From contig CAIOVE010000068.1 of NCBI GenBank assembly GCA_903861645.1, positions 1-38,084 on the forward strand: 38,084 nt of DNA. Direction: 5' to 3'. Below the pieces are notes generated by a model. That model was not told the DNA's origin. It made no database searches and saw only the letters and a program-made list of their open reading frames with translations. The stretch is from an uncultured Hyphomicrobiales bacterium. Its GTDB lineage: Bacteria; Pseudomonadota; Alphaproteobacteria; Rhizobiales; Beijerinckiaceae. Of this stretch, positions 1 through 38,084 are shown piece after piece. Positions within the stretch are counted from its first letter, which is position 1. Every line of letters begins with the position of its first letter. The translations under genes were made by a program, and so were the position numbers.

Positions 1-120
1 AGCCAAGGACTGGGAAAATCTCAACCGAAGAGCGCTCGCGTTCCTGCGCCTCGCGTCAATAAGGCTTATGCTCAGAAAGCTATGCAATCCAGCATGATCT
101 CTCCGGACAGACACTTATAG
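1..120 (+). mobile_element. Right end of an IS5-family insertion sequence (truncated by window edge)
   Basis: The first 97 bases encode the C-terminal tail of an IS5-type transposase. Shortly after its stop codon lies TCTCCGGACAGACAC (about 101-115), which resembles the terminal inverted repeats of IS5-family elements, many of which contain a TCCGGA core, and is followed by TTATAG. The element therefore probably ends near 115-120. The exact boundary and target duplication cannot be set because the left end is outside the window. The family call rests on the transposase tail; the repeat call is inference. Confidence 0.7.
2..97 (+). CDS. IS5-family transposase, C-terminal fragment
   Basis: Frame 2 is open from the window edge to a TGA at 95-97 and reads AKDWENLNRRALAF followed by LRLASIRLMLRKLCNPA. 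This arginine/leucine-rich tail, including the RRALAFLRLASIRLMLRKLC pattern, is typical of the C-terminus of IS5-group DDE transposases that move the element by cut-and-paste. Only 31 residues are visible, so the DDE residues lie outside the window and it cannot be judged whether the whole gene is intact. The base composition is less GC-biased than the chromosomal genes that follow, consistent with mobile DNA. Confidence 0.72.
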   Translation, partial: AKDWENLNRRALAFLRLASIRLMLRKLCNPA

Positions 121-468
121 ATTGTGCATTTACGATCTTTTTTTGAAATCGCAGTGTGCCTTGCGCCTAAATTGTTACTCCGTTCGTCTGCTTTATTTCG
201 TTTGAAGCGCTCTAAAACGAAAGTTCTGCTTGGATCTTTCGTTGGGTAGTCCAGTTTGGATTACCTTGATTGCCCCCAGGAACATCATTTGGTGGTGCAG
301 AAAAAGTGCATCGCATTGCATCCTCTCTCGCTCGCCCAATCTCACACCGGCATCGAAACCTGTCCAGCTTCGAATTCGCTTTTCCATAGTTGTCGATATA
401 TGCCCCCTCCCCCACCCTTCCCTCCCCCCGCCTCTCGTCCTATGAAGGCGCGAACACGGGAGCGAGAC
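121..468. other. Non-coding stretch between the IS end and the first gene
   Basis: About 350 bases without a supported gene. It is clearly more AT-rich than the rest of the window, with a T7 run near 139-145, and open frames here have no family resemblance or credible ribosome site. Near its right end is a cytosine-rich tract described separately. It may hold the promoter of the methyltransferase operon, but no convincing -35/-10 pair could be picked out. Confidence 0.5.
403..429 (-). other. Predicted G-quadruplex tract (minus strand)
   Basis: The plus strand reads C5-T-C5-A-C3-TT-C3-T-C6. The minus strand therefore has five guanine runs of at least three separated by loops of one or two bases, which satisfies the usual G-quadruplex rule with very short loops; the plus strand could form an i-motif. 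It lies 40 bases before the methyltransferase start at 469, probably in its promoter or untranslated leader. The sequence pattern is direct observation; folding and any regulatory role are inference. Confidence 0.6.
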
Positions 469-1074
469 ATGGGTGAGTTTGAACGCTGGCAGGGCCGTTA
501 CGACGTGCCCGAATATATCTTTGGCGAGGCGCCGAATGTGTTTCTCGCCTCGCAAAAGCATCGCCTGCCGAAATCCGGCAAGGCGCTCGCCGTCGCCGAT
601 GGCGAGGGGCGCAACGGCGTCTTTCTCGCCGAGCAGGGTCTCGACACGCTCTCGGTCGATTTCTCCCCCAACGGGCAGGCGAAGGCGCTGGCGCTCGCCA
701 AGAAGCGCGGCGTGACGCTCAAAACCGAACTCGCCGACATCCACGCCTACGCCTGGCCGAGCGAGGAATACGACGTCATCGCGGAAATCTTCACGCAGTT
801 CTCCACGCCGGACGAGCGCGCGGGCAAGTTCGCGGGCATCCGCAAGGCCTTGAAAAAGGGCGGCCTGCTGCTGCTCGAGGGCTATTCGCCCAAGCAGCTC
901 GAATACGGCACGGGCGGCCCCAAGCAACTCGACCAGCTCTATACGATGGAGCTTCTGGAGCGCGAGTTCGGCGGCTTCTCCAGGGTGCTCATCAAGCAAT
1001 ACGAATGCATGATGTCGGAGGGCGGCGCCCACGCCGGCATGGCCGCCGTCATCGATCTCGTCGCGGTGAAATAG
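469..1074 (+). CDS. Class I SAM-dependent methyltransferase
   Basis: A 201-residue cytoplasmic methyltransferase of the compact TehB-like type. The SAM-binding motif I is VADGEGRNG at residues 42-50, with an acidic residue at D64 (SVDFSP) in the position that usually holds the ribose hydroxyls, and a later GGLLLLEGY strand near residue 130. It has no extra substrate domain, so the methyl acceptor cannot be told. I chose the ATG at 469 because GGGAG at 458-462 stands six bases before it and because MGEFERWQGRY is a typical family beginning; an upstream in-frame ATG at 442 follows directly on the C-rich tract and has no ribosome site. The hydrolase gene starts four bases after the stop, so the two are probably cotranscribed. 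Confidence 0.85.
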   Translation: MGEFERWQGRYDVPEYIFGEAPNVFLASQKHRLPKSGKALAVADGEGRNGVFLAEQGLDTLSVDFSPNGQAKALALAKKRGVTLKTELADIHAYAWPSEEYDVIAEIFTQFSTPDERAGKFAGIRKALKKGGLLLLEGYSPKQLEYGTGGPKQLDQLYTMELLEREFGGFSRVLIKQYECMMSEGGAHAGMAAVIDLVAVK

Positions 1075-1078
1075 GCCG

Positions 1079-1888
1079 ATGCCCATTGCTCCGACCGCCC
1101 ATGGCGCGCTGCATTACGAGGTCGTCGATCGCGTCGCGCCATGGCGGACGGACAGACCGACGATCCTGTTTCATCATGGCATCGGCGCCAGCGCGGAAAT
1201 ATTCAGCGAGTGGGAGCCTTTGCTCGCCGACCGTTACCGCCTCGTGCGCTTCGACATGCGCGGCTACGGTCGTTCCGTCATTCCCGCGGCCGACGCGGCG
1301 TGGTCGGTGGAGCAATTGATCGCCGACGTCTTCGCCGTCGCCGACGCCGCTGGCGTCGAGCGTTTCCATCTCGTCGGCGAATCCATCGGCGGCACCATGG
1401 CGCTCGCCGCCGCGCTGGCGCGGCCGGCGCGCGTCGCCACCGTCACGGTGAGCAATGGCGCCCATCTCGGCGCGTCGATCCAGCGCGTCAACATCTGGCG
1501 CGAACAACTGGATTCGGTCGGCGAGAGGGGCTGGTCCGACATTTTCATGCGCGATCGCTTCCATGACGACGCGCTGACGCCCGAGCGCCGGGCCTGGTTC
1601 GCGGCCCAGCAGGAAAAATGGCCGCGCGCCTCCATCCTCAACGCGCTCGGCGTGCTCATCGGCGCCGACCTGACGCCCCGACTGAAGGATATCGCCTGCC
1701 CGGTGTTGCTCTTGCACCCCGATGGCAGCCCATTCATTCCCGTCGCCATCGCCGCCGAACTGCATCGCCTCCTGCCGAACGCCGAGTTGAACGTGTTCGG
1801 CCACGCGCGGCATGGCCTGCCGTTTTCCCACGCGCGGCCCTGCGCGACGCTTCTGCGCTCGTTTCTCGACGCCCGCGACGGGAAATGA
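1079..1888 (+). CDS. Alpha/beta-fold hydrolase
   Basis: A 269-residue hydrolase of the MhpC/enol-lactonase-like group. The oxyanion-hole segment HHGIG is at residues 32-36, the nucleophile elbow GESIGG puts the catalytic serine at 102, a candidate acid is the Asp in LLLHPDGSPF near residue 215, and HARHG near 245 supplies the histidine. The fold of 3-oxoadipate enol-lactonases is similar, but the substrate cannot be read from sequence. No signal peptide is present. The start lies four bases after the methyltransferase stop, pointing to translational coupling. A methyltransferase/hydrolase pair does not by itself define a pathway. Confidence 0.85.
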   Translation: MPIAPTAHGALHYEVVDRVAPWRTDRPTILFHHGIGASAEIFSEWEPLLADRYRLVRFDMRGYGRSVIPAADAAWSVEQLIADVFAVADAAGVERFHLVGESIGGTMALAAALARPARVATVTVSNGAHLGASIQRVNIWREQLDSVGERGWSDIFMRDRFHDDALTPERRAWFAAQQEKWPRASILNALGVLIGADLTPRLKDIACPVLLLHPDGSPFIPVAIAAELHRLLPNAELNVFGHARHGLPFSHARPCATLLRSFLDARDGK

Positions 1889-1904
1889 GCCCCTGGCCTT
1901 CGGC

Positions 1905-1918
1905 TTGATGGCAATCAA
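1905..1918. promoter_or_regulatory. Inverted repeat upstream of the copper ATPase
   Basis: TTGAT-GGCA-ATCAA is a perfect 5-bp inverted repeat in the 102-base gap before copA. A TATCTA at 1931-1936 could be a -10 element, which would place transcription start just before the preferred ATG at 1991 and argue against the upstream GTG at 1943. The arrangement is suggestive of a regulator site but does not match a copper-regulator operator I can recognise. Confidence 0.25.
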
Positions 1919-1990
1919 CGCGCGACGCCCTATCTAGGGGGAGTGAATGGATCGCGGGCGCGCTCGCCCGCCCATCGCAATTGGAACGCC

Positions 1991-4378
1991 ATGACATCAG
2001 CCGCCACGCTCGACCCGCGCGAACATGTTTCGCTGGCGATCGAGGGCATGACCTGCGCCACCTGCGCGGGCCGTGTCGAGAAAGTCCTGTGCGCCCTGCC
2101 GGGCGTCGAGGCGTCCGTCAATCTGGCGACCGAGCGCGCCGACATCGCCTTTGACCCGGCCGGTTCGACCGCCGCCATCCCCGCGGCCATCGAGGCGGCG
2201 GGCTATGGCGTTTCACATGAAACACTGGAGCTCGCCATCGGCGGCATGACCTGCGCCACCTGTTCCGGCCGCGTCGAGAACGCGCTGCGCAAGGCGCGCG
2301 GCGTGGTCAAGGCCGAGGTCAATCTCGCCAGCGAGAAGGCCTATGTCGAGGGCGTCGCCGGCCTCATGCGGCCCGCCGATCTCGTCGCCGCCGTCGAGGC
2401 GGCGGGCTACGAGGCGACCATCCTGACCGGCGACACCGAGCGCGACGCGGCGATGGAGGCGGCGGAGGCCGGCAAGCGCCGGCTTGAACTCTTCCGCCTC
2501 GTGGCCGCGCTGGCGCTCGCCGCGCACCTGTTGCTGCCGATGCTGGGCGCGCCCCTGCCGCCCTGGGTTCAGTTGGCGCTCGCCACGCCCGTCCAGTTTC
2601 TCATCGGCTGGCGGTTTTACGTCGCCGCCTTCAAGGCCGTGCGCGCCGGCGCTGGCAACATGGACCTGCTCGTGGCGCTCGGCACGTCGGTCGCCTATGG
2701 CTACAGTCTGTGGCTGATGGCCCAGCCGCATGTCCACCACCTCTATTTCGAGGCGGCGGCGGTCGTCATCGCGCTGGTGACGCTCGGCAAATGGCTGGAA
2801 AACCGCGCCAAGCGCTCGACCACGGCGGCCATTCGCGCGCTCATGGCGCTGCGTCCGGAGAACGCCCATGTCGAGCGCGACGGCGGCGAGGTCACCGTGC
2901 CCGTCGCGGCGGTGGCGCTCGACGATGTCTGCGTTGTCAGGCCCGGCGAGCGCCTGCCGACCGATGGCGTGCTGCTTTCCGGCGCGAGCGCCGTGGATGA
3001 AAGCCTCATTACCGGCGAAAGCCTGCCCGTCGACAAGAACCCCGGCGACCCCGTCGTCGGCGGCTCGATCAACGGTCAGGGCCTGCTGCGGGTGCGGACC
3101 ACCGCGGTTGGCGCGCAATCGACGCTGGCGCGCATCATCGCGCTTGTCGAACACGCGCAGGCGAAAAAGGCGCCGACGCAGCAACTCGTCGACCGCGTGG
3201 CGGCGGTGTTCGTTCCCTTCGTGCTCGCCTGCGCGGCGGCGGCCTTCCTGTATTGGTGGCTGGCGCGCGGCGACCTCGCCAATGGCCTCGTCGCGGCGGT
3301 GACGGTCATGGTCATCGCCTGCCCCTGCGCGCTCGGTTTGGCGACGCCCACGGCCTTCATGGTCGGCACGGGCGCCGCCGCGCGCGCCGGCATCCTCATC
3401 CGCGACGCCGACGCGCTGGAGCGCGCCCGTTCCATCGACACGGTCGCGCTCGACAAGACGGGCACGCTGACGAAGGGCCATCCCTCCATCACCGAAATCG
3501 TCGCATCCAATGGCGTCGACCCCGACGACATGCTGCGCCTCGCCGCCAGCGCGCAACGCGGCAGCGAGCATCCCCTCGCCCGCGCCGTGCTCGACAAGGC
3601 CGCGAGCATGACCCTTTCGACGCCCATCGGCTATGAAAACCAAATCGGCCGCGGCCTGATCGCCCGCATCGATGGCCGCGCCGTTGTAATCGGCGCCCGG
3701 CCCCTGATGGACGACAACGGGGTGACGTATGCCGCGCTCGATGACCGCGCGCGCGCGCTGGAGTCGCGCGGCCACACGGTCATGTGGATCGCCGACGGCG
3801 ACAAAAAGGAATTGCTGGGCTTCATCGCCGCGCGCGACGATATCAGGGAAAGCTCGAAGCCCGCGATCGTCAGGCTCAAATCGCTGGGCGTCTCGACCCT
3901 GCTGCTCACCGGCGACAATGAACGCGTCGCGCGCGCCGTGGCGGATGAACTCGCCATCGACGAAACGCGCGCCGGCATGACGCCCGCCGACAAGGCGGGT
4001 GAAATCGAGCGTCTTCGCGCCGCGGGCCGCCACGTAGCCATGGTCGGCGATGGCGTCAACGACGCGCCGGCGCTCGCCGCGGCCGATGTTGGTTTCGCCA
4101 TGGGCACGGGAACCGATGTCGCCATGAACGCGGCGGGCGTGACGCTCATGCGCGCCGATCCCATGCTGATCGCCGACGCGATCTCGATCAGCCGGGCGAC
4201 CTACGCCACCATCCGGCGCGGTCTGTTCTGGGCGTTCGTCTACAATGTCGTCGGCATTCCGCTCGCCGCGACGGGCATGCTCGACCCGATGTTCGGCGGC
4301 GCGGCCATGGCGGCCTCGTCGGTCAGCGTGGTGCTGAACGCCCTGCTCTTGCGACGCTGGCGGCCCGGCGGGAACTAA
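1991..4378 (+). CDS. copA: Cu(+)-exporting P1B-type ATPase
   Basis: A 795-residue inner-membrane pump that uses ATP to expel monovalent copper. Two N-terminal heavy-metal-associated domains carry CATC motifs at residues 22-25 and 88-91. Then come the actuator TGES (near 341), the transmembrane ion site CPC in VIACPCALG (near 443), the phosphorylated aspartate in DKTGTLT (D488), the SEHPLA motif and the hinge GDGVND (near 686-691). The last helices hold YN and M-x-x-S-S, the residues that mark Cu+ specificity (P1B-1). An in-frame GTG at 1943 would add 16 residues, but its AGGGGG is too close; ATG 1991 is preferred with moderate certainty. No copper chaperone or CueR-type regulator gene is visible nearby. 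Confidence 0.93.
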
Positions 4379-4449
4379 AACCGGCGCAAATCCCTTCTTA
4401 ACCATCCCGGCGCAGACTGACGCTCAGTGTGTTGCGTTCGAGGTCTGTA

Positions 4450-5889
4450 ATGGCGTTGCCGGCGTTCTTTGTGCCGCGGAGCGGAATGTCGCCGCCCGAT
4501 GGTCTGTTCCACGGCGACCTGTCGCGCCAGCTCGATATGTTGCTGGCGAGCGGCGCCAGCGCCCCCGACGCGATCTTCGCCCTTGGCCACGCGCCCGCGC
4601 TGGAGCGCGGCCCCGGCGATACGGCGATCTGGTTTTCCTCGACGTCCGGCGTCGGCGCGAGCCGCCACGCGCGCGCGGCCGCCCATGACGCGCTCATCCA
4701 GCTGGCCGGACAGGACGGCTACCCCATGCCGCTGACGCTCTGGTTCAATGGCCTGCGCAAGCGCGTCGCAAACGCGCTGGGAACGCCGGAAGCCAGCGTG
4801 TTCCTCACGCCTTCCGTCTGCGAGGGCCGCGCGCTCGCCCGCTTTCTCGCGACGGCGCTGCTGGGCCGGCCGCCCGTTGAAATCGTGACCGCGCCGGAGG
4901 AATGTGGCGACCGTCCCGGCGCGCATTGCGCGAGCATCCAGCACGTGCTGGAGCTGCGCGACCCCGAAGGCGCGCCCCTGTCGTCGGAATCCGTGGACGA
5001 ACAGGCGCTGGATTTCGCCGTTCGCGCGCTGAGCGAGGACGAAACCCTGCTGGTTCACGCCCTTGACATTTCGCGAACGGGCCTTTCCGGCGTCAGCCGC
5101 GCCGCCGCCGAGGCCATCCGCCGTTCGGCGCGCGGGCGGGCGCTCATCCTGCGCGACGCCAGCGAGTTTCGCGCCCGCCCGGCCGATCTCGCGGCCGATC
5201 TCGAGCGCGGCTTGATGGTGCTTGTATCCGGCGCCCGCTTCATGGGCGGCCCCGCGCCCTGCGCGGCGCTTGTCGTTCCGCCCCAACTGGCGCGCGCGCT
5301 CGATGAAGCCGAGCCCTTGTTCGACCCGGACGTTTCGCCCGCCCGCTTCGATGCGCCCGCGTCCTTGCGTCGTCTTTTCGCGGACGGGTTCGACGCTCTC
5401 ATGAATGTCGGACTTGGCCTGCGCTGGACGGGCGCGCTGGCCGACATGGATCGCTACTTCGCGACGCCGGAACAGACCCGCGACCGAATTCTCGACGCGT
5501 TCGGTCGCCGCGCCCGCGCCATGGCGGCGCGGCGCGAATTCGTCGACGTCGAGCCACGATCCATTGATGACGACGACCCGTTGCGGGCGAGCATCGTCGC
5601 CCTCTTTCCCCGCGATCCCCGCGGCGGTCGCGTGGGCGCGATTGGCGCCGCGGCCATCCGCGCGGCGATGGCGCTGCCACGCCCGGAAATCGCGGGCGAC
5701 GCCATTTGCCATCTTGGCGCGCCCGTCGCGACCGGCGGCGGCGCCGTGTTGCCCCTGGCGGCGTCGGCCCCGATGGTGACGGAAATCCATGCGCGCATGA
5801 ACCGGGGGATTTCCTTCGATCGGGCGACGGCCCCCGTCTGGCGCGATCTCGAAACCCTGTTTGGCAAGTGGGAGGCGCTGTTCGGCTGA
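4450..5889 (+). CDS. PLP-fold (aminotransferase-like) protein lacking the Schiff-base lysine
   Basis: A 479-residue soluble protein that looks like a fold-type I PLP enzyme related to class V aminotransferases: an N-terminal TSGVGASRHAR segment, a middle ILRDASEFRAR strand where the cofactor-binding aspartate would lie, then VLVSGARFMGGPAPCAALVVP. In relatives as I recall them this last stretch is a T/S-G-S-K-F motif whose lysine binds PLP; here it is Arg263 (codon 5236-5238). If the alignment is right, the protein is a non-canonical enzyme or pseudoenzyme. GAGG at 4440-4443 supports ATG 4450 over the GTG at 4429. It lies between copA and a glycosyltransferase. The family assignment is from memory of motifs and is only moderately sure. 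Confidence 0.55.
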   Translation: MALPAFFVPRSGMSPPDGLFHGDLSRQLDMLLASGASAPDAIFALGHAPALERGPGDTAIWFSSTSGVGASRHARAAAHDALIQLAGQDGYPMPLTLWFNGLRKRVANALGTPEASVFLTPSVCEGRALARFLATALLGRPPVEIVTAPEECGDRPGAHCASIQHVLELRDPEGAPLSSESVDEQALDFAVRALSEDETLLVHALDISRTGLSGVSRAAAEAIRRSARGRALILRDASEFRARPADLAADLERGLMVLVSGARFMGGPAPCAALVVPPQLARALDEAEPLFDPDVSPARFDAPASLRRLFADGFDALMNVGLGLRWTGALADMDRYFATPEQTRDRILDAFGRRARAMAARREFVDVEPRSIDDDDPLRASIVALFPRDPRGGRVGAIGAAAIRAAMALPRPEIAGDAICHLGAPVATGGGAVLPLAASAPMVTEIHARMNRGISFDRATAPVWRDLETLFGKWEALFG

Positions 5890-6055
5890 ATGCGTCGCCG
5901 GTGAGCGCAAGCCCAGAATATGCCAGATTCTCTACGATCTCCGTCGCAATTTATTAAATGGCCAGTGCTACTCGAATAATCCTGCGCGACCCCGGCCAAC
6001 CGACCTTGTGCGCGCCGCGAGAACGTTTCGCGATCAGACGGGACCATGATTGACA

Positions 6056-7087
6056 ATGGCGAACACCGATAGCGCCACGGCGTCGCCGCCGCCCTTCCGG
6101 GTGACGGTCGTCATCACCAACTACAATTATGGGCGGTTTCTGCGCGCCTCGGTCGACTCGGTGCTGGGCCAGACCGTGCCGGACGTGGAATGCATCGTTG
6201 TCGACGACGGTTCGACCGATGGCTCAAGGGACATCATCGAAAGCTACGGCGACCGGATAAAATCCATCCACCAGCAGAACAAGGGTCAGGCGGCCGCCTT
6301 GCGCGCGGGCGCCGCGATGGCGACGGGCGATATCGTCATCAGTCTCGACGCGGACGACTTCCTATATCCACGCACCTGCGAGAAGGTCGTGGCCGGCTGG
6401 GGACCGGACGTGAGCTGTCTCAATTACCGGCTCGACGTTTATCACGAGGACGCCAAGACCTCGATTGCCTACCCGACCGAGCCCTTCATGGACGAGGGCC
6501 AGCTCGAACGCCTGCAACAATACGGCTACTACCCCTCGCCGCCGATGAGTGGCAACGCCTTCGCCGTTGGCTATGTGCGGATGTTGCTCGACCGCGCCGT
6601 TCACATGGATGGCGACGGGGTCGACGCCTACCTGCTCTATTCAGCGCCCGTGTTCGGTCGCGTCGCGCATGTAGACGAATCGCTCGGCGGTTACCGCATG
6701 CACGGCAAGAACATTTCGATGTCGTCGGGCCGCAAGACCGTCAAGAATCTCGGCGATCACATCTATTACCAATACTGGGCTGAAAAGAACGCCAGCCGCT
6801 TCGCCGCCGAGAAGGGCATCCCCTACCGGCACGACGACCATGTGAAGGGGCCTTACCTGCTGCTCTGGTATCTGTTCGTCATGGATGGCGTGTACAAGCG
6901 CTTCGCCCTGCCCCGGCAAGGCCGCCTGATGACAAGCTGGCTGGGGCTGAAGGCCTTCGCCACCTATCCGAACATCGGGCTGGGACGTCGCCTAAAGAAC
7001 ATGCTGCTGGTTGCGGCCCTCGCCATTCTGCCCCGCCCGCTGCGCATGGCCATCGAACGGGGCATGATCGATTACGAGGCGACCTGA
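6056..7087 (+). CDS. Family 2 glycosyltransferase
   Basis: A 343-residue inverting glycosyltransferase (GT-A fold). Residues 15-105 hold the nucleotide-sugar domain: VTVVITNYNYGRFL, the DDGS motif at 50-53 and the metal-binding DADD at 98-101. The C-terminal part ends in a hydrophobic, possibly membrane-associated segment (MLLVAALAILP) without clear spanning helices. It would transfer a sugar onto a lipid-linked or surface polysaccharide acceptor, but donor and acceptor cannot be inferred. It follows a relatively AT-rich 166-base gap that may contain its own promoter. ATG 6056 is preferred; a TTG two codons upstream and an out-of-frame ATG at 6046 are alternatives. No other polysaccharide genes flank it. 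Confidence 0.87.
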   Translation: MANTDSATASPPPFRVTVVITNYNYGRFLRASVDSVLGQTVPDVECIVVDDGSTDGSRDIIESYGDRIKSIHQQNKGQAAALRAGAAMATGDIVISLDADDFLYPRTCEKVVAGWGPDVSCLNYRLDVYHEDAKTSIAYPTEPFMDEGQLERLQQYGYYPSPPMSGNAFAVGYVRMLLDRAVHMDGDGVDAYLLYSAPVFGRVAHVDESLGGYRMHGKNISMSSGRKTVKNLGDHIYYQYWAEKNASRFAAEKGIPYRHDDHVKGPYLLLWYLFVMDGVYKRFALPRQGRLMTSWLGLKAFATYPNIGLGRRLKNMLLVAALAILPRPLRMAIERGMIDYEAT

Positions 7088-7152
7088 CCGCGTCTGATCC
7101 ATTCGCCGCCGTCCGGCGTAAAAGGGGTTGCCAAACCCACGGGAGCCCGCCC

Positions 7153-7722
7153 ATGCTGAACCGTCGCGATCTTATCGCCCTAGGAGCCGTCGGTCTCGCC
7201 TCGCCCGCCCTCGCCCAAGGCGTCAGCGCGCGCACCTGTTTCACCATTTCATTCAATCGCTTCAGCGGATCGCCGATCAATCTTGGCGATTACGCCGGCA
7301 AGCCGATCCTCGTGGTCAATACGGCGTCGCTCTGTGGCTACACCCCCCAGTTCACCGGCCTGCAAAGGCTCTGGAAGGAGATGGCGCCGCGCGGGCTGAT
7401 GATGATCGGCGCGCCGTCGAACGATTTCGGCGGGCAGGAACCCGGCGAGGAAGCCGAGATCATGGAAACGGCGCATACCTATGGCGTCGCGTTCCCGATC
7501 GTCGCCAAGGTCAAGGTGAAGGTGAAGGGATCGGACGCCCACCCGTTCTATCGCTGGGCCGCCGGGGAGAAGCCGCGCGAGGTTCCGCAGTGGAACTTCC
7601 ACAAATATCTGATTGGCCGCGACGGCCATGTCGCCGCGTCGATCCCCACCGCGGTCGAACCCATGGATTCCCGTGTCATCTCCGCCATCGAGCGGGAGTT
7701 CACCTCCGGTCCGACGGGCTAG
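7153..7722 (+). CDS. Exported glutathione peroxidase-like protein
   Basis: A 189-residue thiol peroxidase that would reduce hydroperoxides outside the cytoplasm. Residues 1-21 form a Tat-like signal (NRRDLIALGAVGLASPALA, cleavage after ALA). The mature part shows the GPx signatures: NTASLCGYTPQ with peroxidatic Cys61, GGQEPG with Gln95, and WNFHKYL with Trp147 and Asn148, completing the usual Cys-Gln-Trp-Asn set. The usual FPCNQF motif is APSNDF here, so the second cysteine is replaced by Ser89 and the common intramolecular disulfide relay seems absent. GGGAG at about 7141-7145 supports the start. Its 3' end overlaps the convergent acyl-CoA synthetase gene by 23 bases. Confidence 0.85.
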   Translation: MLNRRDLIALGAVGLASPALAQGVSARTCFTISFNRFSGSPINLGDYAGKPILVVNTASLCGYTPQFTGLQRLWKEMAPRGLMMIGAPSNDFGGQEPGEEAEIMETAHTYGVAFPIVAKVKVKVKGSDAHPFYRWAAGEKPREVPQWNFHKYLIGRDGHVAASIPTAVEPMDSRVISAIEREFTSGPTG

Positions 7723-9880
7723 ATCCTCGCAAAACGACAAGGGCGTCGACGGCGGCGCCGCCGCTTGGCAGCAGCATGAAGGGATTGACGTCGACGGTCT
7801 CGATGATGTCGCCGAGATCATGCGCCAGACGTCCAAGCGCGACCAGCGCCTGACAGAAAGCGTCGGCGTCTAGCGCGGAGCCGCCTCGGAAACCCTTCAC
7901 GAGTTGCGACGCGCGCGTGCGCGCGAGAAGATCGCGCGCCTTCGCCGCCGTGACCGGCGGCGCGACGAAAGCCACGTCGCGAATCAGTTCAAGCAACACG
8001 CCGCCCGAACCAGCCATCCCAACAAGCCCCATTTCGGGGTCGCGATGCACGCCCATGACGAGTTCGAGCCCGCCGCGCACCAATTCGCCGACCAGCATGC
8101 CCTCCAGCGCGTCGGTGAATCCATGCGTCGCGAGATTGGCCTCGATGCGCGTCCACGCCGCGCCAAGCGACGCCTCGTCGGCGATGTTGAGAACAACGGC
8201 GCCGACATCCGATTTATGGGTCAGCTTCGCCGAGACCGCCTTCAGCACGACGGGATAACCGATGCGCTTGGCCGCCGCGCGCGCCTCGTCCAGCGTTCGC
8301 GCCAGCGCCTCTCGCGCCACGGGAACGCCATACGCGACGAGCAACCGCTTCGAGGTTGCTTCATCGAGCGCGAAGGGTTCCGATGCGCCGCGGGCAAGCA
8401 CGCGGACATGCGTGACGATCTCCGCGTCGACGGGCGGCGGCGCCAAGCCGCTCGCGTCGCGCGCCAGCGCCTCGGTTTCTGACAGCCGCGCCGCCGCGCG
8501 GATGGCGCGCAAGGCCTTGTTCGCTTCCTGCAGGAAGGAAACGCGCGGCGCGCCATGGCGCAGCGCGCGACTGTAATCGGTTTGGCCGTGCGAGGTCAGC
8601 GTGACGAAGGACACGGGCTTGGCCGCGCCCGCAGCGATATAGTCGTTGACCAGCTTGATGTATTTCTCGCCACGCGCCGAACCCGGCTCGCGCGGCACGG
8701 CCTCCTGCAGGATGACCATGTCGATATTGGAATCTTCCTGCATCGCGTCGATGCAGGCGCGGTAGGTGTCGGCGCTTTGCAACACGCCGAAGCCGCCATC
8801 AATGGGATTTGAGATCAGCGATCCCACGCCCAGCACCTTGTTGAGTTTTTCAATCGTCGCGGGCGCCAGCGCGGGAAACAACAGACCATTGCGCTCGGCG
8901 GCGTCGAGCAGCAAGCCGCGATAGGCTCCCGACAGCGTGACCGCGCCGAGACGCGTGCCCCGCGGCGCGCCGGTATGCGCCAGCAATTCGCAAAGCTCCA
9001 CCGCGTCGTCGAGCGTGTCGGCGCGGATGACGCCCGCTTCAGCGGCGACCGCGTCGAAGGCGGCGACCGAGCCCGCCAGCGACCCCGTATGCGCCAGCGC
9101 GGCCTTGCGGCCTTCCTCCGATTGCCCGAGCTTGATCGCGACGATCGACTTGCCCGCGGCGCGCGCGTGCTTGCAGGCGGCGACGAACTCCTCGACGTCG
9201 GCGATGGCCTCGACATAGACGAGAATGACCTTCAACGCGTCGTCGCTGGCGAAATAGGCGATGTAGTCGGCGACGCGCAGGCCCGCCTCGTTGCCGCTGG
9301 TGATGAGGTAGCGCGCGCTCATGCCGCGTTCCTCGAGCGCCTGATTGACGAAGATCATCACGCCGCCGCTCTGGCCGACGAGCGCCACCTCGCCCGGCGT
9401 CATGTTCTGCGGACGATCCTCGGTCAGCGTCACGAACCGCGCGGGCTTGCAGACGTTGCCCATGCAGTTGGGGCCGGACACGCCGATGCCCGTTCGCGCG
9501 ATGGTCTCGCGCAATTGCTTGCCGAGCGCCGCGCCCGCTTCGTCGAACGCCTCGCCGAAGCCGGATGAAAAAACCGTCGCGCTGCGCGCGCCCGCCGCCG
9601 CGCCCGCGGCGATCGCCTCGGACACGCTCGCCGCGGGAACGACAACCAGCAGATGATCGGGCGGCTCCGGCAAGGACGCGAAATCGGGATAGCAGCGCTC
9701 GCCGAGAATTTCGTCGCGCCGCGGGTTGATGAGATAGATCTTGCCAGGAAATTCATAGCGCTTGAGATTGTTCCAGGCGCGCAGGGCCCAATTGCCGGGC
9801 CGGTCGCTCGCGCCAACGATGACGACATTGCGCGGCGCCACGAGCGCGGCGACCTTTTTACGCGAGGCTTCAAAGTTCAA
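7700..9880 (-). CDS. Acyl-CoA synthetase (ADP-forming), fused alpha-beta type
   Basis: A 726-residue fusion of both subunits of the ADP-forming acetyl-CoA synthetase family, which makes or uses acyl-CoA with ATP or ADP. The N-terminal Rossmann CoA-binding domain (PRNVVIVGASDRPGNWALRA) is followed by succinyl-CoA-ligase-like domains with the phosphorylated histidine in ALAHTGSLAGS (near residue 264) and a C-terminal ATP-grasp domain from about residue 500 (YPVVLKAVSAKLTHKSDVG). The start is taken as TTG at 9880, because GAGGG lies seven bases before it and the protein then begins just ahead of the CoA-binding domain; a longer frame back to 9973 would run into the upstream gene. It follows the binding-protein pair by 59 bases. 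The organic acid substrate is unknown. Confidence 0.88.
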   Translation of the reverse strand: MNFEASRKKVAALVAPRNVVIVGASDRPGNWALRAWNNLKRYEFPGKIYLINPRRDEILGERCYPDFASLPEPPDHLLVVVPAASVSEAIAAGAAAGARSATVFSSGFGEAFDEAGAALGKQLRETIARTGIGVSGPNCMGNVCKPARFVTLTEDRPQNMTPGEVALVGQSGGVMIFVNQALEERGMSARYLITSGNEAGLRVADYIAYFASDDALKVILVYVEAIADVEEFVAACKHARAAGKSIVAIKLGQSEEGRKAALAHTGSLAGSVAAFDAVAAEAGVIRADTLDDAVELCELLAHTGAPRGTRLGAVTLSGAYRGLLLDAAERNGLLFPALAPATIEKLNKVLGVGSLISNPIDGGFGVLQSADTYRACIDAMQEDSNIDMVILQEAVPREPGSARGEKYIKLVNDYIAAGAAKPVSFVTLTSHGQTDYSRALRHGAPRVSFLQEANKALRAIRAAARLSETEALARDASGLAPPPVDAEIVTHVRVLARGASEPFALDEATSKRLLVAYGVPVAREALARTLDEARAAAKRIGYPVVLKAVSAKLTHKSDVGAVVLNIADEASLGAAWTRIEANLATHGFTDALEGMLVGELVRGGLELVMGVHRDPEMGLVGMAGSGGVLLELIRDVAFVAPPVTAAKARDLLARTRASQLVKGFRGGSALDADAFCQALVALGRLAHDLGDIIETVDVNPFMLLPSGGAAVDALVVLRGSSPSDRR

Positions 9881-9939
9881 GACATCACCCTCGTTGCTGG
9901 AACGCGCCGCCGCCAATACGCGAACGATCCACGGAAAAG

Positions 9940-10962
9940 CTAGCGAAACAGCTCGTTGTAAACCGACTGCCATTTCTCGCCGTCGCGCGCGAAGGCGTCC
10001 GGCGGCACATAGATCGGCTTGAAACCACCGGCTTCAGGCTTCAGCGTCGGCGTCTTGGCCTGCACGCTCGGCATGGCCGGCAGGTAATCCGCGACGGCAA
10101 GCACGCGCTGGCCCTCCTCCGACGTGATGAAGTCGATCAGCAGCTTGCCCGCGTTGGGGTGCCGCGCGCCCTTGACGAGACTCGTCACCTGCAACGGCGC
10201 GGCGATCGGGTCCATCTTGATCCAGTCGACGGGCGCGCCCTTCTGCGCGCTGAGCACGGCGTGATGATTGAAGATGGCGAGCGCGATCGGATACTCGCCC
10301 GCGATCACCTGATCGAGCACGGCGCGCGCGGTGATGTCGGTGTTGACGATTTCCTGCTTCGCGAACCGCTTGAGCCAGGCAACGCCGGCCTCGTCGCCCA
10401 TCTGGCGCAGCACCGCGCCGACAAAAATGGGGCCGCCAGCGCTGCGCGCCGTGCTCCACGCCATCTTGCCCTTCCATTTGACGTCGAGCAGGTCGTCGAG
10501 TTTTTTCGGCGCGCTGGCGGGCGGCGCAAGCGTCGTGTTGTAACCCGGCGTCAGGAAATACAGGTTCGTCGCGATCCACAAACCGTTGAGGTCTTTCATT
10601 TCGGCGGGGTACTGGTCGGCGTGGGCGCTGACATAGGGCGCGACGAGGCCCGCCTTGGCGATCGGCGGCTCCGTTTCGATGCCGTCGAAAACATCCGCTT
10701 GCGGTTGCCCGGCCTTGCCCTCGTTGATAATCTTCAACGCGGTCGGAATGGAATCGGCGCGATTGAATTGCACGTCGATGCCCGGATATTTCCGCGTGAA
10801 GGCGTCGACGAGCGGTCGCACGGCCTGATTGACGATCAGCGTCGTGTACCAGACCACCTGCCCCTCGACCTTGGCGGCGGCGTAGAGCGCGGCCTCGTCC
10901 GCCCGCGCGGCGGGCGCGAGCGCTAGCAGTACGGCGGTCGATATCGCGATCCGGATTTTCAT
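9940..10962 (-). CDS. Periplasmic solute-binding protein (ABC family 1), second of a tandem pair
   Basis: A 340-residue exported binding protein of the Fe3+/spermidine-putrescine type (extracellular solute-binding protein family 1). Residues 1-21 are a Sec signal peptide ending PAARA. The mature part begins with a VEGQVVWYTTLIVNQAV strand and carries WKGKMAW and FNHH segments shared with its neighbour. The tyrosine pair that binds iron in FbpA is not obvious; FNHHAV occurs at the corresponding place, so iron is not assumed. Its ATG overlaps the stop codon of the upstream paralogue as ATGA, and GGGAG precedes it, so translation is coupled. No permease or ATPase gene follows; the next gene is an acyl-CoA synthetase. 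Confidence 0.87.
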   Translation of the reverse strand: MKIRIAISTAVLLALAPAARADEAALYAAAKVEGQVVWYTTLIVNQAVRPLVDAFTRKYPGIDVQFNRADSIPTALKIINEGKAGQPQADVFDGIETEPPIAKAGLVAPYVSAHADQYPAEMKDLNGLWIATNLYFLTPGYNTTLAPPASAPKKLDDLLDVKWKGKMAWSTARSAGGPIFVGAVLRQMGDEAGVAWLKRFAKQEIVNTDITARAVLDQVIAGEYPIALAIFNHHAVLSAQKGAPVDWIKMDPIAAPLQVTSLVKGARHPNAGKLLIDFITSEEGQRVLAVADYLPAMPSVQAKTPTLKPEAGGFKPIYVPPDAFARDGEKWQSVYNELFR

Positions 10963-11990
10963 CGAAACAGCTCCCGCGCGATGGCCGCCCATTTGCCCGT
11001 CAACGGATCGACGAAATCGGGACGCAGCCACGTCGCCCTGAAGCCGCCATCCTCGGGCCGCAGACCCTTCTTCATCGCGGGCGCCTTGGGCATGGCCGGC
11101 AGATAGTCCGAATCCGCGAGCACTTTCTGCCCTTCGTCGGACAGTAGGAACTCGATCAGCAATCGCCCGGCGTTCGGATGCGGCGCGTCCTTCAACAGGC
11201 TCAGCGAGTCGAAGGCGACGGGCACCGGCTCCATCGGCAGCCAGTCGGAAGGCGCGCCCTTGCGCGCGCTGATGACCGTGTGATGATTGAACATCATCAG
11301 ACCAATGGGATATTCACCAGCGATCACCTGATCGAGTATGGCGCGCGACGACGCCTCGACATTGACAATGCGCTGTCCGGCGAGCTTCCGCAGATATTCA
11401 AGCCCCCGCTCCTCGCCCATGAACGTGAGGATATTGCCGACGAAGCCGATGGCGCCGGCGCTGGAATTGGGGTTCCACGCCATCTTGCCCTTCCACTTGG
11501 GGTCGAGCAGCGCCTCGTAGGTTTTCGGCGCCTCGTCGCGCGACACCATGGTGGTGTTGAAGCCGGGCGAGAACACGAACAGCAGCAAGGCGCGCCAGTA
11601 GCCGTCCTTGTCCTTCATCTCGGCTGGATAATCGGCCTCGTTCGGTATGGCGACGGGCGCGACGAGACCCTCGCGGCGCAGGGCGATATTGTTGGTGACG
11701 CCATCGAACACATCGGCCTGCATGTGGCCCGACTTGCTTTCGTTGAGCAGGCGGATGGCGGTGGGCCCCTCGTCGTTGCGCGCGTATTCGAGCGTGACGC
11801 CGGGATACTTTTTTTCGAAAGCCGCCTTCAGCGGCAGCACAACCTGATTGACGATAAGCGTGGTGTACCAGACGGCCTTGCCCTCGCGCCTCGCGGCGTC
11901 GATGGCCGACTGATCGGCCGCGCGCGCCCCGACGCTTGCCGTCAAGGCGACCGCCAGCAGCGCCGCGCGTCGCGCGCCCCCGATGAGCAT
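10959..11990 (-). CDS. Periplasmic solute-binding protein (ABC family 1), first of a tandem pair
   Basis: A 343-residue exported binding protein, paralogous to the next gene. The signal peptide spans residues 1-24 (ending VGARA-A). The mature protein opens with EGKAVWYTTLIVNQVV, later WKGKMAWN, ILDQVIAGEYPIGLMMFNHH and a C-terminal ARELFR, all with close counterparts in the paralogue, so the pair arose by duplication. GGAGGAAAC immediately before the ATG at 11990 is a near-perfect ribosome site, making this the first gene of the minus-strand unit. The ligand is unknown; the acyl-CoA synthetase downstream suggests an organic acid, but this is inference from context only. Confidence 0.87.
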   Translation of the reverse strand: MLIGGARRAALLAVALTASVGARAADQSAIDAARREGKAVWYTTLIVNQVVLPLKAAFEKKYPGVTLEYARNDEGPTAIRLLNESKSGHMQADVFDGVTNNIALRREGLVAPVAIPNEADYPAEMKDKDGYWRALLLFVFSPGFNTTMVSRDEAPKTYEALLDPKWKGKMAWNPNSSAGAIGFVGNILTFMGEERGLEYLRKLAGQRIVNVEASSRAILDQVIAGEYPIGLMMFNHHTVISARKGAPSDWLPMEPVPVAFDSLSLLKDAPHPNAGRLLIEFLLSDEGQKVLADSDYLPAMPKAPAMKKGLRPEDGGFRATWLRPDFVDPLTGKWAAIARELFR

Positions 11991-12129
11991 GTGTTTCCTC
12001 CGTCTTTTGTCGCCATCAGACTAGGGTCGACGCCGCCCGTCAGCAAGCGGCAAAACCGACAGGTCCGTTGACCGCGGCGCCGGTCATGCTATGCAGCCGA
12101 GAACCACGCCGGAAGGCGTATGAGGGGGA

Positions 12130-13110
12130 GTGAGGACGTTGGAATTCAGGAATGTCGGCCGTTCCGGCCTTCGCGTATCGACGCTCGGGGTCGGTTGCAA
12201 CAATTTCGGCGGTCGCATCGACGAGGAGGCCTCGCGCAAGGTCGTCCACGCCGCGCTCGATCTCGGCGTGAATTTATTCGACACCGCCGACGTTTATCCC
12301 ATGGGAGCGGCGGGCGGATCGGAGGAAATCCTCGGGCGGGCGCTGGGCGCGCGCCGCAAGGATGTCGTCATCGCCACCAAGTTCGGTCTGCCAATGGACC
12401 GCGGTCCCGCCAGCCCCAATGGCTCGCGCGGCTACGTCATGCGCGCGACCGAGGCCTGCCTGAAACGCCTGAACACCGATTACATCGACCTCATGCAACT
12501 GCATTTCCCCGATCCGCATACGCCGATCGAGGAAACGCTCCGCGCCCTCGATGACCTCGTGCGGCAGGGCAAGGTGCTCTATCCCGGCATCTGCAATCTG
12601 CCGACCTGGCGCTTGGTGGATTCCCTGCACGCCGCCGACCGGATGGGCGTCGGCCGGTTCATTTCCAGCCAGAACCAGTTCAGCCTGCTGTCGCGCGCGG
12701 TCGAGGCGGAACTGATGCCCGCCCTCGCCCATCACGGGTTGGGGTTGCTGCCGTTTTTCCCCCTCGCGGGCGGGTTTCTGTCCGGCAAATATCGACGCAA
12801 TGTCGTCCCGCCCGCTGGCGCGCGCCTGACGAGAAACCCGCAACTCGCGGATATGTTCCTGCACGACAGGAACTTCGAATTCGCGGAACGTCTTCAGACA
12901 TTCTGCGACGCCCGCGGCATGACCATGCTGCAACTGGCTTTCCGCTGGCTGTTGGCTCACGACGTCATTCCAAGCGTCATCGCCGGGGCGAGCAACGGCG
13001 AGCAACTCACGCTCAACGCCGACGCCGTCGCCGGCAAGCTGAGCCCGGAGGACAAAGCGGAGGTGGAGAAAATCGCCGCCAACGCGCCGCCCCTGTTCTG
13101 GGTGCACTAA
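12130..13110 (+). CDS. Aldo/keto reductase
   Basis: A cytoplasmic NAD(P)H-dependent reductase of the AKR superfamily, 326 residues from the GTG at 12130. The catalytic tetrad is visible: Asp51 and Tyr56 in FDTADVY, Lys84 in ATKFG and His124 in MQLHFP. The C-terminal SVIAGASN segment matches the usual phosphate-binding loop for the cofactor. The N-terminus LEFRNVGRSGLRVSTLGVG is typical of the tyrosine-auxotrophy-suppressor-like branch. The start is uncertain: the AGGGGG tract at 12123-12128 is too close to GTG 12130 and fits TTG 12139 better (LEFRN...). It is divergent from the binding-protein pair and precedes the Rieske genes, so it may act on an aldehyde or ketone in that pathway. Confidence 0.88.
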   Translation: MRTLEFRNVGRSGLRVSTLGVGCNNFGGRIDEEASRKVVHAALDLGVNLFDTADVYPMGAAGGSEEILGRALGARRKDVVIATKFGLPMDRGPASPNGSRGYVMRATEACLKRLNTDYIDLMQLHFPDPHTPIEETLRALDDLVRQGKVLYPGICNLPTWRLVDSLHAADRMGVGRFISSQNQFSLLSRAVEAELMPALAHHGLGLLPFFPLAGGFLSGKYRRNVVPPAGARLTRNPQLADMFLHDRNFEFAERLQTFCDARGMTMLQLAFRWLLAHDVIPSVIAGASNGEQLTLNADAVAGKLSPEDKAEVEKIAANAPPLFWVH

Positions 13111-13227
13111 GCGCGATCCCGCCGCGACATCGGCGCGCCTTGCGCGTGGCCGCGCGCTGGATATGATTCACGCATGGCGACGCGGGGCCAACCCGCGCGC
13201 CTGGCATCGAAGTTCGGGGAGTGAAGC

Positions 13228-14538
13228 ATGGTCACCGCCGCCGAGAACGAAATCCTGACGCGCGTTGGGCCGGGAACGCCCATGGGGCGCATGATGCGCC
13301 GCTATTGGCTGCCCGTCTGCGCCAGCGAGCAGGTGGCGCGGCCCGACGGCGCGCCGCTGCGGACAAAGCTCCTCGGCGAGAATTATGTCGTGTTCCGCGA
13401 CACGAGCGGGCGCGTCGGCGTCATGGAGGAATATTGCATGCATCGCCGCGCGTCGCTGGCGCTGGCGCGCGTCGAGGACAATGGCATCCGCTGCCTCTAC
13501 CACGGGTGGAAATTCGGCGTTGACGGCGAAATTCAGGAGACGCCAAACCATTGCGATGAGCGCTTCCGTCGTTCGCAACGCGCGCCGGCCTTCCCCGCGC
13601 GCGAGGCGGGCGGACTGGTCTGGGCCTATGTCGGTCCGCGCGAGCAGGAACCCCTTTTCCAGAAATACGCCTTTTTCGATGGCCCGGCGGAGAACCGTCT
13701 GATCTTCCGGCTCAACATTCCCGCGAATTATCTGCAGCTTTGGGAAGGCGGCGTGGATTCCTCCCACGTGGGAATCCTGCATTGCAATCTCGCCAATCCC
13801 GAGTGGAAGATACGCCCGGACTTCGCGCCCGATTTCGACGATTACACATCCGTCGCGCTCGCCAATGGCGACAACGCCCCGGAGATGGAGCTCGAGAATA
13901 CCGCCTATGGCTTCCACTACGCCGCCAGGCGCAAGGGTCCGCACACGCCCGATGGCGGGGAAACCTACAGCGCGCGCGTGACGACCGTCATGCTGCCGAC
14001 CGCGCGCATCATTCCGCTGACCTTCTATCAGTTCTTCCTGTTCGAGGTGCCGCGCGACGATGTCAGCACCAGCACCTACATCGTTTGCCATGGTCCAAGG
14101 GCGTTCGATCGCGACAAGATGAAGGCGGTGCTTGGCCTCGACAACGAACGCCTCTGGAACGAACGCGACTGCGACTACCGCGCCACCGAGGAAAACCTCT
14201 GGGGACAGGATCGAAGCGTGATGGATACCGTCTGGTCCGGCCTTGGCGGCCTCGGGCCGGAGGACGCAAGCATCGGCGTCTCCATGGGCCCCATCGTCGA
14301 GCGGCACAAGGAAGTGCTGGTCGCCGCGGACAAGGCCGTGGTGCGTCTGCGCGAACGCCTGCTGGAATCGGTGCGACGACACGAGGCGGGCGGCGCGCCC
14401 TTCGGTCTCGACATCGCCGACTATTCACGGGTTCGCAGCCTGCCTGACACCACGATACCCGTCGGCGAGCGCTGGCAGGACCATCTGCCGGACAACATGG
14501 GTCTGGGCGCGCGGCCAACCGAACGCGTCAACAACTAG
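13228..14538 (+). CDS. Rieske oxygenase alpha subunit, phthalate 4,5-dioxygenase-like
   Basis: A 436-residue ring-hydroxylating oxygenase component. The Rieske [2Fe-2S] site is C70-x-H72 ... C89-x2-H92, and the mononuclear iron site is E173-x3-D177-x2-H180-x4-H185 in LWEGGVDSSHVGILH; the bridging aspartate and facial triad histidines are therefore present. The N-terminus (GPGTPMGRMMRRYWLPV) is characteristic of the phthalate-dioxygenase-type, alpha-only group. Such enzymes insert oxygen into or demethylate aromatic acids using electrons from a separate reductase, which is not in this window. GGGGAG six bases before ATG 13228 supports the start. A second, different Rieske gene follows 19 bases later. 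Confidence 0.9.
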   Translation: MVTAAENEILTRVGPGTPMGRMMRRYWLPVCASEQVARPDGAPLRTKLLGENYVVFRDTSGRVGVMEEYCMHRRASLALARVEDNGIRCLYHGWKFGVDGEIQETPNHCDERFRRSQRAPAFPAREAGGLVWAYVGPREQEPLFQKYAFFDGPAENRLIFRLNIPANYLQLWEGGVDSSHVGILHCNLANPEWKIRPDFAPDFDDYTSVALANGDNAPEMELENTAYGFHYAARRKGPHTPDGGETYSARVTTVMLPTARIIPLTFYQFFLFEVPRDDVSTSTYIVCHGPRAFDRDKMKAVLGLDNERLWNERDCDYRATEENLWGQDRSVMDTVWSGLGGLGPEDASIGVSMGPIVERHKEVLVAADKAVVRLRERLLESVRRHEAGGAPFGLDIADYSRVRSLPDTTIPVGERWQDHLPDNMGLGARPTERVNN

Positions 14539-14557
14539 CCATCCCGGGGGATAGGGC

Positions 14558-15604
14558 ATGTTTCTTCGCAACGCATGGTATGTCGCGGCATGGCCGCGCG
14601 AGGTGACCGAAAAGCCGCTCGCGCGCACGATCCTCGACGAGCCCGTCGTGCTGTTTCGCGCGAAGGCAGGCAATGCCGTGGCGCTTCACGACATGTGCTG
14701 TCACCGCGCGCTGCCCCTGTCGATGGGCCGCATCGTCGGCGACAACATTCAGTGCGGCTATCACGGCTACACCTTCGACGCGACGGGCGTCTGCGTCGAC
14801 ATTCCCGGCCAGACGAACATTCCCGACCACGCGCGCACGCGTTCCTTTCCCGTTGTCGAGAAGTTTCATTGCGTGTGGATCTGGATGGGCGACGCGGAGG
14901 CCGCCGACCCCGCGAAGATTCCCGACATCTGGTGGATGGACCATCCGGACTGGAAGCCCTCGACACCCGACATGGCGCCGCTCAAATGCGATTATCGGCT
15001 GATCGCCGACAACGTGCTCGACGCGACCCACCTCACCTACGTGCATCCGACCACGATCGGCGCCAGCAGCATCGTCGAGTTCGAGCCGTTGATCGAACAC
15101 ACCGACCGCACGGTGCGCATTTCGCGCTGGATGATGAACCGCCCGCCGCCGCCCGCTTACGCGAAGGCCGGCGGCTTCGATGGCCCCGCCGATCGCTGGG
15201 CCGCCGTGGAATACTGGGCGCCCGCGACCTGCGTGAATTTCGCTGGCTGCGTCGACGTTGGCTTCGGCGGCGAGGGCGGAAACATCAAGGCGAGCCCGCG
15301 CCGCGTCGAGCTTGTCGCCATCAGCCTGCCGACGCCCGAGACCGCGGGCTCATGCCATTATTTCTTCGCCTTCGCGCGCGCCTTCAGGCACGACGACCCG
15401 GAAATGGATCATTTTTTCGGGCCGGGCATGGTGAAGGTGTTCGAGGAGGATTTCAGCATTCTGGAAGCGCAGCAGCGCATGCTGGAGAAATATCCCGACC
15501 GCAAGCGGGTCAGCACGATCTACGACCGCGGGCCCTTCCTCGCGCGGCGCATGCTCGACAAGATGATCGAGGCGGAGAACGCCGCCGCGAGAGCCGCGGA
15601 ATAG
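14558..15604 (+). CDS. Rieske oxygenase, vanillate O-demethylase-like
   Basis: A 348-residue oxygenase of the VanA/dicamba-monooxygenase group. The Rieske cluster ligands are C47-x-H49 and C66-x2-H69 (QCGYHGYTF). The catalytic iron site lies in DNVLDATHLTYVH with D155, H158 and H163. VanA-type enzymes remove O-methyl groups from vanillate-like methoxy-aromatics, releasing formaldehyde, but neighbours in the family act on other substrates, so vanillate is only a suggestion. It would fit with the feruloyl-CoA synthetase-like gene at 25557, since ferulate breakdown leads to vanillate. No VanB-type reductase is nearby. The gene starts 19 bases after the preceding Rieske gene with a GGGGGATAGGG leader, so they form a pair. 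Confidence 0.88.
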   Translation: MFLRNAWYVAAWPREVTEKPLARTILDEPVVLFRAKAGNAVALHDMCCHRALPLSMGRIVGDNIQCGYHGYTFDATGVCVDIPGQTNIPDHARTRSFPVVEKFHCVWIWMGDAEAADPAKIPDIWWMDHPDWKPSTPDMAPLKCDYRLIADNVLDATHLTYVHPTTIGASSIVEFEPLIEHTDRTVRISRWMMNRPPPPAYAKAGGFDGPADRWAAVEYWAPATCVNFAGCVDVGFGGEGGNIKASPRRVELVAISLPTPETAGSCHYFFAFARAFRHDDPEMDHFFGPGMVKVFEEDFSILEAQQRMLEKYPDRKRVSTIYDRGPFLARRMLDKMIEAENAAARAAE

Positions 15605-15608
15605 GCGC

Positions 15609-15639
15609 AAAAAAACCGGCGGTCCCCGCGGACCGCCGG
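15609..15639 (-). terminator. Intrinsic terminator of the sorbosone-dehydrogenase unit
   Basis: A perfect 10-bp GC-rich stem (15616-15625 with 15630-15639, loop CCGC) is flanked on the left by seven adenines at 15609-15615. Read on the minus strand this is a hairpin followed by seven uridines, 21 bases after the stop of the gene ending at 15660. On the plus strand the tail TCGTTCCTT is weaker but may also help end the Rieske transcript. Confidence 0.88.
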
Positions 15640-15659
15640 TCGTTCCTTGCAAATCGCGC

Positions 15660-17021
15660 TTACTTCGCCGCGACCGTCGACTTGTAGGTGACGCGATAGA
15701 TCACCCCGCCGCCGTCATCGCTGAACAGCAGCGAGCCATCCTTGGCGAAGGTCACGTCGACGGGGCGACCCCAGACATTCTCCTCGCCGGCGGTGAAGCC
15801 AACGACGAAATCCTGATATTCGCCGGTCGGCTTGCCGCCCTTGAACGGCAGGCGCGCGATCTTGTAGCCGGTATGCAGCGAGCGGTTCCACGAACCGTGC
15901 AGCGCGACGAAACCATCGCCCTTCCAGTCCGCCGGGAACATGCCGCCCGGATTGAACGCCATGCCAAGCGGCGCCGAATGGGGCTGCAACAGCACGTCGG
16001 GTGTGATGACCTTGCCCTTGAGATCAGGCCGCGTTCCGCCGCCGGGACGCGTGTCCTCATGGTCGCCGATGTAATACCACGGCCAACCGTAGTAGCCGCC
16101 CTTCTTGACGCTGGTGACATAGTCCGGCGGCGTGTTGTCGCCGAGCAGATCGCGCTCGTTGGTCGAGCAATAGACCGTGCCCGTGCCGGGTTGCACGGTC
16201 AGGCCGGAGCAATTACGGATGCCCGACGCGTAGACCTTCTTGTCCTTGCCCTCGGGCGTGTAGGTCAGCACGTTGGCGCGCCACTCCTCCTTGTCCCAGG
16301 CGGAGCCGACGTTGTGCGTCTTTTCCCACTTGGCGAGATCGGCCGGCTTGGCGCCCATGTCGTCGGCGATATTGCCCGACGATCCAACCGCGACATACAT
16401 CACCTTGCCGTCGGGCGAGAAGGACACGTCGCGCGTCCAGTGGCTGCCGCCGACGGCGAGATCGGACACGATGGTTTCGGCGGGGCCCGCCGCCTTCATA
16501 TCGCCGACCTTGTAGGGGAAGCGCACGACCTTGCCTTCAAGGCCAACGTAAACCCACTTCGGATTCGGACCCGGCGGATAAAAGGCGATGCCATAGGCGT
16601 CCTTGAGGCCAGACGCGAAGGTTTCCGTCGACGCCGCCTTGTCGCCTTCCTTGTTGGCGCGGATGACGCTGATCTTGCCGTCGGGACGGCTTTGCGAAAC
16701 GAAGATGTCGCCATTCGGCGCGACGCGCAGCACGCGCGCGCCCGTGACGCCCGTGGCGAAGGGCTCGACGCTGAATCCGGGCATGGACTTGAGCGCGGCG
16801 TCCGCCGGCTTCGGCACGACCTTGGAGCGGTTGGCGGAAGAAGGCGTTTCCAGCGGCGCGGCGACGTCCTCGGGCAGGATTTTGCGGATCATGCCGGGAT
16901 TGTCGATATGCCAGTCGCCGAAGGCGGACCGGCCGCCACGATAATCAAGCGCGATGGCCGCCGAAACGCCCGCGATCAGGGCAAGCGCCGAGGTGGCGGT
17001 GAGCAGGGTGCGCGTCTTCAT
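15660..17021 (-). CDS. Sorbosone dehydrogenase-like PQQ-type beta-propeller protein
   Basis: A 453-residue exported protein of the sorbosone/soluble glucose dehydrogenase family, six-bladed propellers that often bind PQQ and oxidise an aldose, aldehyde or alcohol in the periplasm. Residues 1-24 form a signal peptide (MKTRTLLTATSALALIAG...). Characteristic segments are RVAPNGDIFVSQS, RNCSGLTVQPGTGTVY, the LQPHSAPLGMAF motif and GDGFVALHGSWNRS. The ATG at 17021 is preceded by GGGAGG with good spacing; longer frames upstream lack this. It is the last gene of the minus-strand unit and follows a dihaem cytochrome c, a natural electron acceptor. The actual substrate and PQQ content are not shown by the sequence. 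Confidence 0.85.
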   Translation of the reverse strand: MKTRTLLTATSALALIAGVSAAIALDYRGGRSAFGDWHIDNPGMIRKILPEDVAAPLETPSSANRSKVVPKPADAALKSMPGFSVEPFATGVTGARVLRVAPNGDIFVSQSRPDGKISVIRANKEGDKAASTETFASGLKDAYGIAFYPPGPNPKWVYVGLEGKVVRFPYKVGDMKAAGPAETIVSDLAVGGSHWTRDVSFSPDGKVMYVAVGSSGNIADDMGAKPADLAKWEKTHNVGSAWDKEEWRANVLTYTPEGKDKKVYASGIRNCSGLTVQPGTGTVYCSTNERDLLGDNTPPDYVTSVKKGGYYGWPWYYIGDHEDTRPGGGTRPDLKGKVITPDVLLQPHSAPLGMAFNPGGMFPADWKGDGFVALHGSWNRSLHTGYKIARLPFKGGKPTGEYQDFVVGFTAGEENVWGRPVDVTFAKDGSLLFSDDGGGVIYRVTYKSTVAAK

Positions 17022-17139
17022 GTAACCTCCCGTAAGCTCGGCCGTATGTTGGCCGCCTTGGCGCGGCCTGATGATTGCCCGACCGCGCGCCCGGATCATC
17101 AACCCGACCGACGCCGAGGTCAACCGCGGCGCGCGTTGG

Positions 17140-17706
17140 TCAAAGTCCCGCGAAATATTTCGCCAGACGCGCGCATTCCTCCGCGCTCAACGCTTTCATC
17201 ATCGCCGACATGGTCTTCTGGTTGGCGCGCTGATCCCGCGCGAAGGCGCCCATCTGGTCGTCCAGATATTCGGCGAATTGCCCCGCGAGACGCGGCGCGA
17301 TTCCCTCGGGGCTCGCGCCCCCCATCAGATCGGCGCCGTGACAGGCCTGACAGGTCGCCGCCGACTCCGGCGCCGGCGCCTTGGCCACGTCGGCGCGTTG
17401 CGGCCACGCCTTCGCGGCGATCAGTTCCGCCGCGCGCGCCAGTTCCTTGAACGGAACCGCCTCGGCCATCGACGACATGATCTGGTTGTCGCGATCGCCG
17501 GCGCGATAATCGCGCAACTGTTTCTCGATGTATTTCGCCTGCTGTCCCCAGATGATCGGAATCGTCGGATCCTTCGGCTCGCCGGCGACGCCGTGGCACG
17601 ACCAGCAGGTTTGCATCGCCGTTTCCAATGGATCGGCGGCGCGCGCGCCGCCCGTGTTCAGCGCGACGCACGCCAGCGCCAACACGGCCCAATCTGACCA
17701 CTTCAT
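17140..17706 (-). CDS. Exported dihaem cytochrome c
   Basis: A 188-residue periplasmic cytochrome with two covalent haem sites, CWSCH at residues 34-38 and CQACH at 119-123, giving two tandem class I domains as in cytochrome c4-type proteins. The signal peptide is residues 1-23 (ending GARA). Methionines after each site (for example MSSM near 77-80 and MSAMM near the C-terminus) are candidate sixth ligands. ATG 17706 is favoured by a GGGGAG ribosome site; an in-frame ATG at 17745 would put 13 basic residues before the signal. Its position between a small membrane protein and a PQQ-type dehydrogenase suggests it takes electrons from that dehydrogenase to the respiratory chain. Confidence 0.9.
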   Translation of the reverse strand: MKWSDWAVLALACVALNTGGARAADPLETAMQTCWSCHGVAGEPKDPTIPIIWGQQAKYIEKQLRDYRAGDRDNQIMSSMAEAVPFKELARAAELIAAKAWPQRADVAKAPAPESAATCQACHGADLMGGASPEGIAPRLAGQFAEYLDDQMGAFARDQRANQKTMSAMMKALSAEECARLAKYFAGL

Positions 17707-17745
17707 GCCCGCTCCCCGCCGCTTTCCGCGGCCGTGATTGTTCAA

Positions 17746-17973
17746 CTAACGCGTGGGCGTCCGCACGCCCTCGCGCGGCGCGGCGCCCAGATCGACGCAA
17801 TTCTTGCGACCGGAATCGAGGCACTTCTGCAAGTCCTCGTGCTGCACGAACAGCTTGGTCGCGCCGTAGAGAATCAACAGGAACACGCATAGCGCGACCC
17901 CGCCAATGATATTGACGCGATCGCGATGCCTGTCGCGCGCCACCCGCAGCGCCTTTTCAGCGTCCGTTTCCAT
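17746..17973 (-). CDS. Small single-helix membrane protein
   Basis: A 75-residue protein I do not recognise. A charged N-terminus (residues 1-19, rich in Arg and Asp) precedes one strongly hydrophobic helix at about 20-43. A short tail follows with two cysteines, CLDSGRKNC at 51-59, which on the positive-inside rule would face the periplasm and could pair. The ATG directly follows the MarR stop codon (TGAATG), with GGGAGG inside the end of the MarR gene, so translation is coupled. It precedes the cytochrome c gene and may anchor or assemble the cytochrome/dehydrogenase pair; this is inference from position. Confidence 0.68.
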   Translation of the reverse strand: METDAEKALRVARDRHRDRVNIIGGVALCVFLLILYGATKLFVQHEDLQKCLDSGRKNCVDLGAAPREGVRTPTR

Positions 17974-18453
17974 TCAGTCCTCCCGAACCACCGCCGGGTC
18001 GAGGAAATTGCCGCGCATGCGCCGCAGGAATTCCATGAACATCTGGCTCTCGGCGGGCGTGAACCCCTCGAGCGCGCGATCGTTGATGGCGCGCGCCAGC
18101 GGCAGGATCGAATCCGCCAACCGGCGCGCCCGCGGACGCAGATGGATGAGCCTTTTACGCTGATCGGCGGGGTCGGCAAGCCGTCGCGTCAAACCCTGCT
18201 TTTCAAGTTGCGCCACCACGGCGACGATCGTCGGCCCGCTCATGCGCGCGCGCTGGGCGATCTGCGCCTGCGTCAGGCCATCCTCCTCCCACAGAATGCG
18301 CAAAATCGAAAAGGCCGCGATGCCAAGCCCGTGCGCGCGCAATTGCTCGGCGAAATCGCGCGAATAGGCGCGTCGGGCGTCCCAGACGAGATAGCCGATC
18401 GTCTCCTCGCGTGGCGCGATGGCGTCGACGCCGGCGTTCACCGCGCGCGTCAC
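17974..18453 (-). CDS. MarR-family transcriptional regulator
   Basis: A 159-residue winged-helix repressor-type protein. The helix-turn-helix segment is LTQAQIAQRARMSGPTIVAVVAQLEKQGL (residues 60-88) followed by a wing with DPADQRKRLIHL. MarR proteins usually repress nearby genes until a phenolic or CoA-linked ligand binds. The GTG at 18453 overlaps the stop codon of the SDR gene as GTGA, so translation is coupled and no separate ribosome site is needed. Its likely operator is the palindrome at 19257-19268 in front of this unit and the divergent hydrolase unit. Confidence 0.87.
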   Translation of the reverse strand: MTRAVNAGVDAIAPREETIGYLVWDARRAYSRDFAEQLRAHGLGIAAFSILRILWEEDGLTQAQIAQRARMSGPTIVAVVAQLEKQGLTRRLADPADQRKRLIHLRPRARRLADSILPLARAINDRALEGFTPAESQMFMEFLRRMRGNFLDPAVVRED

Positions 18454-19229
18454 GGCACGAGCACCGCGCCGCCGTTGATGGCGACGCCCTGCCCCGTCAT
18501 GTAGGCCGCGTCGGCGCTGACCAGGTAGGCGGCGAGGCCCGCGACATCCTCCGGGTAGCCGACGCGCCCCATGGGATTGCGCGTCCTCGCCTGCGCGTGC
18601 ATCGCCACTTCCGTGGTGTTTTCCAGCGGCATGGCGGTCAGCGACTGGCCGGGAATGATGGCGTTGACGCGAATGCCATGCCTCGCCCATTCCAGCGCGA
18701 GCGATTTCGTCAGCGACAGGATCGCGGCTTTCGTGGCGGCGTAGTTGGCGCCCTTCGCCGCGCCCTCGATGGCGCGCCCGGACGCGAGATTGATGACCAC
18801 GCCACGCTTGCGCTCGATCATGCGTGGACCCAGCGTTTTCAGGATGAAAAACGGCGCGGTGATGTTGACCCTGAATGTCAGCTCCCACGCGGCGAGCGAC
18901 AGATCGACCACCTCGCCACGCGGAAAAACGCTGGCGTTGTTGATGACGCAATAGGGAACGTCGAGCGCCTCGATGGTTTCGGCCGCGCATCGCGCGATAT
19001 CGTCGGCGTTGGCGAGATCAACCCTGAAAAACAGCGCCGCGCCGCCGTCCTGTTCGACGAGGCGAACAGTCTCCGCGCCCTCGACGGCGTTGATGTCCCA
19101 CACGGCGATCCGCGCGCCCATGCGCGCCAGACGGCGGGCGAAGGCCCGCCCGAATCCGCCCCCGCCACCGGTGACGATGGCGACATCGCCCGACCGCAGA
19201 CCATCGCGCTCCACGCCATCCACGCTCAT
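18450..19229 (-). CDS. Short-chain dehydrogenase/reductase
   Basis: A 259-residue NAD(P)-dependent classical SDR. The cofactor loop TGGGGGFG is at residues 20-27, Asp45 after the second strand favours NAD, NNAS is at 97-100, and the catalytic residues Ser150, Tyr163 and Lys167 are all present with correct spacing. It would oxidise an alcohol or reduce a ketone; the substrate is not evident. ATG 19229 is chosen because GGGAGG precedes it at proper distance, in preference to the GTG two codons upstream. It is the first gene of the minus-strand unit with MarR, membrane protein, cytochrome and PQQ-type dehydrogenase, and faces the divergent hydrolase/monooxygenase unit. Confidence 0.9.
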   Translation of the reverse strand: MSVDGVERDGLRSGDVAIVTGGGGGFGRAFARRLARMGARIAVWDINAVEGAETVRLVEQDGGAALFFRVDLANADDIARCAAETIEALDVPYCVINNASVFPRGEVVDLSLAAWELTFRVNITAPFFILKTLGPRMIERKRGVVINLASGRAIEGAAKGANYAATKAAILSLTKSLALEWARHGIRVNAIIPGQSLTAMPLENTTEVAMHAQARTRNPMGRVGYPEDVAGLAAYLVSADAAYMTGQGVAINGGAVLVP

Positions 19230-19256
19230 GCGCACCTCCCGAAAGCCTTCGGATCA

Positions 19257-19268
19257 ATAGGTACCTAT
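19257..19268. promoter_or_regulatory. Perfect 12-bp palindrome, candidate MarR operator
   Basis: ATAGGTACCTAT is an exact palindrome in the 131-base space between the divergent SDR/MarR and hydrolase units. Size and symmetry fit a MarR dimer site. A TTGACA at 19277-19282, eight bases downstream, could be the -35 of the plus-strand promoter, and on the minus strand the palindrome would overlap the -10 region of the SDR unit. One bound dimer could therefore control both directions. The palindrome is seen directly; the regulator assignment is inference. Confidence 0.65.
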
Positions 19269-19360
19269 GAATCGCGTTGACAGGCAAGCTAAAAGCCTGG
19301 ATCAATGAATCAACATCGCCGCTCGAACCGGCGGAAGGCATCGCCAGGGAGGCGCCACAC

Positions 19361-20158
19361 TTGACCCGAGACTTGCGGCAACACGAGTTGAACGGCGTGA
19401 CGCTGGGCGTTGAAACCGCCGGCGCGGGACGCGACATTCTCTATCTGACATCGGGCATGTGGTTCGGCGACGATAGCCCGTTCATCGACAGGCTCGCCGC
19501 CCATGGCCGCGTGATCGCGCCTGTCGCGCCCGGCTTCGGCCCCGGCGATCCCGGCGCCCGCATGACGACCATCGACGACATCGCCTACTTCTATCTGGAC
19601 CTGATCGACGCGCTGAAGTTGCGGAACGTTCTGCTCGTCGGCGCGTCCTTTGGCGGCTGGATCGCCGCGGAAATGGCGATCAAGAATTGCCGCGACATCG
19701 ACGCCATCACGCTGATCGATCCGCTCGGCGTCAAGATTGGCGACCGTGAAACGCGCGATATCGCCGATCTCTATGGCTTGCCCGACGCGGAATTGCGCGC
19801 GCGCGCCTATGTCGATCCGTCGATCTTCGTGTCGGACGTCAAGGCCATTTCCGACGAGGAGCTGACCCGCCGCATGCGCGCGCGTGAATCGCTGGCGCGC
19901 TATGGCTGGCAGCCCTTCATGCACGATCCGAAACTGCTCGGCCGCCTGCATCGCGTCGACGCCCCCACGCAATTCATCTGGGGGGCGCAAGACCGCATCG
20001 TCACGCCGGCCTATGGCCGCGAATACGCGCGTCGCGTGCCCGGCGCGCGCTTCGTTGAAATCGCCAACGCCGCGCACTTTCCACAGGCCGAACAACCCGG
20101 AGCGGTTGTCGAGGCCATCATCTCCCATGCCGGCGCGCCGCGCGCCGCCGCACGCTGA
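19361..20158 (+). CDS. Alpha/beta-fold hydrolase
   Basis: A 265-residue hydrolase. The nucleophile elbow GASFGG at 94-99 gives Ser96, the acid is probably Asp in WGAQDRIV near 215, and the histidine lies in NAAHFPQ near 244, so the triad is complete. The oxyanion region is unusual, YLTSGMWFGDD rather than HG-G. The start chosen is TTG at 19361, because AGGGAGG at 19346-19352 sits eight bases before it; a TTG further upstream at 19277 coincides with a TTGACA that looks like a -35 element. It is first in a plus-strand unit with a luciferase-like monooxygenase and a binding protein, so it may open an ester or lactone made by the monooxygenase. Confidence 0.85.
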   Translation: MTRDLRQHELNGVTLGVETAGAGRDILYLTSGMWFGDDSPFIDRLAAHGRVIAPVAPGFGPGDPGARMTTIDDIAYFYLDLIDALKLRNVLLVGASFGGWIAAEMAIKNCRDIDAITLIDPLGVKIGDRETRDIADLYGLPDAELRARAYVDPSIFVSDVKAISDEELTRRMRARESLARYGWQPFMHDPKLLGRLHRVDAPTQFIWGAQDRIVTPAYGREYARRVPGARFVEIANAAHFPQAEQPGAVVEAIISHAGAPRAAAR

Positions 20159-20172
20159 CAAGGTTTACCACC

Positions 20173-21372
20173 ATGCGCGTCTATCATTTCTCCGAGGAAC
20201 CCTATCCCGACGCCTGGGGCGCGGAGCGCCCGTCGCTGCGCATCACCTTGCCGAATGAAATATGCGATCCGAAGGTCACGCACCGGCTCTACAACCGCTA
20301 CATCGACGAGTGGATGCTTGCCGATGAACTCGGCTTCGACATCATGCTCAACGAGCATCATTCAACCGCGACGAGCCTCACCGCCTCGGCGAACATCATT
20401 CTGTCGATTCTCGCCCGCGTCACCGAGCGCGCGCGCCTTCTCGTGCTTGGCGTGCCCGTTGGCAATCGGCCCGACCCCATTCGCGTCGCCGAGGAGATGG
20501 CGATGATCGATTGCATTTCGCAGGGTCGTCTGGAATTCGGCATGATCAAGGGCGTGCCCTACGAGATCGAGCCGGCGAATTCCAACGGCGTCAGCCTGAT
20601 GCGACGCTTCTGGGAGGCGCATGATCTCATCATCAAGGCGATGACCACGCATGATGGCCCGTTCAATTTCGAGGGCGAGTTCTTCCATTATCGCAATGTC
20701 AACGTCTGGCCGCGGCCTTATCAGCAACCGCGTCCGCGCGTCTGGATTTCAACCGCCACGCCCGCCAACGCGCGCGAGATTGGCCAGAAGGGCCACGTGC
20801 TCGCGAGCTTCATGGGCGGCATCGCCGAGACCGTGAAGCTGCACAAGGCCTACGCCGAGGGCTATCGCGCCGGCGGCAATGCCGGGCCTTTGTCCGTGGA
20901 CAATTTCGCCTATCTCGCCATGTGCGGCGTCGGCTCGACAGAGGCCGAGGGTCGCCGGCGTTGCGATGTCATCGCCGATTACCTGCGCACCAACGCGCAG
21001 GTCGCCGACCCCTTCAACAAGCCGCCTGGCTATTTCAGCGTCGAGGCCGCGGTGCGTTCGGCGCGCTCGCTTAACCCGCGCGCCTTCCGCACGCTGTATA
21101 CGCCGTCGGGCCGCGCCGTTGAACTGTCAACGGCGTCGCTGGATGACTTCATCGAATGCGGCATCGCCTTCGCTGGCACGCCGGATCAGGTCTATCAACA
21201 GATCTGCGCGTTCGTGGATGGCATCGGCGGCCTCGGCAATCTGTTGCTGATGGGTCAGGGCGGCAAGCTCGACGCCGCCGACACCACCGACAGCATGAAG
21301 CTGTTCGCGCGCGAGGTCATGCCGCGCCTCAAGGAGCGCGAGGCGCGCCGCCCGGCGTTCGAGGCGGCGTGA
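20173..21372 (+). CDS. Luciferase-like flavin-dependent monooxygenase
   Basis: A 399-residue TIM-barrel protein of the bacterial luciferase-like superfamily, which uses reduced flavin and oxygen to hydroxylate, cleave or Baeyer-Villiger-oxidise its substrate. Typical segments are EHHSTATSLTASANIILSILA, the LVLGVPVGNRPDPIRVAEEMAMID strand-helix, and a QPRPRVWISTATPANAREIG stretch. It begins 14 bases after the hydrolase stop and appears cotranscribed. No flavin reductase is encoded nearby, so reduced flavin must come from elsewhere. The substrate cannot be named from sequence. Confidence 0.87.
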   Translation: MRVYHFSEEPYPDAWGAERPSLRITLPNEICDPKVTHRLYNRYIDEWMLADELGFDIMLNEHHSTATSLTASANIILSILARVTERARLLVLGVPVGNRPDPIRVAEEMAMIDCISQGRLEFGMIKGVPYEIEPANSNGVSLMRRFWEAHDLIIKAMTTHDGPFNFEGEFFHYRNVNVWPRPYQQPRPRVWISTATPANAREIGQKGHVLASFMGGIAETVKLHKAYAEGYRAGGNAGPLSVDNFAYLAMCGVGSTEAEGRRRCDVIADYLRTNAQVADPFNKPPGYFSVEAAVRSARSLNPRAFRTLYTPSGRAVELSTASLDDFIECGIAFAGTPDQVYQQICAFVDGIGGLGNLLLMGQGGKLDAADTTDSMKLFAREVMPRLKEREARRPAFEAA

Positions 21373-21422
21373 CATTGGCGCGGGCGCGCGCTAGGCAGGA
21401 CGAAACCATCGGAGGTTCGTCC

Positions 21423-22394
21423 ATGCGAGTCCTGACTCGCGCCCTCGCCTGCGTCGCCTTGCTCGTCGCGAGCGCGGCGGCCCTGGCGCAAGGCGCCTAT
21501 CCCACGCGGCAGGTCCGCATGGTCATGCCGTTTCCGCCGGGGTCGAGCACCGATATCATCGCGCGCATCATGGCCGACCAGTTGACCAAACGCTGGGGTC
21601 AGGCCGTCGTCGTCGACAATGTCGTCGGCGCCTCCGGCAACATTGGCGCGGCGACCGCGTTTCGCGCCGCGCCCGATGGCTACACGCTTTTGTTCGCGCC
21701 CCCGACCGCCTACGCAACCAACCATCTTCTGTTCAAGGATCCCGGCTACGACCCGGCCAGATGGTCGCCGCTGGGGCTGATCACGACGGCGCCCTACGTG
21801 CTCGCGGCGCGGCCGGATTTCCCCGGCTCGACCGTGCAAGACCTGATCGCCTACGCCAAGGCCAATCCGAGCAAGACCACCTTCGCCTCGGCGGGCGCCG
21901 GTTCGACCGTGCATCTTTCGGCGATTGAATTTGGACGACGCGCGGGCCTCGATCTCGTGCATGTGCCCTTCCGCGGCGCGGCGCCGGCGCTGACGGCGGT
22001 CATGGCGAGTCAGGTCGATTTTCTGTTCGACGTGATCTCGACTTCCATTCCCGTGCTCAAGGACAACCGCATCAAGGCGCTCGGCGTCGGCTCCGGCAAG
22101 CGATCAATATTTCTGCCTGACGTGCCAACCATCGCCGAACAGGGCCTGCCCGATTTCCGCGCGGTTACCTGGTTCGCCGTCGCCGGCCCACCCGGCATGG
22201 CGCCCGATCTCGTGGAAAAGATCAACGCCGACCTGCGCGCCATCATCGCCTTGCCCGAAGTGGCCGAGCGCATCCGCCAGATTCAGATGGACACAGCCTC
22301 GATGACGCCGGCCGAAACCACCAAATGGTTCAACGATGAGGCGGGCCTTTGGGGCCGCATCATCAAGCAGGCCGGCATCACGCCAAACGACTGA
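21423..22394 (+). CDS. Bug/TctC-family periplasmic binding protein
   Basis: A 323-residue exported binding protein of the tripartite tricarboxylate transporter receptor family. The signal peptide is residues 1-22 (ending AAALA-Q). The family hallmarks MPFPPGSSTDIIARIMADQL, a VVDNVVGASGNIGA segment and VHVPFRGAAPALTAVMASQVDF are clear. Members bind carboxylates, aromatic acids or amides. GGAGG before ATG 21423 fixes the start. TctA/TctB membrane subunits are absent, as for many expanded Bug proteins. It is the third gene of the hydrolase/monooxygenase unit and ends four bases before a convergent SDR gene. Confidence 0.9.
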   Translation: MRVLTRALACVALLVASAAALAQGAYPTRQVRMVMPFPPGSSTDIIARIMADQLTKRWGQAVVVDNVVGASGNIGAATAFRAAPDGYTLLFAPPTAYATNHLLFKDPGYDPARWSPLGLITTAPYVLAARPDFPGSTVQDLIAYAKANPSKTTFASAGAGSTVHLSAIEFGRRAGLDLVHVPFRGAAPALTAVMASQVDFLFDVISTSIPVLKDNRIKALGVGSGKRSIFLPDVPTIAEQGLPDFRAVTWFAVAGPPGMAPDLVEKINADLRAIIALPEVAERIRQIQMDTASMTPAETTKWFNDEAGLWGRIIKQAGITPND

Positions 22395-22398
22395 CGGC

Positions 22399-23163
22399 TC
22401 AGTGAATTGTCTGGCCGCCGTCGACCAGCATCGTCGCGCCGGTGACGAAGGACGCCGCGTCCGAAACGAGAAAGGCGATGACGTCGCCGATTTCCTCGCA
22501 TTCGGCCGGCCGCCCCAGCATGATGCGGGCGCGCACGGCGTTCATGTCCACCATGCCCTTGTCGACATAGCCCTTGTAGCGCGGCGAGAGGGTCGAGCCC
22601 GGACATACCGAATTCACGCGCAGTCCCTTGCCGCCGTAATCGATGGCGAGCTGCCGCGTGAGATTGACCACCGCGCCCTTGGTCGCGCAGTAAGCGGGCA
22701 TGCGCGGATTGCCGATGACGCCAAATGTCGAGGCGACATTGACAATGGAAGGCCGCGAACACTTCAGCAGCAGCGGAATGAAATCGCGGCACATGAAATA
22801 GACGCTGTCGAGATTGGTCGCCATCAGACGCCGCCATTGCTCGGTTGGCAGCGCGTCGATCGGCGAGGAAAAATTGTCGCCCGCGTTGTTGACGACCGCC
22901 TTGACCGCGCCGAACCTGTTGCCCGCCCATCGCGCAAGCGAAGCGACATCGGCCTCTTTCGATACGTCCGCGACAAAGGTCTCGCACAGCCATCCCTTGG
23001 CGCGGAATTCATCGCGCGTCGCCAGAAGCGTGCTCTCCGTGCGCCCGACGATCACCGATGTCGCGCCGAGTTCGCACAGCGCGGCCGCCGCCGCCTTGCC
23101 GATGCCGGCCCCGCCGCCGGTGATCACCACGGCCTCGCCCTTCATGCCCAGTCTCGACAACAT
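22399..23163 (-). CDS. Short-chain dehydrogenase/reductase
   Basis: A 254-residue classical SDR. The glycine loop TGGGAGIG is at 15-22; Arg41 after the second strand suggests NADP preference; NNAG is at 92-95; and the catalytic Ser145, Tyr158 and Lys162 have canonical spacing. The C-terminal VTGATMLVDGGQ is the usual family end. GGGAGGG lies upstream of ATG 23163. It stands alone on the minus strand, divergent from an amidohydrolase across a 126-base gap. FabG-like or 2,4-dienoyl-CoA-reductase-like roles are both possible; no substrate can be fixed. Confidence 0.9.
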   Translation of the reverse strand: MLSRLGMKGEAVVITGGGAGIGKAAAAALCELGATSVIVGRTESTLLATRDEFRAKGWLCETFVADVSKEADVASLARWAGNRFGAVKAVVNNAGDNFSSPIDALPTEQWRRLMATNLDSVYFMCRDFIPLLLKCSRPSIVNVASTFGVIGNPRMPAYCATKGAVVNLTRQLAIDYGGKGLRVNSVCPGSTLSPRYKGYVDKGMVDMNAVRARIMLGRPAECEEIGDVIAFLVSDAASFVTGATMLVDGGQTIH

Positions 23164-23289
23164 GCCCGCGCCCTCCCTTTTTTGGCGAGGTTAGGCGGGC
23201 GGGACCGCGCGGGCAACATGGGCGCCCCGACGAATTGACGGTTGACAGCGGGCCGCCCGAACGGCCACGAAAGCACGACGGAGACTGCC

Positions 23290-24162
23290 ATGATCAAGCT
23301 CGACGATATCATCGCCATCGACATTCACACGCACGCGGAAGAGCCTTGCGGCACCCACGCGGACGATGGCTACGACGATTTTCAGGACGCGATGAAGGCT
23401 TACTTCAAGCCCAAGCACAATCATCGCCCGACCGTGCCGGAAACCGCCGCGCATTTTCGCGAGCGCAAGATCGCCGCGGTGATATTCCCCGTCGACGCCG
23501 AGCGCGAGACGGGGTTCCGCCGATACAATAACGAGGAAATGGCGGAGCTGGCCGCGAAGGAAAGCGACATCCTCATTCCCTTCGGCAGCATCGACCCCGC
23601 CAAGGGCAAGGTCGGCGCGCGCGAGGTTCGCCGCCTCGTCAAGGACTTCGGCATCAAGGGCTTCAAGTTTCATCCGACGATGCAGGGCTTTTATCCCAAC
23701 GATCGCTCGGCCTATGTTCTCTACGAGGCGATTGTCGAGGCCGGCGTGCCGGCCCTCTTCCACACCGGCCAGACCGGCGTCGGCGCCGGCATGCACGGCG
23801 GCATGGGCATGCGGCTGAAATATTCCAACCCCATGTATCTCGACGACGTAGCGGCCGACTTTCCCGATATGAAGATCATTCTCGCGCATCCCTCCTTCCC
23901 ATGGCAGGAGGAAGCGCTGTCGGTCGCCACGCACAAGCCCAATGTCTATATCGACCTGTCCGGCTGGTCGCCGCGTTATTTCCCGAAGATTCTCGTTCAG
24001 TACGCGAATTCGATTTTGCGGCACAAGGTGTTGTTCGGTTCGGACTGGCCGGCGATATTGCCCGACCGCTGGCTGGCCGATTTCGACACGCTCGACATTC
24101 GCCCCGAGGTGAAGCCGCTGATCCTCAAGGAAAACGCCGCGAAGCTACTTGGCCTCAAGTAG
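23290..24162 (+). CDS. Amidohydrolase family 2 (ACMSD-like) metal-dependent hydrolase or decarboxylase
   Basis: A 290-residue TIM-barrel enzyme of the ACMSD/4-oxalomesaconate-hydratase-like branch. Metal ligands are visible: His13 and His15 in DIHTH, a histidine in LFHTGQTG, another in LAHPSFPW, and the aspartate in GSDWP. The family includes decarboxylases and hydrolases of aromatic-ring-cleavage products, which fits the catabolic surroundings. ATG 23290 has GGAG at 23279-23282 seven bases upstream; longer frames do not. The 3' end overlaps the convergent MarR gene by 18 bases. The exact reaction is not determined. Confidence 0.87.
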   Translation: MIKLDDIIAIDIHTHAEEPCGTHADDGYDDFQDAMKAYFKPKHNHRPTVPETAAHFRERKIAAVIFPVDAERETGFRRYNNEEMAELAAKESDILIPFGSIDPAKGKVGAREVRRLVKDFGIKGFKFHPTMQGFYPNDRSAYVLYEAIVEAGVPALFHTGQTGVGAGMHGGMGMRLKYSNPMYLDDVAADFPDMKIILAHPSFPWQEEALSVATHKPNVYIDLSGWSPRYFPKILVQYANSILRHKVLFGSDWPAILPDRWLADFDTLDIRPEVKPLILKENAAKLLGLK

Positions 24163-24657
24163 CGCGGCGTCGTCCGCGTTCGTTTCGTCGAGCGCGCGCG
24201 TGAGCTTGTCGATCAGCGCGAACAGCGTCTCCTGCTCGTCCCGGCTGAGACCAGAGAGCGCCTGTTCATCGAGCGCGGCCATGGTGGTTCGCACGCTGTC
24301 GGCGGCGCGCGAGCCGCGCGGCGTCAGCGCGAAGGTCACCAGACGCCGGTCGCCCGCGGACTCGCCGCGCCGCAACAGACCGTCGTCGACGAGCTGGTTC
24401 AGCATCTTGGTGAGATTGGGACGCTGGATGCGCAGCGCGTCGGCGAGTTCGCCATGACGCACGCCGGGGTTCGCGTCGATGGCGAGCAAGGCGGTGGCCG
24501 TCGCCGGCGTCAGGCTCAAATCGCCAAACACCTCGCTGGCGCGTTTCATCAGTCGCAAATCCAGCAGCCGAACGGCGAGGCCGAAGTTCGGGCCGATGGT
24601 GGAAATGTCCACCGCGTCCCGCGCCGAAGCGCCCGCCGTCGGCCGCCGCGTCGTCAT
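24145..24657 (-). CDS. MarR-family transcriptional regulator of the hydroxycinnamate-type module
   Basis: A 170-residue winged-helix regulator. The DNA-binding helices are in VRHGELADALRIQRPNLTKMLNQLVDDGLL, followed by the wing GDRRLVTFALT. Its ATG overlaps the crotonase stop as ATGA, so the two genes are coupled. MarR proteins that govern ferulate or p-coumarate genes typically release DNA when the hydroxycinnamoyl-CoA is bound; by context this is the likely repressor of the divergent synthetase and crotonase genes. The candidate operator is at 25500-25514. Function is inferred from neighbourhood; the fold is well supported. Confidence 0.87.
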   Translation of the reverse strand: MTTRRPTAGASARDAVDISTIGPNFGLAVRLLDLRLMKRASEVFGDLSLTPATATALLAIDANPGVRHGELADALRIQRPNLTKMLNQLVDDGLLRRGESAGDRRLVTFALTPRGSRAADSVRTTMAALDEQALSGLSRDEQETLFALIDKLTRALDETNADDAALLEAK

Positions 24658-25439
24658 TTGTCGCGCGGCTTGTCCAGCCGGGCGGCGCGCTTTTCGAGAA
24701 AAGCGCGCAGGCGTTCAACCGCCTCGGGGCTGGTCTGCGTCATCGCCGCCATCAAGGATTCGAAGAACAGACCATCGTCGTGCGACAGATCCTGTATCCG
24801 CGGCAACGCCTGAATGACGGCGAAATTCGACATGGGCGCGTTTTGCGCGATGCGCGCGGCGAGCGTCTTGGCCTCGGCCAGCGCCTGCCCCGGCGGCACG
24901 ACATATTGCACGAGGTTCACGGCCTCTGCCTTTTGCGCCGATAGCGTGCGACCGGTCAGCATCATGTCGGCCATGCGCGCGGCGGTCATCAGACGGGCAA
25001 CGCGCACCGACGCGCCGCCGCCGACAAAAATGCCGCGCTGTCCCTCGGGCAGCGCGAAGAACGCCGTCTCGTCGGCGACGCGAATCTGCACGGAAGCGGC
25101 CAGTTCAAGGCCGCCGCCGACGACCGCTCCATGCAGCGCGGCGACATAGGGAATCTCGCCCCGCTCGATCTCGTTGAAGATACGATGCCACTTGCGCGAG
25201 TGATGAACGCCCTCGAAGGGCGTGCGCTCGGCGTGCTCCGCCAGATCGAGTCCCGCGCAGAAGTGGTCGCCCAGACCGTGGATCACGCCCACCTTGGCCT
25301 CGACGGCGGCGCGCTCCACCGCGATGCGCAGGTCGTCGATGAGGTCGTCGCTGATCGCGTTGCGCTTGTCGGGCCGGTTGAGGCCGATCAGCGCGATGTC
25401 GTTCTCGAGCTTGTAGTCGACGGTTCCGCGCTTGGTCAC
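24654..25439 (-). CDS. Enoyl-CoA hydratase/isomerase (crotonase) family protein, possibly hydroxycinnamoyl-CoA hydratase-lyase
   Basis: A 261-residue crotonase. The acyl-CoA site FCAGLDL is at 60-66, the second oxyanion segment GAVVGGGLELA spans 104-114, and glutamates at 112 and 132 (LPEGQRGIF) stand where catalytic residues lie. It is divergent from a feruloyl-CoA synthetase-like gene and coupled to a MarR gene, the usual company of enzymes that hydrate and cleave feruloyl- or coumaroyl-CoA to an aldehyde plus acetyl-CoA. The sequence does not closely resemble the well-known Pseudomonas lyase, so plain hydration remains possible. The start is GTG 25439 with GGGA upstream; the much longer open frame beyond it is only the reverse of the synthetase gene. 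Confidence 0.85.
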   Translation of the reverse strand: MTKRGTVDYKLENDIALIGLNRPDKRNAISDDLIDDLRIAVERAAVEAKVGVIHGLGDHFCAGLDLAEHAERTPFEGVHHSRKWHRIFNEIERGEIPYVAALHGAVVGGGLELAASVQIRVADETAFFALPEGQRGIFVGGGASVRVARLMTAARMADMMLTGRTLSAQKAEAVNLVQYVVPPGQALAEAKTLAARIAQNAPMSNFAVIQALPRIQDLSHDDGLFFESLMAAMTQTSPEAVERLRAFLEKRAARLDKPRDK

Positions 25440-25473
25440 TGAATGATCCCGGATTGATTCCCGCGTCCGCCAC

Positions 25474-25501
25474 TTGCAAGGCTGGTGGCCACGGCTAGAA
25501 T
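25474..25501 (+). promoter_or_regulatory. Candidate promoter of the CoA-synthetase gene
   Basis: TTGCAA at 25474-25479 and TAGAAT at 25496-25501 are separated by 16 bases, a good sigma-70-type pair for this GC-rich genome, 55 bases before the ATG of the synthetase. The -10 element runs into the inverted repeat at 25500-25514, which fits repression by a bound MarR protein. Found by eye; no transcript data. Confidence 0.5.
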
Positions 25502-25514
25502 AGTTGTAAAGTAT
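25500..25514. promoter_or_regulatory. Inverted repeat, candidate MarR operator
   Basis: ATAGTT-GTA-AAGTAT is a near-perfect inverted repeat (five of six bases per arm) between the divergent crotonase and synthetase genes. It sits at the expected transcription start, just after the -10 element. Its outer ATAG/TAT bases recall the exact palindrome at 19257-19268 near the other MarR gene. The binding protein is inferred from context. Confidence 0.5.
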
Positions 25515-25556
25515 CACGATCTCGACCGCGCGCAAGCCGCGCCACCGGAGGAACAC

Positions 25557-27416
25557 ATGGCGGGTCAAGAAAGCGCGCGCGCGCCCATCCGTGTCGCGCG
25601 CATGGGCGATTGCCGGGCGACAATCGAAACCCGCGCCAATGGCGAGATGATCGTTCGCAACGTCAATCCGCTGGGCCCCTATCCCAAACGCATGACCGAC
25701 CGCCTCGATCACTGGGCGGCGGTCGCGCCAGATCGCGTGTGGCTCGCGGGGCGCGGTCTCGATGGTGAATGGCGTCGCGTGACCTATGCCGAGGCGCGGG
25801 CGATGGTGCGGCGCCTCGCGGCGGGCCTGCTGAAGCGTGGCCTGTCGGCGGAGCGGCCGCTGATGATCCTGTCGGGCAACGACATCGAACACGCGCTGCT
25901 CGGCGTGGCGGCCATGTATGTCGGCATCGCCTACGCGCCGATTTCGCCAGCCTATTCGCTCGTCTCGACCGATCACGGCAAGCTCAAATACATTTTCGAC
26001 CTGCTGACGCCCGGCCTTGTCTACGCCAGCGATGGCGCCCCGTTCGCCCGCGCGATCGCGAGCGCGACACCCGCGGAAATCGAGGTCGTTGTCGCGCGCA
26101 ATCCGCCCGAGGATCGCGCCGTCACGCGATTCGACAGCCTCATGGCGGAGGCGGACGACGCCGCGGTCGACGCCGCCAACGCGAGGGTCAATCACGAAAC
26201 GATCGCGAAATTCCTGTTCACGTCGGGGTCGACGGGAATGCCGAAGGGCGTCATCAACACCCAGCTCATGCTGTGCTCCAACATGGCGATGACCAGCGAG
26301 CACTTCGCGTGGCTGATGGACGAGCCGCCGGTGACGCTCGACTGGTCGCCGTGGAATCACACCGCCGGCGGCAATCACGATTTCAATCTCATGCTGAACA
26401 ACGGTGGCAGCATGTATATCGACGACGGCAATCCCACGCCGCGCGGCGTCGAGAAGACGGTCCGCAACCTGCGCGATGTTTCGCCCACCTGGTACTTCAA
26501 CGTTCCCAAGGGCTATGACGCGTTGATTCCCTATCTGCGCGCCGACGAAGCCCTGCGCAAATCGTTCTTCAAGGATCTGAAGGTCATGTGGTACGCGGGC
26601 GCGGGCATGGCCCAGCATGTTTGGGACGCGCTCGACGAACTCGCCGTGATGGCCACCGGCGAGCGCGTGCTCGTGCTTACGGGCCTCGGCGCGACGGAAA
26701 CGTCGCCCTTCGCGCTCGCCGCCAACCAGACGATGATTGGCGCGGGCGTCGTCGGCACGCCCGCCCGAGGCGTCGAGATGAAACTCGTGCCCGTCGAGGG
26801 CAAATACGAGGCGCGCGTCCGCGGCACGCTGATCACGCCCGGCTACTGGCGCCAGCCGGACCTCACCGCGAAGGCTTTCGACGAGGAGGGTTTCTACAAG
26901 TTTGGCGACGCCCTGCGTTTCGTCGATCGCGACGACGTCAACAAGGGCTTCATGTTCGACGGCCGCATCGCAGAGGACTTCAAGCTGGCCACGGGCACCT
27001 GGGTCGCCGTTGGTCCCCTGCGCGCGCAGTTCATCGACCAGTGCGCGCCGCTCGTGCACGACGTCGTGCTCGCCGGACTTGATCGCGATTACATCGGCGC
27101 GTTGATCTTTCCCGACTTCGCCGCTTGCTGCGAAATCATCGGGCCCGGCGCGCAATCCCTGCCGCTGGAGGAGATCGTCGCGCATCCGCGCGTGCGCGAA
27201 AGGATGACGGAATTGCTCGTCGCCCATGGCCGCAAGAGCACGGGCAGCTCAACCCGCGTCGCGCGCGCGATGCTGATGCACGAGGGGCCGTCGATCGACA
27301 AGAGCGAGATGACCGACAAGGGCTCGCTCAACCAGCGCGCCGTGCTCGCCAATCGCGCGCACCTGATCGAGCGGCTCTACGCGGAAACGCCGGGCCTCGA
27401 CGTTCTCCTGGGCTGA
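25557..27416 (+). CDS. Feruloyl-CoA synthetase-like acyl-CoA ligase
   Basis: A 619-residue AMP-forming ligase, the usual length of alphaproteobacterial feruloyl-CoA synthases. The ATP loop is FLFTSGSTGMPKGV, the adenine motif GLGATETSPFA, the hinge region KFGDALRFVD, and the distinctive DFKLATGTWVAVGPLR of this subfamily is present, as is the C-terminal DKGSLNQRAVLANRA. It would convert a hydroxycinnamate or related aromatic acid to its CoA ester using ATP. GGAGGA at 25547-25552 makes ATG 25557 the start in preference to an in-frame codon at 25485. The divergent crotonase and MarR genes complete the module. Its last 40 bases overlap the convergent LysR gene. Confidence 0.87.
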   Translation: MAGQESARAPIRVARMGDCRATIETRANGEMIVRNVNPLGPYPKRMTDRLDHWAAVAPDRVWLAGRGLDGEWRRVTYAEARAMVRRLAAGLLKRGLSAERPLMILSGNDIEHALLGVAAMYVGIAYAPISPAYSLVSTDHGKLKYIFDLLTPGLVYASDGAPFARAIASATPAEIEVVVARNPPEDRAVTRFDSLMAEADDAAVDAANARVNHETIAKFLFTSGSTGMPKGVINTQLMLCSNMAMTSEHFAWLMDEPPVTLDWSPWNHTAGGNHDFNLMLNNGGSMYIDDGNPTPRGVEKTVRNLRDVSPTWYFNVPKGYDALIPYLRADEALRKSFFKDLKVMWYAGAGMAQHVWDALDELAVMATGERVLVLTGLGATETSPFALAANQTMIGAGVVGTPARGVEMKLVPVEGKYEARVRGTLITPGYWRQPDLTAKAFDEEGFYKFGDALRFVDRDDVNKGFMFDGRIAEDFKLATGTWVAVGPLRAQFIDQCAPLVHDVVLAGLDRDYIGALIFPDFAACCEIIGPGAQSLPLEEIVAHPRVRERMTELLVAHGRKSTGSSTRVARAMLMHEGPSIDKSEMTDKGSLNQRAVLANRAHLIERLYAETPGLDVLLG

Positions 27417-28339
27417 CGCGCGGCGCGGCCGGGCTTGCCGCGCGCGTTCGCCCATTCGGCGACAAGCAAGTCGCGGAACCGCCGCGCCGCGGGCGACAGA
27501 TGTCCGCCGCGCCGCTCGACGATGCCCACCGTGCGCGAGATCGAGGGCTCGATGATCGGCCGCACGACAAAGGACGCGGAGGCCACGGGCGGCGTCGCGA
27601 GGCGCGGGAGCACGGAAAGGCCCAGCCCCGCTTCCGTCAGGCCCAACGCCGTCATCACGTGGTTGACCTCGTAAGCCCAGTCGAGCCGCACGCGCGCCTT
27701 CGTCAGCGCCGCGTCGAGCAACATGCGATTGCCGCTCGCGCGGCTGACGCCGATCAGGCGATGGCCTTCCAATTCGCGCCAGGCAATGGCGTCGCGCCGG
27801 GCGAGTTCATGATCCGGCCCGCAGGCCAGCACGAAATCATCCTCGAACAGCGGCGTGAATTCGAGATCGCCCTGCGAAGCGCCGACGAAATTGATTCCGA
27901 AATCCGCTTCCCCCCGCGCGACGCTTTCAAGACCGCTGTTGGCTGATTCATCCAGAATGCGAAAACTCACGCCGGGCTGCATGGCGTTAAACCGCTCGAT
28001 GACGCGCGGCAGGAAATAGAACGCCGCCGTCGGCACGCAGGCCATGACGATGCGCGCGCCAGACCGTCGGTCGAGACCGCCCACGTCGAGGATCGCCCGA
28101 TCGAACTCCTCGACCAGTCGGCGAAACGCCGGCTCGAAGCCACGCCCGACCTGCGTGGGCGCGACATGGCGCGTCGAACGCTCGAAAAGCTTGGCCCCCA
28201 GCACCGCCTCCAGCGACTGGACACGACGCGACAAGGCGGGCTGCGACAGCGCCATGGCGTCCGACGCCTTGTGGAAGCTACGGAGGTCGAAAACAGCCAG
28301 AAAGGCGCGAAGATCGCCAATTTCGGGATTAATGCTCAT
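27377..28339 (-). CDS. LysR-type transcriptional regulator
   Basis: A 320-residue regulator. Residues 5-65 form the winged helix-turn-helix (LRAFLAVFDLRSFHKASDAMALSQPALSRRVQSLEAVLGAKLFERS), and the remainder is the two-lobed inducer-binding domain. It is divergent from the six-gene catabolic operon starting at 28432, the classic layout for a LysR activator that also represses its own gene. ATG 28339 is used; a GTG one codon earlier is equally possible, and the ribosome site is weak. The 3' end overlaps the ligase gene by 40 bases tail to tail. The inducer is probably a substrate or intermediate of the operon. Confidence 0.9.
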   Translation of the reverse strand: MSINPEIGDLRAFLAVFDLRSFHKASDAMALSQPALSRRVQSLEAVLGAKLFERSTRHVAPTQVGRGFEPAFRRLVEEFDRAILDVGGLDRRSGARIVMACVPTAAFYFLPRVIERFNAMQPGVSFRILDESANSGLESVARGEADFGINFVGASQGDLEFTPLFEDDFVLACGPDHELARRDAIAWRELEGHRLIGVSRASGNRMLLDAALTKARVRLDWAYEVNHVMTALGLTEAGLGLSVLPRLATPPVASASFVVRPIIEPSISRTVGIVERRGGHLSPAARRFRDLLVAEWANARGKPGRAARQPRRTSRPGVSA

Positions 28340-28359
28340 CACGCATCAATATTTGACTT

Positions 28360-28376
28360 ATTTGCAATTTACAAAT
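28360..28376. promoter_or_regulatory. LysR box in the divergent promoter region
   Basis: ATTTG-N7-CAAAT is a perfect 5-bp inverted repeat that contains the T-N11-A core expected of LysR-type sites. It lies 21 bases from the LysR start and 56 bases before the operon's first ATG, in an unusually AT-rich patch. A second ATTTG half site at 28350-28354 may be part of an extended recognition or activation site. Binding is inferred. Confidence 0.65.
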
Positions 28377-28431
28377 CGCTCCGGCTGCCCCAACCTGCCG
28401 GCGGATGGAAACGGAAACGGGGGGATATCGC

Positions 28432-29520
28432 ATGGATCGCAGACATTTCATGGCCGGCGCCTCGGCGACGACAGCGGCGACCGTTCTGCCCGCGAGCGGC
28501 GCACGGGCGGCGGTGAATTTCGCCAACCAGACCATCACCATTCTGTGCCCGTTTGGCGTTGGCGGCGGCGGCGACCTCTGGTGCCGTTTCATCGCGCCGT
28601 TTTTTGCGAAATACTTGCCGGGCCAGCCCAACGTCCTCGTCAAGAACGTGCCGGGCAGCGGCTCGATATCCGGCGCGAATCTCTACGCGGCGACGGCCAA
28701 GCCCGACGGCCTCACGGTGCTCAACACGTCCGGCTCGACGCAGTTTCCCTATTTGCTCGGCCAGAAGAACGTCAAATACGATTATCGCCAGTTGCGCTTT
28801 TTCCTCGCGGGCCCGACGGGCGGCGCCGCCTATATCTCCACCAAGATGGGCGTGTCTTCCCTGAAGGATCTCGGCAAGCTTAAGGGCGTCAAATTGCATT
28901 ACGCCAGTCAGGGACCGACATCGCTCGACCTCGCCCCCGTTCTCGCCTTCCGCCTGCTAGGCCTCGACGTTCAGGCGATTTTCGGCTTCCCGAGCCGCGG
29001 CGAGGGACTGATGTCGTTCGAGCGCGGCGAATCCGAGATCGACTATCAGACCACGACCGCCTACCTGCGCAACTCAACGCAGATCATCAAGAAGGGCGAG
29101 GCCACGCCGCTGTTTTCCTTCGGCGCCTTCGATGAACACGGCAAGTTCGGTCGCGATCCCAATTTTCCGGAATTGCCGCATCTGGCGGAAGCCTACGAGA
29201 TCGTCTTCGGCAAGCCGCCGTCGGGCATCGAATGGGAGGCGCTGGAAGCCTTCGTGCTCGCTGGCTTTCCCGCGCAAAAGCTGATGCTGCTGCAAAAGGG
29301 CACGTCGGACGAGATTGTCGAGGCCTACCGCGAGGCCGTGCGCAAGATGCGCAAGGACCCCGAATATCTCGCCAAGCGCGACGAGATCATCGGCGAATAC
29401 GAACAGGTGACAGACGCGCCCGGCGAGGCGCTCTACCAACGCGCGACGTCAATCACGCCCGCCGCGCGCGAATGGGTGCGCGATTATCTCGTCACCAATT
29501 ACAAGGTCGAGTTCAACTAG
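28432..29520 (+). CDS. Tat-exported Bug/TctC-like periplasmic binding protein
   Basis: A 362-residue binding protein related to, but longer than, the usual 320-residue Bug proteins. The N-terminus MDRRHFMAGASATTAATVLPASGARA is a twin-arginine signal with cleavage near residue 26. The mature part shows TITILCPFGVGGGGDLWCRF in place of the common P-F-x-P-G-G motif, then LVKNVPGSGSISGANLYAA. GGGGGGAT precedes ATG 28432; a longer frame from 28405 lacks this. It is the first gene of a LysR-controlled operon and likely delivers the pathway substrate, presumably a carboxylic acid. No TctAB membrane partner is present. Tat export suggests folding before export, less usual for this family. Confidence 0.83.
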   Translation: MDRRHFMAGASATTAATVLPASGARAAVNFANQTITILCPFGVGGGGDLWCRFIAPFFAKYLPGQPNVLVKNVPGSGSISGANLYAATAKPDGLTVLNTSGSTQFPYLLGQKNVKYDYRQLRFFLAGPTGGAAYISTKMGVSSLKDLGKLKGVKLHYASQGPTSLDLAPVLAFRLLGLDVQAIFGFPSRGEGLMSFERGESEIDYQTTTAYLRNSTQIIKKGEATPLFSFGAFDEHGKFGRDPNFPELPHLAEAYEIVFGKPPSGIEWEALEAFVLAGFPAQKLMLLQKGTSDEIVEAYREAVRKMRKDPEYLAKRDEIIGEYEQVTDAPGEALYQRATSITPAAREWVRDYLVTNYKVEFN

Positions 29521-29582
29521 CGCGCGGCCCCCGCGCGCAACCCCCCAACGTCGCCCAGCGCGATCATTGTCCAGGAAACCAT

Positions 29583-30941
29583 ATGTCCGCCACGATTATT
29601 GATTCCGTCATCTTCCGCGACATGTTCGGCGCGGCAGACATGCGCGAGGTCTTCTCTGACGAACGCCGCACGCAATACTATCTCGACATCGAGGCGGCCT
29701 TGGCCCGCGCGCAGGCGCGGCTTGGAATCATTCCACAAGAGGCCTGTGACGAAATCGTGCGCCACTGCCACGTCGAGCAGATCGACATGGCGAAACTCAA
29801 GACGACGACGGAGCGCATCGGCTATCCCATCCTCGGCGTCGTGCAGCAGATCGTCGCGCTCTGCGACAAGGGCCTCGGCGAATGGTGCCATTGGGGCGCC
29901 ACCACGCAGGACATCACCGACACCGCCACGATCATGCAGATCCGCGCGGCGCTGGAGCTCGTCGAGCGCGACATTCTCGCCATCGCCAATTCGCTCGCCG
30001 ACCTCGCGAAAAAATACCGCGACACGCCGATGGCCGCGCGCAGCAACCTGCAACAGGCGGTGCCGATCACCTTCGGCTACAAATGCGCCGTGCTTCTCGC
30101 GGCCTTCCATCGTCACATCGAGCGCCTGCGCCAGTTGAAGCCGCGCGCGCTCGTCGGCGAGTTCGGCGGCGCGGCCGGCAACCTCTCGTCGCTGGGCGAC
30201 ATGGGCCTGAAGGTTCAGGCCGAACTGATGAAGGAACTGGGGCTCGGCCAGCCCGAGATCGCGTGGCACACGACGCATGACCAGATCGCCGAGGTCGGCT
30301 GCTTCCTTGGTCTCGTGTGCGGCACGCTCGGCAAGATTTCCATGGACGTGAAATTGATGATGCAGACGGAGGTGGAGGAGGTGTTCGAGCCCTTCCACGA
30401 GGGTCGCGGCTCATCCAGCACCATGCCGCAAAAGCGCAACCCGATCTCGTCGGCCTATATCCACGCCAATATTTCCATGGTGCGCCAACACGTCGCCGCC
30501 CTGCTCGACGCGCTCGTGGCCGATCATGAACGCTCGACGGGTCCATGGGAAATCGAATGGATTTCCCTGCCGGAGATTTTCTGCCTCTCCGCCGGCGCGT
30601 TGAAGCAGGCGCGCAATCTCGTCGCCGGCCTCGAGGTCAACCCAAAGGCCATGCGCAAGAACCTCGACATCACCGGCGGTCTCGTTGTGTCGGAAGCGGT
30701 GATGATGGGCCTTGGCCCGGCGCTCGGACGCCAGCGCGCGCATGATCTTGTCTATGACATCTGCCGCGACGTCATCGCCACCGGCAAGCCCTTCCTCGAT
30801 CTGCTCGCCGCCAACAAGGAAATCGCCGCGCACATGACGCGCGAGCAACTGGCGCCGCTTGTCGATCCCGCGAACTACCTCGGCCAATGCGGCGAGATGG
30901 TCGACAACGTGCTGGCGACCCACGCCCGCGTGATGAAATAG
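29583..30941 (+). CDS. Fumarase/aspartase-superfamily lyase (PcaB/adenylosuccinate lyase-like)
   Basis: A 452-residue lyase of the adenylosuccinate lyase/3-carboxymuconate cycloisomerase branch. The superfamily signature GSSSTMPQKRNP is at about 276-287 with the mobile-loop serines; GATTQDITDTATIMQIR and TTHDQIAEVG hold other active-site regions. Superfamily members split a C-N or C-O bond with formation of a fumarate-like dicarboxylate, or run the cycloisomerase reaction. Purine or protocatechuate neighbours are absent; instead a hydratase and a CoA-transferase follow, so a specialised dicarboxylate lyase is more likely. AGGAAA at 29573-29578 supports ATG 29583. The gene is 62 bases after the binding-protein gene and 15 before the hydratase. 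Confidence 0.82.
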   Translation: MSATIIDSVIFRDMFGAADMREVFSDERRTQYYLDIEAALARAQARLGIIPQEACDEIVRHCHVEQIDMAKLKTTTERIGYPILGVVQQIVALCDKGLGEWCHWGATTQDITDTATIMQIRAALELVERDILAIANSLADLAKKYRDTPMAARSNLQQAVPITFGYKCAVLLAAFHRHIERLRQLKPRALVGEFGGAAGNLSSLGDMGLKVQAELMKELGLGQPEIAWHTTHDQIAEVGCFLGLVCGTLGKISMDVKLMMQTEVEEVFEPFHEGRGSSSTMPQKRNPISSAYIHANISMVRQHVAALLDALVADHERSTGPWEIEWISLPEIFCLSAGALKQARNLVAGLEVNPKAMRKNLDITGGLVVSEAVMMGLGPALGRQRAHDLVYDICRDVIATGKPFLDLLAANKEIAAHMTREQLAPLVDPANYLGQCGEMVDNVLATHARVMK

Positions 30942-30956
30942 ACGACCGGGGCGAAC

Positions 30957-31808
30957 ATGACCAACGTCGATATCGACCATCTCAGAAGCTGGATTGGCCG
31001 CGAGGAAACAGTCGAGGACAGCGTGACGCGCGTACCCATCCGCGCGTTGTCGGCGACGCTCGATCGCGACGATCCCGCGCCGCGCGATGGAGACATGTTG
31101 CCGCCGCTGTGGCACTGGCTCTATTTCCTGCCCGTGCACCGACAATCGGAGATCGGCCCCGACGGGCATCCCACGCGCGGCGGCTTTCTGCCGCCCGTGC
31201 CGCTGCCGCGGCGCATGTGGGCCGGCAGCCGGTTCGAGTTCCGCGCGCCCCTGCGCATTGGCGAGAATATCCAGCGCGTTTCGCGCATCGCCGACGTGAC
31301 CATGAAATCGGGCCGCACCGGGCCGCTTGTCTTCGTGCTCGTGCGCCACGAAATCACCGGCGAGCGCGGCGGCTCGTTCACCGAGGAGCACGACATCGTT
31401 TATCGCGGCGAGGCCCTGCCCGGCGAGCCAGCGCCCGCGCCGAAGCAGGCGCCCGCGACGTCGGCTTGGCGGCGCGACATCACGCCCGACGACGTGCTGC
31501 TGTTTCGTTATTCCGCGCTGACCTTCAATGGCCATCGCATTCATTACGACCGGCGCTATGTGACGGAGGTCGAGGGCTATCCCGGCCTCATCGTGCATGG
31601 GCCGCTGATCGCGACGCTGCTGATGGACCTCCTGCGCCGAAACACGGACGCGTCGGTTAAGTCCTTCACCTTCCGCGCGATGAAGCCGCTGTTCGATATC
31701 GCGCCTTTCGCGGTTTGCGGCGGCCCGACCGACAATGGCGACGTTTCGCTCTGGGCGCGCGACGCCGAGGGCAACCTCTGCATGCAGGCGGAAGCCACGC
31801 TCGCCTGA
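30957..31808 (+). CDS. MaoC/HTD2-like acyl-CoA hydratase, resembling mesaconyl-C4-CoA hydratase
   Basis: A 283-residue double hot-dog protein. The first half is a FAS1-like dehydratase domain (PPLWHWLYFLPVHRQSEIGPDGH, RMWAGSRFEF), and the second half holds YSALTFNGHRIHYDRRY and YPGLIVHGPL, signatures shared by HTD2-like proteins and mesaconyl- or itaconyl-CoA hydratases. These add water to an alpha,beta-unsaturated dicarboxylic acyl-CoA to give a malyl- or citramalyl-type CoA. GGGG at 30948-30951 precedes the ATG. It lies between the lyase and the CoA-transferase, so it probably hydrates the CoA ester of the lyase product. The precise substrate is inference. Confidence 0.83.
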   Translation: MTNVDIDHLRSWIGREETVEDSVTRVPIRALSATLDRDDPAPRDGDMLPPLWHWLYFLPVHRQSEIGPDGHPTRGGFLPPVPLPRRMWAGSRFEFRAPLRIGENIQRVSRIADVTMKSGRTGPLVFVLVRHEITGERGGSFTEEHDIVYRGEALPGEPAPAPKQAPATSAWRRDITPDDVLLFRYSALTFNGHRIHYDRRYVTEVEGYPGLIVHGPLIATLLMDLLRRNTDASVKSFTFRAMKPLFDIAPFAVCGGPTDNGDVSLWARDAEGNLCMQAEATLA

Positions 31809-31830
31809 ACCGCGTTCAAGAAAGACTCCG

Positions 31831-33039
31831 ATGCGCACGCCCTCAGCCGCAACGAAACGCCCCGGTCCGCTTGCCGGCACGACCGTCATCACGCTTGAGC
31901 ACGCCATCGCCGCGCCCTTCTGCACGCGCCAACTCGCCGACCTCGGCGCGCGCGTCATCAAGATCGAGCGGCCGGGCGTTGGCGATTTCGCGCGCGCCTA
32001 CGATACGCGGGTCAAGGGTCTCGCCTCGCATTTCGTCTGGTGCAACCGCTCGAAGGAAAGCCTGACGCTCGATGTCAAGCACAAGGGCGCGCGACGCGTG
32101 CTCGACGCGCTCGTGTCGCGCGCCGACATCGTCGTGCAAAACCTCGCGCCGGGCGCGGCGGCGCGGCTCGGGCTGGGCGCGGCGGAATTGCGCGCGAAGC
32201 ATTCGCGCATGATTGTTTGCGATATTTCAGGCTATGGCGACTCCGGGCCTTATCGCGACCGCAAGGCCTACGATCTTCTGATCCAGAGCGAGGCGGGTTT
32301 TGTCACGACGACGGGATCGGCCAACGAGCCCGCGAAGGCCGGCATTTCCATCGCCGATATCGCCGCGGGCATGTACGCCTATTCCAATATTCTGGCGGCG
32401 CTGTTGCAGCGCGGCGTCACCGGCGAAGGCGCCCATGTCGAGGTCTCCATGCTGGAGTCGCTCGGCGAGTGGATGAGCTTTCCGCTTTACTACGCGTTCG
32501 ACGGCGCGCCGCCGCCGCCGCGCGCCGGCGCCGCCCACGCGACGATTTATCCCTACGGTCCCTTCGCCGCGGGCGATGGCAAGGTCGTGATGTTCGGTCT
32601 GCAAAACGAGCGCGAGTGGGCGATCTTCTGCGCCGATATTCTCGGCGACGCGGCGCTCGCGACCGACGAGCGCTTCTCCTCCAACATCAAGCGCGTGGCC
32701 AACCGCGACGCGCTGAAGGCGATCATCCTCGATCGCTTCGCCGCGCTCACGGCGCCGCAAGTCGTCGCTTTGCTCGACGCCGCCGGCATCGCCAACGCCA
32801 ATGTCAACGAAATGCGCGATGTATGGGCGCATCCTCAGCTTGCCGCGCGCGACCGTTGGCGCGATATCGGCACGCCGCAAGGCGTCATACCCGCCCTATT
32901 GCCGCCAGCCACGCCCGACACGTTCGACGCGCGCATGGACCCGGTGCCAGCGCTTGGCGAACACACGGACGCGATCCTCGCGGAAATCGGTCTGACTGGC
33001 GCCGAGATCGCAACGCTGCGTTCGGAGGGCGCCATCTGA
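31831..33039 (+). CDS. Class III (CaiB/BaiF-type) CoA-transferase
   Basis: A 402-residue enzyme moving CoA between carboxylic acids. The N-terminus GPLAGTTVITLEHAIAAPFCTRQLADLGARVIKIE is the family opening, and Asp148 in KAYDLLIQSEAG is the aspartate that forms the acyl-enzyme anhydride. The C-terminal part includes NVNEMRDVWAHPQLAARDRW, also typical. In the 3-hydroxypropionate cycle a class III transferase and a hydratase of the same kind as the neighbour act together on mesaconyl-CoA, a useful parallel. ATG 31831 is 22 bases after the hydratase stop; the ribosome site is weak (AAGA). The CoA donor cannot be told. Confidence 0.88.
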   Translation: MRTPSAATKRPGPLAGTTVITLEHAIAAPFCTRQLADLGARVIKIERPGVGDFARAYDTRVKGLASHFVWCNRSKESLTLDVKHKGARRVLDALVSRADIVVQNLAPGAAARLGLGAAELRAKHSRMIVCDISGYGDSGPYRDRKAYDLLIQSEAGFVTTTGSANEPAKAGISIADIAAGMYAYSNILAALLQRGVTGEGAHVEVSMLESLGEWMSFPLYYAFDGAPPPPRAGAAHATIYPYGPFAAGDGKVVMFGLQNEREWAIFCADILGDAALATDERFSSNIKRVANRDALKAIILDRFAALTAPQVVALLDAAGIANANVNEMRDVWAHPQLAARDRWRDIGTPQGVIPALLPPATPDTFDARMDPVPALGEHTDAILAEIGLTGAEIATLRSEGAI

Positions 33040-33073
33040 GGTGTGGCGCGCCCGCGCCGAGGGAAGCCATTCG

Positions 33074-34081
33074 ATGAGCTGGTTCGTTGATTTGACAGGC
33101 TTCGAGGAGACGACCTACGAGGAAACGAGGTCGCGGTTCAGCCTCGATGGCGAATGTTTGACGTCGAAAGTCAACGGGAAAAGCTGGTCGATCGGCGCCT
33201 TTGAGATGACGTCACTGTCGCGGCTGCGACAGTTGACGGAAGACCTGCCTTCGCAACGCTCGACAATGCGCATCGAGGTCGGCGACGTTCGTGGGATGCA
33301 CGCGCGCGCGGCATTCGCGGGCGCGATGTTCCAGGTTGCCTCGCAATTCAACGCGCTAGAAATGATCAAGCCGGAAGTGACGCCCGAGGAAGGCGTGACC
33401 CGCTACGCGGGCGATAACACGCAAGGCCCCGCCTGCGCCCTCGCCGCCGCGCCCGCGACCATCTTCCGCAACTATTTTGTCCCCGTCGGAGGGCGGGAAG
33501 GCCAGACCCGCGACCGACAACTTGACGGGCTGGCCACTATTGGCGACGTGCTCGCCGCCGCGCTCCATCGCCCCATCGGGTCTCTATGGGAGATGCGCAA
33601 CGGCTACGCGCTGTGTGAGAGGGATGGGCTCGTCGCCATCAACGCGTATCTACGGAACCTCGATGAAAACGAGCTGGACGCGTTGCGCGGCAACCTGTCG
33701 ATCGGTCTGCAACGTGGCGTGGAAGTCACCCAACCTGGCGCACCAGCGGGGCATCGCGTGTCGCAGGCGTTTTGCTCGGCGCTGCCCATCGCCTACACGC
33801 GCATCCGCGCCCACGACTGGACGCCTTTCGCAAACCTCGTGCTGGAGGCCGCCTATGAAGCGACGCTGCGCGCGGCGATGATCGCGGCAAGCCAGGGCGG
33901 CTCGAATATCGTGCTCCTGACCACGCTTGGTGGCGGCGTCTTCGGCAACCAACGCCATTGGATATTCGACGCCATCGCGCGTGCATTGAGGGTGACCAAA
34001 GGCGGCGGCCTCGACATACGCGTTGTGAGCCATGGCCAGCCTTCGGCCGATCTCGTCGACTTTATCGGGAGCGTTACCTGA
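33074..34081 (+). CDS. Uncharacterised protein with macro-domain-like motifs
   Basis: A 335-residue soluble protein that I cannot assign to a named family. Marked segments are FQVASQFNALEM (86-97), YAGDNTQGPACA (111-122), RNYF (132-135), GQTRDRQLDGLATIG (about 143-157) and TLGGGVFGN (284-292). The first and last resemble the Asn-containing and Gly-rich loops of ADP-ribose-binding macro domains, and I recall similar uncharacterised proteins in other bacteria and some algae, but this is a memory-based resemblance. No signal peptide or membrane helix. GAGGGAAG at 33059-33066 supports ATG 33074. It sits inside the lyase/hydratase/CoA-transferase operon, and its codon use looks somewhat less GC-biased than its neighbours', which may indicate separate acquisition. 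Confidence 0.62.
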   Translation: MSWFVDLTGFEETTYEETRSRFSLDGECLTSKVNGKSWSIGAFEMTSLSRLRQLTEDLPSQRSTMRIEVGDVRGMHARAAFAGAMFQVASQFNALEMIKPEVTPEEGVTRYAGDNTQGPACALAAAPATIFRNYFVPVGGREGQTRDRQLDGLATIGDVLAAALHRPIGSLWEMRNGYALCERDGLVAINAYLRNLDENELDALRGNLSIGLQRGVEVTQPGAPAGHRVSQAFCSALPIAYTRIRAHDWTPFANLVLEAAYEATLRAAMIAASQGGSNIVLLTTLGGGVFGNQRHWIFDAIARALRVTKGGGLDIRVVSHGQPSADLVDFIGSVT

Positions 34082-34161
34082 AGACGGCCTGATTGGCGCG
34101 CGCGCCATGGAATCCCGCGCGGAAGCCGGATACAATGACCGCCTCAACGGATGGAACGCCC

Positions 34162-35151
34162 ATGATCATCGATATCTTCACGCATATCGCGCCAAAGTCA
34201 TTCCTCGATCGCATGAACGAGCTTGGCCCGCGCCTCGGCAACATCGTCAACCGCCTGCTCGCGGTCAAACCCCTGTCGGACCTCGATCTGCGTTTTCGCG
34301 ACATGGACAGCGTGCCCGATTACCGGCAGTTGATCTGCCTGCCCAACCCCTCGCTGGAGGAAATCGGCCCCGCCGACACCGGTCGCGAACTGGCGAAAAT
34401 CGCCAATGACGAACTCGCCGAACTCTGCCGCAAGCATCCCGACCGCTTCGTGGGATTCGCCGCCGCCGTGCATCTCGACGATGTCGACGGCGCCATTCGC
34501 GAGGCCGACCGCGCCATTCACCAACTCGGCGCCAAGGGCGTGCAGACCTACAACCACATCTCCGGCCACCCGCTCGACGAACCGCGCTTCCGGCCGTTTT
34601 TCGAGGCCATGGCGAAATGGGATCGACCGATCTGGCTGCATCCGACGCGCACCGCCAACATGATGAAGGACTACGCCAGCGAGGACAAATCCCGCTACGA
34701 AATGTGGTGGTGTTTCGGCTGGCCCTACGACACGTCCGTCGCCATGACGCGCCTCGTGTTCGATGGCCTATTCGACCGGCACCCCGATCTCAACATCATC
34801 ACCCACCATTGCGGCGGCATGATACCCTTCTTCGACGGGCGCGTCGGTCCCGGCCTCGACGTGCTCGGCTCGCGCACCAGCGACGAGGATTACTCCAACG
34901 TGCTGCCATCGCTGAAGCGGCCGCACATGGAATATTTCAAGAAGTTCTATGGCGACACGGCCATGTTCGGCGCGACCAACGGCGTCAAATGCGGCCTCGA
35001 TTTCTTTGGGTCGAGCCAGATCGTTTTCGCGACCGACGCGCCGCTGGGCCCGATCCGCAAGACCTTCGACGGCATCGACGGCATGGACCTCGACCCCGCG
35101 GCCAAGAAGGCGGTGTTTTACGGCAACGCCGCGCGTCTGCTGAAACTTTGA
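34162..35151 (+). CDS. Amidohydrolase family 2 protein (ACMSD/decarboxylase-like)
   Basis: A 329-residue TIM-barrel protein of the ACMSD/gamma-resorcylate-decarboxylase group. Retained metal-site segments are IWLHPTR, ITHHCGGMIPFF and the FATDAP aspartate. The N-terminal His-x-His is altered: MIIDIFTHIAP has Phe6 where the first histidine is expected and keeps His8. This may mark a subfamily rather than damage, since the rest is well preserved. ATG 34162 begins exactly at the barrel strand; TTG 34093 and ATG 34135 are in frame but would add unrelated residues. It is the last gene of the LysR-linked operon, 80 bases after the macro-like gene, and ends four bases before the convergent pump gene. 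Likely a decarboxylase or hydrolase of a ring-derived acid. Confidence 0.84.
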   Translation: MIIDIFTHIAPKSFLDRMNELGPRLGNIVNRLLAVKPLSDLDLRFRDMDSVPDYRQLICLPNPSLEEIGPADTGRELAKIANDELAELCRKHPDRFVGFAAAVHLDDVDGAIREADRAIHQLGAKGVQTYNHISGHPLDEPRFRPFFEAMAKWDRPIWLHPTRTANMMKDYASEDKSRYEMWWCFGWPYDTSVAMTRLVFDGLFDRHPDLNIITHHCGGMIPFFDGRVGPGLDVLGSRTSDEDYSNVLPSLKRPHMEYFKKFYGDTAMFGATNGVKCGLDFFGSSQIVFATDAPLGPIRKTFDGIDGMDLDPAAKKAVFYGNAARLLKL

Positions 35152-35155
35152 CGCT

Positions 35156-36610
35156 CTAGCCGGCGGCGGCGCGCTCGCTCAGCAGGGGCTTTTCCTCCAT
35201 GCGGGCGAGCGCGAGGAAGGCGACGAAAAACGTCGCCGCCGTCGTGTAGAACACGATGCTGAAACGGTCGGCGGCGGACGCGGGATCGGCGAAGATCGCC
35301 TCCCGCGTCGCGCCGGCGCCACCGAGCACGATGACGCCGAAGGCCGCGACAAGGCCCGTGGCGATGAGACTTCGCAGAAAACTCATCGCCGCGCCGGAAA
35401 CGCCGAGTTGATGCATTTCCACGGCGTTCTGCATCGCCACCGTCGACACAGGCGCCGCCGGCCCGAAGCCAAGACCGATCACCAGCAGCACGATCTGGAA
35501 CTCAATGGCGCCAACATCGGCCGAGTGACGCGCCAGCCAGACGCAGGCGGCGCAGCAAAACAGCATGGAAACCATCGGCGGATATTTGTAGTGCTTTACC
35601 CGACCGGCGATCTGCGCGCCGATCAGCGCGCCGCCGTTCACCGTCGCCATCAGCATCATCATGGAGGCGCCTGAGGCCGAGGGCGACAGACCATGCACCG
35701 CCTGCTGATAAAGCGGCAGATAGATATTCAACGCGACGACCGACGCCCAGCCGACGCCGTTCGAGATGGTTGAATAAAGCACGATCTTGTTGCGCAACAC
35801 GCCAAGCGGAATCAGCGGTTCGCGCGCCGTGAGTAGCCGGACGACAAAGCCCACCCAGAAGATCGCCGACGCCAGCGAAACCAGCACGATCTCCGGCGAA
35901 CTCCAGGCGAAATCGTGCCCGCCAGCGTTAAGCACGAATATCCAGGTGGAGCTCGCCGCCGCGATCAGACAGGCGCCGGGAATATCGAGCCGGTGGGGTC
36001 GCTCATGGCGCGGCAGTCGCTTGAGCAAGGTGCTTACGGCGACCAACGCGAGCAAGCCCAGGGGAATGTTGACCCAGAAGATCGTCGCGTAGCCGAGATG
36101 CTGCGCGGCGAAGCCGCCCCACAGCGGCCCGAGCGCGCCGGATGTGATGTAGACGATCGAAAAATACGTGTAATAGCGCGCGCGATCCTTTGGCGCGGCG
36201 ATATCGCCGAGCACCGTCATCGCGATCGTCGTCAGGCCGCCGCTGCCAAGGCCCTGAAAGGCGCGACCGAAAATGAGCATTGGCAGATTCGGCGCGAGCG
36301 CGCTGATCAGCGATCCCGCCATGAAGATCGCGATGCCCCACAACAACGTTGTGCGCCGCCCGATGATGTCGCTGATCTTGCCATAGAGCGGCGTCATCGC
36401 CGTGACGGTGAGCAAATTCGCCGTCGGCACCCAGGACAAATGATTCACGCCGCCCAGTTCGCGGCCGATCGTCGGCAGAATGGTCGCGACCACCGTCTGA
36501 TCCATGGAGCCCATGAACACCGGCAACAGCGCGCCCGCCACGATCAGCAGGCGTTCGCGATGCGTCAGGGCCTTCTGGGCCACGACGGGCGACCTCCCGG
36601 GGTCATTCAT
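35156..36610 (-). CDS. MFS efflux transporter, DHA2 (EmrB/QacA) type
   Basis: A 484-residue inner-membrane protein with about 14 predicted helices. The first helix holds GSMDQTVVATILPTI, the motif D1 of drug:H+ antiporters; the loop between helices 2 and 3 has GKISDIIGRRTTLLWG (motif A); helix 5 carries SGALGPLWGG (motif C). It would expel toxic organics by proton antiport. No partner membrane-fusion gene is next to it. It is divergent from a D-2-hydroxyacid dehydrogenase gene and convergent with the amidohydrolase. In this catabolic region it may remove toxic aromatic acids or their products, which is inference. Confidence 0.9.
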   Translation of the reverse strand: MNDPGRSPVVAQKALTHRERLLIVAGALLPVFMGSMDQTVVATILPTIGRELGGVNHLSWVPTANLLTVTAMTPLYGKISDIIGRRTTLLWGIAIFMAGSLISALAPNLPMLIFGRAFQGLGSGGLTTIAMTVLGDIAAPKDRARYYTYFSIVYITSGALGPLWGGFAAQHLGYATIFWVNIPLGLLALVAVSTLLKRLPRHERPHRLDIPGACLIAAASSTWIFVLNAGGHDFAWSSPEIVLVSLASAIFWVGFVVRLLTAREPLIPLGVLRNKIVLYSTISNGVGWASVVALNIYLPLYQQAVHGLSPSASGASMMMLMATVNGGALIGAQIAGRVKHYKYPPMVSMLFCCAACVWLARHSADVGAIEFQIVLLVIGLGFGPAAPVSTVAMQNAVEMHQLGVSGAAMSFLRSLIATGLVAAFGVIVLGGAGATREAIFADPASAADRFSIVFYTTAATFFVAFLALARMEEKPLLSERAAAG

Positions 36611-36682
36611 GATATGGGGCGTCCTCGCCTTTCATTGTTCGGGCAGGATAACAGCGCGCGGACCGGGGGCAAAGCCGATGCG

Positions 36683-36711
36683 TTGACGCCGGTCGGGCCC
36701 CTGTGCAAAGT
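36683..36711 (+). promoter_or_regulatory. Possible promoter of the D-2-hydroxyacid dehydrogenase gene
   Basis: TTGACG at 36683-36688 with CAAAGT at 36706-36711, spaced 17 bases, stands 26 bases before ATG 36738. The -35 is good, the -10 poor. It lies in the 127-base divergent gap with the efflux-pump gene. Confidence 0.35.
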
Positions 36712-36737
36712 CCGCGCGACCCCGACGGAGGAACACC

Positions 36738-37694
36738 ATGCCGCGCATCGCCATTCTCGATGATTATCAGAACGTCGCCAAATCCTATGGCGACTGGACC
36801 CGCCTCGACCCGGCGGCGCAGGTGACCATCTTTCACAACAACCTCGCCACCGTCGACGAAGCGGCCGCGGCGCTCGCGCCCTTCGACGTCGTCGTGCTCA
36901 TGCGCGAGCGCATGCCCATGCCCGCCGCGCTCATCGACCGCCTGCCCAACCTCAAGATGATCATGACAACGGGCGGCTCCAACCGCTCGCTCGCCAAGGA
37001 GCATGCGCAACAGAAGGGCATTCTCTGTTGCTTCACCCGCGGCGGCGACTCCACCGCCACCACCGTTGAGACGGCCTTCGCCCTGTTGCTGGGCCACGGA
37101 CGCGGCCTCGTTTACGAGGATCGCATGATGCGCTCGGGCAAGTGGCAGACAACCATTCCGACAACCATCGCCGGCAAGACGCTCGGCGTCGTCGGCATGG
37201 GCCGTCTTGGCTCGCGCATGGCCCGCATCGGCAAGGCCTTCGACATGAAGGTCATCGCCTGGAGCACGAATCTAACGGCGGAAAAGGCGGCCGCCGGCGG
37301 CGCCGAACTCGTCACCAAGGAAGAGCTGTTCGCGCAATCCGATTACATCAGCATTCACCTCGTGCTCAGCGATCGCTCCCGCGGGCTGATCGGCGCGACG
37401 GAGTTCGGCCAGATGAAGAAGACCGGCGTGCTGATCAACACGTCACGCGGTCCAATCGTCGACGAAAAGGCGATGCTCGACGCGCTGACAAGCAAGCGCA
37501 TCGGCGGCGTTGGCCTCGACGTGTTCGATCAGGAGCCCTTGCCCGCCGATCATCCGCTGCGCAAGCTCGACAACGCCACGCTCAGCCCGCATCTCGGCTA
37601 CGTCAGCGACGGCACCTATCACGAGTATTTCGAGGACATCATCGACAACCTCGTGAACTGGATGAAGGGGACGCCAAGCCGCGTCATGGCGTGA
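36738..37694 (+). CDS. D-2-hydroxyacid dehydrogenase, NAD(P)-dependent
   Basis: A 318-residue cytoplasmic dehydrogenase of the D-3-phosphoglycerate/glycerate dehydrogenase family, which interconverts 2-oxo acids and D-2-hydroxy acids. The cofactor loop GMGRLG is at 153-158, and the catalytic residues are Arg237 (NTSRGPIV), Glu266 (FDQEPLP) and His285 (SPHLGY). There is no C-terminal ACT domain, so it is not a typical serine-pathway SerA. Trp175 and Ser176 after the second strand replace the usual NAD-selecting aspartate, making NADP use possible. CGGAGGAAC before the ATG is a strong ribosome site. The following gene is a molybdo-hydroxylase subunit about 100 bases on. Confidence 0.9.
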   Translation: MPRIAILDDYQNVAKSYGDWTRLDPAAQVTIFHNNLATVDEAAAALAPFDVVVLMRERMPMPAALIDRLPNLKMIMTTGGSNRSLAKEHAQQKGILCCFTRGGDSTATTVETAFALLLGHGRGLVYEDRMMRSGKWQTTIPTTIAGKTLGVVGMGRLGSRMARIGKAFDMKVIAWSTNLTAEKAAAGGAELVTKEELFAQSDYISIHLVLSDRSRGLIGATEFGQMKKTGVLINTSRGPIVDEKAMLDALTSKRIGGVGLDVFDQEPLPADHPLRKLDNATLSPHLGYVSDGTYHEYFEDIIDNLVNWMKGTPSRVMA

Positions 37695-37714
37695 TCCGCA
37701 GCCGCGGTTAAGGG

Positions 37715-37740
37715 CGGCGGCGCGCTTTTCCGCGCCGCCG
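37715..37740. terminator. GC-rich hairpin between the dehydrogenase and iron-sulfur genes
   Basis: A perfect 10-bp stem (37715-37724 with 37731-37740) encloses the loop CTTTTC, 21 bases after the dehydrogenase stop. No T-run follows on either strand, so it is at best a weak or Rho-assisted terminator, or a transcript-stabilising hairpin. Confidence 0.4.
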
Positions 37741-37799
37741 GATTGGAGCATGATACGCGCGCGCCCGAAGAACGGCGCGCCGGACGAGGAGGGACTCAA

Positions 37800-38084
37800 A
37801 TGGCCAAATTCGAACTGATGGTCGATGGCAAGGCGCACGCCGTCGACGCGGACGGCGACATGCCGTTGCTCTACGCGCTGCGCGACGATCTCGGCCTCAG
37901 GAATCCGCGCTTTGGTTGCGGCCTCGCCCAATGCGGCGCCTGCACGGTGCTGATCGACGGTCAGCCCTCGCGTTCGTGCTCCATTCCCGTCGACAGCCTC
38001 AAGGGCAAGAAGATCACGACCCTCGCCGGCATCCAGAAGGACGGCAAGCCGCACAAGGTGCAGGCGGCCTTCATCGAGGAACAG
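37800..38084 (+). CDS. [2Fe-2S] subunit of a xanthine dehydrogenase-family molybdo-hydroxylase (partial)
   Basis: The first 95 residues of a small iron-sulfur subunit, cut by the window edge. The plant-type ferredoxin cluster motif is FGCGLAQCGACTVLIDG (Cys at about 40, 45 and 48) with the fourth cysteine in SRSCSIPV near 60; a second, helical [2Fe-2S] domain should follow beyond the window. The GLAQCGACTV wording is typical of isoquinoline 1-oxidoreductase alpha and aldehyde dehydrogenase small subunits, which hydroxylate N-heterocycles or oxidise aldehydes using a molybdenum subunit. GAGGAGGGA at 37786-37794 precedes ATG 37800. The partner large subunit is expected downstream. Confidence 0.88.
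   Translation, partial: MAKFELMVDGKAHAVDADGDMPLLYALRDDLGLRNPRFGCGLAQCGACTVLIDGQPSRSCSIPVDSLKGKKITTLAGIQKDGKPHKVQAAFIEEQ

Follow-up and report, generated by a model that had tools for sequence, protein, structure and literature searches.

The window analyzed here is a stretch of 38,084 nucleotides from an uncultured Hyphomicrobiales bacterium. It carries a lyase, a hydratase and a CoA-transferase gene in line behind the gene of an exported binding protein, and this raises the question of which acid such a set would handle. From the sequence, we consider it quite probable that the operon serves the catabolism of trans-aconitate via itaconate. Sugarcane and sorghum contain trans-aconitate as one of their major acids; itaconate acts as an antimicrobial and also serves industry as a building block.

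Layout of the operon and its binding protein

Six open reading frames of the plus strand (Table 1), separated by 62, 15, 22, 34 and 80 bases, face a LysR gene across a LysR box, all located as in the original prediction. By eye, similar TTTGCA/TTGCA-TTT-ACA stretches were seen in the intergenic regions of the related loci L058 and L062; none was noted in L059 or L064.

Table 1. Features of the operon and its promoter region (window positions).
Feature	Position	Strand	Basis
LysR-type regulator	27377..28342	-	divergent from operon; Pfam LysR_substrate and HTH_1
LysR box	28360..28376		perfect inverted repeat ATTTG-N7-CAAAT, T-N11-A type
Tat-exported TctC/Bug-like solute-binding protein	28432..29520	+	weak Pfam TctC and TAT_signal
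Predicted trans-aconitate decarboxylase (Tad1 clade, PcaB/PurB superfamily)	29583..30941	+	PDB matches, tree, signature residues; Pfam Lyase_1 and ADSL_C
Predicted itaconyl-CoA hydratase (Ich)	30957..31808	+	Pfam FAS1_DH_region; MaoC-like
Predicted succinyl-CoA:itaconate CoA-transferase (class III, CaiB/BaiF)	31831..33039	+	Pfam CoA_transf_3, 342 bits
Orphan, no assigned family	33074..34081	+	L092 and L008 lack it between CaiB and amidohydrolase
Amidohydro_2 protein	34162..35151	+	Pfam Amidohydro_2

The binding protein scored below the Pfam cut-offs for both TctC (20.2 bits, cut-off 27) and the twin-arginine signal (20.4 bits, cut-off 22.7), and reached 33 bits against the TctC structure 7ndr. 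Its structure model (mean pLDDT 40.6, three sequences) was too poor for a fold search. Copies of the gene lie close to the lyase in L009/L010 (68-70% identity) and L092 (88%), and the protein is likely the receptor for an imported tricarboxylate. No TctAB genes adjoin the operon, and TctA is present at two other places in the genome. Many loci have importer or binding-protein genes (TctABC, DctA) alongside the lyase, and TctC-TctB-TctA stand immediately upstream of it in L020 and L025.

Placement of the lyase with Tad1

The lyase aligned without gaps over 435 amino acids, at 59% identity, with Tad1 of Ustilago maydis, a trans-aconitate decarboxylase. The top matches of a PDB search were the five Tad1 entries (9h3i, 9h4e, 9h4g, 9h4h, 9xb2; up to 558.8 bits), compared with 361.6 bits for PcaB 1re5. 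The careful tree united the lyase and Tad1 in a clade of 26 rows (support 100/100) that was separate from the PcaB enzymes linked to pcaHG. All Ich-linked lyases in this tree fell within the clade, and none of the pcaHG-linked ones did. Nine long-branch rows were left out of this tree, PurB and other long rows being present only in the quick tree, and proteins identical to one already taken were dropped. The data were compatible with a position of Tad1 either inside or beside the bacterial clade (AU p 0.303).

Residues I79, L98, N155, E193, K257 and S277 were identical in all 29 Tad1-clade rows, Tad1 included. Position 277 is Ser in this clade, Gly in 14 of 16 PcaB enzymes and mostly Ala (18 of 22) in the other loci; its equivalent is Ala in Tad1 entry 9h4h and Ser in the other four. 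Of the positions that differ among the Tad1 entries, the lyase keeps G80, S277 and R317, while the fourth, Ile or Phe in Tad1, is His272. The motif GSSSTMPQKRNP, reported earlier for this protein, was found there. The lyase is thus most likely a trans-aconitate decarboxylase, as predicted from its relatives. Since it groups with an enzyme of that activity, it is predicted to decarboxylate a tricarboxylate; the original prediction, in which the lyase cuts an imported acid to an unsaturated dicarboxylate, keeps its outline, with this reaction in place of the cleavage of an N- or O-substituted succinate.

PcaB, the 3-carboxy-cis,cis-muconate cycloisomerase of protocatechuate degradation, belongs to the same superfamily, and databases name some Tad1-clade members pcaB, including one in A. 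brasilense, or adenylosuccinate lyase. The NCBIfam PcaB model TIGR02426 accepts the lyase barely over its cut-off (361.6 vs 355.75), and other aromatic-degradation genes are present in the window. However, the lyase reached 506.4 with model PRK09053, below the cut-off of 595, and pcaHG-linked PcaB enzymes are 31-48% identical to it. None of 16 pcaHG-linked lyases had an Ich neighbour, and the 13 kept in the tree formed a separate clade (support 98); conversely, pcaHG was found within 6.5 kb of 0/27 Tad1-clade loci. A search of the own genome for PcaH gave no good match, only partial ones of 58 and 44 bits. A PcaB function is extremely improbable and already contradicted. PurB was also considered and rejected: the purB model gave 301.3 of 326.2, and a separate PurB-like gene, 27% identical, lies at C81. 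Firm clustering with true PcaB or PurB together with the matching pathway elsewhere in the genome, which would have spoken against the original prediction, was looked for and not observed.

Neighbours in related loci and the downstream enzymes

Neighbours were compared in a locus collection first built on two N-terminal octapeptide patterns, which is incomplete; the counts leave out PurB and five lyases (L065, L067, L118, L119, L123). Ich lay within 6.5 kb of the lyase in 13 of 27 Tad1-clade loci (window excluded) vs none of the 44 other loci (p 3.5e-7 by Fisher's test, treating loci as independent though some are related), or 13/28 vs 0/43 when L154 is counted in the clade, where its tree puts it. 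It was absent within that distance from the remaining 14 of the 27; five of the 27 start less than 3 kb from the left end of their DNA, only left ends being counted. In plasmid records with a lyase of at least 60% identity, Ich was found within 3 kb in 7/7. LysR genes of 43-56% identity adjoin the same genes in 7/27 Tad1-clade loci (Bradyrhizobium, Azospirillum, Cupriavidus, Variovorax).

Two relatives, Bradyrhizobium CB82 and Variovorax SRS16, combine the lyase with hydratase, CoA-transferase and CoA ester lyase; the gene sets that include the CoA ester lyase are L058 and L064. A PrpF-family gene is added at four Azospirillum loci and one Cupriavidus locus; PrpF was recorded at L062, L148-L150, L059 and L023, the last with a hydratase of a different family (PF19315 mesaconyl-CoA hydratase/MaoC) in Ich's place. 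In A. brasilense, the PrpF protein resembles YbhH and oxalomesaconate isomerase more closely than it does methylaconitate isomerase.

Adjacency of lyase and Ich failed as a class-wide property: no Ich was present in the regions fetched around the other 23 lyases of the class sample, all of them outside the Tad1 clade. Among these lyases, pcaHG was nearby in 12/13 at no more than 48% identity and in 0/10 at 51% or above. A lyase above 59% identity occurred in no other genome of the 385-genome class sample, nor of the 398-genome phylum sample, which makes the Tad1 clade rare in both; four of 40 other near relatives had one at 77-95% identity. L119 has pcaC and pcaD nearby and no pcaHG match, and a 'PCAD' match of 26% beside L012 was left uncounted.

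Alternatively, the lyase might cut another 2-substituted succinate (C-N, C-O or C-S) to itaconate, mesaconate or fumarate, with the CoA enzymes processing the product. The loci intermediate between PcaB and the Tad1 clade (47-59% identity) are accompanied by GntR (12/28), a DctA-type symporter (7), TctC (7) and class II fumarase (3), as expected of fumarate-forming lyases, and the downstream enzymes fit itaconate and mesaconate alike. With a fumarase near three and PrpF near one of 28 other, mostly sister-group loci, substrates appear to vary in the superfamily. Against this, the window's clade departs from the intermediate group at N155, K257 and S277, holds Tad1, its only biochemically defined member, and has a fumarase within 6.5 kb of 0/27 loci. 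We regard such a substrate as unlikely and retain trans-aconitate.

The only PDB relatives of the hydratase are 8khg, an itaconyl-CoA hydratase (122 of 263 aligned columns identical), and the near-identical 8huc, named MaoC_dehydrat_N protein. The CoA-transferase carries, as announced, an Asp at position 148, which we take to be the catalytic one. It passed no specific NCBIfam model, and the 2-methylfumaryl-CoA isomerase model TIGR04253 gave 67.8 bits, with a cut-off of 725. Counterparts of the hydratase and transferase, 65% and 67.5% identical, lie in the Ich-Mcd-CaiB-CCL-MmgE cluster of L063. From the earlier proposal, which invoked the mesaconyl-CoA chemistry of the 3-hydroxypropionate bi-cycle, the outline of CoA activation and hydration can be kept; the pathway resembled is instead itaconate degradation.

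Proposed route, known systems and accessory genes

The following route is inferred throughout, including its substrates, its transport step, its induction and its reliance on a citramalyl-CoA lyase from outside the operon. The periplasmic TctC-like receptor would deliver a tricarboxylate to a Tct permease whose genes lie elsewhere. The Tad1-type lyase would convert trans-aconitate to itaconate and CO2, the class III CoA-transferase would form itaconyl-CoA from itaconate and succinyl-CoA, the hydratase would yield (S)-citramalyl-CoA, and a CitE-type lyase encoded elsewhere would split the latter into acetyl-CoA and pyruvate, while LysR may sense a pathway intermediate at its box. (S)-citramalyl-CoA lyase is absent from the operon. 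The HpcH_HpaI family occurs at four places in the genome, and the two CitE-type ones scanned (C29, C79), both unlinked to the operon, were 29-38% (blastp) or 33 and 41% (tblastn) identical to three CCLs and scored 173 and 141 with the RipC/Ccl model (cut-off 375).

In U. maydis, as far as the consulted part of the source describes it, Tad1 acts in itaconate biosynthesis with the PrpF-family isomerase Adi1, in a cluster with an MFS exporter (Geiser et al., PMC4720413). The window lyase shares with Tad1 its clade and all six signature residues, and the operon might likewise produce itaconate, which the MFS pump next to it could perhaps secrete as an antimicrobial while CoA-transferase and hydratase protect the producer. 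An EmrB-type MFS gene adjoins the operon here and in L008, and in L024 the lyase has an MFS gene upstream. Yet the MFS gene of the window is encoded on the opposite strand, with a homologue in 1/31 loci, and the importer genes and the catabolic sets with CoA ester lyase described above point to uptake and degradation. Unlike fungal, biosynthetic Tad1, the window lyase shares a bacterial operon with enzymes of itaconate degradation, and a search of the own genome (run without a positive control) found no PrpF-type isomerase to form trans-aconitate. Itaconate production is thus very improbable.

Among catabolic systems, a close likeness is the Ict-Ich-Ccl itaconate degradation cluster of Pseudomonas and Cupriavidus (PMC12290011), with homologous hydratase and CoA-transferase; it differs in starting from itaconate or methylsuccinate, in having Ccl in the cluster and in that no lyase or decarboxylase is described. 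The same 2025 study mentions a second Ich-homologue locus in Cupriavidus necator, assigned only to 'a different pathway', which by description has the same trio (hydratase, CoA-transferase and an 'adenylosuccinate lyase family' gene) and no Ccl nearby. The tar system of Bacillus velezensis is likewise a regulator-importer-enzyme system for trans-aconitate, but its aconitate isomerase TarA forms cis-aconitate, and the main text names neither itaconate nor a decarboxylase (PMC11495376).

No bacterial trans-aconitate decarboxylase was found in the literature searched, the matches listed for bacterial homologues and rhizosphere catabolism held nothing relevant and, in agreement with the original prediction, no pathway is assigned to this gene set in the searchable literature. 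We think it likely that bacteria own true trans-aconitate decarboxylases, misnamed as PcaB or adenylosuccinate lyase, whose product enters an itaconyl-CoA route bypassing aconitate isomerase and which are possibly the source of the Ustilago itaconate pathway. If so, they would provide a second route of trans-aconitate assimilation besides isomerisation, a function for the C. necator trio and a correction of the pcaB and adenylosuccinate lyase annotations in the clade, and could be a source of new enzymes for making itaconate.

The six genes, first seen as one unit, do not all belong to the conserved neighbourhood: lyase, hydratase and CoA-transferase, with regulator and importer gene, are common to relatives, whereas the orphan and amidohydrolase are not conserved. 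The amidohydrolase, which turned up in the three closest operons only, is accessory, and the trans-aconitate reading leaves its role unaccounted for; its closest named solved relatives are 5-carboxyvanillate and gamma-resorcylate decarboxylases. The orphan was rejected as a pathway component: the two closest operons lack it, CaiB adjoining the amidohydrolase in both, and it is an insertion relative to them, outside the pathway. Its description as macro-like found no backing (no Pfam, NCBIfam or PHROG match; PDB matches all at E > 0.08), and its single-sequence structure model (mean pLDDT 44.5) was unusable for a fold search. It occurs in 4/385 class genomes, its own included. Plasmid relatives number 336 records, mostly from Klebsiella and Escherichia, and on the four plasmids inspected they lie near replication, transfer or insertion-sequence genes.

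Lyase identity and phylogeny

We predict that the operon, built from ordinary enzyme families, degrades itaconate behind a Tad1-type front end; the pathway is an unassigned one, and the prediction is specific and cheap to test. In a phmmer search of the PDB with the lyase, the top matches were five entries of Tad1, the trans-aconitate decarboxylase of Ustilago maydis (PMC4720413), with up to 558.8 bits, followed by 3c8t, named fumarate lyase (454.9 bits), and then by the cycloisomerase PcaB (361.6 bits). The alignment with Tad1 spans 435 residues without a gap, at 59% identity. The NCBIfam PcaB model TIGR02426 takes the window's lyase, at 29583-30941, by a few bits (361.6 vs 355.75), and the Tad1-clade lyase of Azospirillum brasilense is annotated pcaB.

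Relatives of the lyase (their loci carry L-numbers) came from 31 loci collected by two octapeptide patterns, 41 near genomes including its own, 385 genomes sampled evenly across the class, and PLSDB plasmids (best 60 and 14 of 521 records). A careful tree of 61 rows united the window lyase, Tad1 and 24 bacterial lyases in a single clade (support 100/100), with Tad1 either nested within the bacterial lyases or sister to them (AU p 0.303). In a quick tree that also took in plasmid rows, this clade held 30 rows, among them the Komagataeibacter sequence L154 beside Tad1 (SH-aLRT 100 and 96); the clade minus L154 was not rejected there (AU p 0.416). Residues I79, L98, N155, E193, K257 and S277 were common to all 29 rows named as Tad1 clade; L154, outside those rows, carries A at position 98. 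PcaB has G at position 277 in 14 of 16 sequences, and loci outside both groups have H155 (22/22) and mostly A277 (18/22). Sites S277, G80 and R317 were probably probed by the depositors of the Tad1 entries, since among the five PDB sequences compared Ala occupies the S277 position only in 9h4h, and the G80 and R317 positions are changed only in 9h4g.

The papers matched on trans-aconitate decarboxylase and itaconate are, by their titles and abstracts, fungal, engineering or review, and none of the matches listed reported a trans-aconitate decarboxylase from bacteria, most subscription journals lying outside the search. Assimilation of trans-aconitate by isomerisation is described in PMC11495376, whose main text contains neither "decarboxylase" nor "itaconate". 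The compound is abundant in sugarcane and sorghum (PMC8871043, where it is worded as aconitic acid).

Gene neighbourhoods across the lyase tree

Gene neighbourhoods track the lyase tree. Within 6.5 kb of the lyase at 27 bacterial Tad1-clade loci (window and L154 left out), we counted the hydratase Ich at 13, CaiB (at least 45% identity) at 11, LysR (at least 40%) at 7, PrpF and DctA at 6 each, TctC at 5, TctA and citramalyl-CoA lyase (CCL) at 2 each, and a gene related to that of the window's binding protein at 3, with no fumarase or pcaHG. The 28 other loci, L154 included, had GntR at 12, DctA and TctC at 7 each, fumarase at 3, PrpF at 1 and Ich at none; Ich was likewise absent from the 16 loci chosen for having pcaHG. 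The contrast for Ich (13/27 vs 0/44) gives a Fisher p of 3.5e-7, which overstates independence because the loci are related. Among the plasmid matches listed, Ich lay within 3 kb in all seven records whose lyase was at least 60% identical.

Bradyrhizobium CB82 carries LysR, DctA, Ich, CaiB, CoA ester lyase and lyase, and Variovorax SRS16 has Ich, CaiB, CoA ester lyase and lyase together with DctA and LysR. A. brasilense and three further Azospirillum loci have LysR, PrpF, DctA, Ich, CaiB and lyase, with no CCL match at these four, and in Cupriavidus oxalaticus the set consists of Ich, CaiB, lyase, LysR, TctC and PrpF. The solved structures nearest to the A. brasilense PrpF protein were YbhH and oxalomesaconate isomerase, the 3-methylitaconate and PrpF methylaconitate isomerases ranking lower; Adi1, the aconitate isomerase of U. 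maydis, is a PrpF family member as well (PMC4720413). After the lyase of L023, from a Ktedonobacteraceae MAG, come CaiB, a MaoC protein of mesaconyl-CoA hydratase type, PrpF (37%) and an acyl-CoA dehydrogenase, and at L020 and L025 TctC-TctB-TctA lies directly 5' of the lyase.

The lyases of L151, L153 and L155 adjoin the Tad1 clade; the genes beside them, for GntR, class II fumarase and either a dicarboxylate symporter or TctC, suggest an uncharacterised fumarate-forming lyase. Those of L151 and L153 are annotated pcaB. The lyase group of L033, outside the Tad1 clade, may also include tricarboxylate enzymes, since a PrpF-family gene lies directly 5' of the lyase and a TRAP-type DctM-family gene upstream.

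Operon, genome and accessory genes

The six genes and intergenic gaps of the original prediction agreed exactly with the window sequence. The only PDB matches of the hydratase were itaconyl-CoA hydratase 8khg (248.5 bits), with which it agrees at 122 of 263 aligned columns, and the near-identical 8huc (245.5 bits). Hydratase and transferase share 65% and 67.5% identity with Ich and CaiB of one putative itaconate/methylsuccinate degradation cluster of a Comamonadaceae member; with its genes of Mcd, CCL and MmgE type, this cluster has the gene set given for such degradation in PMC12290011. The same paper assigns a second Ich homologue of Cupriavidus necator, which lies with CoA-transferase and "adenylosuccinate lyase family" genes and has no Ccl nearby, only to "a different pathway".

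The operon contains no CCL gene. The genome (4.18 Mb, 108 contigs, the window being C68) has HpcH_HpaI-family genes in four places. The two CitE-type ones scanned lie on contigs C29 and C79; with the RipC/Ccl model (cut-off 375) they reach 173 and 141 bits, and their identity to three CCLs is 29-38% in blastp and at most 41% in tblastn. PrpF gave no match in this genome in a search without positive control, and TctA occurs in two places outside the operon.

Coordinates of features in the window and in relatives' loci
Feature	Position	Context	Basis
LysR box ATTTG-N7-CAAAT	28360-28376	intergenic region between LysR and binding-protein genes	sequence
Orphan gene	33074-34081		
Acyl-CoA synthetase gene (PRK12582 subfamily)	25485-27416		
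Its homologue	L008:8109-10000	directly 5' of lyase	
Rieske oxygenase gene pair, LigXa-like and VanA-like	13228-15604	adjacent genes	
Second Amidohydro_2 gene	23242-24162		
Strong TctC gene	within 21156-22394		
Lyase locus adjoining Tad1 clade	L151:5113-10305		
PrpF-linked lyase locus	L033:8912-11335		

In L092, of the same genus (lyase 95% identical), the order is SBP-lyase-Ich-CaiB-amidohydrolase; the orphan is absent and 60 bases separate the last two genes. L008 (lyase 93% identical) is without orphan, binding protein and adjacent LysR, and it is from between the acyl-CoA synthetase gene and the lyase that LysR and binding protein are missing.

The orphan had no match in Pfam, NCBIfam or PHROG. 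Its relatives occur in 336 plasmid records (about 42-46% identity), Klebsiella and E. coli predominating. All four examined are annotated hypothetical protein; two lie near repA or traI (Citrobacter IncFII, Klebsiella IncFIA/IncFII plasmids) and two near insertion sequences (Nostoc, Caballeronia). Elsewhere in the window, the Rieske oxygenase pair hints at aromatic demethylation.
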